A DNA stretch of 64,000 nucleotides from Ferrovibrio sp. (GTDB lineage Bacteria; Pseudomonadota; Alphaproteobacteria; Ferrovibrionales; Ferrovibrionaceae), in NCBI RefSeq assembly GCF_029255545.1, contig NZ_JANLJJ010000068.1, forward strand, positions 1 to 64,000, read 5' to 3'. Shown in pieces: positions 1 through 64,000 of the stretch (its first letter is position 1; every line of letters starts with the position of its first letter). The notes beneath the pieces were generated by a model. The model saw nothing but the letters and a program-made list of their open reading frames with translations, ran no database searches and had not been told where the DNA came from. Position numbers and translations under genes: made by a program.

Positions 1-57
<57 letters not shown>

Positions 58-134
58 GCGGCAGGCGGCGGTTTACCCTTCGCCCATTCCGATGTCAAGC
101 ATGGCCCCGGGCCGCAAGGATAATTCCGACAGAA

Positions 135-1067
135 TTATGCGTGGGTGGGTTCCAGCGCCGTCAGGCTGTCGAGTTTGCCGACCAGCTTTTCGCCGGCCTG
201 GCGGGCGCGGCGCTGCACCGCGCCCTGCAGCTTGCGAAAGGCCTTGGTCTCGATCTGGCGCACGCGCTCCTTGGTCACGCCGAGCCGGCCGCCCAGCTCT
301 TCCAGCGTCGCCTTCTCGTCATTGAGCATGCGCTCGACGATGATGAGCTGTTCCCGTGGGCTGAGTTCCTTCAGCGATTCCGCCAGCCAGGCGCGGCGCT
401 GGCCGCCATCAACCTTGTCGGAGACGATCTCTTCCGGATTCGGGCCGGGATCGACCAGGAAATCCTGGAAGGCATCGCCGCCCTCCTCGCCGCCGACGGT
501 CTCGTTCAGCGAGTGATCGCGGGCCGCCAGGCGCTGGGCCATGGCCGTCACGTCGGCCGGCGAAACCTTGAGCGCGGTGGCGATTTCATCGCGGGTGGCG
601 CTGTCGAGCGTCATGGTGCCGCCGCCGGCACGCTCCAGCTTGGCGCGCAGCCAGCGCAGGTTGAAGAACAGCGCCTTCTGGCCCGCCGAGGTGCCGGAGC
701 GCACGATCGACCAGTTGCGCAGCACGTATTCCTGGATCGACGAGCGGATCCACCACGAGGCGTAGGTGGAGAACCGCACGCCGCGCTCAGGGTCGAAGCG
801 GTTCACCGCCAGCATCAGGCCGATATTGCCCTCCTGGATCAGGTCAGGCATCGGCAGGCCGTAATTGCGGAACCGGGTGGCGGTGGCGACGACAAGACGC
901 AGGTAAGCCGTCACCAGCTGCTGCATCGCCCTTTGATCTCCATCAACGCGCCAGCGGCGGGCAAGACTTATTTCTTCTTCCTCAGACAGCATGGGCTTGG
1001 TCATGACTGTCGAGAGATAGCGCCGGTCGGCGCTGTCCAGGGTCCGGGGGGCAGATGCGATGGCCAT
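135..1067 (-). CDS. rpoH: RNA polymerase sigma-32 family factor RpoH
   Basis: Alternative sigma-70-family factor that directs core RNA polymerase to heat-shock-type promoters. The 310-residue product has region 2 (DLIQEGNIGLMLAVNRFDPE, then FSTYASWWIRSSIQEY) and region 4 near the C-terminus (LGVTKERVRQIETKAFRKL). The segment QKALFFNLR corresponds to the RpoH box that separates this family from RpoD and other group 3 sigmas. An upstream ATG at 1082 is in frame, but GGAGG lies 8 nt before the ATG at 1067, so the shorter start is preferred. Alphaproteobacteria often carry several rpoH paralogues, so this need not be the main heat-shock copy. It is transcribed divergently from the marR-like gene. 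Confidence 0.93.
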   Translation of the reverse strand: MAIASAPRTLDSADRRYLSTVMTKPMLSEEEEISLARRWRVDGDQRAMQQLVTAYLRLVVATATRFRNYGLPMPDLIQEGNIGLMLAVNRFDPERGVRFSTYASWWIRSSIQEYVLRNWSIVRSGTSAGQKALFFNLRWLRAKLERAGGGTMTLDSATRDEIATALKVSPADVTAMAQRLAARDHSLNETVGGEEGGDAFQDFLVDPGPNPEEIVSDKVDGGQRRAWLAESLKELSPREQLIIVERMLNDEKATLEELGGRLGVTKERVRQIETKAFRKLQGAVQRRARQAGEKLVGKLDSLTALEPTHA

Positions 1068-1222
1068 TGTCAGGTCCTCCATCGACTTTCACCCGGGCCT
1101 ACACTACCATAGTGTCGACTGGCTGCCGGGCGGGGGCTTTGGTATCGGGTCGATACGATGGAAGTCTACGCCGCGCCTTTTATCCGCCGCAAGGCATAAT
1201 AGCGAGTCGAAACAAAACTGTG

Positions 1223-1864
1223 ATGCCTGTCACCGCACCATCGCTCGCCACGGCCCAACAGCCGGGCATCGCCTCCCATGCTGGTGGAAAAGACGCACTG
1301 GCTCAAAGGGTTATCCTGCTCCTTGACCGTCTGAGCCGCCTCACCCGGGAATTGCAATTCGCCGGCGGCCTCAATCCCGCCCAGTGGGAGGCCCTGCGCT
1401 TCATTGCCCAGGCCAACAAGTATTCCCGTTCGCCCACCGCGCTGGCCGAATATCTCGGCGCCACCAAAGGCACGGTCTCGCAAACCCTGATCGCCCTGGA
1501 AAACAAGGGCCTGATCACCCGCTGCAAAAAAACCTGCGACCGCCGCCAGGTTGACCTCTGCCTCACCGATGCCGGCCAGGCCATGCTGGCCCGCGATCCG
1601 ATGCAGACCCTGGAACAGGCCAGCCTGGAAATCGCCGACGAACTGGGCGCCGAGATGGTCAAAGGCCTCACCCGCCTGCTGCATGACCTGCAGGCCCGCC
1701 ATCAGGTGGTCGAATTCGGTGTCTGCCAGGAATGTTCGCTGTTCTGCGTCAATTCCGGCAATGGCAGCCTCGATGGGGCGGACGGCGCCTGCGGCTCGAC
1801 CGGCGAGGCCATCGACGCCGTCGAAAAATCCAAGATCTGCATCAATTACAAGACCGTCAGCTAG
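1223..1864 (+). CDS. MarR family winged-helix regulator with cysteine-rich tail
   Basis: Probable ligand- or redox-responsive DNA-binding repressor of 213 residues. The centre carries the winged-helix core: LNPAQWEALRFIAQA, then LAEYLGATKGTVSQTLIALE as recognition helices and CDRRQVDLCLTDAG as the wing. The C-terminal ~50 residues extend past the usual MarR end and contain cysteines in CQECSLFC, plus ACG and KICINY. That could bind metal or sense oxidants, which is an inference. The ATG at 1223 begins just before the conserved body; the reading frame stays open upstream, so the start is not certain. Its target is not evident from the neighbours. Confidence 0.82.
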   Translation: MPVTAPSLATAQQPGIASHAGGKDALAQRVILLLDRLSRLTRELQFAGGLNPAQWEALRFIAQANKYSRSPTALAEYLGATKGTVSQTLIALENKGLITRCKKTCDRRQVDLCLTDAGQAMLARDPMQTLEQASLEIADELGAEMVKGLTRLLHDLQARHQVVEFGVCQECSLFCVNSGNGSLDGADGACGSTGEAIDAVEKSKICINYKTVS

Positions 1865-1985
1865 GCTGCCGGCACACGGCGGTTCCGCCGCGCTTGACGC
1901 AACGTCACGGCTTGCGCCGCTGTCGCGCGCGACCTAGCGTTCTGCTTCGATTACAGCCTCCACAGAAAAGCCTGGGAAACGTCGC

Positions 1986-2831
1986 ATGAAGTTCACCGGT
2001 ACCGAGTCCTACGTCGCCACCACCGATCTGAAGGTGGCCGTGAATGCCGCCATCGCGCTGGAGCGGCCCCTGCTGGTGAAAGGCGAGCCCGGCACCGGCA
2101 AGACCGTGCTGGCCATCGAGATCGCCAAGGCGCTGAATGCGCCGCTGCTGACCTGGCATGTGAAATCGACCACCAAGGCGCAGCAGGGCCTATATGAATA
2201 CGACGCCGTCTCGCGCCTGCGCGACAGCCAGCTGGGCGACGAGCGGGTGAAGGACATCCGCAACTACATCAGGAAGGGCAAGCTGTGGGAGGCATTCACG
2301 GCAGAGCAGCGCCCCGTCCTGCTGATCGACGAGATCGACAAGGCCGATATCGAATTCCCGAACGACCTGCTGCTCGAGCTCGACCGCATGGAATTCTTCG
2401 TCTACGAGACCGGCGAGACGATCAAGGCGGCCGTGCGCCCAATCCTGATCATCACCTCGAACAACGAGAAGGAACTGCCGGACGCCTTCCTGCGCCGCTG
2501 CTTCTTCCATTACATCCGCTTCCCCGACCGCGAGACCATGGAAGAAATCGTCGAGGTGCATTACCCCGGCGTCCAGAAGAACCTGGTGCGCGACGCGCTG
2601 AATGTGTTCTACGACATCCGTGAAACGCCCGGCCTGAAGAAGAAACCCTCCACCTCGGAACTGCTCGACTGGCTCAAGCTGCTGATGGCCGAGGACCTGC
2701 CAGCCGATGCCCTGCGCGCAAAAGACCAGGGCAAGCTGATCCCGCCTCTGGCTGGCGCGCTGCTGAAGAACGAGCAGGACGTGCATCTGTTCGAGCGCCT
2801 CGCCTTCATTGCCCGCCGGGAACGCGGCTAG
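1986..2831 (+). CDS. MoxR-type AAA+ ATPase
   Basis: AAA+ ATPase of 281 residues of the MoxR/CbbQ type, which act as metal-insertion or complex-remodelling chaperones together with a VWA-domain partner. Walker A is GEPGTGKT (residues 33-40) and Walker B is LLIDEIDKAD (about residue 113). LIITSNNEKELPDAFLRR fits sensor 1 with the arginine finger. The next gene, 33 nt downstream, encodes the VWA partner, so the two are probably one transcription unit. The substrate complex cannot be told from this window; no dehydrogenase or Rubisco gene is adjacent. Confidence 0.88.
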   Translation: MKFTGTESYVATTDLKVAVNAAIALERPLLVKGEPGTGKTVLAIEIAKALNAPLLTWHVKSTTKAQQGLYEYDAVSRLRDSQLGDERVKDIRNYIRKGKLWEAFTAEQRPVLLIDEIDKADIEFPNDLLLELDRMEFFVYETGETIKAAVRPILIITSNNEKELPDAFLRRCFFHYIRFPDRETMEEIVEVHYPGVQKNLVRDALNVFYDIRETPGLKKKPSTSELLDWLKLLMAEDLPADALRAKDQGKLIPPLAGALLKNEQDVHLFERLAFIARRERG

Positions 2832-2864
2832 CCTGCAGCGGAGGCCGCCCCAGGGAGACAGACC

Positions 2865-4058
2865 ATGTTCATCACCTTCTTCCTCGAACTGCGCAAGGCC
2901 AAGGTGCCCGCCACGTTGCGGGAATACCTCACCCTGATCGAGGCGATGGACAAGGGCGTGCCGGAATACCGGGTCGAGGATTTCTATTATCTGGCGCGCT
3001 CGGTGCTGGTGAAGGACGAACGCAATCTCGACAAGTTCGACCGCGTGTTCGGCCAGTGCTTCAATGGCCTCAGCTTCATCGGCGCCGGCGCTGCCGGCAG
3101 CGAGGTGACCGCCGAGATCCCCGAGGAATGGCTGCGCCGGCTGGCCGAGAAGGTGCTCACCGAGGAAGAGAAGGCCCAGATCGAGGCGCTCGGCGGCTGG
3201 GACAAGTTGATGGAGACGCTGAAGCAGCGTCTGGAGGAGCAGAAGGAGCGCCACCAGGGCGGCAACAAGTGGATCGGCACCGCCGGCACCTCGCCCTTCG
3301 GCGCCTATGGGTTCAATCCGGAAGGCGTGCGGATCGGCCAGGACAAGTCACGCAACCGCCGCGCCGTGAAGGTGTGGGACAAGCGCGAATACAAGAATCT
3401 CGACGATACAGTCGAACTCGGCACCCGCAATATCAAGGTCGCGATGCGCCGCCTGCGCAAATTCGCCCGCGAGGGCGCCGAGCTGGAACTCGACCTGCCC
3501 GACACCATCAAGTCGACGGCGGCCAATGCCGGTTATCTCGACATCAAGATGGTGCCGGAACGCCACAACAAAGTGAAGGTGCTGCTGCTGTTCGATATCG
3601 GCGGCTCGATGGACGACCATATCCGCGTGACCGAGGAACTGTTCTCGGCGGCCCGCGCCGAGTTCAAGCATATGGAGTTCTTCTATTTCCATAACTGCGT
3701 CTACGAGAAACTGTGGAAGGACAACCGTCGCCGCCACAGCGACTTCACGCCGACGCATGAGGTGCTGCGCACCTACCAGCACGACTACAAGATCATCTTC
3801 GTTGGCGATGCCACCATGAGCCCCTACGAGATCGTCCAGCCCGGCGGTAGCGTCGAGCACTGGAACGAGGAAGCAGGCGCCGTATGGCTGCAGCGCCTGC
3901 TCGATACCTATCCCAAGGCGATCTGGCTCAATCCCGTGCAGGAGAAATACTGGGATTTCACCCCCTCGGTGGGCGTGATCCGCCAGCTCATGGGCCAGCG
4001 CATGTTCCCGCTCACCCTGGAAGGGCTGGAACGGGGCATGCGTGAACTGAACCGCTGA
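2865..4058 (+). CDS. VWA domain protein, CoxE-like
   Basis: Partner of the upstream MoxR-type ATPase (397 residues). The N-terminal half is helical and charged. The C-terminal half is a von Willebrand A-like fold beginning at VLLLFDIGGSMDDH (about residue 240). The MIDAS motif is DxGxS here rather than the canonical DxSxS, so metal binding may be altered. MoxR plus CoxE-like VWA pairs are known chaperone modules for metalloenzyme maturation. The start ATG follows a GGGAGACAGACC stretch, giving a good ribosome binding site. Confidence 0.85.
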   Translation: MFITFFLELRKAKVPATLREYLTLIEAMDKGVPEYRVEDFYYLARSVLVKDERNLDKFDRVFGQCFNGLSFIGAGAAGSEVTAEIPEEWLRRLAEKVLTEEEKAQIEALGGWDKLMETLKQRLEEQKERHQGGNKWIGTAGTSPFGAYGFNPEGVRIGQDKSRNRRAVKVWDKREYKNLDDTVELGTRNIKVAMRRLRKFAREGAELELDLPDTIKSTAANAGYLDIKMVPERHNKVKVLLLFDIGGSMDDHIRVTEELFSAARAEFKHMEFFYFHNCVYEKLWKDNRRRHSDFTPTHEVLRTYQHDYKIIFVGDATMSPYEIVQPGGSVEHWNEEAGAVWLQRLLDTYPKAIWLNPVQEKYWDFTPSVGVIRQLMGQRMFPLTLEGLERGMRELNR

Positions 4059-4062
4059 GCGG

Positions 4063-6357
4063 CTAGCGGATCCTGAACTGTCGCACCAGTTCCGCCAGCT
4101 GCTCCGCCTGGCCATTGAGCGCCTGGGCAGCGGCCGAGGTTTGCTCGACCAGCGCGCCATTGCGCTGGGTCATTTCGTCCATTGAGCCAACAGCCGTATT
4201 GACCTGCTCCAGGCCGGTGGCCTGCTCACGGCTGGCGGCGGCGATCTCGGCCACGATATCGCTCACCTTCTTGATCGCGGAAACGATCTCGGTCAGCGAC
4301 ATGCCGGTCTGATTGACCAGGCTGGCGCCGGTCTTGACCTGCGTATTCGATTCCTGGATCAGCGCCTTGATGTCTTTTGAGGCATTGGCCGAGCGTTGCG
4401 CCAGCGCACGCACTTCCTGCGCCACCACCGCGAAACCCTTGCCGGCCTCCCCTGCCCGCGCCGCTTCCACTGAAGCATTGAGCGCCAGCAGGTTGGTCTG
4501 GAAAGCGATCTCGTCGATCAGCCCGACGATGTCGGAAATCTTCCGCGCGCTTTCCTCGATCTGCGTCACGGCCGAAACCGCGTCGCTGACCACATTGCCG
4601 CCCTTCTGGGCCGTTTCGCGTGCCATGGTGGCAAGCTGGTTGGCGGCCTGGGCATTATCGGCATTCTGTTTCACCGTCGCGGTGATCTCATGCATCGAGG
4701 CGGCCGTTTCCTCGATTGAAGCCGCCTGGGACTCGGTGCGCTGGGCCAGGTCGCGGCTGCCTTCGGAAATTTCCCCCGAAGCCTGGCTGACGGTGTCGGT
4801 TGCCTCGCTGATATGGCGGACCGTTTCGGCCAGCGTTTCATTCGCACGATTGACGTTGTCTTTCAGCTGGCCGAACACGCCGCTGTATTGTCCGCTCACC
4901 CGGCGGGTCAGATCGCCGGCGGCAATGCCGGCGATAACCCGGCCGACTTCATCGATCGCCGTCGAAACCGAAGTGAGCAGGGTGTTAATTTCGTCACCCA
5001 GCTTTTTCATCACGCCGGCCAGCGATGCGGTGTCGATCCGCTGCGTCAGGTTGCCGGCCGCGGCGGCGGCCACGACTTCGCCCACCGCGCTTTCGAGCAT
5101 CGCTTCCTGCTCGGCCCGGTCACGCTCGCGCTGCAGTCGTTCGCTCTCAACGTTTTTCCGCAGCTGCTCGTTTTCGATGCCGTTTTCCTTGAACACCTGG
5201 ACGGCGCCCGCCATGTCACCGATTTCATCGCGACGCCCGATTCCAGGCACCGCGACATCGTATCTGCCCTCGGCCAGGCTGCGCATGCAGCCCGTCATAT
5301 GCGCGATCGGCGCCAGGATCTGCCGGTTGGAAACGACAAAGGCAATGCCGATCAGGGCCAGCGAGATCAGACCGATCACGGCGGCGAAACCGAGCCCGAT
5401 CAGCCCGGTTACAGTCAGATCGCTGGAAACCGCGTTGGCCCGCTCTCCTGCCACGGCGGACAGGGCCAGCACGGCATCGATGGCCGCCGTTGCTTCGGCA
5501 AACCATTGCTGCGCCGTCAACGGATATGGCTGGCCCGCACCGCCGGCGGTAAGCACCGCCCGCCGCGTGGCGGCAAACCGCTCCATCACGGCCTGCCTCG
5601 TGTCATTCAGGTTCCTCGTCAGCTCGGCTTCGGCCGGCATCATGGCGATCATCAGGCTGAGCTCCGGCCATTGCAGGCTGATCCTCGACTGCACCCCGGC
5701 CAGAAACGCGGCCTGTTCCGGGCCGACCGGCCGGCCGGAGGCGATCAGGCCGTTCACATAAGCGCGTTCGCGGCCAAGATTCTCCGAAATACCCCAGGCC
5801 AGATGGGCGATCCCCTGCAGCCGCTTCAGATCGAGCCGGGCGGATTCCATGTCTTCCTCGACCGCGCGCCGCAGCAATTGCGACGTTTCGATCAGATCGG
5901 TCAGTTGGGCGACCAGGCGGGGGGCAATCTCGGCCGAACGCTGCTCGAGCGGCTTGGCCATCTCGGCATCGGCGGTCCGCCGCAGGGCCTCAACCGCGGT
6001 CAGCAAGCTTTGGGTTTGCCCAAGACGCTCCTCCACCGCCCTGGAATGCGGCAATGCCTGCAGGCCCTTTTGCGCATCGCGCATCAGGGCCGCACTTTTT
6101 TCACGCGCGGCGCTGATCGCCGCCGCCGCCGGACCTGTCACAGCCGCCTGGCCGGCCAGCGCGCCGTTGCTCAGGCCGCGCTCCACCGCGAGATGCTTGG
6201 CAACGCCAATAAAGGCGGCGGCAATCGAATTGATCGCCTCGCTGCGCCGGATATCCGACAACTCGCCAAACACGCGGCTACCCTGCCAACCGGTCAGCCC
6301 AACAAGAACGAGTGAAATCACGCTCAACAAAATCATCAAGCGGGTGCGGATAGTCAT
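4063..6357 (-). CDS. Methyl-accepting chemotaxis protein
   Basis: Transmembrane chemoreceptor of 764 residues that signals to CheA/CheW. TM1 is at about residues 7-26, a large helical periplasmic region rich in RR/ER (NIT-like sensing domain by appearance) spans about 30-310, and TM2 is at about 315-340. A HAMP region follows, then a long methyl-accepting coiled coil. The signalling tip has [21 protein letters not shown] (about residues 610-630) with [31 protein letters not shown] marks the adaptation helix. Start choice is supported by GAGGAGGG 5 nt upstream of the ATG. Convergent with the VWA gene, 4 nt apart. The ligand is not predictable. Confidence 0.94.
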
Positions 6358-6757
6358 GTTCCCTCCTCAAGCACATTTCTTGTGCATTTTAGTTAATTAT
6401 TATCGACTCGATACTGTGTATAGCCTGTATATAATATAATTTTGTGTACAAAAATAAACTATTGATAATTATATTATTATTTGGATATGCCGCAAAAAGG
6501 ACCTGAACTTATAGTTGAGGCTCCGTGCAAATAAATCCCCGGATCGGTATTCTGATGCCCCAATAATTGCTTATTTATCAAACAAATAGATTATTATAAA
6601 GGCATGCAGTTTCAATCTGTGTATACAATTCCGCGAGTAATTATTCGCGCATGGTAATAAAGGAACAGCCGCCTCTCCGCGTTAAAAAACGACAGCCGGC
6701 GCAGCCAGACGACGCCCGTCAGGCAGTGTCAGTCAGGAGAACGACAATCTGGGGGAA
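6358..6757. other. AT-rich intergenic region
   Basis: No gene is visible. About 6400-6660 is much richer in A and T than the surrounding DNA, with several TATAAT-like strings suited to promoters for the leftward chemoreceptor gene. A short hairpin, GCACA-N5-TGTGC (6371-6385), lies in the probable leader of that gene. The rest, 6660-6757, returns to normal composition and is the tail after the coiled-coil gene cluster. Confidence 0.6.
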
Positions 6758-7327
6758 TCAGCCGGCTTCGGCTGGCAGCGGATCCTTGGCATCAAAATGC
6801 CGAGCCGGCTCGACGGTATAGCCGTCGCGGGCCAGGAAACGGCTCTGCATCATCTCGACCGCGTAATCCATGTTGGCGGCTGGTACATCGAAGAGCCGAC
6901 CCTCGATCCAGCGATGCGCCGGGTGGCTGAACGAGCCGGCATCGGCGCCAAGATCGGCATTGCGCACCACCACCCGCCAGGTGCGATAGCGCCGGTCGAC
7001 CACGTCAACCGGCGTGGCGGTGTAACCAACCGGCAGGTCGGTTTCGCGATGCCGCTTGTTCAGGGCCTCTATATCCTGCTCGGCGCGCTGCACCTGGGAT
7101 TTCAGGTCGGCGATATCCTCGCGCATCTGCTGCACCGCCCGTTCGCTCTCCCCGGCGCTGGCTTCCAGTTCGGCATGCAGGGCGATGAATTCCTCGGCGC
7201 GCAGCCTCACCCTGGTCCAGGCGGCATGCGAACGTTCGCCCAGCAGGATGACGATCATCACCGCGATGCCGATATTGGCAGCCGCGGCCAGGATGCCGAT
7301 GAATTGCGGCAGCGTGAACTCAGGCAT
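6758..7327 (-). CDS. Membrane-anchored coiled-coil protein, copy B1 of a duplicated pair
   Basis: Function unknown. One N-terminal membrane segment (about residues 9-33) is followed by a coiled coil of about 70 residues (EELHAELEASAGESERAV region) and a C-terminal globular domain with TWRVVVRN and a WIEGRLFDV segment. The globular part aligns by eye with the protein at 8029-8571 (LP..T..P, TWR.V.R, HPA..W..GR, M..R.L.R.G.T). Its start overlaps the stop of the upstream gene by 8 nt, so the two are translationally linked. The first in-frame ATG at 7351 lies inside the upstream gene and is not preferred. Confidence 0.72.
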   Translation of the reverse strand: MPEFTLPQFIGILAAAANIGIAVMIVILLGERSHAAWTRVRLRAEEFIALHAELEASAGESERAVQQMREDIADLKSQVQRAEQDIEALNKRHRETDLPVGYTATPVDVVDRRYRTWRVVVRNADLGADAGSFSHPAHRWIEGRLFDVPAANMDYAVEMMQSRFLARDGYTVEPARHFDAKDPLPAEAG

Positions 7328-7877
7328 CGCCGAGCCGTATCTTGCCGTCAAACGGCCGGATGACCATGATTTCCGACAGCGCGCCGAAGGTCTTCTTGGC
7401 GCGCAGGCGGACGGCCTCCTCGTTCGGCAGTCCCCAGATCACCAGACGCGCCGCGCGGCGGCCGGGAAACGGACAGACGGTGGAGCCCGGACCGCTGAAC
7501 ATCTCGTGCATTTCCGGGCCGATCGCCTTCACATACCAGCCCGTCATGCGCGGCTTTGGGATGCCGATCTCGTAGACCACCATGTTGCGCGGGTCGCTGA
7601 ATTCCACCTCGCGCGCCATCAGCGTGCCATAAGCCGATTGCCGCTCGCCCAGGCGCAGCTCCTGCTCGGCCTTGTCTTCCACCAGGGCGTCATATTCGAT
7701 GCGGATATTGCTGATGCGCGTGCGCACGCTCTCGACATCTGCCGCAAGGCGGTCGAGTTCAAAACGGCCGCGCGCGTAGTTGAACACGTAGCGCTCCAGG
7801 CTGTTGGCCCCGAGCGACACCGCGAAAAACATCAGCAGCGATGGCAGCAGCGCAAAAACGATATCGACGGGATCCAT
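7320..7877 (-). CDS. Membrane-anchored coiled-coil protein, copy A1 of a duplicated pair
   Basis: Function unknown; 185 residues. An N-terminal hydrophobic helix (about residues 5-25) anchors a coiled coil (about 40-90) and a C-terminal globular domain. The last 50 residues (GRRAARLVIWGLPNEEA, then VIRPFDGKI) match those of the protein at 8574-9128 (GRRQVRLVTWGLAQVEA, VRPFEGRL). The layout membrane helix, coiled coil, small domain is shared by all four genes here, suggesting a cell-envelope or scaffold assembly. No family name can be assigned. Confidence 0.72.
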   Translation of the reverse strand: MDPVDIVFALLPSLLMFFAVSLGANSLERYVFNYARGRFELDRLAADVESVRTRISNIRIEYDALVEDKAEQELRLGERQSAYGTLMAREVEFSDPRNMVVYEIGIPKPRMTGWYVKAIGPEMHEMFSGPGSTVCPFPGRRAARLVIWGLPNEEAVRLRAKKTFGALSEIMVIRPFDGKIRLGDA

Positions 7878-8028
7878 TCCGCTGGTCCCAGCAATTGTCC
7901 CCGGAACTGACTGTCGAGCAAAGCAGGCGCCAAATCAACGGATGATTTGCCGCGACTCGCCGGCCCGCGGTTTTAACCATGACGCGCGGGAATTGCGCGG
8001 AAAACCGGCAGTCCGGGGCAGGAACCGC

Positions 8029-8571
8029 CTAAGTCGAGGTCGGGGCGTTTGCCACGATGGCGCCGACGGCAACGATGGTGAAACCACGATGGCGCGGCAG
8101 CAGGCGGTCCATGGTCGAGCGGGCCTCGGACTGGTTCACGCTGGCCACGATGTAGGAGCGGCCGGCATCCCATGACGCGGCGGGGTGATCCGGGCTGGCG
8201 CCCTCGGCCAGCGCCGGCTGGCGCGCCACGAAACGCCAGGTGGGGCCATACATGTCGCCGCTGGCAATCGGCACCGAGGTGAAGCGGAACGGCAGCTCCT
8301 GGTTGTCGAGCTGCGCCTTCAGCGTTTCGATTTCCCGCTTCAGATCCGCGGCCTTGCCTTCCTTGGCCACCAGGTCGGCATTCTGTTCGCCGATCACGCG
8401 CCGCATATGCTCGATGCGCTCGGCCATGTCCTCATAACGACGCTGACGCGCCGTGATCTCGGCTTCCGCCCGCGCCCAGCCCATGCGGCCGCGATCGATC
8501 ACGATCGCCAGCGTCAGACCGACGAGGGCGAGGATGATGACGATGGCCAGCAGGGTAACCAGATCGGGCAT
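8029..8571 (-). CDS. Membrane-anchored coiled-coil protein, copy B2 of a duplicated pair
   Basis: Function unknown; 180 residues. An N-terminal membrane helix (about residues 4-25) is followed by a coiled coil (about 30-95, ending QLDNQELPF) and a C-terminal domain. Its C-terminal domain is paralogous to that of 6758-7327: both have the order LP...T..P, Y.TWR.V.R, HPA..W..GR and R.GFT-like elements. It starts 2 nt after the stop of the A2 gene, so it is cotranscribed. A 151-bp gap separates it from copy A1. Confidence 0.72.
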   Translation of the reverse strand: MPDLVTLLAIVIILALVGLTLAIVIDRGRMGWARAEAEITARQRRYEDMAERIEHMRRVIGEQNADLVAKEGKAADLKREIETLKAQLDNQELPFRFTSVPIASGDMYGPTWRFVARQPALAEGASPDHPAASWDAGRSYIVASVNQSEARSTMDRLLPRHRGFTIVAVGAIVANAPTST

Positions 8572-8573
8572 GA

Positions 8574-9128
8574 TCAGGCCTCATGCCAGAGCAGGCGGCC
8601 TTCGAACGGGCGCACGTTGAGGATACGCATGCCGTCGCCGCCCCAGTTCATCGCGAAATTCTGCGCCTCGACCTGCGCCAGTCCCCAGGTGACGAGCCGC
8701 ACCTGGCGGCGGCCGCTGAGCGCGGTGGCCACCGAGGCGAGGCCGGCGAACGGCATTTCCTTCGACGGGCCTTCCATCTTGATGAAATAGCCCAGGGCGC
8801 CGACCGTCGGGTAGCCGACCTCGGCGACGAAATTCGCGGTGACGTCGGCCAGCGCCCGCTCCTGCCCGAGCAGGCTGGCGCGTTCCTTCTGCAGGCTTTC
8901 GATATGCTCGCCGATATCCGCCACCAGCACGCGCAGGCGCTCCAGCTCGCGCCGGCTTTCGCCATGCGTGGTTTCGATCTGGTGCGGCGCCATGCCGTTG
9001 ACGGTGCGCAACTCGCCGGCATCGTGCAGGTAATAGGCCATACGCTCGATATGCGGCGCCAGCGCGCCCGCCCCCAGCAGCAGCAGCAGGGCCGGGATCA
9101 CCAGGATGAAGGCATCGGTCAGGGTCAT
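8574..9128 (-). CDS. Membrane-anchored coiled-coil protein, copy A2 of a duplicated pair
   Basis: Function unknown; 184 residues. Membrane helix at about 7-27, then a short linker with charged helices (about 55-90), then a globular domain ending GRRQVRLVTWGLAQVEA and VRPFEGRLLWHEA. The ending is clearly related to that of 7320-7877. First gene of the leftward block; the ATG at 9128 has no strong ribosome binding site in view. Confidence 0.72.
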   Translation of the reverse strand: MTLTDAFILVIPALLLLLGAGALAPHIERMAYYLHDAGELRTVNGMAPHQIETTHGESRRELERLRVLVADIGEHIESLQKERASLLGQERALADVTANFVAEVGYPTVGALGYFIKMEGPSKEMPFAGLASVATALSGRRQVRLVTWGLAQVEAQNFAMNWGGDGMRILNVRPFEGRLLWHEA

Positions 9129-9188
9129 GGCCAGAGTGGATGGATGGCGGGGGCGTACAGAATCAGCCCGATATCGTTAACCCCACGT

Positions 9189-9218
9189 AAAAAGGGCCGG
9201 GATTGGCTCCCGGCCCTT
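9189..9218 (-). terminator. Rho-independent terminator of rplM-rpsI
   Basis: On the minus strand an 11-bp perfect stem, AAGGGCCGGGA / TCCCGGCCCTT (9208-9218 with 9192-9202) and a 5-nt loop, is followed by a run of T residues. It lies about 30 bp beyond the rpsI stop, where the ribosomal protein operon should end. Confidence 0.9.
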
Positions 9219-9247
9219 CTGCATGCGGACCGATGGTCCGGAGGTTT

Positions 9248-9751
9248 TTAACGCTTCGAGAACTGGAAGCTGCGGCGGGCCTTCGGCTTGCCGTACTTCT
9301 TGCGCTCGACCACGCGGCTGTCGCGGGTCAGGAAGCCCTGGGCCTTCAGGGCCGGCCGCAGGGCCGGCTCGAAATAGGTCAGGGCCTTGGAGATGCCGTG
9401 GCGCAGCGCGCCGGCCTGGCCCGACAGGCCACCGCCGACCACCGTGGCCATCACGTCGAACTGGCCGACGCGGTTGGCCACCACCAGCGGCTGGGCCAGC
9501 AGCATGCGCAGCACCGGACGGGCGAAGTAGTCGTTGCTCTCCTTGCCGTTCACGGTGAACTTGCCCGAGCCGGGCTTGATCCACACGCGGGCAATCGCGT
9601 TCTTGCGCTTGCCGGTGGCATAGGCGCGGCCGAACTTGTCCAGCTTGCGCTCTTCACCATTGGCCTTGGCGGCCGCGGCAGCCTTGGGAGCGGCATCCTT
9701 GGCGACGGCGTCGGCCTTGCTCAAATCGGCGAGTGTACGTCCCTCGGCCAT
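9248..9751 (-). CDS. rpsI: 30S ribosomal protein S9
   Basis: Component of the small ribosomal subunit whose C-terminal tail reaches the P-site. 167 residues. An alanine- and lysine-rich N-terminal extension of about 40 residues, common in alphaproteobacteria, precedes the S9 core ([18 protein letters not shown]). The core ends in the diagnostic [13 protein letters not shown] tail. It starts 2 nt after the rplM stop, the universal rplM-rpsI order. Confidence 0.98.
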
Positions 9752-9753
9752 GA

Positions 9754-10221
9754 TCAGTCGTTCCTCTTGTTCTTCGGATTGAGCGCGGCGACATCCAGCT
9801 TCACCGGCTGCTGTGCCTCATGCGGATGCGCCGGGCCCTTGTAGACCTTCAGCTTGGTGAGCTGCCGGCGGGCCAGCGGGCTCTCCTTCGGCAGCATGCG
9901 CTCGACGGCCTTTTCAATGACGCGCTCGGGGAAGCGGCCCTTCAGGCCCTCGCCGATGGTGCGGCCCTTGATGCCGCCCGGATGGCCGGTATGCCAGTAG
10001 AACACCTTCTGCTGGTCTTTGCGGCCGGTGACGCGCACCTTTTCGGCATTGATGACGACGACGTGGTCGCCGGTATCGGCGTTCGGCGTGAAAATCGCCT
10101 TGTGCTTGCCGCGCAGACGCATGGCGATCAGGGAGGCGAGCCGCCCCAGCACCAGACCATCGGCGTCGATCAGCACCCACTTCTTGTCCACTTCGGACTC
10201 TTTGGCGTTGTAGGTCTTCAT
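9754..10221 (-). CDS. rplM: 50S ribosomal protein L13
   Basis: Early-assembling protein of the large ribosomal subunit, 155 residues, the usual length. Diagnostic elements are [20 protein letters not shown] near the start, [27 protein letters not shown] and the C-terminal [16 protein letters not shown]. First gene of the rplM-rpsI operon; a sigma-70-like promoter lies about 60 bp upstream. Confidence 0.98.
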
Positions 10222-10278
10222 CGGACTTCCTAACGGGTGGAAATAACCACCGGCGGACCGGCGGTCGGATCGGCGCGC

Positions 10279-10306
10279 ACTATGGCGATTTCTGGCGCGC
10301 TGTCAA
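10279..10306 (-). promoter_or_regulatory. Probable promoter of rplM-rpsI
   Basis: On the minus strand a perfect -35 TTGACA (10306-10301) is followed after 16 nt by CATAGT (10284-10279) as -10. It is correctly placed and oriented about 60 bp before the rplM start. Confidence 0.65.
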
Positions 10307-10530
10307 ACCCCTTCTGTCCATGAAAATCAATACTTTAGATAACGGTATTATGTTACCACTACATCATACAATACAAATCAATGACTTAACAGTATCGCCG
10401 GCCCACGCCCCGGCAGCCATCGGTGCTATTTTTCTCCCGATCCGCCGCGCGCCAACCTGAACCTGGCCGTTTTCGGCCATTCTGCCCGGCCATTCTGCTC
10501 GGGCAGGGTTCGCCTGCACCTACCCGGAGC

Positions 10531-10640
10531 CGTTTCGGTTCGTTTTGGTCCACCCAGGTTCGTTTCGGTTCGTCCAGGTTCGTTTTGAGTTCGTTGAGGT
10601 TCGTTGAGGTTCGTTGAGGTTCGTTTGGGTTCGTTTCTGT
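10531..10640. repeat. Tandem decamer repeat, consensus TTCGTTGAGG
   Basis: About ten imperfect tandem copies of a 10-bp unit. Three adjacent copies at 10591-10620 are identical (TCGTTGAGGT); flanking copies vary as TCGTTTGGGT, CGTTTCGGTT, CGTCCAGGTT and CGTTTTGAGT. The period equals one helical turn, so each unit would present the same DNA face. No known element family is recognised. Confidence 0.85.
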
Positions 10641-10776
10641 CTGTGCGGGTTTGCAGCCGGGCCGGCACACACGCAAGGAACAAGATGGGAACGAGAACCC
10701 GAAGGTCAAGGGCCCCCGACCCGCCCTGTGCCGCGCCGCCTGTACCTCGGCGCCTGTCGCGCCCCTGCCCCGCCGC

Positions 10777-11193
10777 CTACCGCGCTGGAGGAATGGCGTA
10801 GGTCAGCACCGAATGGGCCACCGGCTCGTCCACCCCGGCGGAAAAGAGGCTGATCTCGATGATGGCCAGCGTCTTGCCCAGCTTGAGCATGCTGGCCTCG
10901 GCCAACAGCTCGCCCGGGCCCGGCTTGCGCATGAAGTTGATGTTCAGATTCGTGGTGACCGCCAGCGCCACCGGGCCGATCAGGCCGAGCAGCAGCAGAT
11001 AGGCGGCGCAGTCGGCCAGGGTCATCATCGCGGGGCCCGAGACCGTGCCGCCGGGGCGCAGCTGCGCCTCGCCGACCGGCATGGCCAGACGCAGGCATTG
11101 CCCGTCCCAATGTTCGATTCGCATGGCCAGCGGCCGCATCTGCGGGAATTCGCGATCCAGAAAGACGGCCAGTCCGGCCTTGTCCATTTTCAT
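10777..11193 (-). CDS. PaaI-type hotdog-fold thioesterase
   Basis: Small hotdog-fold protein (138 residues) of the PaaI/YdiI thioesterase type, which hydrolyse acyl-CoA thioesters in the cytosol. The core pattern is LRPGGTVSGPAMMTLADCAAY (the G.v.g....aD helix region), then TTNLNINFMRKP and GELLAEASMLKLGKTLAIIE, all typical. The frame is open upstream through tRNA-Asn antisense, but the ATG at 11193 follows GGAGGAG and starts the conserved fold. Substrate unknown. Confidence 0.85.
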   Translation of the reverse strand: MKMDKAGLAVFLDREFPQMRPLAMRIEHWDGQCLRLAMPVGEAQLRPGGTVSGPAMMTLADCAAYLLLLGLIGPVALAVTTNLNINFMRKPGPGELLAEASMLKLGKTLAIIEISLFSAGVDEPVAHSVLTYAIPPAR

Positions 11194-11315
11194 GCTGCGG
11201 GCTCCTCCCCCTACCCGCTTAGCATTGGCGCAAGGCACGGAAAAGGGCGGAGAAATTTTTGAACACGAGGTCTTGCGGTCGGGGGCCCGGGTCGCTAGGT
11301 TGCGCGCCGCACTGA

Positions 11316-11390
11316 TCCCAGGTAGCTCAGTGGTAGAGCAGGCGGCTGTTAACCGCCCGGTCGGGGGTTCGAATCCCTCCCTGGGAGCCA
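11316..11390 (+). tRNA. tRNA-Asn (GTT), integration target
   Basis: Complete tRNA: acceptor TCCCAGG paired with CCTGGGA (11380-11386), D-arm TAGCTCAGTGGTAGAGC, anticodon loop CTGTTAA giving GTT, T-arm GGGGGTTCGAATCCCTC, discriminator G and encoded CCA (11388-11390). A serine recombinase gene runs into its 3' half from the other strand, marking it as the probable attachment site of the element to the right. Confidence 0.96.
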
Positions 11391-13025
11391 ATTCGGAACG
11401 AAACTGCGAACGCCGTGCGCCGCAGTTTCCACTCCATAGTTTCCTCCAGACGCCACAAGCGTCTGGAGGAGCCTTGGCTTCGATCCCCTGATCCGAATTT
11501 CGTCGGCTCCGACCTCCACCCGCTGAACTAGCGCCTGGAGATGATGGCGCCGGAAACCGCCCTCTCGATCCCTGATCTTCTTACGAGCCTCGATCCCGAA
11601 CCGACGCAGCAGCTCCGGCGTCACTCGATTGTCGTCGCCCTCTCCCCTGTTTTCGGCCCGGTCCGCATCGGCCCGCGCCGAATCACGGATCCGCTTCAAC
11701 TCGACAATCCGTCCCTTGAGGTTGGAATCGTCCATTTCAGCGAGACCATTCTCAATGGCCTCGTACAGCCGAGTCAGTTTGGCTTCAGCGTCCGCAGCCT
11801 GCTTCCTCAGTTCGGCAATGCGACCCTTCAGGCGTTCAGCGTGCTCCTCCTTACGCTTAAGCAGACCAGCGAGCAGCTCCTCAAGCCGCTCGGGTGCAAG
11901 CAGTCGCTTCTCCAGATGCGACACAACCATTGTGTCCAGTTCGTCCATCGGGATCGTGCGGCCGCGGCACGCCGTCTTCCCCTGCCGTGCCGTCGTGCAG
12001 CAGGTGTAGTAGCGGTATTGGTCCCCCTTGCCGGAGGTGCGGAGCGTCATGGCTCCCCCGCAATCGGCACAGAAGCACACGCCGCCCAGGAGCGTCCCGG
12101 CCGTTACGAACCGCGGGGCCTTCAGTTGCGGGCTGCGCGATCGCATCACCGCCTGGACCTCGGCGAACTCCTCCTCGTCGATGATCGGCTCGACCACCAC
12201 ATCGACGATCTCGTCTTCCGACTTCTGCTCTCCCTTGCGCTTGCCCGAGACGTTGAAGCGATGGTGGCCGATGTAGGTCTCCCGCGTCAGGATCTGGTGG
12301 ACCGCCCCGACGCCCCAGCGCCCGCCGGTCTGCGTCCGGATACCGCGCGTGTTCAGATAGTCGGCGATCTGGCGGGACCCCATTGGACCGTCGTCGGCGC
12401 CGACCCGTGCAAGGCGGAACATGAGCCGGACCGTCTCGACCTGGGCCGGATCGGGCTCGATCTTCTTCTTGGTCCTCGCGCCCCGTTGCTCGGCCGCCAC
12501 GATCCTGTAGCCGAAGGGCGGCCGCGAGCCATTCCAATAGCCCTGGCGGGCATTCTCGCGCATGGCCCGGAGCGTGTGCTTGGCGTTCTCCTTCGACTGG
12601 TACTCGTCGAATAACGCCATGATCTGGCGCATCATCACGCTCATCGGATCGTCTCCGAGGTCCTGCGTGATGGAAGTCAGGCGGATATCGTTCTTCGCCA
12701 GCCGCCGGACGTAGAATTCGAGCTGGAACTGATCGCGAAAGAAGCGCGAGAAAGAATGGACGATGATGAAGTTGAACGGCGCAGGCTTCTGCGCTCCGGC
12801 ATCCATCATCCGCTGAAACTCAGGCCGCCGGTCGTCTGTCGCCGATGCGCCCGGCTCGACAAACTCGGCGACGACGGCGATCCCCTTCGCTTGGCAATAG
12901 GCCTGAAGTTGGCGGCGCTGGTCCGGAATCGAAAGATCGTGTTCGGCCTGCCGGCCAGTCGAAACACGCAAATAGAGCGCGGCACGCCCCGGCGATGCCA
13001 AGGCGGGGGTCGCTTTGGCATTCAT
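11349..13025 (-). CDS. Large serine recombinase (integrase of the element)
   Basis: Site-specific recombinase, 558 residues, probably responsible for integration and excision. The N-terminal resolvase domain has ALYLRVSTGRQ with the catalytic serine near residue 22, and YVRRLAKNDIRLTSITQ. A recombinase domain follows (NARQGYWNGSRPPFGYRI), then a zinc ribbon (CFCADCGGAM with YYTCC and ACRGR) and a long coiled coil (about 395-470). The last 14 residues (NWLPGRDSNPRPGG) are the antisense of tRNA-Asn, and the stop codon lies in its anticodon loop. The ATG at 13025 has GGAGGTT just upstream. A short gene 21 nt upstream is probably cotranscribed. Confidence 0.92.
   Translation of the reverse strand: MNAKATPALASPGRAALYLRVSTGRQAEHDLSIPDQRRQLQAYCQAKGIAVVAEFVEPGASATDDRRPEFQRMMDAGAQKPAPFNFIIVHSFSRFFRDQFQLEFYVRRLAKNDIRLTSITQDLGDDPMSVMMRQIMALFDEYQSKENAKHTLRAMRENARQGYWNGSRPPFGYRIVAAEQRGARTKKKIEPDPAQVETVRLMFRLARVGADDGPMGSRQIADYLNTRGIRTQTGGRWGVGAVHQILTRETYIGHHRFNVSGKRKGEQKSEDEIVDVVVEPIIDEEEFAEVQAVMRSRSPQLKAPRFVTAGTLLGGVCFCADCGGAMTLRTSGKGDQYRYYTCCTTARQGKTACRGRTIPMDELDTMVVSHLEKRLLAPERLEELLAGLLKRKEEHAERLKGRIAELRKQAADAEAKLTRLYEAIENGLAEMDDSNLKGRIVELKRIRDSARADADRAENRGEGDDNRVTPELLRRFGIEARKKIRDREGGFRRHHLQALVQRVEVGADEIRIRGSKPRLLQTLVASGGNYGVETAAHGVRSFVPNWLPGRDSNPRPGG
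11352..11390. other. Putative attL: 3' part of tRNA-Asn at the element boundary
   Basis: The chromosomal context ends and the mobile element begins at the 3' end of tRNA-Asn. The exact core cannot be fixed because the right attachment site is not in the window; I saw no second copy of the TTCGAATCCCTCCCTGGGAG segment. The tRNA is intact, as expected when the element restores the 3' end. Confidence 0.5.
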
Positions 13026-13046
13026 GCGGAACCTCCGTTCACAGTA

Positions 13047-13292
13047 TTAGTTTTTCGAGCCCAACAGCTCGTCGAGAATCTGACCGAAATGGACTTCGAA
13101 AAGGTCCAGCTCAGCCTCAGTGATCGGCACGTGCTCGGGCCAGTCGTCGGAGACTTTGCGGCTCGCTCGGTGCTCGCCCCCCTTCCGAGCGCGTGACCGC
13201 GGCTCGGGCGCCGCCGACCGGACCGGGCGGACGTAGTCGTAAAGGTCAGCGTCGCCCTGCGACGCTGGGAACTGCAACACGTTGGCGGACAT
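13047..13292 (-). CDS. Small hypothetical protein upstream of the recombinase
   Basis: 81 residues from the internal ATG (MSANVLQFP); an ATG 24 nt further upstream is also possible. The N-terminus is basic and proline-rich, and the C-terminus acidic and amphipathic (ITEAELDLFEVHFGQILDELL). No family recognised. Its end is 21 nt from the recombinase start on the same strand, so it may be a recombination directionality or accessory factor; that is a guess from position only. Confidence 0.55.
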   Translation of the reverse strand: MSANVLQFPASQGDADLYDYVRPVRSAAPEPRSRARKGGEHRASRKVSDDWPEHVPITEAELDLFEVHFGQILDELLGSKN

Positions 13293-13555
13293 GCCGCGAT
13301 TGTTGCATCGAACCACACGACATTGAACAGTTTCAGTTGGTTATGCGCGAAACGTGCAGCAAAATATCGGATGCTCCCGGCTGCGCTCGGCTCCGTTGGC
13401 GAAGCATGGTGCGTCGCGGCGAAGCGCAAATACCTGCAATCGGCGGCAGGGCGATGCGGTCGCGGGCGGTTTTTGCGGGCATCGACCATCATCGCCTCCT
13501 TTCCGAGACATGCTCTTGTTCCAAGCCACCTTGCCGGCCGGCCTGTAACTGGATA

Positions 13556-13569
13556 TATTACTGGTAATA
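13556..13569. promoter_or_regulatory. Palindromic operator before the toxin-antitoxin genes
   Basis: TATTAC-TG-GTAATA, a perfect 6-2-6 inverted repeat, lies 15 nt before the antitoxin start and just upstream of its GGAGG ribosome binding site. Type II antitoxins usually autoregulate by binding such a site. Confidence 0.55.
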
Positions 13570-13584
13570 ACGCGGAGGTCAATC

Positions 13585-13887
13585 ATGAGCGACACGTCCC
13601 AGAGGCGCGCCATCAAGAACTACCGGAACCGCTTGGTGGAACGCGGCATGGCGCGCTTCGAGGTTCTCGGTCGCGATTCCGATCGCGAGCTAATTCGCTC
13701 ATTTGCGAAGCGCTTGGCCGAGGACGGCCCCGAAGCCGAGCGCTTGCGGGTGGCCGTCAGCCAAGGCATCGCCGGTCACCCGCCGCGAAAAGGCCGCATC
13801 CTCGAAGCGCTCCGGCGCTCGCCTCTGGTCGGCGCCGACGCCCTGCCAGCCCGTCCCTTCGAGCCAGGTCGCAAGGTTGACTTGTGA
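13585..13887 (+). CDS. Antitoxin of a VapBC-like pair
   Basis: 100 residues, basic, with N-terminal NYRNRLVERGMARFEVLGRD, a pattern found before PIN-domain toxins of this type, and a C-terminal proline-rich toxin-binding tail (LPARPFEPGRKVDL). It overlaps the toxin gene by 4 nt (ATGA-type), the classic co-translated arrangement. Start supported by GCGGAGG about 8 nt upstream. It probably neutralises the toxin and represses the operon via the palindrome upstream. Confidence 0.8.
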   Translation: MSDTSQRRAIKNYRNRLVERGMARFEVLGRDSDRELIRSFAKRLAEDGPEAERLRVAVSQGIAGHPPRKGRILEALRRSPLVGADALPARPFEPGRKVDL

Positions 13888-14333
13888 GCCGGTATCTTCT
13901 CGACACCAACATCATCAGCAACATCACCAAGCCGGTCCCATCGGAATCGCTGCAGGCGTGGATGGCTGAGCAGGCCGACGAAGACCTTTTCATTGCATCG
14001 CTCACCATCGCCGAGATTCGGCGCGGCGTGCTGGAGAAGCCTGCCGGCCGGAAGCGAAACCAACTCGAAGCGTGGTTCGCCGGGCCGGAAGGCCCCCCCG
14101 CTCTCTTCGCCGGCCGGATTCTGCCTTTCGACGAGAAGGCTTGCCTAGTCTGGGCTCGGCTGATGGCCGAGGGCACGGCGGCGGGGCAACCGCGCAGCGC
14201 GCTTGAGACGATTATCGCCGCAGTTGCGGAAGCAAATGACTGCTTGGTCGTCACGGGCAATGAGTGCGACTTCACCGGCATCGAAATCATCAATCCTATG
14301 CGCGACGTGGGGCAGCTAGAGGCTGATAGATGA
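13884..14333 (+). CDS. PIN-domain ribonuclease toxin, VapC/FitB-like
   Basis: 149-residue PIN-fold RNase that in this family cleaves tRNA or other RNA. Acidic active-site residues visible are D7 in YLLDTNIIS and E44 in TIAEIRRG. SALETIIAAVAEANDCLVVTGN occupies the third-acid region, with Glu where Asp is usual. It overlaps the antitoxin upstream and a restriction-endonuclease-like gene downstream by 4 nt each, making a three-gene translational unit. Confidence 0.87.
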   Translation: MSRYLLDTNIISNITKPVPSESLQAWMAEQADEDLFIASLTIAEIRRGVLEKPAGRKRNQLEAWFAGPEGPPALFAGRILPFDEKACLVWARLMAEGTAAGQPRSALETIIAAVAEANDCLVVTGNECDFTGIEIINPMRDVGQLEADR

Positions 14334-15271
14334 GAATCGCACGAACCGTCCGACCGATTCATTTCGAGGACTTTGGCGGAGCCGAGTTCGAACGCCTCGT
14401 ATTCGCCTATCATCTTTGCGACGGCTGGACGGATCTCGCTTGGTTCGGTCAGACGGGAAGCGATCAAGGCCGTGACATCATCGGAATACATCCCTTCGAC
14501 GATCAGCCTGACGAACGCACCGTCATTCAATGCGTCAATCGGGACAGGCTGACCCAAGCGAAAGCGGAGAAGGACATGGCCGCAGCGGTCAATGCTGCGA
14601 CAGGTAAGCCGGACGCCTTCAAGTTCGTATGTCGCGGCAACGTCTCCGCCCAGCGTCGCGACGAGGTTTGTTCCGCAGCCGCAAAGCTAGGTGTCTCTAA
14701 CGTGACGATTTGGTCCGGCATCGAGTTCGAGGAACACCTACGCCTTCGAGCCGAGTTCCTACTACGGCGCCTGATTGATGGCGTGCCATTTCCCGATACG
14801 GAGGTGGAGCTGCGGAACTTCGTTGATCAATTTCAAGACGTTGACGACACGCAGGCTCTGGCCATGCTCGCCCGCGCATTCGACCGCCCCGCCTTTCGGA
14901 CGCCGTTTCATCAGGAGAGTAATCTCCACGCCTTCCAACAGGCTATCGACGATACGATTCGGGTGTTCAACACAGGCATCTGGCAAACGCGCGAAGGAGT
15001 CGAAATCCATCGCCTTCCATCACTTCATCATATTCGCGACGCGGGCATCCGCGACGCGCTGGGACTGACCGTCCGCGAATTGGATCACCTCCGACGACGA
15101 TTCAAGGAGCTGCTCGTCTCCGGCGAAATCAGGCACTGCGGCTGTGGCAATCCTGCTTGTCCGACCTTCATGCTCACCGATGCAGCCGCCCGCGAACTTG
15201 ATCAAGCCCGCGATAGGGTGCTGGCCGCCTTCCGGAAGCCGTATCCGGCGCTCAATGTCGCTCTAGAATGA
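14330..15271 (+). CDS. Restriction-endonuclease-like (Mrr-fold) protein
   Basis: 313 residues. The N-terminal third resembles the Mrr/PD-(D/E)XK endonuclease fold: FGGAEFERLVFAYH, then GSDQGRDIIGI with the putative Asp at residue 49 and TVIQCVN at 64-70. The expected QxK lysine after the Gln is Val here, so catalysis is doubtful unless a nearby Lys substitutes. The C-terminal half contains a cysteine cluster (HCGCGNPACP) suggesting a zinc site and a possible winged helix. It overlaps the VapC-like gene by 4 nt, so it is probably co-expressed. Either a third toxin-antitoxin component or a defence effector. Confidence 0.6.
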   Translation: MRIARTVRPIHFEDFGGAEFERLVFAYHLCDGWTDLAWFGQTGSDQGRDIIGIHPFDDQPDERTVIQCVNRDRLTQAKAEKDMAAAVNAATGKPDAFKFVCRGNVSAQRRDEVCSAAAKLGVSNVTIWSGIEFEEHLRLRAEFLLRRLIDGVPFPDTEVELRNFVDQFQDVDDTQALAMLARAFDRPAFRTPFHQESNLHAFQQAIDDTIRVFNTGIWQTREGVEIHRLPSLHHIRDAGIRDALGLTVRELDHLRRRFKELLVSGEIRHCGCGNPACPTFMLTDAAARELDQARDRVLAAFRKPYPALNVALE

Positions 15272-15286
15272 CGCCGTCAGAGCAGA

Positions 15287-16798
15287 TCAACGCAATGATA
15301 ACCCTTCATTTGGCGACCAGATGACCACATCGCGGAGGCGGCCACGGAACGGATCGCCGAGCAGCGCCAGCCCGTCGCGAAACAGCGCGTATCGGTATTC
15401 CCCCTCTCGGCTCGCCGCTGCGCCATCGCCGTCCGGCAGGCCCAATCCAACCGGCTGAAAGGTTGGTAGCTGAAGCGTGGATGGTATCGCACGCCCACCG
15501 CTCCGGATGATCCCCGTGAGCGCGTTCAGAAATTCGGCACCGGCCTTTTCCTCGATCACAAACCAGCCGAAGCGCGGGCCGCCCGCGACCGACGTCAACC
15601 GCCTTGGACCGCGTACGTGGCGCCACCAACCCGGATGCTCGAAGAGGTCCTCCACCCACCAAGGCGGAAGATCGGCTCGCCACAACCAGGGCACACACGC
15701 CAGATAGCTGCGGCCGGCATATTGTAGCCGGATGAATTCGACAGGTTCAGACTCTGGCGCTACGCCGTCCCCCAATCGGATGCGGTCAATCCAGTCGACG
15801 ATGTCGATTGCGCCCATGAGAAGGAAGTTCGAACGGTGTGCCGCCAGCACGATAGACGTCGGTGTACCGTCCGGCCGAGCCCCATCCGAAACAGGCGCCG
15901 GAGGGCCTCGCGTCCCCCGCGGTCTGGTTATCTTCGTCTCCGATAGGCTCAAGAAGCCGCCAGGTGTCCCCGGAGATGAGCCAAACGCCACCGAATAGCC
16001 GTGGATCACCTTACCGAACGGTGACGCGGTGCCGATATAGGGCTTCACCTGCCTCGCATATTTTCGCTTCGCCTGACGCTTGACGCTTTGCCTAGAGGTG
16101 CCAGTAGCGAACGACCCGTGTGCTTCGGCGAGCACCACGCCATGGCTGGCAACATTGCCGCCGTCGTAGATGAAGTCCGCATGGGGATCGAGCGTCGAGG
16201 AGAGACAAGCCGCATTGGCTCTCCATGTGTATCCCAAGACGTTCATGTAGAGGTCGGTCATCCCCGCCCCGACTTTCGCAGCGAACTGCGATCTGTGCGT
16301 ATCTGCCAGAAATCGGAAATGCGACTTTAGCTCGAATGTGCTGCCTCCTTCGACGAGTGTCTCTAGCTCAATCAGCGCGCTCCTCTGCAGACCATCGAGT
16401 AAGTCCGCCGGCGCGTCATCCCAAGTGGTCGCCGTTCGAGCGACGGCCGCCGCGAGCGCTAACGATCCGAAGGAAAAGCTCAGTACGGCCGGCGGAGCAG
16501 CAAAGTTCGGCGAAATGGGGCTGGGAACATGCCGATGCCGGGTGTGGGTGGACAACGCTAATATCTTGTCCGTCTCCCAAAGACTCGTCGTCGAAATTAG
16601 ACCACTCATACCCCCTGATCCCCGCAAATTGGCAAATTGGTGCGAACGTATGTAATCCGAACCGACAGACAATATTCGCGCCGGACGCTTAGCTTCGCCG
16701 ACATTGAAATCATCAGTGGCCTTTAACGATCCTTTGCTCACCAGCGTCACGACTTGCTGCGCTTCATGCATCACACTTAGCCAAGTGCAGAAATCCAA
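15287..16798 (-). CDS. Protein of unknown family, last gene of the defence operon
   Basis: 503 residues with no family I recognise. No transmembrane segment is obvious. A basic central stretch (TSRQSVKRQAKRKYARQVKP) could contact nucleic acid. The C-terminal half is tryptophan-rich (VPWLWRADLPPWWVEDLFE). It begins 11 nt after the PIN gene stop on the same strand and ends 15 nt from the convergent Mrr-like gene, so it belongs to the long leftward operon. Function would have to be inferred from the operon; a sensor or effector of the defence system is possible. Confidence 0.7.
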   Translation of the reverse strand: MDFCTWLSVMHEAQQVVTLVSKGSLKATDDFNVGEAKRPARILSVGSDYIRSHQFANLRGSGGMSGLISTTSLWETDKILALSTHTRHRHVPSPISPNFAAPPAVLSFSFGSLALAAAVARTATTWDDAPADLLDGLQRSALIELETLVEGGSTFELKSHFRFLADTHRSQFAAKVGAGMTDLYMNVLGYTWRANAACLSSTLDPHADFIYDGGNVASHGVVLAEAHGSFATGTSRQSVKRQAKRKYARQVKPYIGTASPFGKVIHGYSVAFGSSPGTPGGFLSLSETKITRPRGTRGPPAPVSDGARPDGTPTSIVLAAHRSNFLLMGAIDIVDWIDRIRLGDGVAPESEPVEFIRLQYAGRSYLACVPWLWRADLPPWWVEDLFEHPGWWRHVRGPRRLTSVAGGPRFGWFVIEEKAGAEFLNALTGIIRSGGRAIPSTLQLPTFQPVGLGLPDGDGAAASREGEYRYALFRDGLALLGDPFRGRLRDVVIWSPNEGLSLR

Positions 16799-16808
16799 AT
16801 AGAAGCCA

Positions 16809-17435
16809 CTAACCCCAGAGCCCGGCCCACGGTTTTATTTGTGCCCACCACTCTGCCGGCGTCATGATACGCAAAGGCACTTGTCGCAACTGAGTACGCT
16901 TGTTCACAATCGTAGCTCTGTCACGCGTACAGAATGCATCACAACCAAATCCGATCGCGTTGCCGATGAGCTCTCGGTCAGCCAAGTCCGGCAGCGCAGC
17001 GACGAAGGGTGCGTTAATGAGCCGACGTCCGAAATCGGCCGCAAACCTTCGATTGTCGTCTTCGAGACCCTGGTTAACAAATCCGAGCGTGTACTCCAGA
17101 AGATCCTCGCGGAGCGAGACATCTCTCGTGCGTGACAGTTCATCTATCGTTTTTTGCGAGGCTAGGAGGTCCCAGTCGGCCCGTGCACCCACGTAGAACA
17201 CATGCATCAGTGCTTCGATATCGATCGCGAGAGTTGGCTCGGTGCAGGGCGGGATCGGTTCATGTTCAAAAACATGCATACTGTGCTTGACGAGCACATT
17301 GACTACGTTCGTGTCTAGGAATACGCGCCTTGGGATGCTCTCAAATGGAAAACGAGCACAGTCGTCGCTGTGCTGACCGTGGTCTTGGTACAGCACATAT
17401 TTTTGTCTTCTCGAATCCCAGTGCTCCAGCCCCAT
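16809..17435 (-). CDS. PIN-like domain protein in the defence operon
   Basis: 208 residues from the ATG at 17435; an in-frame ATG at 17531 would overlap the HNH gene by 56 nt. The fold looks PIN-like: VFLDTNVVNVLV gives the first Asp, TIDELSRTRD the second acidic position, and DLADRELIGNAIGFGCDAFC with TRDRATIV the C-terminal acids. PIN proteins are metal-dependent RNases. No antitoxin gene is adjacent, so it may be an effector held in check by the rest of the system. Cotranscribed with the HNH gene upstream and the unknown gene downstream. Confidence 0.68.
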   Translation of the reverse strand: MGLEHWDSRRQKYVLYQDHGQHSDDCARFPFESIPRRVFLDTNVVNVLVKHSMHVFEHEPIPPCTEPTLAIDIEALMHVFYVGARADWDLLASQKTIDELSRTRDVSLREDLLEYTLGFVNQGLEDDNRRFAADFGRRLINAPFVAALPDLADRELIGNAIGFGCDAFCTRDRATIVNKRTQLRQVPLRIMTPAEWWAQIKPWAGLWG

Positions 17436-17475
17436 CGTCAAAGAACCTAGTGAGACATTCGCGACATCCCAAGCA

Positions 17476-18237
17476 CTATCGCTTCCAAATCTGGTTTCGA
17501 TGAAAAGCGAGGTAGGGCTTGTGTTCGTCACGCAGAATCAAGCATTGGATGACGGCTCCGCTCAACTCGGCTCGTGCTGCCGCTTCGAGATCAGAAGAAA
17601 GCAGAACCTTTCCGTCATCATCAAATGTTACCAAGCCGGCATCGAATGCCGCGTCCCATAGTGCAGACAACAGCAATCCGTTGTGGACGTCGAGCCGCTC
17701 GGCATCACTTTCGCATTCGCTCCAGGGGATGATGTGCGACGCCCGCAGAAGGGCCGGCTCCGAAATTCCGGTCAGAGGGCAGCGGCTGTGCCAATAATCC
17801 ATCAATCGAGCGCGAAAGATGTCCTGACCGATTCTCTGGACGACGAACCGCTCGGCCTCGGTCGTCCGTGGCAGATCTGCCACCCGGGCCTCAAACTCCC
17901 GCAGCGGCGCGTCGGGCAAGCTGACTCCGAGCTCATAAACGCGGTGCAGCACCGCATAAAGCGCGCCAAGGCTGTCGAAGGCGTGGCAGGCGCGTCCGGG
18001 ACCGGGCATATCGGCGGGGGGCAGGCCCAGCTCAGCGATGACGCCCCCGTGGTCCAGCGCGAGAAACCATGGCCCCTGCGCCCCTTTGGCAGCAAGGTAG
18101 ATCGTGCCATGCGCGGTGGTCGATCCGAAGGCCGCCCAGCCCGCCTCTTCCGCCAGAATGCGGCGGAAGCCGTTCTGAGACGCGGCCTTCTGGCATTCTT
18201 CGCGGACAACAAAGGACTGGGGCGATTCAATCGTCAT
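17476..18237 (-). CDS. HNH nuclease (HNH_2-like), defence operon
   Basis: 253 residues from ATG 18237, 11 nt after the ATPase stop. The C-terminal half carries an HNH signature: CPLTGISEPALLRASHIIPW (about residue 160) followed by NGLLLSALWDAAFDAG (about 187-202). That gives the His of SHI, the Asn of NGL and a later Asp/His pair. The N-terminal half is a beta-rich domain (GTIYLAAKGAQGPWFLALDH) that may recognise DNA or a partner. Paired with a Rad50-like ATPase it recalls the PtuA/PtuB arrangement of Septu. A longer in-frame start at 18396 would lie within the ATPase gene. Confidence 0.82.
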   Translation of the reverse strand: MTIESPQSFVVREECQKAASQNGFRRILAEEAGWAAFGSTTAHGTIYLAAKGAQGPWFLALDHGGVIAELGLPPADMPGPGRACHAFDSLGALYAVLHRVYELGVSLPDAPLREFEARVADLPRTTEAERFVVQRIGQDIFRARLMDYWHSRCPLTGISEPALLRASHIIPWSECESDAERLDVHNGLLLSALWDAAFDAGLVTFDDDGKVLLSSDLEAAARAELSGAVIQCLILRDEHKPYLAFHRNQIWKR

Positions 18238-18248
18238 CGTAGCGGGGC

Positions 18249-20222
18249 TCAAATGTCCATTGCAAACAGGCGTTTCTCCGCCGGAGTCGAGCTCATCTCG
18301 AGTCTTACGTAGCTTTCTCCCTGCAGCTCGGGCGGCGGAGCGGTCGTGGTAGTTACAACGTATTGGAAGGCGGGCTTGCCCGCTGTTTCCTCCCATTGAT
18401 GCACGAGCTTGAACAGGCCGGCGTAGAGCTGCCCGTCCAGATCCGCCTCGCGCGGACTGTCGTGTACAAGGAAGGCTGGCAGGTCCGCCTTCTCTTCGAT
18501 GGCCATATGCAGTGCGGCGAGGTCGAATGCGACGATCTTCAGGGAGTCCAAGGCCGCTGTCGAAACTTCGCCTCGCCCTGAGAATTCGGCATCGACCTTC
18601 AAGCCGTTACCATCGAGCTTGATGGTGCCCGCCACCCCCTCGGGGAGCCAGGCGGCCATGATCCCTTGATACCTTTCCTCCAGCGTCCTGATGGCTGCTC
18701 GCGCCCGCGCGCGTCCGGCGTCCAGTTGCGCGCGGACCGCTTCCAATTCCGTGGTCCCCGGAGGTGTGGGCTTGGCGGCCGCTTCGCGTTCGCGCAGCGA
18801 TCGCACGTCATCAAGCGTGCGCCTCGCCTGATAGATGCGATCTTGCACCTCCTTCGCAGCCGCCTGCGCGGCGCGACTGGCGGCATCAGCGGCTTTTGCC
18901 TCCGCCTCGAGTGCTTGCCGTTGGGAGCCGAGCTGCTGAATCAGGGCCTCGACGCGTTTGGCCTCCTGCTCCGTGCCATTCGCCTCTGCATCCAGGTCGG
19001 CGGCCTTCTTCTGTTTGTCCGCAATCGCGGCCTTCAGTGCGGCCAGGTCACAGGCTTCGAGCGAAATCCCGCATCCCTTTGCCTTGACCTCATCGATGCT
19101 GACCCTACAGACGGGGCAGACTCTGATCCGTCCCTGAGTAATGTCGATCTCCCCTAGGCTTGCCTCGGAGCGGTATCGTTCAGCTTCACCTCGCTTGAAA
19201 CGCGACTCGTTCTCCAACTGCTGACGTTTCGCCGTTAACGTCTCGTGCTCCTCATTGAGCGCTTTTTGGCGCGCGAAGATCGACCCGACATTCGGCGGCT
19301 TCGGCAGATCGGCTCGCATGGCGTTGGCCAAAGCCGCCTCCGCCAGCGAGACCAGCCCCTTCTGATCGATCGTGTCGTCGAAACCGACCTCATCGTCGGT
19401 ACTCAAGGCGAGCCTCACGGCCTTCAGGCCGTCGGCATACCGCTGTTGCTGATAAGCTTGGCGCCGCCGTTCGTCCTCGACGGCAGCCACGAGTTCCCGC
19501 TCGCGGGTGGCGGCCGCGCGCTCGTCAGCATCCAGAGCACGCAAGGCGAGGCGCACCATGGTCAGCTTGGCGGTTTCGCCGATCACCTGGGCGCGCGACC
19601 GAGTCTGCGTCTGCGATGACCGCCACGCCAGAATATCAGCCAAGCGACACTCCTGGTCGCGGGTCAACCAGGCCCGAAGCACGTCCCAAACCTGTTCACG
19701 GCTCACGTCTGGCGGCGTGGCTTCCGCGATCGTCGAAAAGAAGCCGGCGATGATGACGGGATCGATAGACGTTTGATCGCCGTCTCGGCGTCCCCGTGCG
19801 ATTCCGTCTTCGATGGAATTGATTTGAGCGACGAACTCACCGCCTGGCAGTCCCAATGGGCGGACAGCGACCCAGCACACGCCGTCGATTAGAATCTCAG
19901 CCGCGATCAGGCCGTTCGGAAGCCGCGCCATGAGGCGTGAGCGCTGGGTATCCGTGGCATAGCCGGGCTCCCCCAGACAGGCCCGAAGCAGACGACAGAA
20001 GGTTGTTTTGCCGCTGCCGTGGGCCAGGGCGCGGCTGCCGCTGCTCGACATATCCGGCGTCCAAATGATGTTGAGACCGGGCTTCAACGTCACGTCCCGG
20101 ATGATGGTCTGTGGATCGCTGAAGATGGCCAGCCGACGGACCCAGAGCCGAGGCCCGGTCCGGCCTTCAGGCGCCGCCGGCGGACCGATTGCCGGGGCGA
20201 ACAGATCAGCCTGATTGGCCAC
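18249..20222 (-). CDS. Rad50/SMC-like ATPase with central coiled coil and CPVC motif
   Basis: 657-residue ABC-type ATPase. Walker A AHGSGKTT is at residues 67-74. A long coiled coil spans about 225-545 and is interrupted near 369 by VCPVCRVSID, a zinc-hook-like turn. The C-terminal part has SGRGEVSTAALDSL (signature region) and FLVHDSPREADL (Walker B and D-loop). Such proteins couple ATP binding to nuclease partners on DNA. The start overlaps the methyltransferase stop by 17 nt, and the HNH gene follows at once, so the ATPase and HNH product probably act together. The N-terminal 25 residues are low-complexity. Confidence 0.85.
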   Translation of the reverse strand: MANQADLFAPAIGPPAAPEGRTGPRLWVRRLAIFSDPQTIIRDVTLKPGLNIIWTPDMSSSGSRALAHGSGKTTFCRLLRACLGEPGYATDTQRSRLMARLPNGLIAAEILIDGVCWVAVRPLGLPGGEFVAQINSIEDGIARGRRDGDQTSIDPVIIAGFFSTIAEATPPDVSREQVWDVLRAWLTRDQECRLADILAWRSSQTQTRSRAQVIGETAKLTMVRLALRALDADERAAATRERELVAAVEDERRRQAYQQQRYADGLKAVRLALSTDDEVGFDDTIDQKGLVSLAEAALANAMRADLPKPPNVGSIFARQKALNEEHETLTAKRQQLENESRFKRGEAERYRSEASLGEIDITQGRIRVCPVCRVSIDEVKAKGCGISLEACDLAALKAAIADKQKKAADLDAEANGTEQEAKRVEALIQQLGSQRQALEAEAKAADAASRAAQAAAKEVQDRIYQARRTLDDVRSLREREAAAKPTPPGTTELEAVRAQLDAGRARARAAIRTLEERYQGIMAAWLPEGVAGTIKLDGNGLKVDAEFSGRGEVSTAALDSLKIVAFDLAALHMAIEEKADLPAFLVHDSPREADLDGQLYAGLFKLVHQWEETAGKPAFQYVVTTTTAPPPELQGESYVRLEMSSTPAEKRLFAMDI

Positions 20223-23200
20223 TGCCGAACCTCGCCCAGATCACAATGTCTTCCGGTGCGACGGCAGCGGTGAGGCTGCCTACGTCGATGTTCCGGGCCG
20301 CACGGATCGCGAAAGCGGCCCGTTGGGCGTCGGCGGAAACGGCCTGCAGTCCCGCCGAACTAAAATGCTGACCCCGTGTCCACGCCCCGTCGGCGCGCTC
20401 CTCCAATTGGCCTGAGGTGAGCAGCGTCTCGAACATCGATCGCCACGCCGCATTGATGGCCGGGCTTAGCCGGACCGCGCCTTGTGCGGGCTGCGCCTCT
20501 GGGCCGACGAGCCTGATCCACTGACTCCGGTCGCTGGTCGTCAGCAGAGGCGTAAGCAGTGCGGGCTCTGCAATGCTGGCGATAACGAAGCGCGCGCGTG
20601 AACCATCATTCGCTTGATCCATCTGCCAAAGAGCGTGTTGCGCCGCGTAGCGGAGACGGTCTCGGGCCTGGACGCTTGCCGACCACGTCCATGCGCCGTC
20701 TGGCAGACCATCGAGAGGCGGCAATTCGACGGAGATAGGAAGCGTGTCGGCCGGCCGACCTACCTCCAACCGGTTCCACGCCTCTATTACCAGTCGTTCG
20801 GTGCGGTACTCGCCGAACAGGCGGATCTCTTTTTCCTTCAGCACGCGGAAGGTTTCAGACGGGTAGTCGGCGCCTTTGACCTTGGCGGGATCGAGGACGT
20901 ATCGCTGTTCTTCCTCGGTCAGGCCAAATTTTCTGGCAAACAAGACATCGAGTTCGGCGCGCAATTGGGCGCGTCGGTCCTCATTCCAAGCGAAGGGCGG
21001 ACCGGAATATCCTAGATCCTCCGCCCATAGCTTCATGATGTGGCTCGTATAAGTCAGTTCCAGAACCCGTGGACGAATGAAGTCGAGCTCAAGGGTAGAG
21101 AAGGTGGATGGAGGCAGGGCTGCGAACTGTTTCAGATAGCTGTAAGTCAGATGCGTTCCGCCTACTGAGAGCCGGGCAATGAAATCAAATGGCAGCGACA
21201 ACCACATCGCCAAATGCGCCGCCGCCAGATCAGCTCCTCTATTCAAAAAGAAGACCGGCATCGTATGTCCGACTCCAACCTTCGGAAACACGCTCGCAAT
21301 TACCGTCCTCTCATCTGTTGAACGGCAGATGTCCCGCCAGCCCATGAGCCAGCGCGGCTGTTTGGCGTCGATCAACAGTTCGGCAAGGGCCAGCGCATCC
21401 TTCTGTCCCTCGGCGATAAGGGTAAGATCATCCGCCGCCAGCGGCGTCTCGCGCTGCATCTCTGCACCAGTGGCGAGCGTCTTGGGATCGAGCAGGAAGC
21501 GTTCGGCCGATGCCTTCAGTGCTCCGCGCCAATCCTGTGCGCGGCCGAGCAAGTGAAATATGTCGGCCTCTCGCGCCGGTTGGCCTTCAAGGACAGGAAT
21601 AGCCCCGGCAAGCCAGCTGACGAGCGCTTTAAGTGCGGCGGCACGGGCGCTTGCCTGCGTGTCCGCATCCGCCTTGCGGCGTACCTTTCCGCCTTCGCTT
21701 CTCGCCATCCTAACGGCGCTCTTCAACGCCGACGGCACGCGGGCGGCTCGTAAGATGACCTCTTCCTCAGGCACCCAGTAACGCGGCGATGGCTCAAAGG
21801 CCGGGTTCTGCTTCTCGGCAATGGTGCAATCGCGGGCGCCTTCGTCGTCGTCGATTGCATCGACGCCATAGGTCGCCCACCGATGATCGAAGTGGTGGAT
21901 CATCTTGGCTTGATAGAGCGGCACACGGCGCTCAACGCCTGTTCCGATCCCTCGTACCCAGTCCGTTCCCTCGCGCTGCCAGCCCTCGGCTTCCAGCTGC
22001 GTCGGCGTGCGGAAGAAACCGGAATCGCCGGACATGTGGAACATCGTCTGGAATGAGATGCCCCAGGGATTGATGTCGCCTCCTTCGTCTTGAGGCCGTT
22101 CCTCGATCAGCACCGGGACTTTGGAGTAGATTTTCGCGATCAGATCAGCGTCTGAACGTGTCCGAAAGACCGGCGCGGTCTTGGTATTCGGATTGATGGC
22201 GGCGATCTCTAACGGTGACAAATCAAAATGTCTTCTATCGTCCGCGAACTCCTCGACAGTGCGGGAGAAGAAGCTGAAAGCCACTTTCATTGGCCCCGTT
22301 CCAGGCGCAGCCAATGTCAGAAGCGCAAACTTGAACCGGGCGTGTCCGATCCGGTCGAAGAAGCCGAGTCCTGTCTGGAAATCGTGCATGCTTACCAGGC
22401 GTCGTTGATCCACCAGCGATGCAAAGAACGGCGCGGTTGTAATATCCGTGGCGATACCGCTAGGCACGATGATTCCCGCCCGCCCGCGCGTTCCGGCCAA
22501 CCGCGAGAACAGCTCGGCGAAAAGGGCATAGGTGTTGACATCGCCCCGGCCGGTGAGCGGATACCGGCCCGATGACCGCGCAAATTCGCTGGCCGCTTCC
22601 GCCGCGCGCTTTGCGAAGACAAAATCCCGCCACAGGCGGCCATCTGCGCTGCCCGGATCAGCCTTTTCCAAGGTGTCGATCAGCTCCTGCCGTGCCGCCT
22701 TATTGGGCGCACTGGCAATGGCGGGCGAGCGCGCGGCGAAGAATTCCTGTTCCTGGAGCTTAATCCGCTCCCATGGCGGGTTGCCGATGACCACATCGAA
22801 GCCGCCATCGCGTTCCATGATCTCTGGAAATTCGATGAACCAATGGAAGGCATTTACTTTCTCAGAGGTCAGCCTTGCGCCTTGCCGCAGATGCTCGGCA
22901 GGCGCTTCGCCACCTGCCGCCTGCCACACATGTTCGGTGAGCGGCATGGCGTCCGCGCCTGTGGCGCTGGCGGCCTTCGACATAAAGAACGCCGCCATGT
23001 AGAAATTGGCCGAGATATAGAGGTCGCTGGCTGTCTTCAGGCTCTGCCAATCGTCCGATGCGCGCATGTCTGCAAAGCCAAGTGCCTTTGCCTCGACGCT
23101 CGCCAAATCGTCCTGCGCCATCCCCTTCAGCTTGTGATCACACTCGGCCAGGATTTCGGGCGGCGACCAGTTCTTGAACAGTTGTGGATGGCCTTTTGCC

Positions 23201-25053
23201 CGATCACGCTGTTCCCTGTTGAGGCGAGCGTAGCGGCGGGAGAGTTCCTTATCGTCGCCGGTCAGCGGCTTGTAGGCCTCGTCAGGCAATCCTGCCCGCA
23301 GCATCGATCGGCCAAAGACGCCGATCAAACTATCGCCGCAGCGGATCTGCGCGTCGAAGAAGGCGAGCGGGCGGCCCGGTTCTAGAGCTTCGATCCAGAG
23401 CGCCACCTTGGTCAGCTCGACCGCCATTGGGTTGCGGTCCACACCATAGAGGCAGCGGCAGGCGACGTCGCGCAATGCATGGCGGAAGTCGGCGGCCGAA
23501 GGAATTCCACCGGCACGATGGCGGGCGACACGAGTGGCGATGCGCCGCGCCGCCGCAAGCAGGAAATGCCCCGAGCCGCAGGCAGGATCGATGACGGTTA
23601 GATTCAAGAGCGCTTCGGCGGGATCGACGGCTTGCGCTTCCCGTTCATTGAGCACCGGATCGAGAGTGGTATCCAGCAGAAGCTGCACCAAACTGTCGGG
23701 CGTGTAGTAGGAACCGGTTGTCTTGCGCTGGTTGCCCTTCTGCTCGGCCGCTTCCGAGGCAAAGATCAATGTCTTGCCGTCGTCGCCGAGTTGCGGCTGG
23801 AGTTCGAGCAAGGATTCATAAACCGAGCCAAGCTCCTCGGTCTCCATCGCGCGCCAGTTCACCGGCACCATGCCGGTTTTGTCGGAGAGCCAGGAAAGGC
23901 GGTAGAGCGCTTCCATGAAGGCGCGATTGCGCAGGCGCGCGGTTTCCAGATGCGGCAGCATGTCGGTGCCGAAGAGCCCGCCAAGGGCTGGGAGGCCGAG
24001 CACCTCCTGACCGTGGGCAAGAGCTTGGAAGACAACCTTGATGCCTTCGTAGCGGTCGTGATGCTTGTCCCAAGTGGCGGCGCGGACGCATTGCACACGT
24101 AGCGCGGCGAGGCTGTAGCCTTCAACGTAAAGCTTGCGGGACTCCGGCTTCGCCGTATCAGGGTGGAGAAGGTTCCGATCCTCAGCCACCATCAGGAAGA
24201 TCAGGCGGTAGACGAGGCGCAGAAGCTCATTGAACCATTTGGTCAGATTGACCTCGCCAGACTTCAACCGGGTGGCGAGATCGGGGTTGGCTTCGAGAAA
24301 ACCGGAGCCGAGCACTTTGAGCGCTGTTTCGACTTGGGCCGCCAGCCGGTCGCGGGCGGCTTCACCTTCACGCGAACCGCTTTCGCGCCAGCGTTCGAGC
24401 GCGCAATCGGTCGCAGGCGCGCCGACAATGCCGAACCGTGTCCGGTGAATCAGCGACCAGAGGACGGCGAAGGAGGCAGCGTCCTCGTTCGTAAATATCT
24501 GGGCAAGGTCGGCTTCGATGTACGCCGGCCGGGTCAGCGAGGCGTTATCGCGCATGAGACGGATCACGGCGCCGTTGGTGACGACGCCCCAGAGCACGTC
24601 ATCGCTGTCGTTGAGATAGTCCTGGAGCGCGAAGGCCGGGGATCGCGAGCGATCGGTCGACAGCGTCGGACTGCGCCGGTCGAGCTTCTCGTCGGACGGC
24701 GGCACGACAACGATGGGCACCCGGCCGCCGGCGAGGAAGGAGATCACGCCATTGGCCGGGGCGAGATCGTCGAAGCCGAAGGTTTCCGCGAGGAAGTCAC
24801 GCACGAAGCGGCGGGTCGCTTCGACCGAGGGGGTTTCCAACTTCGCGAAAGCATCGAAATGTGACTGGCCGACGCGGAAGGCGGTCGAGATCTCCTCGCG
24901 GATCGTCAGCCCCTTGCGGATCCGATAGTCCTCTTCCGACTGCTCGGAGGCCTGTCTCCTGTCGATGCTTGCGACCGTTGCCGGCGCAATGAGATTGCCC
25001 TCGAGGGTGAGCGAGGGCCAGGCCGATATGTCGGTGACGGGCTTGCGGGCCAT
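20206..25053 (-). CDS. Large N6-adenine DNA methyltransferase (DrmMI/Eco57I-like)
   Basis: 1615 residues. Predicted AdoMet-dependent adenine methylase that marks host DNA in the defence system. AdoMet motif I is VIDPACGSGHFLLAA (about residue 488) and catalytic motif IV is VVIGNPPWERIK (about 759), typical of gamma-class enzymes. The long N-terminal region (1-450) resembles nuclease/helical domains of type IIG/BREX-like enzymes, but no clear PD-(D/E)XK site was seen. The C-terminal ~700 residues probably form the target-recognition domain. It starts 3 nt after the SNF2 gene stop. Alternatives are a BREX PglX-like or class 1 DISARM DrmMI homologue; the neighbouring helicases favour the latter. 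Confidence 0.87.
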   Translation of the reverse strand: MARKPVTDISAWPSLTLEGNLIAPATVASIDRRQASEQSEEDYRIRKGLTIREEISTAFRVGQSHFDAFAKLETPSVEATRRFVRDFLAETFGFDDLAPANGVISFLAGGRVPIVVVPPSDEKLDRRSPTLSTDRSRSPAFALQDYLNDSDDVLWGVVTNGAVIRLMRDNASLTRPAYIEADLAQIFTNEDAASFAVLWSLIHRTRFGIVGAPATDCALERWRESGSREGEAARDRLAAQVETALKVLGSGFLEANPDLATRLKSGEVNLTKWFNELLRLVYRLIFLMVAEDRNLLHPDTAKPESRKLYVEGYSLAALRVQCVRAATWDKHHDRYEGIKVVFQALAHGQEVLGLPALGGLFGTDMLPHLETARLRNRAFMEALYRLSWLSDKTGMVPVNWRAMETEELGSVYESLLELQPQLGDDGKTLIFASEAAEQKGNQRKTTGSYYTPDSLVQLLLDTTLDPVLNEREAQAVDPAEALLNLTVIDPACGSGHFLLAAARRIATRVARHRAGGIPSAADFRHALRDVACRCLYGVDRNPMAVELTKVALWIEALEPGRPLAFFDAQIRCGDSLIGVFGRSMLRAGLPDEAYKPLTGDDKELSRRYARLNREQRDRAKGHPQLFKNWSPPEILAECDHKLKGMAQDDLASVEAKALGFADMRASDDWQSLKTASDLYISANFYMAAFFMSKAASATGADAMPLTEHVWQAAGGEAPAEHLRQGARLTSEKVNAFHWFIEFPEIMERDGGFDVVIGNPPWERIKLQEQEFFAARSPAIASAPNKAARQELIDTLEKADPGSADGRLWRDFVFAKRAAEAASEFARSSGRYPLTGRGDVNTYALFAELFSRLAGTRGRAGIIVPSGIATDITTAPFFASLVDQRRLVSMHDFQTGLGFFDRIGHARFKFALLTLAAPGTGPMKVAFSFFSRTVEEFADDRRHFDLSPLEIAAINPNTKTAPVFRTRSDADLIAKIYSKVPVLIEERPQDEGGDINPWGISFQTMFHMSGDSGFFRTPTQLEAEGWQREGTDWVRGIGTGVERRVPLYQAKMIHHFDHRWATYGVDAIDDDEGARDCTIAEKQNPAFEPSPRYWVPEEEVILRAARVPSALKSAVRMARSEGGKVRRKADADTQASARAAALKALVSWLAGAIPVLEGQPAREADIFHLLGRAQDWRGALKASAERFLLDPKTLATGAEMQRETPLAADDLTLIAEGQKDALALAELLIDAKQPRWLMGWRDICRSTDERTVIASVFPKVGVGHTMPVFFLNRGADLAAAHLAMWLSLPFDFIARLSVGGTHLTYSYLKQFAALPPSTFSTLELDFIRPRVLELTYTSHIMKLWAEDLGYSGPPFAWNEDRRAQLRAELDVLFARKFGLTEEEQRYVLDPAKVKGADYPSETFRVLKEKEIRLFGEYRTERLVIEAWNRLEVGRPADTLPISVELPPLDGLPDGAWTWSASVQARDRLRYAAQHALWQMDQANDGSRARFVIASIAEPALLTPLLTTSDRSQWIRLVGPEAQPAQGAVRLSPAINAAWRSMFETLLTSGQLEERADGAWTRGQHFSSAGLQAVSADAQRAAFAIRAARNIDVGSLTAAVAPEDIVIWARFGSGQSG

Positions 25054-25056
25054 AGC

Positions 25057-27822
25057 TTACGCCTCGCCCGGCATCAGGACGAACAGCCCGATCGCGTCCG
25101 GAGGCAGCACGGCCTCCACGGTGACGCGTGAGGCAGAGCCTGCCGCGGCGCGGAGCCGGGCATGGTCCTGCATGAGTTCTTCCGCTCGCGAGCGAGCAAA
25201 TTCGGCGATCGGTCCTGAAAGCAGGCCGGCCAGATCCTCCTTTGCATTCGCGATGAACCTGTCGCGTGCGATGGACGCTAGATCGGCCGTCGCTGGCGTA
25301 TTCAGCAGTTCTCGCGCGGCTTCGCCAATCGCCACGATCCGACCGCCCTGGATTGCAACGAGGGCTGCTTCCTCGGCGAGCAGCAACTGTTCCTTGCGGG
25401 CATGGACGGTCAGCTTGAAACGTATCCTGAGCAGAGCGACGCGAGTCATCTGCTGCACGCCGGCGGTCGGCCAGGCGCCGACCCGGCCGATGCCGAGATT
25501 GGACAGAGACTCCGGATCGAGCGAGGCCTCCATCAGCGCCTCGGCCAGCGTCGCCGTTAAAGGATGCGTCCGGGTCAGCAGCGCTGTCCCCGATGGCGCT
25601 GGCTCGGACGTAGCCAGACGCACCGATCCACTCAGGCCATTCCCCTTCAGGCGCTCGCGCAGGCCGACGTCAAGTTCATCGACGTGGGCGAGAAGCAGGG
25701 ATTTCCGCGGCTCCAGGGGCACGCCGAAGCGCGCCATCGCCCTTTCGATGAAAAGCCTGGCATCCGCCGGGGAGCCAAGCAGCGTCCGCACCTTTTCCCA
25801 TTCCGGGGCGACCTCCTGCGGCTTCATCGCGTTCTGGGCGAAACGCGCGCGGGACTTCTTTTCGTTCTCGGAGGCGTCGCGCCAGCGCGACTCCATGACC
25901 TTGACGCCGTCGTCGAGGCGCAGGTCGAGCGTGAGCTGGCGGGACACGCCATGGCGCAACATCACCGACGCCATCAGCGCGTCCGTCACAGGCCCGCGTT
26001 CATCGGGGAGCGGCACGGTAACGCCGGTCGCCTTCCGGATCTCCTCGGCCTTGCGAAGAATGACATCGAGCACGGCCCCGTCGATGGCGCTGTCCGGTGA
26101 GAACATCATGATCGATCGGACGAGCTCCGCCGGTTGACCGAAGCGGTCGACCCGTCCTTCACGCTGCTGATGCCGGGTCGGGTTCCACGACAGATCGTAG
26201 TGCACCACCGTATCGAAGAGCTGCTGAAGGTTGATCCCTTCAGACAAGCAGTCGGTGGCGACGAGGATGCGTTGGACCTGCTTTTCCTCGTCCGCAGGCG
26301 CCATGTCGGCCACGCGGTCGCGGCGCTCGTCGGGGGTCAGAACACCCGTCACGGATTCGACGATCAGCTTGGGGAAAGCCTTGCGCAAACCATCGCGGAC
26401 ATGCTCCGCCGTCGCCAGATAGCGACAGAAGACGACGGGGTTGGCGCCCTTCTTGACGAGCGGCGTCAACGCATCGACCAAGGCGGTCAGCTTCGGATCG
26501 GGTTTGCCAACCAGTTCCTCGGCGCGCTTGACCAGGGCAAGAAGCTCCGGATCGACGTCGAAGGCTGTACCCGGTTCGATATCGACCGCGTCCTCGTCGT
26601 CACTGTCCTCGTCATAGATTTGCGGCTCGAGGCGGTCGCTCTCGCTCGACATACGGTTTCGCAGTGCGCTCAAAGCCGCAGCCGGCGAAGAGCCGACACA
26701 ACGCATCAGGGCCAGCGTGCCCCAGAAGGCCAAGCGTCGCTCCCGCTGTCCGGATCCTGCTCGGGAAACGATGCCGAGGCAGTAGTCGAGCACGGTTTCC
26801 TGGAATTCGAGGTGGGCCTGAGAAAGACGATAGGGAAATTCTGTCGTCTCATGCTTTGGGAAGGCGCGATCTTCGTCCCAATCCCCCGAGACGAGATCGA
26901 TCCGGCGCCGCTGCACGAAGTGCCGCGCCAGACGCTCCCGGTAGCGAGCGTCCTCGAAGTTCAACGACGTAAATGATGGCTCGACCAGGGAGAGAAGGCG
27001 CCCAAAGGCTTCCTCATCCCCGGAATGCGGCGTCGCGGTCAGAAGGATCATCCGCCGGTCCGGATTCCGGGCCAGCCCTGACAGAAGCTCAAAACGCTGC
27101 TGCCGACCCTTGTGCGTGCCTACGCAAGCATGCGCCTCGTCGACGATAACGAGATCCGGACAGGCGCGTGCGAAGCCTTCTCGGCGCTTCTCGGCCTTGA
27201 TGTAGTCGAGGCTGACGACCGTGAAAGGGTAAGCATCGAACAGGGTCTGAGCGAGGGGCAAGCCGCGTTCCAGCCTGCTCGCCGTGCCGGATGTGACCGC
27301 GACAGCTTCGATCTCGAAGCGCGCCTTGAGCTCTCCCACCCATTGTTCGACGAGATGCGGCGGGCAGAGCACTGAGAACGCATCCACTTCGCCTCGGTCC
27401 ATCAGCTCACGCAAGATCAGCCCGGCCTCGATCGTCTTGCCGATGCCGACGTCGTCCGCGATGAGCAGGCGTGGGACTTGCAGGCGAAGCGCCATCAACA
27501 AGGGAACAAGCTGATAGGTCCGCGGCTCGAAGGCGAGCTGCGCGGCGGACCGGAAGGGGCCAGCTCCTCGCCGCAACGTCAGACGCATCGCATCCGCAAG
27601 CAGCGCGGCCTTCGCCTGGACAGTCGTCGTGGCGTCGGCGGGCAGATCGAACCGGGCCGGCTCGACCGGGAGTATCTCGAGCTCCGGATCGAGGACAACC
27701 GTATCGTTCTCGCTGCCCGAGAGTGGGCGAAGCGCCAGAATGCCGTCCCGCGGCGGCGGCAACGCGACCCACTCCCGCCCGCGGGCGCGAACCAGATCTC
27801 CGGGGGAAAAATTCACCGTCAT
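25057..27822 (-). CDS. SNF2-family helicase (DrmD-like)
   Basis: 921-residue superfamily 2 translocase. Motif I is IADDVGIGKTIEAGLIL (about residue 126), motif II VIVDEAHACVG (about 229), motif III LLTATPHSGDE. The C-terminal RecA lobe has VFCRYLATAEHVRDGL, then ATDCLSEGINLQQLFDTVVH and HQQREGRVDRFGQ. A SNF2-like protein next to an N6 methylase and a DUF1998 helicase is the class 1 DISARM pattern, where DrmD is thought to process foreign DNA. It starts 4 nt after the helicase stop and ends 3 nt before the methylase start. Confidence 0.88.
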   Translation of the reverse strand: MTVNFSPGDLVRARGREWVALPPPRDGILALRPLSGSENDTVVLDPELEILPVEPARFDLPADATTTVQAKAALLADAMRLTLRRGAGPFRSAAQLAFEPRTYQLVPLLMALRLQVPRLLIADDVGIGKTIEAGLILRELMDRGEVDAFSVLCPPHLVEQWVGELKARFEIEAVAVTSGTASRLERGLPLAQTLFDAYPFTVVSLDYIKAEKRREGFARACPDLVIVDEAHACVGTHKGRQQRFELLSGLARNPDRRMILLTATPHSGDEEAFGRLLSLVEPSFTSLNFEDARYRERLARHFVQRRRIDLVSGDWDEDRAFPKHETTEFPYRLSQAHLEFQETVLDYCLGIVSRAGSGQRERRLAFWGTLALMRCVGSSPAAALSALRNRMSSESDRLEPQIYDEDSDDEDAVDIEPGTAFDVDPELLALVKRAEELVGKPDPKLTALVDALTPLVKKGANPVVFCRYLATAEHVRDGLRKAFPKLIVESVTGVLTPDERRDRVADMAPADEEKQVQRILVATDCLSEGINLQQLFDTVVHYDLSWNPTRHQQREGRVDRFGQPAELVRSIMMFSPDSAIDGAVLDVILRKAEEIRKATGVTVPLPDERGPVTDALMASVMLRHGVSRQLTLDLRLDDGVKVMESRWRDASENEKKSRARFAQNAMKPQEVAPEWEKVRTLLGSPADARLFIERAMARFGVPLEPRKSLLLAHVDELDVGLRERLKGNGLSGSVRLATSEPAPSGTALLTRTHPLTATLAEALMEASLDPESLSNLGIGRVGAWPTAGVQQMTRVALLRIRFKLTVHARKEQLLLAEEAALVAIQGGRIVAIGEAARELLNTPATADLASIARDRFIANAKEDLAGLLSGPIAEFARSRAEELMQDHARLRAAAGSASRVTVEAVLPPDAIGLFVLMPGEA

Positions 27823-27826
27823 CAGA

Positions 27827-30800
27827 TCATCCCCCCAGCATCGAGATCATCGCGTCGGGGACGCCCGCAGTGACAGTTCCCGGCAACTCGAACAGCGTCC
27901 AGCCCTTGGCTTCCCCTTCCTCGCGCGTTGCCTCGGCCAGAGGAGCAACGCAAGCGGCGACGAAGTGACTGCGCCAGGCAAAGCTCATCTCCTGATCGGA
28001 GAAGCTGACGGCAGAAGAGTCGGGAGCCGGAAGGCCTGCCGCTTTGAAGGCGCTTTCCCATCCCGCGCCTTCGGCCGGTCGGCCTGGCGCAGCGGCGAGC
28101 ACGATCTGACCCCGTGCCAGATCGACCAGCATCTGTTTGGCTTCGTCGCTCGTGCGATCGATCAGTTCGTGATCGGGCTGATTGAAATAAGAGAGAAGGC
28201 AGCGATAGCACCCGCGAACGCAGGCCTCTCCTTCGTGACTGACAAGCAGCCTCGCATCGCCTGCTGTGATCGCTGCATCAACCTTCTCGAAATGCATGAG
28301 GGTCAGTGCTTCGCGGGCGACCTTGCCAAGGGCTTGCGGGTCCTCGACCAAGCGGCTGAGCACGCCGGCGCCGCCCTCTGTGGCTTCATACGCCAGAATG
28401 GCCCGGCGATTGTCGCGAGCGGGCAGTGGTTCGCCGAGGATCTCGCCTTCTTCCAGTTGGAAGATGACTTCAATGCCCCGCAACAGCGCGTGCTGGACCG
28501 TCGCGATCGTCTCGGCAGCGTAGGCCCCTGGCTCGCTGAAACGGAAGAGGAGCGCGTTCTTGCGATCGCGGACGATCGGGACAATGCGAACCGGCCTCAC
28601 GACATCCGGTGGCACATCGACATCCGAATCTTCGTCTTCGGCCTTGGCCCAGTAGCCGCTGCGCGGGTCGATGTAGAAACCGAACACCGTCTGGTTCGCG
28701 CGTCGCTTCAGTCCCTTGTTGATCCGGCTGATTTCAGCGCTGTTGGCGTATTGCAGGGCGAGGATCGAGGTTTCTTCGCAGCGGAATTCAGCCTCGGTGA
28801 TCTGAACCCGACCATCCCGTTTCGGCCACGAAAAGACGGTCTGAATGTCGAAGCCCTGCCGGACGCGCTCCTCGTCGTTCGCCGTGATTCGGTCGGCGGG
28901 CGCAGCCTCCACATTGTCGATCCTGAGAGTGCGCTGGACCGGCACTTCGCCAGCCATCGGCGAATTGCAGGCGTGACAGCGCTCGACCTCGCCGTCGTGA
29001 CAGGCGCCGCAGTTCGAGCAGATGAAGATGTCCCTGGTAGCGAGTTCTGACCCGTCTCCGGTCCTGACCTCGGGCGGCAGCTTTGCCTTCATGACCCTGT
29101 AGGCGCGGCCCTCGTGATAGATCAGGCTGCGCGGGCCGAATTCCGAGATGGCCAGGAAGCGGGCGCGTTGGAGGAATGAGCCCGTCTTTCCCTCTCCAGG
29201 GATGAAGGCGTAGAGCGGCAGCCGGGGGAAATTGTAGCCCGGCAGGAAGCCCTCCGTCGCGAGATAGCGGTAGGAATAGAAGTCCGAGCCATTCGAGGCC
29301 TTGCCCTGTTCGAGAATGGTGATCTGGTCGCTCGCCTGCATCTGCGCAGCCTTGATTCGTCGGCGGTCGGCACCCGAGAGGCCGGTGATCTCGGAACGGG
29401 CATTGGCCTCCATCAGCTGCGTTCGGGCAGAATTGTAGAGATCACGCCAACGATCGAAGGCTCGGTCGAATTCCTGCGGCGCGCGCTGGGCGACGTCGGA
29501 GACAAAGTCGTCCGACCCACCCATCCAGACCGGTTTCGGGCCATCCACTGACGCGAGTATCTGGTCGAGGACGCGCTTCATCGGGGAATGCGTCGAGCTC
29601 GCCAGCCCCGGCCGGTTCACGACATCGTGGATCTCCTGCTTCAGCGGGTAGTCCGGCTGCTTCAGATCGAGGATCTCGGGGATGTCCGGCGACAGGGCGA
29701 TCTTGGCTTCGGCAAGCCAGACGGCGTGCAGATGCGAGCGCACAAGCTCTTCGTTAGTGATGTCGAGTGCCGGCGGGCGAACGATACCGGCCACCATGTC
29801 ATTGCGCCGCTCGAAGAAATACTGGTCGTGCGGCGATTGGGCGGCGCAATAGGTCACGATGACAGCGGCCTGTCCGGAGCGACCGGCACGGCCTGCCCGC
29901 TGTGCATAGTTGGCCGGTGTCGGCGGCACGTTGCGCAGATACACGGCATTCAGCGCCGAAATGTCGACGCCAAGCTCCATCGTCGGCGAACAGAACAAGG
30001 CGGGCAGGAACTGCTCTGACTCTCCTGAGGCCTTGAGATCGGCTGCATTCTCCGCGAGATTTTCCCGATCGTCCTTCTCGAAGCGGAAACGCCACTCCCG
30101 CCATTCACGCTGTCTCTGGGACACTTGGGCTGTGTGTTCGCGGCCTTCGAGGCCCCAATAGCTGCTATGGCCCGCTTTCAGATCGGCAGCGATCGCATTG
30201 TAGAGATCATGAAAGTAGCGGTTCCCTTGCGCTGTCCCCGTCCGGATGGCTTCGCCCGGAATGACACGAACCGCCGAGGGTGATAGACGCCAGCCCTGCA
30301 GGTCCGCCTCTATGTCGACGCGCGACACCAGCCCTTCGCGGGCCAGAAGCTCCATCAGGCCCGTCATCACCGTCAGGTAGTCCGTCTTGCCGAGCTTGGT
30401 TCCGATAGCGCTCTTGCGATTGATGAGGCGGCCAATACGGGAATTGTGGCCAGCGCGAATGATTGTCTGTTCCTCCCGCAGCCCCACCCGGTCCTTGCCC
30501 GGAGCTTGCAGAAACAGGGTTGTGCGGCTTCTCGGCGTCTCCTTTGCGTCGATAGCCCAGGGGGCACGCAGGAGATTTCGCGACTTTTGCGCGACGGTGT
30601 CGAGCACGGTCAGATCGAGCGCTTCCGTCCCGACCGCCAAGCCTTCGAGCATCGCTCCGAGGAGCTGCTTGAACATCGCCTTGCGTGCCGCGGCATCGAG
30701 CGTTCCGAGCTCCGGCAGGATGGCTGCGAGGCGCTCAGTATCTTCCGCGATGTCGTCAAGCCCAATGAATGCAACGTCGATGAGCTTGAGGACCGACAGG

Positions 30801-32998
30801 CTCGGATTGGTGTAGCGCCAACCCCGGCGAAGATCAGTCCAGAGCCGATGGGCCAGAACCCTGGCGAGGGAGCGTTGGGCGTCTTCGCGGACCACGGCAC
30901 CTGCCTCGGGATCCAACATCCAGTGGATCCGCGCGTCCTTGTTGCCCGCGGTGAACCCAAGCGCCTTCACGACCCGCAGGCCGAATTCGTCCTCTGTCAT
31001 GCCATCTTCGCCGGCATCCAGAACGGCTCGCAGGATCGCGCCGCGCAGCAGGCTGACGAACAGAAAGTCATTGAAGTGGCCCGCCTGGAGTGCGGCATCC
31101 TGCCGGTTGTCCGTGAAACCGAGGAGCTTGCGCTTTTCCTTGGGAACGCCGCTGCCGCTCCCGCTCATCCATTCCAGTGCTGTCGAGACGAGAAGTGTCG
31201 TGGCCGAGCTACGGCCCTCGCCCGACAGGCCCGCGAGCTTGCTGCGTTCCCGCATGCTGGGATGCGGTTGGTCGAGACAGCACGGGCAGAAGCCGAACTT
31301 TCCCGGTATGAACCAGAAGCTCTTCCCCGATGAATCGTAGCGCCCGTCCGGGGCCACTGTGACCATCTGGGGAACTCTGCCTTTCCTGTTTGCCCGAAGC
31401 CGCTCGACGCCGTTGCGCTCCTCGCGCCAATCCTCGGGATACGTTTCGACCTCGCCGGTGAAGGCATAGTCAGGATCGCCATCGCCCGTAGGGGTCAGAT
31501 AGCCCGCAATGTCGCCCTCTTGGTCGTCGAGCGGCGTGTCATCAATATTCCTGGGCAGAAACGCAATGCCCTCGACATCCTCGGTTTTCGTGACGACGTG
31601 GGCCTCATGTCCACAGTCCCGGCAGAAGCGGGTTGGATAGAGGCGATGGCCCGGCGCGCTGGGGTCTTCGAGCTGCCCTTCGAACAGGACGTTCCTGGGT
31701 CGTTCAGTCAGGGTGGTGAAAATCTCTCCCGCACCAGAGATGAACTGATGGAGCTTGAACGCCAGGAATGCGCCGGCCCCAGAACCGCCCCGCTCAGCTT
31801 CCGGGAGGCTGACACGGGTCAGGAAGGTCTCAAGGCCACTTCGGCAGGTTTCACGGTCGACGCCGCTGTCATTTGACAGAAGGGAAACCGCCTCTTCAAA
31901 GGGAATGGGCTTCTTGCGCTTGAGTTCCTGCGCGTCCTCAAGGCCGATTGCCAGCTCGGTCCATACCGCCAGCGAGTGCTTTCTCAGAACCTCATCTGTC
32001 AGCACGTCGGGAAGCGCAGATGTCAGGATCGGCGCGAGCTTCGGCCGCACATCGTCGAGCTTCAGCAGATCGTCCGTTGCGCGTTGCAAGGACTCATCAA
32101 TGACGGATTCGGGGCCAATAGGGGTTCCGAACAGGCGCGATGCAACATCCGCCACGGCCTGCGCGCGATTGATATCGGACCCCTCGCTCGCCATGGTGGC
32201 CGAGGTGCCGATGCAGATGGGCGCCTTGTCCGCTGCGCAGCGGTTGCGAAGACGACGGACGAGGATGGCGACATCCGCGCCCTGGCGGCCGCGATAAGTG
32301 TGCAGCTCGTCGAGGACGATGAAGTCCAGACCGGTTGCGTTCTCGATGACCTTGGTGTCGAGGCTGTCCTGCCGAGTCAGGAGCAGCTCAGCCATCATGA
32401 AGTTGGTCAGCAGAATGTCCGGCGGCCTGTCTGCGATCCGCTGACGCTCCTCCTGACTTTCCTGGCCGGTGTAGCGCCGTACGACCGGCTTCAGGTCTTC
32501 GGGCAGGCCGGACTGGGAAATGAAGTCCTCGATCCCCTTGAGCTGGCTGTTGGCCAGTGCGTTCATCGGATAGACGATGATGGCGCTGGTCCTGCGCGGC
32601 TTCCCGGATTTCCGAGCGCGGACGATCGCATCGACCACCGGCACGAAGAAGCAAAGGGACTTGCCCGAGCCAGTTCCGGTCGTGACGACAAAACTCTGCG
32701 CGGCGCGGGCCTTTGCGATGGACTGCGCCTGGTGGCGATGAAACCGGAGGGGCGTTTCGCCGAAACGAAATATCCTGCCGGTCGCTTCGTCGAGATCACC
32801 CGAGGCGACCAGATCATCGACGGTCGGGCCCTCAAGATATCGAGGGTTCAGCGACAGTAGAGCGTCCGGCCAGAAGCGCCCGGCATCGTACTGCCGACCG
32901 ATCTCTGATTTTAGGTCTTCAGATCGAATGGTGCTAAACGACCGCGAGAACCGGGCGTAGGAATTGATAAGACGATGGTCGAATTCAAACGCCTTCAT
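27827..32998 (-). CDS. DEAD/DEAH helicase with C-terminal DUF1998 zinc-binding region
   Basis: 1723 residues, first gene of the defence operon. N-terminal RecA lobe: FHRHQAQSI (Q-like), TTGTGSGKSLCF (Walker A, 107-114), VLDELHTYRG (230-233) and GTSATM (264-269). Second lobe: SPTMELGVDIS (about 1005) and QRAGRAGRSGQ (about 1037), with LLGFTDNRQDAALQAGH between. C-terminally, CSNCGACHDGE with CHACN (about 1334) and CVRGCYRCLLSYFNQPDH (about 1598) mark zinc sites, the latter typical of DUF1998/MZB. It combines features of DISARM DrmA plus DrmB in one chain, and also resembles Druantia DruE and MrfA. Role inferred: translocation on invading DNA. Confidence 0.88.
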   Translation of the reverse strand: MKAFEFDHRLINSYARFSRSFSTIRSEDLKSEIGRQYDAGRFWPDALLSLNPRYLEGPTVDDLVASGDLDEATGRIFRFGETPLRFHRHQAQSIAKARAAQSFVVTTGTGSGKSLCFFVPVVDAIVRARKSGKPRRTSAIIVYPMNALANSQLKGIEDFISQSGLPEDLKPVVRRYTGQESQEERQRIADRPPDILLTNFMMAELLLTRQDSLDTKVIENATGLDFIVLDELHTYRGRQGADVAILVRRLRNRCAADKAPICIGTSATMASEGSDINRAQAVADVASRLFGTPIGPESVIDESLQRATDDLLKLDDVRPKLAPILTSALPDVLTDEVLRKHSLAVWTELAIGLEDAQELKRKKPIPFEEAVSLLSNDSGVDRETCRSGLETFLTRVSLPEAERGGSGAGAFLAFKLHQFISGAGEIFTTLTERPRNVLFEGQLEDPSAPGHRLYPTRFCRDCGHEAHVVTKTEDVEGIAFLPRNIDDTPLDDQEGDIAGYLTPTGDGDPDYAFTGEVETYPEDWREERNGVERLRANRKGRVPQMVTVAPDGRYDSSGKSFWFIPGKFGFCPCCLDQPHPSMRERSKLAGLSGEGRSSATTLLVSTALEWMSGSGSGVPKEKRKLLGFTDNRQDAALQAGHFNDFLFVSLLRGAILRAVLDAGEDGMTEDEFGLRVVKALGFTAGNKDARIHWMLDPEAGAVVREDAQRSLARVLAHRLWTDLRRGWRYTNPSLSVLKLIDVAFIGLDDIAEDTERLAAILPELGTLDAAARKAMFKQLLGAMLEGLAVGTEALDLTVLDTVAQKSRNLLRAPWAIDAKETPRSRTTLFLQAPGKDRVGLREEQTIIRAGHNSRIGRLINRKSAIGTKLGKTDYLTVMTGLMELLAREGLVSRVDIEADLQGWRLSPSAVRVIPGEAIRTGTAQGNRYFHDLYNAIAADLKAGHSSYWGLEGREHTAQVSQRQREWREWRFRFEKDDRENLAENAADLKASGESEQFLPALFCSPTMELGVDISALNAVYLRNVPPTPANYAQRAGRAGRSGQAAVIVTYCAAQSPHDQYFFERRNDMVAGIVRPPALDITNEELVRSHLHAVWLAEAKIALSPDIPEILDLKQPDYPLKQEIHDVVNRPGLASSTHSPMKRVLDQILASVDGPKPVWMGGSDDFVSDVAQRAPQEFDRAFDRWRDLYNSARTQLMEANARSEITGLSGADRRRIKAAQMQASDQITILEQGKASNGSDFYSYRYLATEGFLPGYNFPRLPLYAFIPGEGKTGSFLQRARFLAISEFGPRSLIYHEGRAYRVMKAKLPPEVRTGDGSELATRDIFICSNCGACHDGEVERCHACNSPMAGEVPVQRTLRIDNVEAAPADRITANDEERVRQGFDIQTVFSWPKRDGRVQITEAEFRCEETSILALQYANSAEISRINKGLKRRANQTVFGFYIDPRSGYWAKAEDEDSDVDVPPDVVRPVRIVPIVRDRKNALLFRFSEPGAYAAETIATVQHALLRGIEVIFQLEEGEILGEPLPARDNRRAILAYEATEGGAGVLSRLVEDPQALGKVAREALTLMHFEKVDAAITAGDARLLVSHEGEACVRGCYRCLLSYFNQPDHELIDRTSDEAKQMLVDLARGQIVLAAAPGRPAEGAGWESAFKAAGLPAPDSSAVSFSDQEMSFAWRSHFVAACVAPLAEATREEGEAKGWTLFELPGTVTAGVPDAMISMLGG

Positions 32999-33175
32999 TG
33001 CCCGTCTCGCCCCCCAATATTTCTATTATACTGCAACCATCTATCCCAAATGGCTTCATCAATCTGTTGCCTTGCAGGCGCAAGAACGTCCTTGGACAGA
33101 CCCAGCCTTCCTGACCTGAGCTTGATTGCCCGCCAGCTCCTTTACGCAGTGTGTCTTCGCGCCGGCCCATGGCGA

Positions 33176-34396
33176 TCAGCCCCACAACGACGATAATGGC
33201 GCCGCCGCCAACCTGTCGCCGAAAGGCACGAGATCGGTGCTGTCATAGAGCACGACGCCGTAGGCGAACCGTTCCTTGCAGGCCTCGGCCAAGGTCCGCA
33301 GCCCGGCGAAGTCGCTGGACTTCACCGTTGCGGCCGCCTTCACCTCGATCCCCACGATCATGCCGTCGTCGCGCTCCAGCACGATGTCCACCTCGTGCAT
33401 CTGCTGGTCGCGGAAATGGTAAGGCGACAGTCGCAAGTCCGACGCCGTCATGAGCTTCAGGACTTCGGAGAACACGAAGCTTTCCAGAAGCGGGCCAAAC
33501 ACCTCGCGGTCCGCCTTCACCCGATCGAAGCTCAATCCGCGCGCCGTGGCGAGCAGGCCGGAATCGAGGAAATGCAGCTTCGGCGTCTTGGCGATCCGCT
33601 TCAGCGCATTCGTGTACCAGGGCTGCAATGTCGAGACGAGGAACACCTGCTCCAACAGCGCGACATAGCGCTGTCCGGTCTTGTGGCTGACATTGATGCT
33701 GGAGCCGAACTGCGAGTAGTTGACCAACTGCCCCGAATGCTCCGCGAGCAGCCGGACGAACTTCGGCAGCTCCGTTAGCTTCTCGATCTCGGCAATGTCT
33801 CTGAGGTCGCGAGTCAGAACCGACGTCAGGTAGGACCGCGCCCAATCCTGTCGCCGCCGTTCGCTCTCACGGCTGATCGCCTCGGGAAAGCCCCCGGCCA
33901 GCGCGAGCTCGACGAGATCGTCGCCGACGATCGCCCCCCGCTCCCCCTGAAGTTTTCCCGCGAACAGGCGTTCCAGGAAGGTCGGCGCCCTGCCCTTTAT
34001 TTCAGCCCGGGCCAACGGCAGCATCCGGAGGGTTTCCATCCGCCCCGCCAAGCTGTCGGCGACCCGGGGCAAGGTGAGCACATTGGCGGAGCCGGTCAGC
34101 AGAAAGCGGCCAGGACGATAGTCTTCATCGACCGTCTTCTTGATCGCTAGCAGCAGGTCGGGCGCGCGCTGGATCTCGTCGATGATGGCTTTGTCCAGGC
34201 CACGAATAAAACCGGCCGGATCGGACTGTGCAGCGTCGAGGACCGTCTGATTGTCGAGCGTGATATAAGTCCGACCCGCTTCTCCCATCTTCCGGACAAG
34301 CGTGGTCTTGCCGGCCCGGCGCGGTCCCACGATCAGGACCACCGGGGTGTCTGAGAGGGCTTCCTCCGCCCGACGCTCCACGAACCGCTCGTACAT
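33176..34396 (-). CDS. AAA ATPase with DUF4143 domain
   Basis: 406 residues. The N-terminal AAA_14-type ATPase has LIVGPRRAGKTTLVRK (Walker A, residues 24-32), AIIDEIQRAPDLL as Walker B, and FLLTGSANVLTLPRVADSLAGR. The C-terminal DUF4143 region ends with a nuclease-like fold (VDIVLERDDGMIVGIEVKAAATV) resembling a PD-(D/E)XK core (D...E.K). The biological role of this family is not established; it is frequent near mobile elements. It is on the same strand as the defence operon but 177 nt upstream of it. The ATG at 34396 with GGAAAG upstream is preferred to the one at 34435. Confidence 0.85.
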   Translation of the reverse strand: MYERFVERRAEEALSDTPVVLIVGPRRAGKTTLVRKMGEAGRTYITLDNQTVLDAAQSDPAGFIRGLDKAIIDEIQRAPDLLLAIKKTVDEDYRPGRFLLTGSANVLTLPRVADSLAGRMETLRMLPLARAEIKGRAPTFLERLFAGKLQGERGAIVGDDLVELALAGGFPEAISRESERRRQDWARSYLTSVLTRDLRDIAEIEKLTELPKFVRLLAEHSGQLVNYSQFGSSINVSHKTGQRYVALLEQVFLVSTLQPWYTNALKRIAKTPKLHFLDSGLLATARGLSFDRVKADREVFGPLLESFVFSEVLKLMTASDLRLSPYHFRDQQMHEVDIVLERDDGMIVGIEVKAAATVKSSDFAGLRTLAEACKERFAYGVVLYDSTDLVPFGDRLAAAPLSSLWG

Positions 34397-34588
34397 GCAC
34401 TTTCCGATTCTCTGACGATTGGAACTATGAAGCATGATAATTGGAAGTCAATGGCCTGTAGATTGGAACTGCTAGAGCCGTGATCTGGAAATGGGTGGTG
34501 GGGAAAGCCTTCCCCTGCGGGCCGAGCCTTCCGTCTCGGCCGACCCCTTCTGCGGGAAGACCCCGCAACGCCCCCAAAGAGTGAGAGT

Positions 34589-34658
34589 GCAGGCCGGGTT
34601 TCCGTGACGGGTTGAGGGCTGGAGGAGAGGCCTCCGGCGCCCGTCGCGGAGACCTGCA
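34589..34658 (+). ncRNA. Structured leader of ardC (three-tier hairpin, possibly radC-type)
   Basis: Nested stems end one base before the start codon: outer GCAGG (34589-34593) with CCTGC (34653-34657), middle CGTGACGGG (34603-34611) with CCCGTCGCG (34640-34648), inner GGAGG with CCTCC around an AGAGG-type loop. The middle stem is identical to that in the parB leader. It resembles, from memory, the radC RNA motif found before DNA-processing genes of mobile elements; this needs a covariance-model search. Confidence 0.7.
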
Positions 34659-35621
34659 ATGTCCAGACATGATGCGCGCGCCAGTTCCGGCTCTGACCGG
34701 ACGGGCCTCTATGACGAAATCACCGGTAGGATCCTCGCCGAGTTGGAAGCCGGCCGGCTGCCCTGGGTTCAGCCCTGGGGGACAGCGGCGGCCAAGGCGC
34801 CCCTCGCCATGCCGAGGAACGCGGCCACCGCCCGCTGCTATTCCGGCGTCAATGTGCTGATCCTCTGGGGCGCTGTCGTCCAGCACGGCTTCCCCTGCCA
34901 GAGCTGGCTGACCTTTCGCCAAGCCCTCTCGCTCGGCGGCCATGTCCGCCGGGGCGAGCATGGCATCACCGTCGTCTACGCCGACCGCTTCGTTCCCGAC
35001 GACGAGAAGCGGCGCGCCCGCGAGACTGGCGAGGACGCCCAGGCCATCCCCTTCCTCAAGCGGTTCACGGTCTTCAACCTGGCGCAATGCGAGGGTCTGC
35101 CCGAAGACCTCGCCGTTGCCGCACCGCCGCCTGAGCCCGGCCTGATCGAGCCGAGGGTCGAGGCGCTCATCAAGGCGAGCAGAATCGATTTCCGCATCGG
35201 CGGCGACCGCGCCTTCTATGTGCCGGCGCACGATTATGTCATGGTCCCGCCGCCCCAGGCGTTTTTCGAGCCGATCAACTGGCATCGAACGGCCCTGCAT
35301 GAATGCTCCCATGCCAGCGGGGCGCCGCACCGTCTGAACCGCGATCTCTCGGGCTCCTTCGGTTCCCGGAAGTACGCCTTCGAGGAGCTGGTGGCCGAAA
35401 TTTCGGCAGCGTTCTGCTGCGCGGCCCTCGGCATCGTCCCGACCGTGCGCCACGCCGACTATATTGGCTCGTGGGCCGAGGTCCTGCGCGAGGACAATCG
35501 CGCCATCATCCGCGCGGCATCACAGGCTAGCAAAGCTGCCGACTTCCTGCTCGGCTTTCTGCCCGAAGACGAACGACTTGCTCCGGCGTCCGTTGACGCC
35601 GGCGAGCGGGAGGCGGCCTGA
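34659..35621 (+). CDS. ardC: ArdC-like antirestriction protein (ssDNA-binding plus zincin domain)
   Basis: 320 residues. The N-terminal ArdC domain (about 10-140) is recognised by LYDEITGRILAELEAGRLPW and RCYSGVNVLILWG; it binds single-stranded DNA and protects incoming plasmid DNA from restriction. The C-terminal metallopeptidase-like domain has HECSHASG, an HExxH zinc motif (about residue 212), and the partner region FEELVAEISAAFCCA. Conjugative elements use such proteins at establishment in a new host. Translation begins directly after a structured leader, and the stop codon overlaps the next gene (TGATG). Confidence 0.9.
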   Translation: MSRHDARASSGSDRTGLYDEITGRILAELEAGRLPWVQPWGTAAAKAPLAMPRNAATARCYSGVNVLILWGAVVQHGFPCQSWLTFRQALSLGGHVRRGEHGITVVYADRFVPDDEKRRARETGEDAQAIPFLKRFTVFNLAQCEGLPEDLAVAAPPPEPGLIEPRVEALIKASRIDFRIGGDRAFYVPAHDYVMVPPPQAFFEPINWHRTALHECSHASGAPHRLNRDLSGSFGSRKYAFEELVAEISAAFCCAALGIVPTVRHADYIGSWAEVLREDNRAIIRAASQASKAADFLLGFLPEDERLAPASVDAGEREAA

Positions 35622-36070
35622 TGTCAACGCGCTTCCGTGGCGAGCATCTGCTAAAGAACGCCGCCGGATTTCTGGCCGGCGCCCAGCACCTATCCCGGGA
35701 TGACCGCCACTCCCGTGAAATCCTGCTTCACCAAATCGCCTGTGCAATCGAACTGTCGCTGAAATCCTTCCTGCAATCCCGGGGTTGGAGCGATGAACAG
35801 TGCCGGCTCGAAATCCGGCACGACCTGACCAAGGCGTTGGATGCCGCCGAGGGGCTCGGCTTCCGTCCGAGCTACCCAGACCTGCATCCGCTCGTCGCGA
35901 TCCTCACGCCCTACTATTGCCGCCATCGCATTCGCGATCTGGCGGCGCACGAGCCGGCGCTCTTGTCACCGCAACAGGCGCTCAAGGCGACAGAGGAACT
36001 CATAAGCGATGTCCGCGCCGCTTGTTCCAAGGGTTCCGGGCTCGGCGGGCCTTCGTCACGGAGCTCCTGA
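35621..36070 (+). CDS. HEPN-like protein translationally coupled to ardC
   Basis: 149 residues, mostly helical. IACAIELSLKSFLQSRGW and EIRHDLTKALDAAEGLGF fit the HEPN fold, and RDLAAH near residue 108 matches the Rx4H pattern of HEPN ribonucleases. Its ATG shares one base with the ardC stop (TGATG), indicating coupling. No nucleotidyltransferase (MNT) partner is adjacent. Function unknown; an RNase induced on transfer or a sensing subunit are possibilities. Confidence 0.68.
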   Translation: MSTRFRGEHLLKNAAGFLAGAQHLSRDDRHSREILLHQIACAIELSLKSFLQSRGWSDEQCRLEIRHDLTKALDAAEGLGFRPSYPDLHPLVAILTPYYCRHRIRDLAAHEPALLSPQQALKATEELISDVRAACSKGSGLGGPSSRSS

Positions 36071-36085
36071 GAGGAAGAGGGTCGC

Positions 36086-36152
36086 GGGATTTTCGTGACG
36101 GGTTGGAGGCCGAGAGAGAGGCTTTCGGCCGCCCGTCGCGGAGTAAATCCCG
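36086..36152 (+). ncRNA. Structured leader of parB (three-tier hairpin, possibly radC-type)
   Basis: Three stacked stems: GGGATTT (36086-36092) with AAATCCC (36145-36151), CGTGACGGG (36094-36102) with CCCGTCGCG (36132-36140), and GGCCGA (36108-36113) with TCGGCC (36125-36130), capped by a GAGAGAGGC loop. The outer stem ends one base before the start codon, so folding could gate initiation. Confidence 0.72.
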
Positions 36153-38288
36153 ATGGCTACTTCCGTTCAGAAGATCACCTTGTCGTCCTCACGCGACATT
36201 CCCTTCAACAAGCTGGTGCTGAGCCAGTCGAACGTCCGGCGCGTGAAGGCTGGCGTCTCGATCGACGACCTTGCGGCCTCGATCGCCCGCCGCGGCCTCA
36301 TCCAGAGCCTCAACGTCCGTCCCGTCCTCGACGCCGAGGGCCAGGAGACCGGCATGTTCGAGGTTCCCGCCGGCGGCCGCCGCTACCGGGCGCTGGAGCT
36401 TCTGGTGAAGCAGAAGCGCCTGGGCAAGACCGCCCCGGTGCCCTGCGTGGTGCGCGATCCCTCGACCGCCATCCTCGCCGAGGAAGATTCGCTCGCCGAG
36501 AATATCGAACGCGCGCCGCTGCATCCCCTCGATCAGTTCCGCGCCTTCCAGGACATGCGCCTGAAGGGCCAGTCCGAGGAGGACATCGCGGCGGCCTTCT
36601 TCATTCCCGTCAACGTCGTGAAGCAGCGCCTGCGCCTGGCTGCAGTCGCGCAGTCGCTCCTCGATGTCTATGCCGAGGACGGCATGACGCTGGAGCAGCT
36701 CATGGCCTTTACCGTCTCGACCGACGAGGCACGTCAGGTGCAGGTCTGGGAGTCGATCCGCAACTCCTGGTCCAAGGAGCCCTATCAGATCCGCCGGATG
36801 CTGACAGAAAGCACCGTGCGCGCGTCCGACAAGCGGGCGATCTTCGTCGGGCTAGACGCCTATGAGGCCGCCGGCGGCAGCATCATGCGCGATCTGTTCC
36901 AGGCCGACGATGGCGGATGGCTGCAGGACCCGGCGCTGCTCGATCGCCTCGTTTCGGAGAAGCTGAAGATCATCGCCGACGAGGTCGCGGGCGAAGGCTG
37001 GAAATGGATCGAGGTCGATGTCAGCCATCCCTACGATGTCGCGCGCGGACTGCGCGAGATTACCGGCACGCCGGTTGATCTGACCGACGACGAGCGCGCG
37101 ACGATCGAGGCCCTCAACGCCGAATACGCCAGGCTGGAGGCGGACTATGAAGGCGCCGACGAGCTGCCCGACGATGTGGATGAGCGGCTCGGCGAGATCG
37201 AGACGGCGCTGAACGCCTTCGAGCAGCGGCCCACCATCTATGATCCGGCCGACATCGCCCGCGCCGGCGTGTTCATCAGCATCGACGCCGATGGCTCGCC
37301 CTCGATCGATCGCGGCTATGTGCGTCCAGAGGATGAAGCTCCAGTGGACATCGAAACCGATGGCGGTGACGCTAGCCAGGGCGTCGAGGGCTCGGATCCG
37401 GCCGCTTCATCGGTGCAACGGGCCGTCATCACCATCGGCGGCCAGTCGACCGAGGCGGAGGATGACGAGGAGGAGACGATCAAGCCCTTGCCTGAACGGC
37501 TCGTGATGGAGCTGACCGCGCACCGCACGCTGGCACTGCGCGACGCACTGGCGAACAATCCCCACGTCGCGCTGACAGCGCTGCTGCACAAGCTCGTCAC
37601 CGACATTTTCCAGCGCAGCTCGACCGCCGGCGGGTGCCTGGAAGCCAGCGTCCGGCACGTCTTCTTCCCCGTGCAGGCCGCCGACCTGAAGGACAGCGCG
37701 TCCGCCAAGGCTGTCAGCGAGCGGCAGGAGGCCTGGAAGACCGATATCCCGCAGGAGGATCAGGCGCTGTGGGAGTGGCTCGACGGACTGGACGACGCCA
37801 GCCGTCTGGCGCTGCTCGCCCATTGCGTCAGCTACGGCGTCAACGCGCTGTTCGAGAAGGTCGACCGCTATGGCGGCTCCGGCGTCTCGCAGCACAGCCT
37901 CGAACGCCGGCTCGGTCAGGCCGACCGGTTGGCCCGCGCGGTCCGGCTCGACATGGTGGAGGTCGGCTGGACGCCTACCGTCGACAACTATCTCGGGCGC
38001 GTAACCAAGCCGCGAATCCTCGAAGCCGTGCGCGAAGGGGCTGGCGAGCGGGCCGCGCAGCTCATCGACCATCTGAAGAAGGGCGACATGGCCAAGGAAG
38101 CGGAACGGTTGCTGGCCGACAGCGGCTGGCTACCCGAGCCGCTGCGCCTCACCGAGGTCGAACCGGCCACCGGGTCGGCGGTCGAGGGCGACGGTGAGAC
38201 CGAGGCGCTGCCGGAATTCCTCAGCGGCGATGATGAGACCTCGGCCGACAACGAAGAGGACCCTGCCCACCTTATCGCTGCGGAATAG
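36153..38288 (+). CDS. parB: ParB/RepB/Spo0J-type nuclease-domain partition protein
   Basis: 711 residues. The N-terminal ParB domain (about 10-115) has IPFNKLVLSQSNVRRVKAG, GLIQSLNVRPV, PAGGRRYRALELL and DSLAENIERAPLHPLDQF, the CTP-binding motifs of ParB/Srx proteins. An HTH region follows (EEDIAAAFFIPVNVVKQRL). The long acidic middle and C-terminal part is typical of ParB homologues on alphaproteobacterial conjugative elements, where they probably bind DNA for maintenance or gene control. It is distinct from the ParA locus at 51.6 kb. Start codon fixed by the leader hairpin that ends against it. Confidence 0.9.
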   Translation: MATSVQKITLSSSRDIPFNKLVLSQSNVRRVKAGVSIDDLAASIARRGLIQSLNVRPVLDAEGQETGMFEVPAGGRRYRALELLVKQKRLGKTAPVPCVVRDPSTAILAEEDSLAENIERAPLHPLDQFRAFQDMRLKGQSEEDIAAAFFIPVNVVKQRLRLAAVAQSLLDVYAEDGMTLEQLMAFTVSTDEARQVQVWESIRNSWSKEPYQIRRMLTESTVRASDKRAIFVGLDAYEAAGGSIMRDLFQADDGGWLQDPALLDRLVSEKLKIIADEVAGEGWKWIEVDVSHPYDVARGLREITGTPVDLTDDERATIEALNAEYARLEADYEGADELPDDVDERLGEIETALNAFEQRPTIYDPADIARAGVFISIDADGSPSIDRGYVRPEDEAPVDIETDGGDASQGVEGSDPAASSVQRAVITIGGQSTEAEDDEEETIKPLPERLVMELTAHRTLALRDALANNPHVALTALLHKLVTDIFQRSSTAGGCLEASVRHVFFPVQAADLKDSASAKAVSERQEAWKTDIPQEDQALWEWLDGLDDASRLALLAHCVSYGVNALFEKVDRYGGSGVSQHSLERRLGQADRLARAVRLDMVEVGWTPTVDNYLGRVTKPRILEAVREGAGERAAQLIDHLKKGDMAKEAERLLADSGWLPEPLRLTEVEPATGSAVEGDGETEALPEFLSGDDETSADNEEDPAHLIAAE

Positions 38289-38340
38289 GCGAGACGGCGC
38301 GGCGGCAATCGTTGCCTCGCCCGAAATACCAATCCCTCAG

Positions 38341-38382
38341 AGCCCGGCCCCCTGCGCCACAGGGATCAGCCGGGCTTTTTCT
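38341..38382 (+). terminator. Rho-independent terminator after parB
   Basis: AGCCCGGC (38341-38348) pairs with GCCGGGCT (38369-38376), with an inner CCCTG/CAGGG helix, followed by TTTTCTTT. It lies 52 bp beyond the parB stop. Confidence 0.85.
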
Positions 38383-38420
38383 TTGGAGGAGCCGTTGATG
38401 GCGTTAGCGGGTCCTGGCCG

Positions 38421-38777
38421 CTACCAGACGGCCACCTCCCATTGGCCGTTGACGCGCGCGAAGCCGATCGGGCGGTTCTGCGGCTCGGCATTGGGCCGCG
38501 TGGGATCCATGGTGAGCTGCGTCATGCAAGTGACGCCAGGCCCCACGCCGCCCGGCGAGCAATCGCCAAGCTTCAGCGTCGCGTTGGCGAGCGACGTGCC
38601 CGTAAAGAGCTTGTGACGCCGCACGGCGTCCGTCGCTTCCTGCTCGGTCGGCTGCGCAAGGCCTGTTACCGCAGCGGCCGAGGTCACTGGAACGAGAACC
38701 GGTCGCAGGCCGAACCCCGCACCAAAACCCACCGCCAGCGCGACCACGGCGATGATCCCGACTGCGCTTCCTTTCAT
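38421..38777 (-). CDS. Small membrane-anchored or exported hypothetical protein
   Basis: 118 residues. A hydrophobic N-terminus (VGIIAVVALAVGFGAGFG) acts as signal anchor or signal peptide. The soluble part has two cysteines, LGDCSPGGVGPGVTC, that could form a disulfide in the periplasm. AAGGAGG sits 7 nt before the ATG at 38777, so the upstream ATG at 38807 is not used. It is transcribed opposite to the backbone genes. Family unknown. Confidence 0.72.
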   Translation of the reverse strand: MKGSAVGIIAVVALAVGFGAGFGLRPVLVPVTSAAAVTGLAQPTEQEATDAVRRHKLFTGTSLANATLKLGDCSPGGVGPGVTCMTQLTMDPTRPNAEPQNRPIGFARVNGQWEVAVW

Positions 38778-38966
38778 CGTTCGCCTCCTTTCGACCGCGT
38801 TACACAAAAAGACGCGGACAGGCTCGGGGCCGAACGGATACGCGCCTTGGGATTATCGGAGGAAGTGTAGCCGCGCCGTCCGACAACCGAAACCCGTCAA
38901 CATGAGGATCGCGCCGTAACGAGTGGCTTGTGCGGCGACGCTAGGCGCTAAGCCATTGAAGCCAAA

Positions 38967-39058
38967 GGGAGAGGTCGGCCGGGACGGGTTTGAGCCGGTG
39001 CGGTCGAGAGAGAGCGCCGGTCGGCTCGCCCCGTTCCCGCTCTCCCGAGGTTCCCTCC
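38967..39058 (+). ncRNA. Structured leader of the Strawberry-notch gene
   Basis: Same architecture as the ardC and parB leaders but longer: outer GGGAGAG (38967-38973) with CTCTCCC (39040-39046), middle GGGACGGG (38981-38988) with CCCGTTCCC (one bulge), inner GAGCC (38992-38996) with GGCTC (39023-39027), and an apical GAGAGAGAG loop. It ends 12 nt before the start codon. Confidence 0.66.
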
Positions 39059-42000
39059 ATGAACGACCTTTCCGTCACCGCAGCCCGCGCGGCCGCGCCG
39101 TTTCCGCTTGTTCCCATCGACACCGGGTCCGCTGTCGCCGCAGCCGCCGGCCATCTTCTCCCCCCTCTCGACCGAGGTCAGCGCATCGACGCTGCGATGC
39201 TGCGCGCGGCCATGGAGGAGGCCTTCGGCGCCTCCGATGCGTCTGGCGCCTGGGATTGGAAGACCGCCTACGACGCCGGTGAGGCGGCGACGGTGCTGTT
39301 TCTCCGCAAATACGGAAAGGCGCTTTTGCGCAAAGCCGGTTCTCCGGCGGCCGCACTGCCGATGCTGGCGAGGATCGCCAGCCTTCTCCCTACCCACACT
39401 CGGCGCTCCGAGGAGAGCGAGACGTTTCAGCAGTTCTCGACACCGATTCCGCTCGGGTTCGCTGCCGCGACCGCGGCGTCGATCACGCCGGCCGATCGCG
39501 TGCTGGAGCCCTCGGCCGGCACTGGCCTGCTCGCCATTCTCGCCGAGCTCTCCGGCGGGTCGCTGGTCTTGAACGAACTGGCCGAGGCCCGTGCCGGTCT
39601 TCTCCCCCACCTCTTTCCGACCGTTCCCGTCACCCGCTTCGACGCCGCCCAGATCAACGATCATCTCGATGCCGGGATCGTGCCGAGCATCGTTCTGATG
39701 AACTCGCCGTTCTCGGTGATGGCGAACGTCTCCGGCCGCATGGCCGACGCCGCCTATCGCCATATCGCCTCCGCACTGGCGCGCCTGGCTGACGGCGGAC
39801 GTCTCGTGGCGATTACCGGTGCGAGCTTCGCGCCCGACGCGCCGGCGTGGCGTGAAGCCTTCGTCCGGCTTCAGGAGCATGGCCGCGTCGTGTTCTCGGC
39901 CGCAGTCGATGGCTCGGTCTACGCAAAGCATGGCACGACGATCGACACGCGGCTGACTGTTATCGACAAGTCGCCGGCCGACGATCCCATGGTCGTCGCC
40001 ACCTCGCGCGGCACCGCGCCGGACGCCGCCACGCTGCTCGGTTGGGTGATCCGCGATATGCCAGCGCGCTTGCCGGTCGCCGCATCCACGGCGGCCCAGG
40101 CCACGCTGCGTCCCGCAGTTCCCCGCACCGTGCGCGGCTACCTCGCCCGACCACGTTCGTCGGCGCCCGAGACCACCGTTCTGGGCGAACCCGAAGGCGT
40201 CGATCTCGCCTATGAGACCATCGACTGGCAGCCGGCCGAGGGTTCCCGGCTCACGGATGCGATTTATGAAGAATACGGATTGCAGTCGATCCGTATTCCC
40301 GGCTCTCAGGCCCACCCGACGAAGCTCGTGCAGTCCGCTGCGATGGCCTCGGTCGCGCCGCCCAAGCCGAGCTACCGGCCGCGCTTGCCGGCACGCCTTC
40401 TCATGGAGGGCCTGCTGTCCGACGCCCAGCTCGAGACGGTGATCTATGCCGGCGAGGCCCACGGCGACTATCTCGCCGGTTCGTGGACGGTGGACGAGAC
40501 CTTCGACGTCATCTCCGCCGCGCGCGAGGATGCCCCGAACGCCGTCCGCTTCCGGCGCGGCTTCATGCTCGGCGACGGCACTGGCGCCGGCAAAGGCCGT
40601 CAGAGCGCCGGCATCATTCTCGACAACTGGATGCAGGGTCGCTGCAAGGCCGTCTGGATCTCGAAGTCCGACAAGCTGATCGAGGACGCGCAACGCGACT
40701 GGTCCGCGCTCGGCATGGAGCGCCTGCTCGTGACGCCGCTTTCGCGCTTCCGCCAGGGAACGCACATCCGGCTGCCGGAAGGCGTCCTATTCACCACCTA
40801 TGCCACGCTACGCTCCGACGAGCGTGGCGAGAAGGTTTCGCGCGTCCGTCAGATCGTCGATTGGTTGGGCTCCGATTTCGATGGAGTGATCATTTTCGAC
40901 GAGAGCCACGCCATGCAGAACGCCGCCGGCGGCAAGGGTGAACGCGGCGACCAGGCCGCCTCGCAACAGGGGCGCGCCGGGCTGCGCCTTCAACATGCGC
41001 TGCCGAACGCGCGCGTGGTCTACGTATCCGCTACCGGCGCGACCACGGTCCACAATCTGGCCTATGCGCAGCGGCTCGGTCTCTGGGGCGGCGAGGATTT
41101 TCCGTTCTCGACCAGGTCCGAGTTCGTGGAGGCGATCGAGGCCGGCGGCGTGGCGGCAATGGAAGTGCTCGCGCGCGACCTGCGAGCGCTGGGGCTCTAC
41201 ACGGCCCGCTCGCTCTCCTACGACGGCGTCGAATACGAGTTGTTCGAGCACCAGCTCACGCCCGAGCAGACGCGCATCTATGACGCCTATGCCGGGGCGT
41301 TCTCCATCATCCACAACAACCTGTCGGCGGCGATGGAGGCCGCCAACATCACGGGCGACAAGGCCACGCTCAATGCGCAGGCCAAATCCGCCGCCCGATC
41401 GGCGTTCGAATCCGCCAAGCAGCGTTTCTTCGGTCATCTCCTGACCAGCATGAAGACGCCGACCCTGATCCGCTCCATCGAGCGCGATCTGGCGCTGAAC
41501 CATGCCGCCGTCATCCAGATTGTTTCGACGGGCGAAGCGCTGATGGAGCGCCGCCTGGCTGAGATTCCGACCGACGAGTGGAACGACGTCCGTGTCGACA
41601 TCACCCCGAGGGAATATGTGCTCGACTATCTCGCCCATTCCTTCCCGGTGCAGCTCTACGAGCCGTTCACAGATTCCGAAGGCAACCTGTCGTCACGCCC
41701 GGTCTATCGCGACGGCCAGCCCGTCGAGAGCCGCGAAGCCGTCGCTCGCCGCGATCGGCTGATCGAGCACCTGGCGTCGTTGGCGCCGGTTCCAGGCGCG
41801 CTCGACCAGATCGTTCAGCGCTTTGGTACAGACATCGTCGCCGAGGTCACCGGCCGTTCGCGCCGTATCGTGCGCAAAGGCGAGCGGCTTGTGGTCGAGC
41901 GCCGCGCCGGATCGGCCAATCTCGCCGAGACCGCCGCCTTCATGGACGACGTGAAGCGGATCCTCGTCTTCTCCGACGCGGGCGGCACAGGTCGCAGCTA

Positions 42001-43393
42001 CCACGCCGAGCTGTCCGCCCGAAATCGGCGGCTGCGCGTCCACTATTTGTTGGAGCCGGGTTGGAAGGCCGACGCCGCCATTCAGGGCCTCGGCCGCACC
42101 AATCGCACTAACCAGGCGCAGCCGCCGCTCTTTCGCCCCATCGCGACCGACGTGAAGGCCGAGAAGCGTTTCCTCTCCACGATCGCCCGGCGTCTCGACA
42201 CTTTGGGCGCGATCACGCGGGGCCAACGCCAGACCGGCGGCCAGGGCCTGTTCCGCCCCGAGGACAATTTGGAGAGTCACTATGCCCGCGATGCGCTGCG
42301 TCAGCTCTACCTGCTGCTGGTGCGCGGCAAGGTCGAAGGCTGCACGCTCCAGATGTTCGAAGACGCGACCGGCCTTTCGCTGATGGACTCAAATGGCATC
42401 AAGGACGAGCTGCCACCGATCACGACGTTCCTCAACCGCCTGCTCGCCCTGACGATCGAACTGCAGGGCATCCTCTTCACGGCGTTCGAGCAGCTCCTCA
42501 ACGCCAAGATCGAGGGCGCCATCGCCAGCGGCACATACGACGTCGGACTCGAAACGCTGAAGGCGGAGAGCTTCATCGTCACCGACCGGCGCACCATTCA
42601 CGTCCACCCGGGTACGGGTGCGGAAACCCGCCTGCTGACGATCACGCAGCGGGAGCGCAACCGGCCGGTCACGCTCGACGAGGCGATGGACCTTCTGTCG
42701 GATCGTCGGGCGATGCTGCTGGTCAACGATCGCTCCGGCCGCGCCGCCGTTCAGGTGCCGGCGTCATCGCTGATGTTGGATGACGGCGAGATCGAGCGCC
42801 GCGTCCGGCTGATCCGGCCGATGGAGCAGCATCACGCCTCGCTGACCATGATGGCGGAAAGCCACTGGGTCGAAGCCGACCGCGCGGCCTTCGCATCGGC
42901 GTGGACCGGCGAGGTCGCCGACGTGCCAGCTTTCTCCGACAGCGCGATCCATGTCGTCGCCGGCCTGCTGCTGCCGATCTGGAAACGCCTGCCGAACGAG
43001 TCGACGCGCGTCTACCGGCTGCAGACCGACGACGGCGAGCGCATCATCGGACGCAAGGTTTCGCCCGCCTGGGTCGCAGGCGCGCTGGCAATGGGAGCCG
43101 GCACGCTGGCACCGGATGACGCCTTCGCGGCCCTGATCGACGGCAAGACCATCCTCGACCTCGCCGAGGACCTCCAACTCCGCCGCGTCCGCGTCATGGG
43201 CGCCAACCGCATCGAACTCTCCGGCTTCACCGACACGATGCGCGAGCGCCTCAGTGCTTACGGCCTTTTCCATGAGATCATCTCCTGGAAGCTCCGCATG
43301 TTCGTGCCAACAGACGCGAGTGGCTCGGCTGTGCTTTCGAAGGTCATGGAGCGCTATCCCGTCCAGCGGATCGCCGAGCGGGAGGCCGTGTAA
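39059..43393 (+). CDS. Strawberry-notch-type helicase with N-terminal methylase-like domain
   Basis: 1444 residues. Large DNA-processing protein common on alphaproteobacterial conjugative elements. The N-terminal AdoMet-binding domain (about 120-330) has VLEPSAGTGLLAIL; the catalytic motif reads LMNSPFS, NSPF instead of the usual NPPF/Y, so methylation is uncertain. The central SF2 helicase has FMLGDGTGAGKGRQ (Walker A), IIFDESHAMQN (motif II) and VSATGATTV (motif III). The C-terminal SNO domain contains VFSDAGGTGRSYHAEL and IQGLGRTNRTNQAQ. The ATG at 39059 follows the leader hairpin; an earlier in-frame start lies inside that hairpin. The next gene starts directly after the stop. Confidence 0.9.
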   Translation: MNDLSVTAARAAAPFPLVPIDTGSAVAAAAGHLLPPLDRGQRIDAAMLRAAMEEAFGASDASGAWDWKTAYDAGEAATVLFLRKYGKALLRKAGSPAAALPMLARIASLLPTHTRRSEESETFQQFSTPIPLGFAAATAASITPADRVLEPSAGTGLLAILAELSGGSLVLNELAEARAGLLPHLFPTVPVTRFDAAQINDHLDAGIVPSIVLMNSPFSVMANVSGRMADAAYRHIASALARLADGGRLVAITGASFAPDAPAWREAFVRLQEHGRVVFSAAVDGSVYAKHGTTIDTRLTVIDKSPADDPMVVATSRGTAPDAATLLGWVIRDMPARLPVAASTAAQATLRPAVPRTVRGYLARPRSSAPETTVLGEPEGVDLAYETIDWQPAEGSRLTDAIYEEYGLQSIRIPGSQAHPTKLVQSAAMASVAPPKPSYRPRLPARLLMEGLLSDAQLETVIYAGEAHGDYLAGSWTVDETFDVISAAREDAPNAVRFRRGFMLGDGTGAGKGRQSAGIILDNWMQGRCKAVWISKSDKLIEDAQRDWSALGMERLLVTPLSRFRQGTHIRLPEGVLFTTYATLRSDERGEKVSRVRQIVDWLGSDFDGVIIFDESHAMQNAAGGKGERGDQAASQQGRAGLRLQHALPNARVVYVSATGATTVHNLAYAQRLGLWGGEDFPFSTRSEFVEAIEAGGVAAMEVLARDLRALGLYTARSLSYDGVEYELFEHQLTPEQTRIYDAYAGAFSIIHNNLSAAMEAANITGDKATLNAQAKSAARSAFESAKQRFFGHLLTSMKTPTLIRSIERDLALNHAAVIQIVSTGEALMERRLAEIPTDEWNDVRVDITPREYVLDYLAHSFPVQLYEPFTDSEGNLSSRPVYRDGQPVESREAVARRDRLIEHLASLAPVPGALDQIVQRFGTDIVAEVTGRSRRIVRKGERLVVERRAGSANLAETAAFMDDVKRILVFSDAGGTGRSYHAELSARNRRLRVHYLLEPGWKADAAIQGLGRTNRTNQAQPPLFRPIATDVKAEKRFLSTIARRLDTLGAITRGQRQTGGQGLFRPEDNLESHYARDALRQLYLLLVRGKVEGCTLQMFEDATGLSLMDSNGIKDELPPITTFLNRLLALTIELQGILFTAFEQLLNAKIEGAIASGTYDVGLETLKAESFIVTDRRTIHVHPGTGAETRLLTITQRERNRPVTLDEAMDLLSDRRAMLLVNDRSGRAAVQVPASSLMLDDGEIERRVRLIRPMEQHHASLTMMAESHWVEADRAAFASAWTGEVADVPAFSDSAIHVVAGLLLPIWKRLPNESTRVYRLQTDDGERIIGRKVSPAWVAGALAMGAGTLAPDDAFAALIDGKTILDLAEDLQLRRVRVMGANRIELSGFTDTMRERLSAYGLFHEIISWKLRMFVPTDASGSAVLSKVMERYPVQRIAEREAV

Positions 43394-44437
43394 ATGGCCC
43401 GCCGCGACGCATCCGAACTGGCACAGCGTCTTGGACGACAGGCCGAGGCTGTGTGCCGGCACTATCTCTCGGCTGGATATCGCGAGGGCCGCTACTGGCT
43501 GGTCGGCGACGTCCGAAACACACCGGGCCGCTCGATGTTTGTCCGCCTGAAGGGAGCCGATTCCGGCAGGGGTGCGGCGGGTAAATGGACCGACGCGGCC
43601 ACAGGCGAACACGGCGATCTCCTCGATGTCATCCGCGAAAGCTGCGGGCTGATCGACTTCAAGGACGTCGCCGAGGAGGCCCGAACCTTCCTGAGCCTGC
43701 CGCATCCGGAACCAGACCCGGACCACCAACGACGCCCGGCATCGGCGCCCGCCGGGTCTCCGGAGGCCGCACGACGGCTCTTCGCAATGTCGCGGCCGAT
43801 TACGGGCACTATCGTAGAGACGTATCTACGGAAACGCGGCATCACGGCTTTGCACGGAACCGGATCGCTCCGCTTCCATCCACGCTGCTACTATCGGCCG
43901 GACGAGCATTCGCCGACCGAGACCTGGCCGGCGATGATCGCGTCCGTCACCGATCTCGACGGCCGGATCACGGGCGTACATCGCACCTGGCTCAGCCCCG
44001 AAGGGAGCGGCAAGGCGCCAATCGACACACCGCGACGGGCAATGGGCGAGCTCCTCGGTCATGCGGTCCGGCTCTGCACGGCGCACGATGTGATGGCGGC
44101 CGGCGAAGGCATCGAGACGATCCTGTCACTCCGCATGGCCCTACCGGGCCTGCCAATGGCGGCTGCGCTCTCGGCCGCACACCTTGCCGCCATCCTGTTC
44201 CCGGCGACCCTTCGCCGACTCTACATCGCCCGCGACGACGATCCGGCCGGTGACGGCGCGCGCGATAGCCTGGTCGAACGGGCGCGGGACGCCGGCATCG
44301 AGGCGATTGCGCTGTCGCCGACGCTTGGGGATTTCAACGAGGATCTCCGCACTCTCGGCATCGGCGCGCTGCGGGCAGCGATCCGTCAGCAGCTCGCCCC
44401 GGAGGACGTCGCCCGCTTTCTCGCCTTGGCGGCATAG
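43394..44437 (+). CDS. Toprim domain protein (primase-like)
   Basis: 347 residues. The N-terminal half (RDASELAQRLGRQAEAVCRH, then GKWTDAATGEHGDLLDVI) resembles the zinc-less primase-associated region of mobile-element Toprim proteins. The C-terminal Toprim fold has AAGEGIETIL with the catalytic Glu (about residue 237) and IARDDDPAGDGA with the DxD acids (about 281). Probably a primase acting on transferred single-stranded DNA. It begins immediately after the Strawberry-notch stop with no gap. Confidence 0.87.
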   Translation: MARRDASELAQRLGRQAEAVCRHYLSAGYREGRYWLVGDVRNTPGRSMFVRLKGADSGRGAAGKWTDAATGEHGDLLDVIRESCGLIDFKDVAEEARTFLSLPHPEPDPDHQRRPASAPAGSPEAARRLFAMSRPITGTIVETYLRKRGITALHGTGSLRFHPRCYYRPDEHSPTETWPAMIASVTDLDGRITGVHRTWLSPEGSGKAPIDTPRRAMGELLGHAVRLCTAHDVMAAGEGIETILSLRMALPGLPMAAALSAAHLAAILFPATLRRLYIARDDDPAGDGARDSLVERARDAGIEAIALSPTLGDFNEDLRTLGIGALRAAIRQQLAPEDVARFLALAA

Positions 44438-44512
44438 CCGGAAGGGGCAAGCACGGGGCAGCGGCGCCCGTCACCGGTTTCGCACGAGGCTGCATCCCGT
44501 TGCGCCGGAGAG

Positions 44513-44739
44513 GACCGCGACCCGGCCTTCGAGAGGGCGATCGGCCGTCAAGCGGCCCGGACCGGCAAAGGCTGCGCCCGGCTATTTTCCGGCGCGCTCC
44601 AGAGGAGCGCTTTCCATCGCGAAACAAAATAGCCGGCCTTCGCCATCCGGCGCGATGCTTGGCCCTGCGCTGGCGCTCCGGGTGCAGGTCCGGCCCGCCC
44701 GACGGCTTTCGTCGCCAGAAGGCCGCGAGGGTCGCGGTC
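44513..44739 (+). ncRNA. Large multi-branched structured element before the DUF2493 gene
   Basis: Closing helix GACCGCGACCC (44513-44523) with GGGTCGCGGTC (44729-44739), continued by GGCCTTC (44524-44530) with GAAGGCC (44718-44724). Inside are GCCGTC (44544-44549) with GACGGC (44701-44706), a 12-nt helix 44552-44563 with 44687-44698 (one mismatch), CCGGCTATTTT (44578-44588) with AAAATAGCCGG (44626-44636), GCGCTCC-AGA-GGAGCGC (44594-44610), and CGCC-N4-GGCG (44641-44652). It fills most of a 323-bp gap and stops 21 nt before the start codon. No known RNA family recognised. Confidence 0.68.
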
Positions 44740-44760
44740 GAACCGACGAAGGAGCATCCC

Positions 44761-45696
44761 ATGGCGAACGAACACGACGACGGCTTCGAACCGCACCACG
44801 CCTCATCCCCCACCGACCATGTCCTGACCGAACTCCAGCTCTACGGCTTTCGTCCCTTTCAGGACGAACCCGATCCGAGGCCACTTCCCGAAGGCGATGC
44901 GGTCGCCGGGGCCATCGCCGACATCTTCGACGCCCTGATCGCCACCCTCGAGGACACCCGCCTCGAACCCGACCTCGATGACCTCCTCTGGTCGACCGTC
45001 AACCTCTTCCATCGCGCCACCGACCGGATCGAACGCGAACTCGATGACAATGAGCAGGCGCAGCGCCGCGGTCAGCGCGAACAGGACGGCTCGGAGGTGA
45101 AGTCGGTAGAACTCGAACGTCTCACCGCCGAAGGGCAGACCATGATCGAGCGCCGCAACGCCTTCGAGCTGATGCGCGATCAGGCCGCAGAACACTTCGA
45201 GCGCCACACCGGATCATCCTGGCGGCCACGCAACGGCTCGATGGTCAATCACCGCGCCATGACCTCGGCGATGATCGACAGCCGCGATTTCCTCGCCGCC
45301 AAGCGCCGGGCAGAGAGCGAGGTGATGATCCCGGCGGGTCCGAAGATCGCCGTCACCGGCGGCCTCGACTTCAACGATCACCGGCTGATCTGGGCCAAGC
45401 TCGACCAGGTCCACGCCAAGCATCCCGACATGGTGCTGTTGCACGGTGGATCACCGAAGGGCGCCGAACGCATCGCCGCTCGCTGGGCGGATCACCGCAA
45501 GGTTCCGCAGATCGCGTTCAAGCCCGACTGGACGAAGCACGCCAAAGCCGCGCCGTTCAAACGCAACGATCAGATGCTCGCCGTCCTGCCGATCGGCGTG
45601 ATGGTGTTCCCCGGCACCGGCATCCAGGACAATCTCGCCGACAAGGCGCGCAAGTTCGGCATCCCGGTCTGGAAGTTCGGCAGTGGCGGCGCGTGA
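44761..45696 (+). CDS. DUF2493 (SLOG-like) domain protein
   Basis: 311 residues. The N-terminal half is acidic and helical (LDDLLWSTVNLFHRATDRIE). The C-terminal ~115 residues are the DUF2493 domain: KIAVTGGLDFNDHRLIWAKL, MVLLHGGSPKGAERIAARWA and a Rossmann-like end with FPGTGIQDNLADKARKFG. The fold is of the SLOG nucleotide-ligand type, so it may bind a signalling nucleotide; its job on these elements is not established. AAGGAG lies 8 nt before the ATG, itself downstream of the big structured element. Confidence 0.86.
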   Translation: MANEHDDGFEPHHASSPTDHVLTELQLYGFRPFQDEPDPRPLPEGDAVAGAIADIFDALIATLEDTRLEPDLDDLLWSTVNLFHRATDRIERELDDNEQAQRRGQREQDGSEVKSVELERLTAEGQTMIERRNAFELMRDQAAEHFERHTGSSWRPRNGSMVNHRAMTSAMIDSRDFLAAKRRAESEVMIPAGPKIAVTGGLDFNDHRLIWAKLDQVHAKHPDMVLLHGGSPKGAERIAARWADHRKVPQIAFKPDWTKHAKAAPFKRNDQMLAVLPIGVMVFPGTGIQDNLADKARKFGIPVWKFGSGGA

Positions 45697-45703
45697 GCGC
45701 CGC

Positions 45704-46456
45704 CTAGCCCAGCTCGATGCCCCAGAATTTCAGCACGCCGATGACCTCCTCCTTCGGATAGTGCAGGAACGTCGCGTTCTCAATATCGATCTTGATCTTC
45801 CGTTTGCGCTTGGCGATCTCGCGCGCGATCCGCCCGCTGAACGGCGCGGTGCCTGGCGGCAGCACACCGGGGCGATCAGGACTCGGCCAACTCTTCGGGT
45901 ACCCGTCAGGAATCCATCCAGACGTCACTTTGGCGGCCTGCTCGGCGACCGAGGGATGCTCGCAAGCCCATCCATAGAGATGGAAAGCGCAGACCCGGAG
46001 CATGGCTTTGATTTCCGGGAGCGTGTCGGTGAAGCCTTTCAACGGCGTGGGCAACCACACCATGTTGGCGACGCACGAGAAGTATCGCGGATCTTGCACG
46101 ACGCTGCTCTGCTGCGCGAACGACGGATCGTCGTATCCCCAGATATGGCAGACGGTCCAATTCTTGGGCTTGGGCGACGCCACGTCGAGGGCGGCCACCA
46201 GCGCTTGGAGCGCAGCGACGTTGCCTTCGAACTTCTCTGCGGTGACCCCGGTCGCCTTTCGGGTGTTGGTATAGCGGCGGGTCCATCCCGCATCGTAGAG
46301 CGGTCGTCCGCGAGCGGTGTGCGGCGCCCACACCGGCAAGCACCGAAATGTCTCCGGATTGACCCACCGCGCGGTTCGCTCGATCAGCTCCACGACCGCC
46401 GGGATATCGTCCCGCAGTGCCTCATTGCCGTCTGGTATGTAGAATCCGTCAGTCAC
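45704..46456 (-). CDS. Hypothetical protein with possible HNH-like core
   Basis: 250 residues from GTG 46456, which has GGAGG 10 nt upstream; an ATG at 46474 is the alternative. No family recognised with certainty. KNWTVCHIWGYDDPSF followed by YFSCVANMVWLPTPLKGFTD has the look of a His/Asn pair before a conserved Asn-rich helix, as in HNH-type nucleases. HPSVAEQAAKV and a C-terminal basic stretch (AKRKRKIKID) follow. It is transcribed against the backbone, 7 nt from the DUF2493 stop, so it may be an inserted cargo gene. Confidence 0.6.
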   Translation of the reverse strand: MTDGFYIPDGNEALRDDIPAVVELIERTARWVNPETFRCLPVWAPHTARGRPLYDAGWTRRYTNTRKATGVTAEKFEGNVAALQALVAALDVASPKPKNWTVCHIWGYDDPSFAQQSSVVQDPRYFSCVANMVWLPTPLKGFTDTLPEIKAMLRVCAFHLYGWACEHPSVAEQAAKVTSGWIPDGYPKSWPSPDRPGVLPPGTAPFSGRIAREIAKRKRKIKIDIENATFLHYPKEEVIGVLKFWGIELG

Positions 46457-46609
46457 TCTCCGCCGCCTCCTCATGTCATCTGCCCCGGCTGCACGAGGCG
46501 GATCACAATTCGGGCGTGAGTCCTGAGCGGCAGAGCTCTTCGAGGGATCATTCCTCTACCATCTCCGCGAAGCGATGCACCACCCCCCGCTTCCTTGCGC
46601 TGATCCTTG

Positions 46610-46748
46610 GTCCGGCCGAGGGCCTGGCGCCATCAACCCGTGAAGGGTCCGCTACGCGAGCGTGCGGCCTTGAGGCTTCGCCCCTGCGGTGATTGCGGCC
46701 CTTGGCCGGACACATCGGGCGCCTGTCGCGCGGGGGATGGTCCCCCGC
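46610..46748 (+). ncRNA. Structured leader before a small backbone gene
   Basis: GTCCGGCC (46610-46617) pairs with GGCCGGAC (46704-46711) and, after a 2x2 internal loop, GGGCC (46620-46624) with GGCCC (46697-46701), enclosing small hairpins such as CGCT-N4-AGCG. A second perfect hairpin, GCGGGGGA-TGG-TCCCCCGC, follows at 46730-46748. The element ends 22 nt before the start of the 55-residue gene. Confidence 0.55.
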
Positions 46749-46770
46749 CTCCAGAACAGGAGCCGGATCA

Positions 46771-46938
46771 ATGTCCCTCAACGATGCTCACGCCTTCGCC
46801 TTCAGCCTCGCCACAACGCTCATGGTCGCGATCGTGATCTTCAAAGCCGGCGACGGCACGATGAGCGTCATGCCGGCGTCCGAATACGACGGAGACGCCT
46901 CGGCGATCATCCGCGAAGTCGATCCATTCGCCCCCTGA
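46771..46938 (+). CDS. Small hypothetical backbone protein
   Basis: 55 residues. The N-terminal half is hydrophobic (FAFSLATTLMVAIVIF), likely one membrane-spanning helix; the C-terminal half is acidic (SEYDGDASAIIREVDPF). GGAG lies 7-10 nt before the ATG. The structured leader and the position in the backbone support a real gene, but no family is recognised. Confidence 0.6.
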   Translation: MSLNDAHAFAFSLATTLMVAIVIFKAGDGTMSVMPASEYDGDASAIIREVDPFAP

Positions 46939-47079
46939 GGGTAACGGTCCGCTCGGCCGAGCGGAAATCCGGACGGATTTCCGCTGCCGTCATCACTCAA
47001 CTTCGGCTATACTAACATTTGCGCCGTGGTGGTGGTGGAAGGCGCGACCGTAGACCTTCATCTTACGGAGCACACCACC

Positions 47080-47607
47080 ATGGTACTCGGCATTCTCTTG
47101 AGCATCACAGCCATCGGCGTCGTCTGCTGGCTGCTCTTCACCCTCGCTATCTACGCGCTGCCCTTCTTCGCGGGCATCACCGTCGGCATGTGGGCCTATG
47201 GCACTGGCGCGGGCTGGCCCGGCAGCATCGTCGTCGGGCTTCTCGCTGCCGGGCTGATGCTCGGCATCGGCCAGTTCCTCTTCGCCCTGGTGCGTCCGGT
47301 CTGGCTCCGGCTGACCATCGGACTTGTCTTCGCAGCACCGGCGGCCGTCGCCGGTTATCATGCCGTTCACGGTATCGCGAAGCACGCCATGCCTTCGGAG
47401 ACCTGGCAGGTCATTTTCTCCGTGATCGGCGCCATCGCCATCGGCGCGACGGCCTGGATTCGGATCGCGGGCGCCGAGCCCGCCCCGATCCGGGCAGAAC
47501 CTCGCTCGGGGCTGACATCCTCGCAACGTCGCGGCGGACCAGAGGCATATCGAAGCCGTCCTCAACATCGTGGAACAGGCAGGGATCGGGCGGCGATGGG
47601 CCGTTAG
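47080..47607 (+). CDS. Polytopic membrane protein
   Basis: 175 residues with four or five hydrophobic helices: ILLSITAIGVVCWLLF, AIYALPFFAGITVGMW, IVVGLLAAGLMLGIG, TIGLVFAAPAAVAGYH and VIFSVIGAIAIGATAW. The C-terminal ~40 residues are basic and cytoplasmic-looking. An ATG at 47026 is in frame, but CGGAG precedes the ATG at 47080. Small multi-pass proteins of this kind are common on these elements; function unknown. Confidence 0.7.
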   Translation: MVLGILLSITAIGVVCWLLFTLAIYALPFFAGITVGMWAYGTGAGWPGSIVVGLLAAGLMLGIGQFLFALVRPVWLRLTIGLVFAAPAAVAGYHAVHGIAKHAMPSETWQVIFSVIGAIAIGATAWIRIAGAEPAPIRAEPRSGLTSSQRRGGPEAYRSRPQHRGTGRDRAAMGR

Positions 47608-48086
47608 ATTCGGGCTGGGAGGCGGCAGCCGGTTGAGCAAGCTTGACCAGCGGGCGTCGATGGCTCGGCACATTGATGGTGCGGGAGCTTAGCGTTCTGA
47701 CCGAAAGTGTGGCGTGGGAACCGGTGCAGGCGCTGCGTCGAGACCGGGAGACAAGGACCGCCGGTGATAGTGCCGCGTATTCACCGGTACCGAGGGGGTC
47801 GCCACCGTCTCCATTGATCGGCTCTGCCTCGTCGAGCGCTCCAAAACGGCCTCTTCGATGGGTGTATCTGGCCGAAGGACGGCTTCGCCTCGATCGCCTA
47901 TGGCGCAACAGCGCCGTCAAGACTTTCTTCCCCTGCCGGCTGCGCCGTCATTCCTCGCGGGACAAGAAAGTCCCTCCTTTGCTGTCTGAAGCCCTGCGGG
48001 TGCGCCGTCGATCGCCTCCGGCCGGTCGATCACCATCGAGGCCGCAATGGTGCGGGCTCGAAAGACAGTGATCAAGGAGACTTCTC
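47608..48086 (+). other. Intergenic region with a hairpin before the first DUF736 gene
   Basis: No credible gene. One strong inverted repeat, GACTTTCTT (47921-47929) with AAGAAAGTC (47964-47972), and a weaker pairing of GATCG with CGATC near 48010-48035 lie in the second half, possibly another structured leader. The first half shows nothing recognisable; a 142-codon open frame across it has arginine/serine-rich shadow composition. Confidence 0.5.
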
Positions 48087-48413
48087 ATGGCGACCATCGG
48101 CACCTTCAAGAAGACCGGCTCGAACGAGTTCACCGGCGAAATCGTCACCCTCAGCGTCCAGACCAAGAACGTCCGCATCGTCCCCGACGCCCGCTCCACC
48201 GGCGAGAACGCTCCCAGCCACCGCGTCTTCGTCGGCCGAGCCGAGATCGGCGCCGCCTGGTCCAAGCGCTCCAACGAGGGCCGCGACTATCTCGGCCTGA
48301 AGCTGGACGACCCGAGCTTCAACGCTCCGATCTATGCCAACCTTTTCGACGACGAGGATGGCGACGGTTACAGCCTCATCTGGTCCCGGCCCAACCGCCG
48401 CAATGGCGACTGA
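48087..48413 (+). CDS. DUF736 family protein, first copy
   Basis: 108 residues. Diagnostic pattern: IGTFKKTGSNEFTGEIVTL at the N-terminus, SHRVFVGRAEIGAAW in the middle and LKLDDPSFNAPIYANLF near the end. DUF736 proteins are short, beta-rich and nearly confined to alphaproteobacterial plasmids and conjugative elements; the function is unknown. Start supported by AAGGAG upstream. A paralogue lies at 53624-53959. Confidence 0.9.
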   Translation: MATIGTFKKTGSNEFTGEIVTLSVQTKNVRIVPDARSTGENAPSHRVFVGRAEIGAAWSKRSNEGRDYLGLKLDDPSFNAPIYANLFDDEDGDGYSLIWSRPNRRNGD

Positions 48414-48422
48414 GCCATCATC

Positions 48423-48454
48423 GATGCCCCGTCCGGATTACCGGGCGGGGCATC
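48423..48454. terminator. Strong hairpin after DUF736
   Basis: GATGCCCCG-T-CCGG, loop ATTA, CCGG-G-CGGGGCATC: a near-perfect 14-bp stem 10 bp beyond the stop codon. There is no T-run, so termination would not be classical; transcript stabilisation is equally possible. Confidence 0.55.
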
Positions 48455-48591
48455 ACGCCGGTGGGAATCCGGTCCTGCAGGCGGCCGAAAGGTCCCGATC
48501 ATCACGGAAAAATGACTCCGCGCCTTTTCTCATGTACGAATCACTAGTTTACTAGGTGGCAGTATATTAGGGGAAACGGCGACCTCTCCGC

Positions 48592-48825
48592 ATGAGATTG
48601 CGGGAGCTTGTCGCCAGAAATTTGCGTCGACTGAGACACGCCAAGGGCCTGTCGCAGGAGGAACTTGCTGATCGTGCCGAGATCAATCGCAACTATGTCG
48701 GCATGCTTGAGCGGGAACAGCACGCCGCGACGATCGATATGCTGGAAAAGCTGGCCATCGTGCTGGACATCGATCCGGTCGCGTTTTTCGAACGGACCAA
48801 GCGGCAGAGCGCCGACGAAGATTGA
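48592..48825 (+). CDS. XRE-family helix-turn-helix regulator
   Basis: 77 residues, essentially a single cro/C1-type HTH domain: LVARNLRRLRHAKGLSQEEL then IDMLEKLAIVLDIDPVAFFE. Such short regulators commonly control transfer or excision of conjugative elements. Repeated CTAG motifs about 40-50 bp upstream (48544-48555) could be its operator. Confidence 0.88.
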   Translation: MRLRELVARNLRRLRHAKGLSQEELADRAEINRNYVGMLEREQHAATIDMLEKLAIVLDIDPVAFFERTKRQSADED

Positions 48826-48957
48826 TTGCACGACGCGTAGCGATGCCTCCGCTGCATCACGCGATGTCTATTCGCGCAGCTTACGACGGTTAGAAACTTC
48901 GTTAAAATCGACTCGGAACCGAATGGCTGTCGCCATTGATGTGTCGGGGGACCCATC

Positions 48958-49221
48958 GTGACCGCGCCGGATTTTCTCGATGAACCGCCTCAAAGCGCGA
49001 CGCTCACCGACTATGACATCCAGCATTTGAAGCTCTACTTGCGCCTCCTCGACGCCGACGCCGACGGAGCGGACTGGTGCGAAGTGGTTACCATTCTGTT
49101 CGGCATTGATCCCAGTGATGATCCCGAGCGCGCCCGGCACATCCATGAATGCCACCTCCTGCGCGCCCGATGGATGACCGAACACGGTTACCGCGACCTG
49201 CTTCGGCGCGGCCATCACTGA
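48958..49221 (+). CDS. DUF2285-type small protein
   Basis: 87 residues with GTG start. The pattern LKLYLRLLDADADGADWCEV, then ERARHIHECHLLRARWMTEH and GYRDLLRRG is that of short DUF2285-type proteins of these elements, which look like compact helical DNA-binding domains. The ribosome binding site GGGGGA lies just upstream. Function unknown; likely regulatory from its setting between two regulators. Confidence 0.75.
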   Translation: MTAPDFLDEPPQSATLTDYDIQHLKLYLRLLDADADGADWCEVVTILFGIDPSDDPERARHIHECHLLRARWMTEHGYRDLLRRGHH

Positions 49222-49341
49222 ACGGGTCCGCGATGCGCCGCAGCGATCACGCGGCGCTTTTTCCGGGTCTTCCCTGATCCAGCTCAACCGGGAATCGTAT
49301 CCGGCCCGGAGACATGAACCATGTGAGCCAGGAGGTAATCG

Positions 49342-50110
49342 ATGGCGCCGGACCCATCGCAGTGGCGAGCTTCGACCAGTTACGACTATTTCGACGATCT
49401 CGGCATTTCCGACCTGGCGTGGGAATGCTTACGCCGCAATGTCGATTACCAGCGCGACTATGCAAAAGCGTTGAAGGAGATGGATGACCCTGAGCAGGCG
49501 ACCGCGTCGTTCCGCCTGCGCTGGGGGTTGCAATTTCCCTGCCCACCCAAGCCACAGCGCCATCGAGGAGCCGGTTCACTGGACGACGGAGGCCGACCTT
49601 GGAAAGGTTCTGCTGATCGCGTCGCCATCCCTTGGCTCGGCCGGCGCACCACTGCCCGCGCTTGATCCGAACACAACGCACCGCAGCGCGCACGAACTCC
49701 ACGCAATCCATGGCGACGGCGCCGACGCAGTCCATGTCGTGCTGCTCGGCGGCATCGAACCCGACCAGCCGCTGGCCGCGGTCGTCCCCCTGGACACTGA
49801 TGCACCAGATCGGATCGAGGCCCTCTCGCGTCTTTGGGGCGGGCTCCAAGCGCCGCCTCCGCCCGCCGATCTGCGCGTGACGCTTCAGCGCCGGCAGCGT
49901 CTCCGTCACATGCTGCGGGCCTTCGACGGCCGCGCCTGCCGCGCGACCTATCGGGAGATCGCGGAGGTGATGTTCGGCGTGTCCCGCGTCGCCTCCGACT
50001 CCTGGAAAACATCGGCGCTTCGCGATTCCACAATTCGGCTCGTGCGCGATGGCCTCGCCATGGTCGATGGCGGCTATCGTGACCTGTTGCGTCGACGCAG
50101 ACGGCGCTGA
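49342..50110 (+). pseudogene. DUF6499/DUF2285 regulator split by a frameshift
   Basis: Two overlapping frames together make one family-typical protein. Frame one (49342-49539) gives SYDYFDDLGISDLAWECLRR and LRWGLQFP. Frame two then continues AHPSHSAIEEPVHW and ends in the DUF2285 domain (IAEVMFGVSRVASDSWKTSA, then GGYRDLLRRR). Deleting the single T at 49540 restores one open frame of about 255 codons. A sequencing error is possible; otherwise the gene is broken. Confidence 0.75.
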
Positions 50111-50243
50111 CAGCGCCCCTCGCAGGGGTGCGAAATAGCCCCCTCTATCTTCACCATCCCCCCAGACAGCAGCTCTTCGCCACCGTGGCCTTCGCCCGCC
50201 GCTGATCGCCAGCGGCCTCAACGAACGCCTCGGAGGCCCGATC

Positions 50244-50525
50244 ATGTCCGCCAACCTCGCCGGTTTGCCGCCGCGCTTTCTACGCACCCCTGAAGCCGCT
50301 CGTTTCTTAGGTCTCTCCGGCCGCACACTGGAAAAGCACCGGACCTACGGAACCGGCCCGGCGTATCGCAAGCTCGGCGGCCGTGTCGTCTACGCTATCG
50401 ACGACCTGCAGGCCTGGGCCGATCGGGGCGCCGTCACATCCACGTCGGATCCACGCGGCGCCGTCCTTCCCGCCAAGCGTCATGAACCGACGACGCTGGT
50501 CCAATCCGGCCGCCACGCGCGCTGA
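50244..50525 (+). CDS. AlpA/MerR-like helix-turn-helix protein
   Basis: 93 residues. RFLRTPEAARFLGLSGRTLE is an excisionase/AlpA-type winged HTH, followed by TYGTGPAYRKLGGRVVYAID. Proteins of this kind precede repA on many alphaproteobacterial elements and probably regulate replication or excision. The repA gene starts 11 nt after the stop. Confidence 0.85.
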   Translation: MSANLAGLPPRFLRTPEAARFLGLSGRTLEKHRTYGTGPAYRKLGGRVVYAIDDLQAWADRGAVTSTSDPRGAVLPAKRHEPTTLVQSGRHAR

Positions 50526-50536
50526 GACGTGCCGGC

Positions 50537-51415
50537 ATGTCGTCCCGCCACAGCACGGAACGCGAGCAGCTCGATCTTTTCCGGGCGCTGCCCGGCGACC
50601 TCGCGCCGCGAGATGCGCAGGACCTCATGGCCTATCCGTTCTTCTCGCTCGCCAAGTCGAAGCGCCTCGCGCCGATCGATTTCAAGGCGGGCTCGATCGT
50701 CATCCGCGTCGAAGCCGTCCCCGAGCATGGCATGGCGACCATCTGGGACGCGGACGTGCTGATCTGGGCGGCCTCCCAGATCGTCGAAGCGCGCGATGCC
50801 GGCCTACGCTCGTCGCGGCTCATGGGCACCACCCCGTATGAGATCCTGAACTTCATCGGCCGAGGCGTGTCGCTGCGCGACTACGACCGCCTCAAGGCCG
50901 CGCTCGACCGCCTACAGTCAACCACGGTCGCCACATCCATCCGCCAGCCCACGGAGCGGCGGATGCACCGCTTCTCGTGGATCAACGAGTGGAAAGAGAA
51001 AGCCGACAGCCGAGGGCGGCCCCTCGGCCTCGAGCTGATCGTGCCCGACTGGTTCTACGCCGCCGTCCTCGACGACGCGCTCGTGCTGACGATCGACCGC
51101 GCCTACTTCGATCTCACGGGCGGGCTCGAACGCTGGCTCTACCGGCTCGTGCGCAAGCATGGCGGCCGCCAGGAGTTCGGCTGGAGCTTCGACTTCATCC
51201 ACCTCCACGCCAAGTCCGGCTCGCTCTCACCGCTCAAGCACTTCGCCTACGACCTGCGCGACATCGTCCGCCGCCAGGCGCTGCCGGGCTACCGGCTGAC
51301 CATCGAGCAGCCGACCAGCGGCCCCGAACGCCTTTCCTTCGCCCCGACCGATCCGGCCCCGTTCGGGATGCCACGACGTCGCCGTTCCAACACTCACCCT
51401 GGGGATAAGCTGTGA
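50537..51415 (+). CDS. repA: Replication initiator protein A
   Basis: 292 residues. Recognised by YPFFSLAKSKRLAPIDF, IWDADVLIWAASQI, TPYEILNFIGRGVSLRDYDR and ALDRLQSTTVATSI, then FSWINEW and a winged-helix C-terminal half. This plasmid-type initiator binds iterons and may allow the excised element to replicate. Three iteron-like repeats lie just after its stop codon, and parA follows, so this is a plasmid-like replication and maintenance block. Confidence 0.9.
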   Translation: MSSRHSTEREQLDLFRALPGDLAPRDAQDLMAYPFFSLAKSKRLAPIDFKAGSIVIRVEAVPEHGMATIWDADVLIWAASQIVEARDAGLRSSRLMGTTPYEILNFIGRGVSLRDYDRLKAALDRLQSTTVATSIRQPTERRMHRFSWINEWKEKADSRGRPLGLELIVPDWFYAAVLDDALVLTIDRAYFDLTGGLERWLYRLVRKHGGRQEFGWSFDFIHLHAKSGSLSPLKHFAYDLRDIVRRQALPGYRLTIEQPTSGPERLSFAPTDPAPFGMPRRRRSNTHPGDKL

Positions 51416-51421
51416 ATTGCC

Positions 51422-51486
51422 TCGTGCTATCAGGGACCGCCCCTATCGTGCCATCGGGGACCCGGTCCTCGTGCTATCGGGGACCG
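51422..51486 (+). repeat. Three iterons, putative replication origin
   Basis: Three 18-bp copies start at 51422, 51446 and 51469 (spacing 24 and 23 bp): TCGTGCTATCAGGGACCG, TCGTGCCATCGGGGACCC and TCGTGCTATCGGGGACCG. They lie 6 bp after the repA stop, a usual position for initiator-binding iterons. Confidence 0.75.
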
Positions 51487-51544
51487 GAATCGCAGATTCC
51501 ACGCATTGAATCAAAAGCTTGCGGCACCCGTAACTTCTCTAACC

Positions 51545-51563
51545 AGAATTCCTACGGAATTCT
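51545..51563. promoter_or_regulatory. Perfect palindrome upstream of parA
   Basis: AGAATTCC-TAC-GGAATTCT, an 8-3-8 inverted repeat in a locally AT-richer stretch 64 bp before parA. Its position suits a ParA-locus operator or a centromere-like site. Confidence 0.5.
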
Positions 51564-51626
51564 TCTAACGGACGCCGCGTTTTGCCTGCCTGCGGATAAC
51601 CGCCGGCGAGCGGCCGGGAGCGCGTC

Positions 51627-52265
51627 ATGATTGTCGCGCTCCTCAACCAGAAGGGCGGCGTCGGCAAGACGACGCTCGCGCTGCACCTCGCCGGCGAATG
51701 GGCGCGACGCGGCCAGCGCGTCACCGTGATCGACGCGGACCCGCAAGGCTCTGCGCTCGACTGGTCACAGCAACGCGCGCGCGAGTGCCTGCCGCGCCTC
51801 TTCGGCGTCGTCGGCCTGGCGCGTGACACGCTCCACCGCGAAGCGCCGGAGCTGGCGCGCGACGCCGATCACATCGTCATCGACGGGCCGCCCCGCGTCG
51901 CCGGGCTGATGCGTTCCGCATTGCTCGCCGCCGATCTCGTCCTGATCCCGGTGCAGCCATCGCCATTCGACGGCTGGGCCTCGGCCGAGATGCTGGCGCT
52001 GCTCGGTGAGGCGCGCATCTATCGTCCGCAGCTCGCGGCCCGCTTCGTGTTGAACCGATGCGGCGCGCGAACCGTCATCGCCCGCGAAACGGCCGAGACG
52101 CTCGCCGATCACGACCCGCCGGTGCTGGCATCCACCATCGGCCAGCGCGTCGCCTTTGCCGATACCGCGCAGTCCGGACGCCTCGTGTCGGAGGTCGACG
52201 ACGAAAGCCCGGCCGCGCGCGAGATCGCCGCGCTGTGCGTCGAGATCGGAAGGCTCGGACCATGA
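51627..52265 (+). CDS. parA: ParA family partition ATPase
   Basis: 212 residues, the short ParA/MinD-type ATPase that moves DNA by forming ATP-dependent patterns on the nucleoid. The deviant Walker A is LNQKGGVGKTTLALH (residues 9-16), the switch region IDADPQGSALDW and IVIDGPPRVAGLMR, and LIPVQPSPFDGWASAEM follows. It overlaps the next gene by 4 nt (ATGA), so ParA and its small partner are co-translated. Confidence 0.93.
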   Translation: MIVALLNQKGGVGKTTLALHLAGEWARRGQRVTVIDADPQGSALDWSQQRARECLPRLFGVVGLARDTLHREAPELARDADHIVIDGPPRVAGLMRSALLAADLVLIPVQPSPFDGWASAEMLALLGEARIYRPQLAARFVLNRCGARTVIARETAETLADHDPPVLASTIGQRVAFADTAQSGRLVSEVDDESPAAREIAALCVEIGRLGP

Positions 52266-52516
52266 CCGGGCCGTCTCAGAAACGCGGCTTCGCCGCCCGC
52301 CCCGGTGATGCTGAGCACTGGATCAAGTCGTCGGCGGCGCCGCCTGCGCGCGACCCGGGCATCGCCGCGTTCTCGGCGCGATTGACCATCGACGTCACCT
52401 CCGAATTGCGCGGGCGCATCAAGATCGCGGCATTCCGGCGCGGCGTCACGGTCGCCGACATGCTGCGCGACCTGCTCGCGCGCGAATTTCCCCCGACCGA
52501 AGGAGACCCATCATGA
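52262..52516 (+). CDS. Small DNA-binding partner of ParA (ribbon-helix-helix-like)
   Basis: 84 residues. The C-terminal half (FSARLTIDVTSELRGRIKIA, then RRGVTVADMLRDLLAREF) has the strand-helix-helix spacing of ribbon-helix-helix proteins, like ParG-type partition partners. The N-terminal half is basic and flexible and may stimulate ParA. Coupled to parA by an ATGA overlap and to the DUF2840 gene by another 4-nt overlap. Confidence 0.83.
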   Translation: MTGPSQKRGFAARPGDAEHWIKSSAAPPARDPGIAAFSARLTIDVTSELRGRIKIAAFRRGVTVADMLRDLLAREFPPTEGDPS

Positions 52517-53034
52517 CCGGCACCGCGGCCTCGCGCGTGCGCAGCGGCCCGTCGCCGTCCGCGCTCGCGTCCGACCATCTGACTCATGTCGAACTGACCT
52601 GGATCGAGAAGAGGATCGAATACTGGATCCGGTTCGGAGACGACGTCCACGAACAGATTCTGGATCGCCGCCGGCGTGTCCTCTCCTACCAGCCGGGCAG
52701 CATCTTCGCGTTCGTCCGCTGGGCCTCCAACGACTTCGGCACGATCATCTCGCGCATCGACATCGTGCGCGCCGTCTCGTCGCGCCAACCCTATCACACG
52801 CTGCCGTTCGTGCGCCCTGGCGGCGACATCCTGCTCAAGCTCGAAGGCTGGCCGAAGGTCGAGCACGTACTCCAACTCATCGACGCCATCGAAGCGCGCA
52901 ACATCGATCCGGCAGCGGTCTCGCCCGATCATTGGCGGCACATCCACAACCGCCTGACGGCAGGCCACGAGCCTCGTGCCTACACGTTCGAGCAGCATCG
53001 GGCATTCCTGAAGCGCCGGAGTGCCGAGCCATGA
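52513..53034 (+). CDS. DUF2840 family protein
   Basis: 173 residues, recognised by LTHVELTWIEKRIEYWIRFG and SIFAFVRWASNDFGTIISRI, then LLKLEGWPKVEHVLQLIDAI. DUF2840 is found almost only in the parA-traF segment of alphaproteobacterial conjugative elements, with unknown function. It overlaps both neighbours by 4 nt. Confidence 0.9.
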   Translation: MTGTAASRVRSGPSPSALASDHLTHVELTWIEKRIEYWIRFGDDVHEQILDRRRRVLSYQPGSIFAFVRWASNDFGTIISRIDIVRAVSSRQPYHTLPFVRPGGDILLKLEGWPKVEHVLQLIDAIEARNIDPAAVSPDHWRHIHNRLTAGHEPRAYTFEQHRAFLKRRSAEP

Positions 53035-53576
53035 CCCGCTTCGGCTACGTCATGACGACGTATTTCGCCGTGATGCTGATCGGCGGCCTGTCGTTCATCC
53101 ACATTGCGCCGAAGCTGATTTGGAACGCCTCGGCCAGCACGCCGATCGGGCTCTATTCCATCGACCGATCACCGCGTCTCGAAGTGACTGACCTGGTCGC
53201 CGTGGCCGCTCCCGAACCGCTCGCCACGTTTCTCGCCGAGCGCGGCTACCTGCCGCGCGGCGTTCCACTGATGAAGCGCGTGGCGGGACTTCCGGGGCAG
53301 CATGTCTGCCGAACCGGCGCACGCATCTCCGTCGATGGCATCACGATGGGAGAGGCGCTGCGGCGTGACCGCCTCGGCCGCGATCTGCCGGTCTGGCAGG
53401 GCTGCCGGCGCATCGCGGACGGCGAGATCTTCCTCATGAACTGGTCCGTCCGCGACAGCCTCGACGGCCGCTACTTCGGTCCCATTCCTACCAGCTCGAT
53501 CATTGGCCGCGCGATGCCGGTGTGGACCGACGAAGACGACAGCGGCCACTTCGAATGGCGCGCCCAAACACGTTGA
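53031..53576 (+). CDS. traF: S26 family signal peptidase, TraF-like
   Basis: 181 residues. An N-terminal membrane helix (about 8-25) precedes WNASASTPIGLYSI with the catalytic Ser of the TraF-type SxPxGxY motif (about residue 36). The catalytic Lys is in PLMKRVAGLPG (about 82). In conjugation TraF processes the pilin precursor, supporting mating-pair formation. Its ATG lies in the ATGA overlap with the DUF2840 gene; an upstream ATG at 52932 is inside that gene and not used. Confidence 0.92.
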   Translation: MTRFGYVMTTYFAVMLIGGLSFIHIAPKLIWNASASTPIGLYSIDRSPRLEVTDLVAVAAPEPLATFLAERGYLPRGVPLMKRVAGLPGQHVCRTGARISVDGITMGEALRRDRLGRDLPVWQGCRRIADGEIFLMNWSVRDSLDGRYFGPIPTSSIIGRAMPVWTDEDDSGHFEWRAQTR

Positions 53577-53623
53577 GGGGCGCGCCGAACCTCTCCCTCA
53601 CAAGCAGCAGAAGGAACCTTCCC

Positions 53624-53959
53624 ATGCCACAGATCGGTCAGTTCACCCGCACGAAGTCCGGCTATTCCGGCCGCGTCCGCACGCTCACCCTCGACGCCGC
53701 GCTTTCTCTCTTTCCGGCCGAACCTTCCGACGCCGAAAACGCGCCGGACTACCGCGTCCATCTCGGCGACGAAGATGGCCCCGAGGTTGGCGCCGGCTGG
53801 AAGCGGACCGGCGAGAAGGCTGGCGAGTACGTCTCGCTGCTCCTCGACGATCCCGTCTTCGCGCAGCCAGTGCGCGCCAATCTGTTCCAATCCGGCGACG
53901 ATAAGACGACTTGGGGCCTCCACTGGAACCGTCCGCCGAAGCGCGGCGAGCGGGACTGA
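53624..53959 (+). CDS. DUF736 family protein, second copy
   Basis: 111 residues. IGQFTRTKSGYSGRVRTLTL, YRVHLGDEDGPEVGAGWKR and LLLDDPVFAQPVRANLFQ parallel the first copy at 48087-48413 throughout, but identity is moderate, so these are old paralogues rather than a recent duplication. AAGGAA lies before the ATG at 53624. Between the traF-like and transglycosylase genes, in the same operon. Confidence 0.9.
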   Translation: MPQIGQFTRTKSGYSGRVRTLTLDAALSLFPAEPSDAENAPDYRVHLGDEDGPEVGAGWKRTGEKAGEYVSLLLDDPVFAQPVRANLFQSGDDKTTWGLHWNRPPKRGERD

Positions 53960-53963
53960 GGCC

Positions 53964-54740
53964 ATGCGGACGCTTCACTCACCGCACAGGTGCTTCGTGG
54001 ATTCCGGGCGGACGCATGCCGCCCGGAATCTCGCCATCCTACTCCTTTCCGGTCTGCTTTTCGGCGCAGGATTGCCCGCCGCCACTCTGGCTCAGAGCGC
54101 ACCGGTCGAGCGAACCGATCCTGCCGATCCGATCGCCGCCTATGTTGCCGAGGCCTCGCAGCGCTTCGGCGTTCCGGCGGCCTGGATTCGCGCCGTCATG
54201 CGCGCCGAAAGCGCGGGCGACGTGCGCGCGATCTCCCGAGCGGGTGCGATGGGGCTCATGCAGATCATGCCCGATACCTGGACGGCGCTGCGCATCCGCT
54301 TGTCTCTCGGTAACGACCCCTACGACCCGCGCGACAACATCCTGGCAGGCGCGGCCTATCTGCGCGAAATGCACGACCGCTACGGCACGCCGGGCTTTCT
54401 CGCAGCCTACAATGCCGGTCCCGGTCGCTACGACGAATATCTTGCGGGCGGCCGTGCGTTACCGGCGGAAACGCGGGCCTATGTCGCGGCCCTCGCACCT
54501 CTTGTCGGCGGCGGCGAGATCGCTGGAACCATCACTGTTGCGGCCGCCGATCCGCTGGCGTGGACGCGCGCACCGCTGTTCATCACGCGCGCCGACGGCA
54601 CGACCTCTGCTGATCGTGTGCAGACCGGGGGCCGTTCTGAAGACGCTCCCGCGGCGGCTTCGCTGCGCGAGGTTTCCGCGATCGCGCCGCAGTCCTCCGG
54701 CCTGTTCATCACGCGATCGGATGGTGGAGGCCCGCGATGA
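53964..54740 (+). CDS. Lytic transglycosylase (SLT domain)
   Basis: 258 residues. A signal peptide or signal anchor (NLAILLLSGLLFGAGLPAAT, about 22-41) directs it to the periplasm. The SLT fold carries the catalytic Glu in AVMRAESAGDVRAISRAG (about residue 83), then GLMQIMPDTW and FLAAYNAGPGRYDEYLAGG. It cuts peptidoglycan to make room for the conjugation channel, like VirB1/TrbN. It begins 4 nt after the DUF736 stop. The C-terminal tail with FITRADG and FITRSDG repeats is not part of the fold. Confidence 0.93.
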   Translation: MRTLHSPHRCFVDSGRTHAARNLAILLLSGLLFGAGLPAATLAQSAPVERTDPADPIAAYVAEASQRFGVPAAWIRAVMRAESAGDVRAISRAGAMGLMQIMPDTWTALRIRLSLGNDPYDPRDNILAGAAYLREMHDRYGTPGFLAAYNAGPGRYDEYLAGGRALPAETRAYVAALAPLVGGGEIAGTITVAAADPLAWTRAPLFITRADGTTSADRVQTGGRSEDAPAAASLREVSAIAPQSSGLFITRSDGGGPR

Positions 54741-54984
54741 CGGCGCCTCGACCGGATCGCGGTCTGGCGTGCCCCGGCGCATCATGGAGAGCGCTGAGGG
54801 GGGAGCGAGGCAACACGACCGCACGATGGCAGGATAAAGGGGCGCGATGTGCGCTTCGGTTCGGTCGTGTTTTTTCAGGGGCTTACGCGGCGAATTCGCG
54901 AGGTGCGCCTGATCGGCGCAGCCTGCGGCTTCGGCAATTTCAGAAGAAAATCAGTGCCGTTGCGCGATGTGCGGGATCGCGACC
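54741..54984 (+). other. Region between transglycosylase and relaxase, candidate oriT
   Basis: A frame from 54737 overlaps the transglycosylase stop, but its 83-residue product is arginine-rich without recognisable features, so no gene is called. The only clear symmetry is the palindrome GCGAATTCGC (54888-54897). Position directly before the relaxase start makes an origin of transfer plausible; no conserved nic sequence was identified. Confidence 0.3.
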
Positions 54985-56724
54985 ATGAGCAGCGAGGACG
55001 ATTTCCGCATCCGGCCAGGTCGCATCCGCTCGACGAGCGCGCAGCGCGCCAGACCCTTCATCGCGCAGGCGCTGGCGGCGGCCCAGCGCGCCGGCGGAAC
55101 GGTCTCCCGCAGGGGGACGATCGGGCCGAACCACCGCTCCCGGTTCGGCCGGGGCCAGCGCGCATCGGTGCAGGCCAACCGGCTCATCACCTCCCGCTCG
55201 CGCGGCGCCGTCATCAAGGCGCGTGTCGTCCGTCACGGCGGACGGAGCGCGCCGCTTGCGACCCACCTCAGCTATCTGAGCCGCGAGGGCGTCACCCGGG
55301 ACGGAGAGAAGGCCCGGCTGTTTGGCCCCGGCACGGACGATGCCGATCGACAAGCGTTCGCGGAGCGGTGCGAAGATGACCGGCATCATTTCCGGTTCAT
55401 CGTCTCGCCAGACGACGCCTTGGAGATGTCCGACCTCAAGACTTTCACCCGCGACCTCGTCGGGCAGATGGAAAAGGACCTCGGCACGAAGCTCGATTGG
55501 GTCGGCGTCGATCATTGGAACACCGAGCATCCGCACGTCCACCTGATCGTGCGTGGCGTGCGCGAGGACGGCGAGAACCTCGTCATCTCGCGCGACTACA
55601 TCAAGGAGGGCATGCGCGATCGGGCGCGCGACCTGATCACCCAGGAGCTCGGCCCCCGCACCGATCAGGAGATCCGCCGCACGCTCGAACGCCAGATAGC
55701 CGCCGAGCGTTGGACCAACCTCGACCGACAGCTCACGCGCGACAGCACCCGCACCGGCGTCATCGACCTCGCGCCGCATCCCGACCGCCAACCCGACGAG
55801 TTCCATGCGCTCAAGGTCGGGCGACTACGCAAGCTGGAATCGCTCGGTCTCGCCAACCAGTTCGGTCCCGGCCAATGGGCCATGTCGGAGAATGCCGAGG
55901 CGACGCTGCGCGAGCTGGGCGAACGCGGCGACATCATCAAGCGCATTCATCGCGGCCTGGCCGAGCGGGGCATCGAGCGCGGCGCGGCCAATTATGTGCT
56001 GGCCGCCGAGAGCCTGGACGATCCCGTCGTCGGCCGGTTGGTCGCCCGTGGCCTCGACGACGAGCTGAAGGGCACGGCCTATGCCGTGGTCGATGGCGCC
56101 GACGGGCGCACCCACCACATCAAACTGCCCGACCTCGATGCCGCCGGCGACAGCACGCCGGGCTCGATCGTCGAACTGCGCAAGTTCGACGACGCCCAGG
56201 GCCGGCGGCGCGTGGCGCTGGCGGTCCGCTCGGACCTCTCGATCGAGCGGCAGATCACGGCGACCGGCGCCACCTGGCTCGACCGTCAGGCAATTGCCCG
56301 CGAGCCGGTCGCCCTTGGTGGCGGCGGCTTCGGCGCAGAGGTGCGCGGGGCGATGGATCGCCGCGCCGAACATCTGATCGGCCAAGGCCTCGCCGAACGT
56401 CAGAGTCGCGGCGTCAGCTTCAGCCGTAACCTGATCGAGACCCTGCGCCTGCGCGAACTGGACGCGCTCGGCGAGAAGCTGGCGTCGGAGAGCGGACGGC
56501 CGCTGACGCGCGCTTCGACCGGCGAATACGTCTCCGGCACCTACCGGCAGCGCTTCGCGCTCGCCTCCGGCCGGTTCGCAATGATCGACGACGGCCTCGG
56601 CTTCCAGCTCGTGCCTTGGTCCCCCTCACTCGAAAAGCAACTCGGCCGCCATGTCTCCGGCCTCGCGCGCGGCGACGGCGGCATCGACTGGAGCTTTGGC
56701 CGCAAGCGGGGGCTCGGATTGTAG
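54985..56724 (+). CDS. Relaxase/mobilization nuclease with DUF3363 domain
   Basis: 579 residues from the internal ATG (MSSEDDFRIRPGRI). Relaxase that nicks the origin of transfer and pilots the strand. The N-terminal basic region (1-70) is followed by KARVVRHGG with ATHLSYLSREG (tyrosine region) and the histidine triad region DHWNTEHPHVHLIVRG (about 174-190). The C-terminal half is the DUF3363 region (GAANYVLAAESLDDP, then ATGATWLDRQ). This VirD2-like type belongs to the alphaproteobacterial element family seen here. The usual neighbour, a TraG coupling protein, is displaced by metal-resistance cargo. Confidence 0.93.
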   Translation: MSSEDDFRIRPGRIRSTSAQRARPFIAQALAAAQRAGGTVSRRGTIGPNHRSRFGRGQRASVQANRLITSRSRGAVIKARVVRHGGRSAPLATHLSYLSREGVTRDGEKARLFGPGTDDADRQAFAERCEDDRHHFRFIVSPDDALEMSDLKTFTRDLVGQMEKDLGTKLDWVGVDHWNTEHPHVHLIVRGVREDGENLVISRDYIKEGMRDRARDLITQELGPRTDQEIRRTLERQIAAERWTNLDRQLTRDSTRTGVIDLAPHPDRQPDEFHALKVGRLRKLESLGLANQFGPGQWAMSENAEATLRELGERGDIIKRIHRGLAERGIERGAANYVLAAESLDDPVVGRLVARGLDDELKGTAYAVVDGADGRTHHIKLPDLDAAGDSTPGSIVELRKFDDAQGRRRVALAVRSDLSIERQITATGATWLDRQAIAREPVALGGGGFGAEVRGAMDRRAEHLIGQGLAERQSRGVSFSRNLIETLRLRELDALGEKLASESGRPLTRASTGEYVSGTYRQRFALASGRFAMIDDGLGFQLVPWSPSLEKQLGRHVSGLARGDGGIDWSFGRKRGLGL

Positions 56725-56774
56725 AGAAGCGTCAGCTCAGGCGACGGTGAGTCAGCCAATCTTGCCCACGGGTA

Positions 56775-58205
56775 TCAACCAGCGCAGCAGGAAAGTTTCG
56801 TCACATCCTTGTCGAAGCCCTGTGCGGCGAGCTTCAATCCCTCCACCGTCGTAAGGTAAGGAAAGATCGTCTCGCCAAGCTCCTTCGTCGTCATTCCAAA
56901 TTTGATCGCAAGCACCATGGTCTGGATACTGTCCGCACCCTCGGGTGCGAGGATCTGCGCCCCGAGCACGCGGTCGGTATTCCTGTCGGCCACCAGCTTT
57001 ATGAGTCCGCGCGTGTCACGGGCTGCGAGCGCCCGCGGCACCTGGTCGAGCGGTGCAACCGACGTCTTCACATCGAAACCGCGCTGTCTTGCCTGTCGCT
57101 CGGAAAGTCCGACGCCCGCGACCTGCGGATCAGTGAAGACCACCCAGGGCATGGCGGTGTTGTCGTAGACGAGACTGTCGCCGTTGAGCGCGTTGCGCGC
57201 GGCAAGCTTGGCGCCATAGGCCGCCATATAGACGAACTGATCGCGTCCGGTCACATCGCCGGCGGCATAGACGCCGGATTTCGAGGTGCGCATCCGGTCA
57301 TCGACAACGATCCCGCCATTGGGCGCCAGCCTTACGCCGGACTCCTCCAGGCCAAGGTCCGCCGTGTTGGGTATGCGTCCGGTCGTCACCAGAACCTGCT
57401 CGGCGGTGAGCGTCTCTTTGCTGCCATCCACATCAATGGTCAGCGTGATTCCACCGTCTTGCTGCCCGATCCTGGAATAGGTCAGTCCGGTGCGGACATT
57501 GATGCCTTCGTCGGCCAGATAGCGGGCGAGTGCTTGCGCGATTTCCGGTTCCGCCTCGGGCAGCAGCCGCGAGCGCGTGACCAGGGTTACGGCGGTCCCT
57601 GTGCGGGCAAACATCTGCGCCAGTTCACAGCCGATATAGCCGCCCCCGATGACCAGAAGCGAGCGCGGCTGCCGGTCAAGTTCCAGTGCCGTGGTGCTGG
57701 TGAGGGTGGGAACATTCTCAATGCCGGGGATGCTCGGCATGGCCGGCGCCGCGCCGGTGGCGACGATGATCTTGCCCGCAGAAACGGGGCTGTCGTTCAC
57801 AAGCACACCGGCGCCATTCAGCCTTGCTGCCCCCTCCAGATAGGCGATGCTGCTATATTCGGGCAGCAGATCGACATATTTCTTCTGCCGGAGTGTTCCG
57901 ACGAGATCGTCCTTGGCCGCGACCAGCGCTGACCAGTCAGCAACATGGGCCTCACCGGCGAGGCCAGCGAACCGGCTTGCCGCGCGTGCGCCATGCAGAG
58001 CTTCGGCGGCGCGGATCATGGTCTTGGACGGCACACACCCGACATTGACGCACGTGCCGCCGATGAGCCCATGTCCGATGAGAGCCACATTCGCGCCTTG
58101 CTCGGCAGCTGTGATCGCAGCGGAGAAACCCGCCGAACCCGCACCGATGACGGCGAGATCATAGCCACCTTTCCGGTTGCGGTCTGTGCTGCAGCAATCG
58201 GCCAT
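56775..58205 (-). CDS. merA: Mercury(II) reductase
   Basis: 476 residues. Cytosolic FAD enzyme that uses NADPH to reduce Hg(II) to volatile Hg(0). FAD motif AVIGAGSAGFSAA, redox active site GGTCVNVGCVPSKT, NADPH motif LLVIGGGYIGCELAQMFAR and the C-terminal vicinal pair KLSCCAG that delivers Hg(II). The N-terminal metal-binding (NmerA) domain of longer homologues is absent; only a short MADCCSTDR segment remains. ATG 58205 has AGAAGGG upstream and is preferred over the frame start at 58280. Last gene of the merT-merP-merF-merA operon. Confidence 0.96.
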   Translation of the reverse strand: MADCCSTDRNRKGGYDLAVIGAGSAGFSAAITAAEQGANVALIGHGLIGGTCVNVGCVPSKTMIRAAEALHGARAASRFAGLAGEAHVADWSALVAAKDDLVGTLRQKKYVDLLPEYSSIAYLEGAARLNGAGVLVNDSPVSAGKIIVATGAAPAMPSIPGIENVPTLTSTTALELDRQPRSLLVIGGGYIGCELAQMFARTGTAVTLVTRSRLLPEAEPEIAQALARYLADEGINVRTGLTYSRIGQQDGGITLTIDVDGSKETLTAEQVLVTTGRIPNTADLGLEESGVRLAPNGGIVVDDRMRTSKSGVYAAGDVTGRDQFVYMAAYGAKLAARNALNGDSLVYDNTAMPWVVFTDPQVAGVGLSERQARQRGFDVKTSVAPLDQVPRALAARDTRGLIKLVADRNTDRVLGAQILAPEGADSIQTMVLAIKFGMTTKELGETIFPYLTTVEGLKLAAQGFDKDVTKLSCCAG

Positions 58206-58206
58206 A

Positions 58207-58455
58207 TCAGGCCCTTCTCTTGTTCGATTGTGTGTCGGAGGCACAGCACGCCGCCGCCCGCTCCCGCCGCCAGAACCCATAGGCGGTAATCACGAGAAAG
58301 AGGACGAGCGCTGGAATGAGAACATAGTCGATCCAGCCGAGCCAGGCCGACAGGCCAAGAGCGCCGAGCGCCAGACCCAGGACCGGTGTTGCGCAGCAGA
58401 TCGCCGCGATGACCGATCCGATGATGCCGGTCTTGAGGATCGTCATGTCCTTCAT
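58207..58455 (-). CDS. merF: Mercury transporter MerF
   Basis: 82 residues, matching MerF length. Two transmembrane helices: IIGSVIAAICCATPVLGLAL, whose CC pair binds Hg(II), and YVLIPALVLFLVITAYGF. A second pair, AAACCAS, is near the C-terminus on the cytosolic side. Takes Hg(II) across the inner membrane to MerA. Stop is one base from the merA start. Confidence 0.92.
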   Translation of the reverse strand: MKDMTILKTGIIGSVIAAICCATPVLGLALGALGLSAWLGWIDYVLIPALVLFLVITAYGFWRRERAAACCASDTQSNKRRA

Positions 58456-58465
58456 CTTCCCGGAC

Positions 58466-58798
58466 CTAGCTTCTCGCTGTCGCCGGATAGCCGGCATTCG
58501 TCGAGGCCGCTGCGATCGCTTCCGGCGTCGTAATCGAGGGATCGAACACCACAATCGCTGTCTTGGCGTCGAAATTGATCTCGACCGACTTCACGCCGTT
58601 CACGCCCGCCATGGCCGATTTGACCGTGACCGGGCATAGCGCACAGGTCATGTTCTCGATGGAGAACCTCACCGTCCGGACGGCAGTGACTTGGGCAGCC
58701 GCCGATTGTGCCGCAAATAGCGAGACGCCCGACGTGGACAAGATGCCGGCGGCGCCCAGAACCAGCACGCCTGCGGTGATGACGAGACTTCGTTTCAT
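58466..58798 (-). CDS. merP: Periplasmic mercury-binding protein MerP
   Basis: 110 residues. Signal peptide (VITAGVLVLGAAGILSTSG, then AAQS/AAAQ region) precedes an HMA domain with IENMTCALCPVTVKSAM, the NMTCxxC Hg(II)-binding motif, and the C-terminal AIAAASTNAGYPA. Captures Hg(II) in the periplasm and hands it to MerT/MerF. Start at 58798 gives the normal length. Confidence 0.95.
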   Translation of the reverse strand: MKRSLVITAGVLVLGAAGILSTSGVSLFAAQSAAAQVTAVRTVRFSIENMTCALCPVTVKSAMAGVNGVKSVEINFDAKTAIVVFDPSITTPEAIAAASTNAGYPATARS

Positions 58799-58809
58799 GT
58801 CGTGTTCTC

Positions 58810-59208
58810 CTAGTAAAAAAGTGGTGCCCACCAGTTGATCGTCAGGGCCAGAACGACAAGCACGCTCGCCAGCCAGAGAGCAGTCTTGGTGATGATGGAG
58901 GATTCCGGCCGGGCGCAGTAGGATCCCTCCTCGCAAGCGGGTTTCGGCTTGAAATAGATCTGCCGGAAGCCAAGCCCGATGAAAACCAGGGCTACCGCCG
59001 CGAAGTAGGGCTTGTAGGGTTCAAGCGCCGTGAGGTTGCCGATCCAGGCCCCGGAAATGCCAAGCGCAAAGAGCGCGAGCGGTGCAATGCAGCAGGTCGA
59101 GGCGAGGATCGCGCCAACGACGCCGCCCGCCGCGAACCAGCTCTTGCGCCGGTCCTTGATTTCCCGTGGCGCGCTCAGCGGTGCTGTTTCGACATCCGTA
59201 TGGCTCAT
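58810..59208 (-). CDS. merT: Mercuric transporter MerT
   Basis: 132 residues with three membrane helices. GAILASTCCIAPLALFALG carries the Hg(II)-binding cysteine pair in helix one; LEPYKPYFAAVALVFIGLGF is helix two; a cytosolic loop with ACEEGSYC leads to helix three, LWLASVLVVLALTINW. First structural gene of the operon, 31 nt from its promoter. The N-terminal ~25 residues (MSHTDVETAPLSAPR) are a non-conserved extension. Confidence 0.95.
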   Translation of the reverse strand: MSHTDVETAPLSAPREIKDRRKSWFAAGGVVGAILASTCCIAPLALFALGISGAWIGNLTALEPYKPYFAAVALVFIGLGFRQIYFKPKPACEEGSYCARPESSIITKTALWLASVLVVLALTINWWAPLFY

Positions 59209-59239
59209 GCGACTCGACCCTCGATTTTCATTCGATCGG

Positions 59240-59270
59240 AGCCTACAGTCTGTAGCAACTACAGACTCAA
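59240..59270 (-). promoter_or_regulatory. MerR-type mer promoter-operator
   Basis: On the minus strand TTGAGT (59270-59265) and TAGGCT (59245-59240) are separated by 19 bp, the over-long spacer typical of MerR promoters. A perfect 9-3-9 dyad, AGTCTGTAG-CAA-CTACAGACT (59247-59267), lies between them. MerR would untwist this DNA when Hg(II) binds, turning on merTPFA. Confidence 0.92.
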
Positions 59271-59285
59271 GGGGTTTATCAAACG

Positions 59286-59699
59286 ATGAGCGATCACGTT
59301 TCAGGGAGAGGGTTGCAGCGGGCCAAACTCGCTCAGCGCACGGGCTGCAATCTCGAAACCATCCGCTATTACGAGAAGATCGGCATGATGCCCGATCCGC
59401 CGCGCATGGCATCGGGCTACCGCGTCTATAGCGAGAGTCACGTCTCGCGGCTGCGTTTCATCCTGCGTGCCCGTGAGCTTGGCTTCGCCATCGAACAAAT
59501 CCGCGGCCTGCTCGACCTCGTCGATGGCGGCACCCAGACCTGCGCCGAGGTGAAGGAGCGGACCGAAAGGCATCTGGCCGATGTACGTGCAAAAATCGCC
59601 GATCTCCGGCGTATCGAAAAGGTGTTGGCGGCGACCGCAGCGCAATGTTCTGGAGACGACGTGCCCGAGTGCCCGGTCCTGGAGGCGCTGGCATCATGA
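59286..59699 (+). CDS. merR: Mercury-responsive regulator MerR
   Basis: 137 residues. N-terminal winged helix: [20 protein letters not shown]. The long dimerisation helix ([20 protein letters not shown]) is flanked by cysteines in TQTCAEVKE and at [10 protein letters not shown], the three-cysteine Hg(II) site of MerR-type sensors. Divergent from merTPFA across the operator. The stop overlaps the start of the ynfA remnant. Confidence 0.92.
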
Positions 59700-59844
59700 T
59701 GGCACATTGGCGATTTATTTCGGAGCGGCCTTGGCGGAGATCTCCGGCTGCTTTGCCTTCTGTGCCGGGCTGCGCCTGGACCGATCCCCGCTGTGGCTCA
59801 CACCGAGCACGGCGAGCCTTGCGCTCTTCGCTTATCCGCCATAG
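59696..59844 (+). pseudogene. Truncated, frameshifted ynfA-family remnant
   Basis: After the MerR stop a frame reads [20 protein letters not shown], then [12 protein letters not shown] and [10 protein letters not shown] before a stop. This matches the first ~48 residues of YnfA-type small membrane proteins (about 108 residues). The ATGATG at 59696 is out of frame with it by one base, and the last half is missing, replaced by the second mer-like module. Confidence 0.75.
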
Positions 59845-59859
59845 CGAGGCCAATGGGTA

Positions 59860-59891
59860 TTGACCCCGTACTGTGGTACGGAGTCTAAAGT
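59860..59891 (+). promoter_or_regulatory. MerR-type promoter of the MerR-HMA gene
   Basis: TTGACC (59860-59865) as -35 and TAAAGT (59886-59891) as -10 have a long 19-20 bp spacer holding the dyad CCGTAC-TGTG-GTACGG (59866-59881). The same dyad precedes the P-type ATPase gene. Confidence 0.85.
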
Positions 59892-59912
59892 TCTTACTTT
59901 ACGAGACACGCC

Positions 59913-60599
59913 ATGGCCACCGGAATGACCATCAGCCGAGCCGCCGAGCGGGCGGGCGTCGGCGTCGAAACCATCCGCTTTTACGAGCGGCGCGGGCTGA
60001 TCGAGCAACCCGTCCGGCCAAGGACCGGTGGCTATCGCTTCTATGATACCGAGGTCGTCGAGCGTATCCGATTCATCCGGCAGGGGCAGGAGCTCGGATT
60101 CTCCCTGCGCGAGATTGCGGAACTCCTCTCGCTACGGGCCGATCCGGGGGCCGATTGCGGCGATGTCCGAACGCAGGCGGTGAGCAAGCGCGAAGAGGTC
60201 GACCGTAAGATCGCGCAGCTTCAGCACATCCGGAGCGCCCTCGACGAATTGATTGCTACCTGCCCGGGCGGCGGCGCCTTGCGCGCCTGCACGATCATCG
60301 ACGCAATGGCCGGTCGCCGAGCGACAAAGGCCCTCCGACCATCCGGTAAGAGAGTTGGTCAGAACAGAACAACGAAAGGACAGGACGTGAAAACCGCCAC
60401 GTTCAAGATCGACGGCATGCACTGCGACGGCTGTGCACGCACCATCGAGGCGCTCGTTTCGACCGAGCCCGGTGTGCGCAAGGCAACCGTTTCGTTCAAG
60501 GCGCGCGAAGCCCGCATCCTGTTCGATCCACAGGTCAGGAACGAGGACCAGCTCGCGGCGGCGATCCGCAAAGCCGGATATTCCGTCGCGAGCCAGTGA
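59913..60599 (+). CDS. MerR family regulator fused to a C-terminal HMA domain
   Basis: 228 residues in one uninterrupted frame. Residues 5-75 are a MerR winged helix (RAAERAGVGVETIRFYERRG, then LGFSLREIAELLSL). DCGDVRT and ATCPGGGALRACTII carry the sensor cysteines. After a basic linker, residues ~160-228 are an HMA domain with FKIDGMHCDGCARTIEAL. A GTG at 60387 with AAAGGA upstream could also start the HMA part as a separate MerP-like product. Probably senses a thiophilic metal, Hg(II) or similar, and autoregulates via its promoter dyad. Overlaps the next gene by 4 nt. Confidence 0.85.
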   Translation: MATGMTISRAAERAGVGVETIRFYERRGLIEQPVRPRTGGYRFYDTEVVERIRFIRQGQELGFSLREIAELLSLRADPGADCGDVRTQAVSKREEVDRKIAQLQHIRSALDELIATCPGGGALRACTIIDAMAGRRATKALRPSGKRVGQNRTTKGQDVKTATFKIDGMHCDGCARTIEALVSTEPGVRKATVSFKAREARILFDPQVRNEDQLAAAIRKAGYSVASQ

Positions 60600-61282
60600 T
60601 CGTGACGGAATTCGGGCTCATCAATCTCCTTGTCGTCCCCGCAGCGCTAGGCCTGTTCGGCTTCATCGAGCCCTGCTCGATCGGCTCGAGCCTCATCTTC
60701 ATCAAGTATCTCGAGCGCAAGGAAGCGGCGCGGAAGCTTGCCGAAACCGTGCTGTTCGGTGCAACGCGCGCAATTTTCATCGGCGCGTTGGGCGTCCTGG
60801 CGGTCCTTCTGGGCACGGCTTTCCTCGGGTTGCAGAAGGGCGCGTGGATCTTACTTGGCGCGGTGTATCTCGTCATTGGCGCGCTCTACGCCACGGGGCG
60901 GGCGCGATTGCTGATGCAGTCGATCGGACCGCGGCTCAGCAGTCTCTCCAGCGCACGTGGATCCGTCGGCCTCGGCGTGCTCTTCGGCCTCAACATCCCG
61001 GCCTGCGCGGCGCCGCTGCTGCTGGTCCTTCTTGGGGCCGCGGCGGCTGGTGGCGCGACAGGTGCCACATTCCTCGGCGGCTTCGTCTCCCTCGCCGTAT
61101 TCGGCCTCGCGCTGTCGCTGCCGCTTGTCCTAGCCGTGCTGTTCGCACCGGCGCGGCGGGCGCTCGACTGGCTGGCGGGCCTCTCGGCCCGCGTGCCCTT
61201 TTGGACCGGCGTCGTGCTCGTGGCGCTCGGCCTGTGGTCGATCGGATTCGGCCTGTTCGTTACCCTGCCCGAGCCGGCGTGA
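60596..61282 (+). CDS. CcdA/DsbD-like membrane protein of the metal module
   Basis: 228 residues with about six membrane helices. LLVVPAALGLFGFIEPCSIG and VLFGLNIPACAAPLLLVLLG carry the paired Pro-Cys motifs of the CcdA/DsbD fold, which relays electrons or moves metal-thiolates across the inner membrane. GTG at 60596 or 60602 starts it; the former overlaps the regulator stop. In metal cassettes such proteins are thought to aid transport; the substrate here is an inference from the neighbours. Confidence 0.8.
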   Translation: MIVTEFGLINLLVVPAALGLFGFIEPCSIGSSLIFIKYLERKEAARKLAETVLFGATRAIFIGALGVLAVLLGTAFLGLQKGAWILLGAVYLVIGALYATGRARLLMQSIGPRLSSLSSARGSVGLGVLFGLNIPACAAPLLLVLLGAAAAGGATGATFLGGFVSLAVFGLALSLPLVLAVLFAPARRALDWLAGLSARVPFWTGVVLVALGLWSIGFGLFVTLPEPA

Positions 61283-61321
61283 CGTAAGCGCAGTCGCGCT
61301 TTGTCCAGCCATCGTCGCCTC

Positions 61322-61352
61322 TTGACTCCGTACGTCGGTACGGGGTGCAGGC
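61322..61352 (+). promoter_or_regulatory. MerR-type promoter of the P-type ATPase gene
   Basis: TTGACT (61322-61327) followed by the dyad CCGTAC-GTCG-GTACGG (61328-61343) and GCAGGC/GCAGGCT at a 19-bp spacing. Dyad arms are identical to those before the MerR-HMA gene, so one regulator probably controls both. Confidence 0.85.
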
Positions 61353-61424
61353 TTCCACTGAAGTTGCCCGAATCGAAGCCGGCAAGGGCGTCCTTCCCGG
61401 CAACCAGCCTCAACGGAGGCCGCC

Positions 61425-63872
61425 ATGACCGTCGCGACAACCACAGACCCTGCCGCCCTGCCACTATGGACCGAGGAGCCCGCGAGCCGCCGGGATCGGG
61501 CGCGTATCCGGGCGCGCATCGGTGGGCTCCACTGTTCGCTCTGCACGAGCACCATCGAAAAGGCGCTCGGCCGCAAGCCCGGCGTCGACAAGGTGGCGGT
61601 GAGCCTCACCCACGAGCAGGCTCTGGTTGAATACGACCCCGCCATAGCCGACCCAACTGAACTCCTCCAGACGCTGCGCGATATTGGCTACACATTGCAC
61701 GATCCGCGCAAGCTGCGCGCCTTCGAGGAGGAGGAACGCGATCTCGTGCGCGAGGGTCGGCGCTTCCTTGTCGCCGTCGCCTTCAGCCTGATTGCCATCG
61801 CGCTCATCGCAGCGCCAACAGGCATCGGATCAACCGCGCTGCCGCTCGTCGCCGCACTCGGCCTCATCGGCTTCGTGTTCCTGGTGCTCCGTGCGCAAGG
61901 ACTATGGATCGCGACTTCAAGCGCAACGGGTCTCGGGGTGCTTGCCGGCTCACTGCTCCTGTACCGCGAGACGCTCGGTGTTACGGCGGCCACGCCGTGG
62001 CTGGTCGGTGCGCTTGCAGTTCTCCTCGTCTTCGGCGTCGCCCGTCACATCCTGAGCATGGCGATCCAGGCGCTGCGCCGGGGGATTCTGAATCAGCACG
62101 TGCTCTTGGAAGCAGGCGCGTTCGCCGGCCTCACGGGCGGCCTGATCGGGCTCACCTTCGATCCGCCCGGCTACCCGACCGCGCCGTTCTTCGCGGTCTC
62201 GGTCATGGTCGCCACCTACCATCTCTTCTCCGAATGGCTGTCGCTCATCGTCAAGACCCGCAGCTCTCAGGCGGTCAAGCGCCTGCTCGACCTCCAGCCG
62301 GACGTCGCCCGCGTTGTGCGGAACGGCCGCGAGGTGGAGATCCCGATAGCGGACGTCGTGGTCGACGACCTCGTGCGCATCCGCCCAGGCGAACACTTGC
62401 CCGTCGATGGCGAGGTGGTGGAGGGGCATTCTTCGGTCAATCAGGCGCTCGTCACCGGCGAGCCGATACCAGTCGAGCGCTCGGTCGGCGATAAGGTCAT
62501 CGGTGGATCGATCAACGGCACGGGCGCGCTGCTCGTCCGGGTCACCGCGGTTGGCGAGCAGAGCTTCCTGCAGCGCATCGCACGCGAGGTCGAGGACGCC
62601 CGCGCTCTGAAGCCCGGCCTTCTGCACCTCGTCGACCGCGTGCTTGTCGTCTACACACCAACGGTACTCACGATCGCGTTGCTCGCGGCGCTTGGCTGGA
62701 TGATTGTTCCCTGGCTGCTCGGCAGCGAGCCCGACCTGCAGCGGGCGGTATTCGCGGGTCTGAGCGTGCTGGTCATGGGCTATCCCTGCGCCGTCGGCAT
62801 CTCGGCGCCGCTGTCGATCGTGCGTGGCGCGGGTGAGGCGGCCGAGCGGGGAATCCTCATGCGCACCGGCGAGGCGTTCCAGGGCTACCGGCTGGTGAGC
62901 CAGGTCGCCTTCGACAAGACCGGGACGCTGACCGAGGGGCGACCGCGCCTTATCGAGATCGAAGCTACAGGCATCACCGAGGAGGGTCTGCTCGGCGTCG
63001 CTGCCGCAGCCGAAGCCTCCTCCGAGCATCCGCTGGCTGACGCGATCGTAACCGCTGCCTTCGAGCGGAATATCACGCCGCCTGAGGTGGAGCGCTTCGA
63101 GGCTGTTCCGGGCAAGGGCGTTCGTGTGCGCATCGGTACGGAAACCGTGCTGGCCGGTAGCCCACGCTTCATGACCGAGAGCGGCATTGACTTGGCGTCG
63201 CTGGCGAGCCGCATCGTTACGCTCGAACGCGCCGGACGCACCGTCATCGCTGTCTGCCGCAACGGGCAGCCTCTTGGCCTACTCGCCCTTGGCGACACTG
63301 TCAGGAGCGAGGCCGCCCAAACATTGGCCGCACTGAAAGATGTGGGCGTCAGAACCGTGCTGGTGACTGGCGACAACGAGCTCGCGGCGCGACGGGTCGC
63401 GGCCGAGGTCGGGATCGACGAGGTTCACGCCGGAATCCTCCCCGGCGAAAAGGCGGCGCTCGTGCGGCGGCTTCAGGAAAGGGGCCGAGTGGCAATGGTC
63501 GGCGATGGCATCAACGATGCGCCGGCGCTGATGCAGGCGGATGTCGGTATCGCCATGGGCGGGGGCACTGACATCGCCATCGATGCGGCCGACATCATCA
63601 TCCTGAGCAATCGGCTCGACGGTGTGGTGACCGCCCGAGAGATCAGCCGCCGCAGCTACCGCAAAATGGTGCAGAACGTCTCGCTCGCCTTCCTGTTCAA
63701 CGGTATCGGCGTGCCGCTGGCGACGACCGGGCTCGTCTATCCGGTCTGGGCGATGGTGGCCATGGCGGTGAGCGTGACGACGATCTTCTTCAACTCGCTG
63801 TGGGGCCAGCCCTCGCTGTTCTTCCAAGCCATCCTCAGCGTCGGCAAACCGGTCGCAGCGGAGAAGGCATGA
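61425..63872 (+). CDS. Heavy-metal P1B-type ATPase with YPC membrane motif
   Basis: 815 residues. Inner-membrane metal pump. The N-terminal HMA domain has GGLHCSLCTSTIEKAL (C37/C40). A membrane region follows with helices from about 100. The catalytic core carries VTGEPIPVERSVGD (actuator), the phosphorylated Asp in FDKTGTLTEGR (D497), SSEHPLADAI (HP motif) and VGDGINDAPALMQ. The metal-site helix reads VMGYPCAVGISAP (453-455), YPC rather than CPC or SPC, so metal specificity cannot be read off; the HMA-bearing regulator suggests mercury or another soft metal. Controlled by the dyad promoter 75 bp upstream. Confidence 0.93.
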   Translation: MTVATTTDPAALPLWTEEPASRRDRARIRARIGGLHCSLCTSTIEKALGRKPGVDKVAVSLTHEQALVEYDPAIADPTELLQTLRDIGYTLHDPRKLRAFEEEERDLVREGRRFLVAVAFSLIAIALIAAPTGIGSTALPLVAALGLIGFVFLVLRAQGLWIATSSATGLGVLAGSLLLYRETLGVTAATPWLVGALAVLLVFGVARHILSMAIQALRRGILNQHVLLEAGAFAGLTGGLIGLTFDPPGYPTAPFFAVSVMVATYHLFSEWLSLIVKTRSSQAVKRLLDLQPDVARVVRNGREVEIPIADVVVDDLVRIRPGEHLPVDGEVVEGHSSVNQALVTGEPIPVERSVGDKVIGGSINGTGALLVRVTAVGEQSFLQRIAREVEDARALKPGLLHLVDRVLVVYTPTVLTIALLAALGWMIVPWLLGSEPDLQRAVFAGLSVLVMGYPCAVGISAPLSIVRGAGEAAERGILMRTGEAFQGYRLVSQVAFDKTGTLTEGRPRLIEIEATGITEEGLLGVAAAAEASSEHPLADAIVTAAFERNITPPEVERFEAVPGKGVRVRIGTETVLAGSPRFMTESGIDLASLASRIVTLERAGRTVIAVCRNGQPLGLLALGDTVRSEAAQTLAALKDVGVRTVLVTGDNELAARRVAAEVGIDEVHAGILPGEKAALVRRLQERGRVAMVGDGINDAPALMQADVGIAMGGGTDIAIDAADIIILSNRLDGVVTAREISRRSYRKMVQNVSLAFLFNGIGVPLATTGLVYPVWAMVAMAVSVTTIFFNSLWGQPSLFFQAILSVGKPVAAEKA

Positions 63873-64000
63873 GCGCAGTGACCAGAGGACTCCGAAACCC
63901 CTTCAGGACCCGGGTTCGCACCAGCGTCGTCGTGCTCCTCCTCGCCATCATCATCGGCCTCTTCGCGGTGATGGTGCAGGGTGCCTCCCTCACGCGGCAG
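63869..64000 (+). CDS. ABC-type permease, N-terminal part (window edge)
   Basis: Only 44 codons lie in the window. It overlaps the ATPase stop by 4 nt (ATGA). The visible part, NPFRTRVRTSVVVLLLAIII followed by a further hydrophobic stretch, looks like the start of a FtsX/MacB-type permease. The coupling suggests membership of the metal module, but a partner ATPase is not in view. Confidence 0.6.
   Translation, partial: MSAVTRGLRNPFRTRVRTSVVVLLLAIIIGLFAVMVQGASLTRQ

Follow-up and report, generated by a model that had tools for sequence, protein, structure and literature searches.

A covarying hairpin in the transferred strand of alphaproteobacterial conjugative elements, probably a switch for gene expression from newly arrived single-stranded DNA

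The interval between a primase-like gene and a DUF2493 gene in a Ferrovibrio sp. contig is occupied by 227 nucleotides which contain no gene and which can fold back on themselves, and the question raised by this locus is whether the structure belongs to the message of the gene that follows it or to the DNA itself. A reading made from the sequence alone had likened the element to large riboswitches and noncoding RNAs. The window referred to below is the whole stretch of 64,000 nucleotides that was analysed, and the features on which the argument rests, with their nearest genes, are the following.

44513 to 44739, minus strand (the putative functional, transferred strand): long imperfect hairpin element, copy 1, defined by fold, conservation, context and strand preference
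44576 to 44638, minus strand: conserved core of copy 1, class I, matched by covariance model R1 (73 bits, E 6.5e-15)
44761 to 45696, plus strand: DUF2493 gene (YAcAr, SLOG family), directly after copy 1 (Pfam PF10686, E 4.3e-33)
47841 to 48050 (ends approximate), minus strand: copy 2, a further long hairpin, which precedes DUF736, defined by fold and core plan
47917 to 47976, minus strand: core of copy 2, class II, matched by R1 (58 bits, E 3.7e-11)
48087 to 48413, plus strand: DUF736 gene, downstream of copy 2 (Pfam PF05284)

Structure, conservation and distribution of the element

The helices that the sequence-only reading had listed are all present in copy 1, and the fold lies far beyond those of shuffled sequences. 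The element is closed by an 11-bp helix between GACCGCGACCC (44513-44523) and GGGTCGCGGTC (44729-44739) and by a second, 7-bp helix between GGCCTTC (44524-44530) and GAAGGCC (44718-44724), within which lie an inner helix, CCGGCTATTTT (44578-44588) with AAAATAGCCGG (44626-44636), and an inner hairpin, GCGCTCC (44594-44600) with GGAGCGC (44604-44610). It ends, as had been noticed, 21 nt before the start codon of a SLOG-like gene, which is the DUF2493 ATG at 44761. Folded as RNA, the plus strand reaches -132.7 kcal/mol (z -4.97) and the minus strand -139.8 kcal/mol (z -5.28), with no shuffle equalling either value; folded as DNA, the minus strand reaches -82.0 (z -5.80) and the plus strand -74.3 (z -4.27). 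The better structure is that of the minus strand, a single well-defined hairpin, long and imperfect, which bears side hairpins. Rfam, searched with the whole window and, at permissive settings, with the element, returned no family above threshold, so the earlier statement that no known family could be recognized stands, and the element has no match in the phage collection. A sequence search of its own genome finds it once, with no further copy, and no transposase flanks it, so that an insertion sequence or REP-like repeat, which had been named as the finding that would count against a structured element, was not encountered.

The conserved part of the element is a core of 60 nt, which was aligned across 60 cores, those linked to DUF2493 and those linked to DUF736 being taken together. 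Read on the strand opposite the gene, the core runs from one arm of a stem of ~11 bp through TTG, the unpaired segment TCGCGAkGnAA, an inner hairpin and GG to the second arm of the stem. Class I cores have the stem GGCTATTTT/AAAATAGCC, with the unpaired segment GTTTCGCGATGGAAA and the inner hairpin GCGCTCC/GGAGCGC in copy 1, class II cores have the stem GACTTTCTT/AAGAAAGTC, with CGCGAGGAATG in copy 2, and divergent members build the core stem of yet other sequences; copies 1 and 2 of the window are dissimilar beyond the core plan. Covariation, which had been proposed as a check on homologues, is strong in this core: pairing is kept in 85.6% of cells, compared to 66% in shuffled alignments, none of which reaches the observed value, and at most 52% when slid, and double-sided changes occur in 19 of the 23 core pairs. 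The unpaired-looking N of class I ATGNAAAG likewise covaries with a base of the opposite side (CG 21, GC 9, TA 5). The distance from the core to the start codon that follows, of DUF2493 or DUF736, is typically ~120 nt, and each mobile element carries two or more structurally alike copies.

A loose descriptor combining TCGCG with a stem was useless in GC-rich DNA, so stricter descriptors and the covariance model were used instead. The first genome scan relied on a 17-mer, and because this fixes part of the core, conservation and wobble pairs were rechecked on loci found through the DUF2493 protein. Insertions such as GGGGTCCCCGCGCGGCTTGCCGCGTGGGGTGG occur in the inner-hairpin loop of several cores (L077 6798-6888, L109 2521-2615, L186 5517-5612, L162 21804-21900); recurring in the loops of different elements, they resemble a small mobile palindrome landing there. 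Class I or II cores at L046 3247-3310, L054 2428-2491 and L182 2049-2106 precede other small proteins, not recognizable by blast as DUF2493 or DUF736, and the set of downstream genes may therefore be wider.

Homologues number ~100 in Alphaproteobacteria, where they hold a fixed place in the order ParB, strawberry-notch (SNO) helicase, Toprim, element, DUF2493; the element is carried by 57 plasmid records and by most of ~120 genome loci. Nearly all full-length cases have a Toprim/DUF7146 gene on one side of the element and DUF2493 on the other, ParB and/or the strawberry-notch helicase lying upstream, and relatives carry ArdC, SSB, DUF932, RadC and SOS-response genes in the same region. As a control on bias, loci were also collected starting from the DUF2493 protein, and in this collection the element is found at every locus in which DUF2493 is at least 66% identical. 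Seven further loci (L141-L145, L147, L156) have almost no sequence similarity to the element, yet they carry a long hairpin that ends near the start codon (T-strand z -2.7 to -9.8); this is the opposite of the case, raised in advance against the structure, of homologues which keep the sequence and lose the pairing. The hairpin is absent from some distant DUF2493 homologues (L146, L148, L149 and L151, below ~64% identity). The core was found in 21 of the 289 genomes of a class sample, and Alphaproteobacteria account for 26 of the 27 positive genomes of a phylum sample; the family is essentially alphaproteobacterial.

Direction of transfer and the strand that folds

The window holds a conjugative element of the ICEMlSymR7A type, with rdfS, RepA, ParA, traF, a lytic transglycosylase, rlxS, DUF736 and ArdC, and the following features bear on the direction in which it is transferred.

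34659 to 35621, plus strand: ArdC-type anti-restriction protein (Pfam ArdcN and MPTase-PolyVal)
36153 to 38288, plus strand: ParB-like leading-region protein
39059 (start approximate) to 43393, plus strand: strawberry-notch helicase
43394 to 44437, plus strand: Toprim_3/DUF7146 protein, primase-like, upstream neighbour of copy 1
54829 to 54838, minus strand: predicted nick region of oriT, TTTATCCTG|CC, located in the gap that precedes rlxS, from the nick motif and the MOBP consensus
54967 to 56724, plus strand: RlxS-type relaxase (VirD2/DUF3363)

Every ICE of the ICEMlSymR7A family has DUF736 genes (PMC8627217), and oriT in this family lies upstream of rlxS, in the related ICE after rdfS-traF-msi107 (PMC11963761). 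The predicted site TTTATCCTG|CC fits the MOBP nick consensus, (C/T)ATCCTG(C/T) (PMC3772185). Counted by motif, all 15 of the 15 RlxS loci have a nick motif of the TTTATC type on their minus strand; counted by the best-scoring match in the gap before rlxS, the minus strand is chosen in 13 of 15, the strands tying in L178 and a plus-strand stretch scoring slightly higher in its close relative L177, and the motif count includes both loci because their minus strands carry CTTCATCTTGCC like the others. The exact ATCCTG occurs in five of the 15, the other 10 having variants such as TTTATCTTG. In pAA02, which has an unrelated TraA/TraC system of Ti type, a motif that we take to be a Ti-type nick lies on the same relative strand.

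The predicted nick on the minus strand makes the minus strand the putative transferred strand, entering with its 5' end first, and hence DUF736, DUF2493, Toprim, SNO, ParB and ArdC would form the leading region, all of them templated by the T-strand, which is a known arrangement (PMC11541004). Copy 1 lies ~10 kb on the leading side of the predicted nick.

Elsewhere in the window, a tRNA-Asn overlaps the end of a serine recombinase gene (11316-13025); the tRNA gene is the probable site at which the island integrated, and the recombinase its probable integrase. A large cluster at 14330-34435, mostly on the minus strand, resembles DISARM, Druantia and Dpd defence systems and encodes DruE-/DrmA-like and DpdE/DrmD-like helicases, a DrmMI-like methyltransferase, an LmuB-like ATPase and a PDC-S01 ATPase, a combination for which no single named defence system was recognized. 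Beyond the relaxase (56775-63872) lies apparent mercury or heavy-metal resistance cargo: the ORF sequences there include small HMA proteins, a MerR-like regulator and a MerA-like reductase, and a P-type ATPase for heavy metals is also encoded. A short hairpin, CGGGATTT...AAATCCCG, spans the ParB start region (36072-36152, plus-strand z -5.2); its preferred strand is the plus strand, in contrast to the main elements, and a similar one precedes ParB in pCHQ1 (L160), where GCGACTATAATAGTCGC-type palindromes with TATAAT also lie upstream of ParB and of an XRE gene (8241-8520, 23389-23574).

A folding structure tolerates G.T wobbles only on the strand that folds, the same pair appearing on the complement as an A.C pair which cannot form. 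Read on the minus strand, the core stem of the seed set has 43 G.T against 2 A.C pairs. The seeds had been picked with a stem rule, so the count was redone on covariance-model matches in the loci fetched by protein, where stem a has 22 G.T against 1 A.C (in 12 elements against 1). Over whole hairpins, aligned in a way that treats both strands alike, the counts are 208 against 116, compared to a ratio of 1.06:1 predicted from composition; for the DUF736 elements they are 181 against 99. A first strand test, based on a consensus fold for each strand, was weak on shared pairs (117 against 70), and for this reason the pairing-symmetric palindrome alignment and composition-corrected shuffles were used in its place. 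By raw energy, which partly reflects composition, 53 of 56 elements have their better fold on the minus strand; hairpin-free control regions likewise lean to the minus strand, so raw energy alone is misleading. When the shuffled energy is subtracted, the minus strand is still favoured in 44 of 50 non-redundant elements, by a mean of -3.9 +/- 0.5 kcal/mol. Linked cores lie on the strand opposite the gene in 170 of 170 cases (DUF2493 114, DUF736 56), and a cmsearch over 663 kb gave strong cores solely opposite the gene, together with weak mirror matches of the same palindromes. All of this evidence is comparative, and since the sequences are related the counts are not independent events; it indicates that the strand built to fold is not the DUF2493 message but the transferred DNA strand.

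A probable single-strand promoter and its alternatives

The reading preferred here, held with rather more confidence than doubt, is that the element is a T-strand hairpin of an alphaproteobacterial conjugative island which acts as an early-expression switch in the manner of Frpo; such a switch would probably let newly arrived mobile DNA express genes before it becomes double-stranded. The computations show the hairpin, its strand, its placement and its recurrence; we infer that in vivo folding, polymerase recruitment and transient expression follow one another in a sequence of steps. The T-strand would enter the recipient, and the hairpin would fold ~10 kb after the nick, presenting a double-stranded stem together with the conserved unpaired core; RNA polymerase would be recruited to it, either directly or via a partner protein, and transcription would proceed from the hairpin base through DUF2493 or DUF736 and the genes behind it while the DNA is still single-stranded. 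Synthesis of the second strand would then remove the hairpin and turn the promoter off. The element may also double as a primer site for that synthesis, as Frpo does, the title of a 1997 paper by Masai and Arai reportedly describing Frpo as both promoter and primer site.

Three features that characterize Frpo-type promoters are found here, namely a place in the leading region, a stable long T-strand hairpin (as a predicted fold) and a downstream gene templated by the T-strand. Several observations count against this reading: the elements have no sequence similarity to the F leading region or any Frpo in it, no boxes were recognized, oriT is a prediction and 10 of the 15 loci have variant nick sites, and some distant homologues have no hairpin. 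Inspection by eye of the GC-rich stems in the class I and class II consensus gave no convincing sigma-70 -35/-10 boxes, and solely TTGC- and TTGACG-like pieces without a matching -10 were seen. A more specific proposal, which we rate at even chances, is that the elements form an undescribed, Alphaproteobacteria-wide class of single-stranded DNA promoter, with a covarying hairpin and an unpaired TCGCGA core, without Frpo sequence or sigma-70 boxes and possibly read by a dedicated plasmid factor, and that DUF2493 and DUF736 are establishment genes whose early expression these promoters control. For the hairpins, taken as a new family that is unrelated to Frpo and lies in alphaproteobacterial leading regions, single-strand promoters are the most likely role and priming sites are the main rival.

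In that rival, the hairpin would be an ssi or sso site which recruits a primase, perhaps the neighbouring Toprim, to start the second strand, its placement before genes being secondary. A structure on the T-strand in the leading region fits this equally well, a primase-like Toprim_3 gene adjoins the element, the highly conserved unpaired TCGCGA segment resembles a protein-recognition site, and an sso is known in ICEBs1 (PMC4595007). Priming, however, needs no placement close before start codons, which is where the copies stand in two unrelated gene families, and several core-positive genomes are without the DUF7146 Toprim (G013 and G029 are negative; G154, G184 and G290 are not among the positives). 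The explanation is regarded as unlikely. The Toprim primase as an obligatory partner is unsupported, given these core-positive genomes.

It is very unlikely that the element specifies a minus-strand noncoding RNA, antisense to the genes, which acts in trans or as an antisense regulator: such an RNA would give the same wobble preference, but no terminator-like U-run follows the minus-strand 3' base, no Rfam family matches, and nothing would explain why the structure is tied strictly to the transferred strand under two oriT systems that are unrelated. Fainter still is the prospect of a plus-strand cis-acting leader or riboswitch of DUF2493, the likeness drawn in the sequence-only reading. The position just upstream of the ribosome site and the strong plus-strand fold noted above would suit it, but a leader RNA predicts the opposite bias in both wobbles and energy, and so the idea fails on strand: between 22 and 43 pairs of the covarying stem are G.T on the minus strand, and thus A.C and unpairable in the mRNA, against 1 or 2 of the reverse kind, and the same core precedes the unrelated DUF736. 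What survives of that reading is a large, conserved, noncoding structured element fixed upstream of DUF2493; its interpretation as RNA does not. Least probable of all is a double-stranded feature such as a replication origin, cruciform or protein-binding palindrome, or else a repeat, for although GC-rich inverted repeats can bind proteins and the island has RepA and ParA genes, such a feature predicts no strand asymmetry, the stems change sequence while their pairing stays, and the single, transposase-free copy speaks against a REP or insertion-sequence repeat.

In the open-licence literature, searches on DUF2493 and DUF736, on single-strand promoters and on structured RNAs of these ICEs turned up no account of the family, and an earlier one may exist elsewhere. 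Known single-strand promoters come essentially from enterobacterial plasmids and were found by their similarity to Frpo; two large surveys searched with Frpo sequences or a -35/-10 consensus (PMC11541004, PMC12826799), and would therefore miss the present hairpins. If the promoter reading is true, zygotic expression from single-stranded DNA would extend to the ICE and plasmid families that predominate in Rhizobiales, Sphingomonadales and Rhodobacterales, both DUF2493 and DUF736 would be candidates for a role in establishment or anti-defence, and leading regions of Alphaproteobacteria could be found directly with the covariance model.

Comparison with known systems

The host element corresponds to the ICEMlSymR7A-family ICEs, with which it shares the order of rdfS, traF, a lytic transglycosylase, oriT, rlxS and DUF736, and the portions of the two papers drawn upon here (PMC8627217, PMC11963761) describe no leading-region hairpin upstream of DUF736 or DUF2493. 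The sso1 of ICEBs1 (PMC4595007) is similar in its single-strand-only, strand-specific activity, which is putative in the present case, and in its position downstream of oriT on the transferred strand; the present element differs by being repeated upstream of start codons.

The closest parallel, Frpo, is a hairpin of the F strand that enters the recipient; it recruits RNA polymerase, and Frpo1 and Frpo2 are required in vivo for early expression of leading genes (PMC9849209). The Frpo/ssi promoters of F, ColIb-P9 and enterobacterial plasmids (PMC9849209; PMC11541004) are likewise long imperfect hairpins of the T-strand, which stand immediately before leading-region genes templated by that strand and which occur in more than one copy per element. 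The present elements are unlike them in having GC-rich stems, a conserved unpaired core, TCGCGAkGnAA, which is absent from F, no recognizable -35/-10 boxes, DUF2493 and DUF736 as their downstream genes, and a distribution in Alphaproteobacteria (26 of the 27 positive genomes sampled). The F leading region gave no significant blastn match and no R1 match, the elements having no sequence similarity to it or to any Frpo in it; F was consequently rejected as a homologue on sequence and kept as an architectural control. Because there is no sequence similarity to F and no recognized -35/-10, the claim made here is that the elements work like Frpo, and not that they are members of the Frpo family. 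In the control, the hairpin that precedes ssb in the F plasmid, at the reported place of Frpo2, has a T-strand z of -5.3 and 8 G.T against 1 A.C pairs, the same architecture and the same wobble signature as in the present elements.
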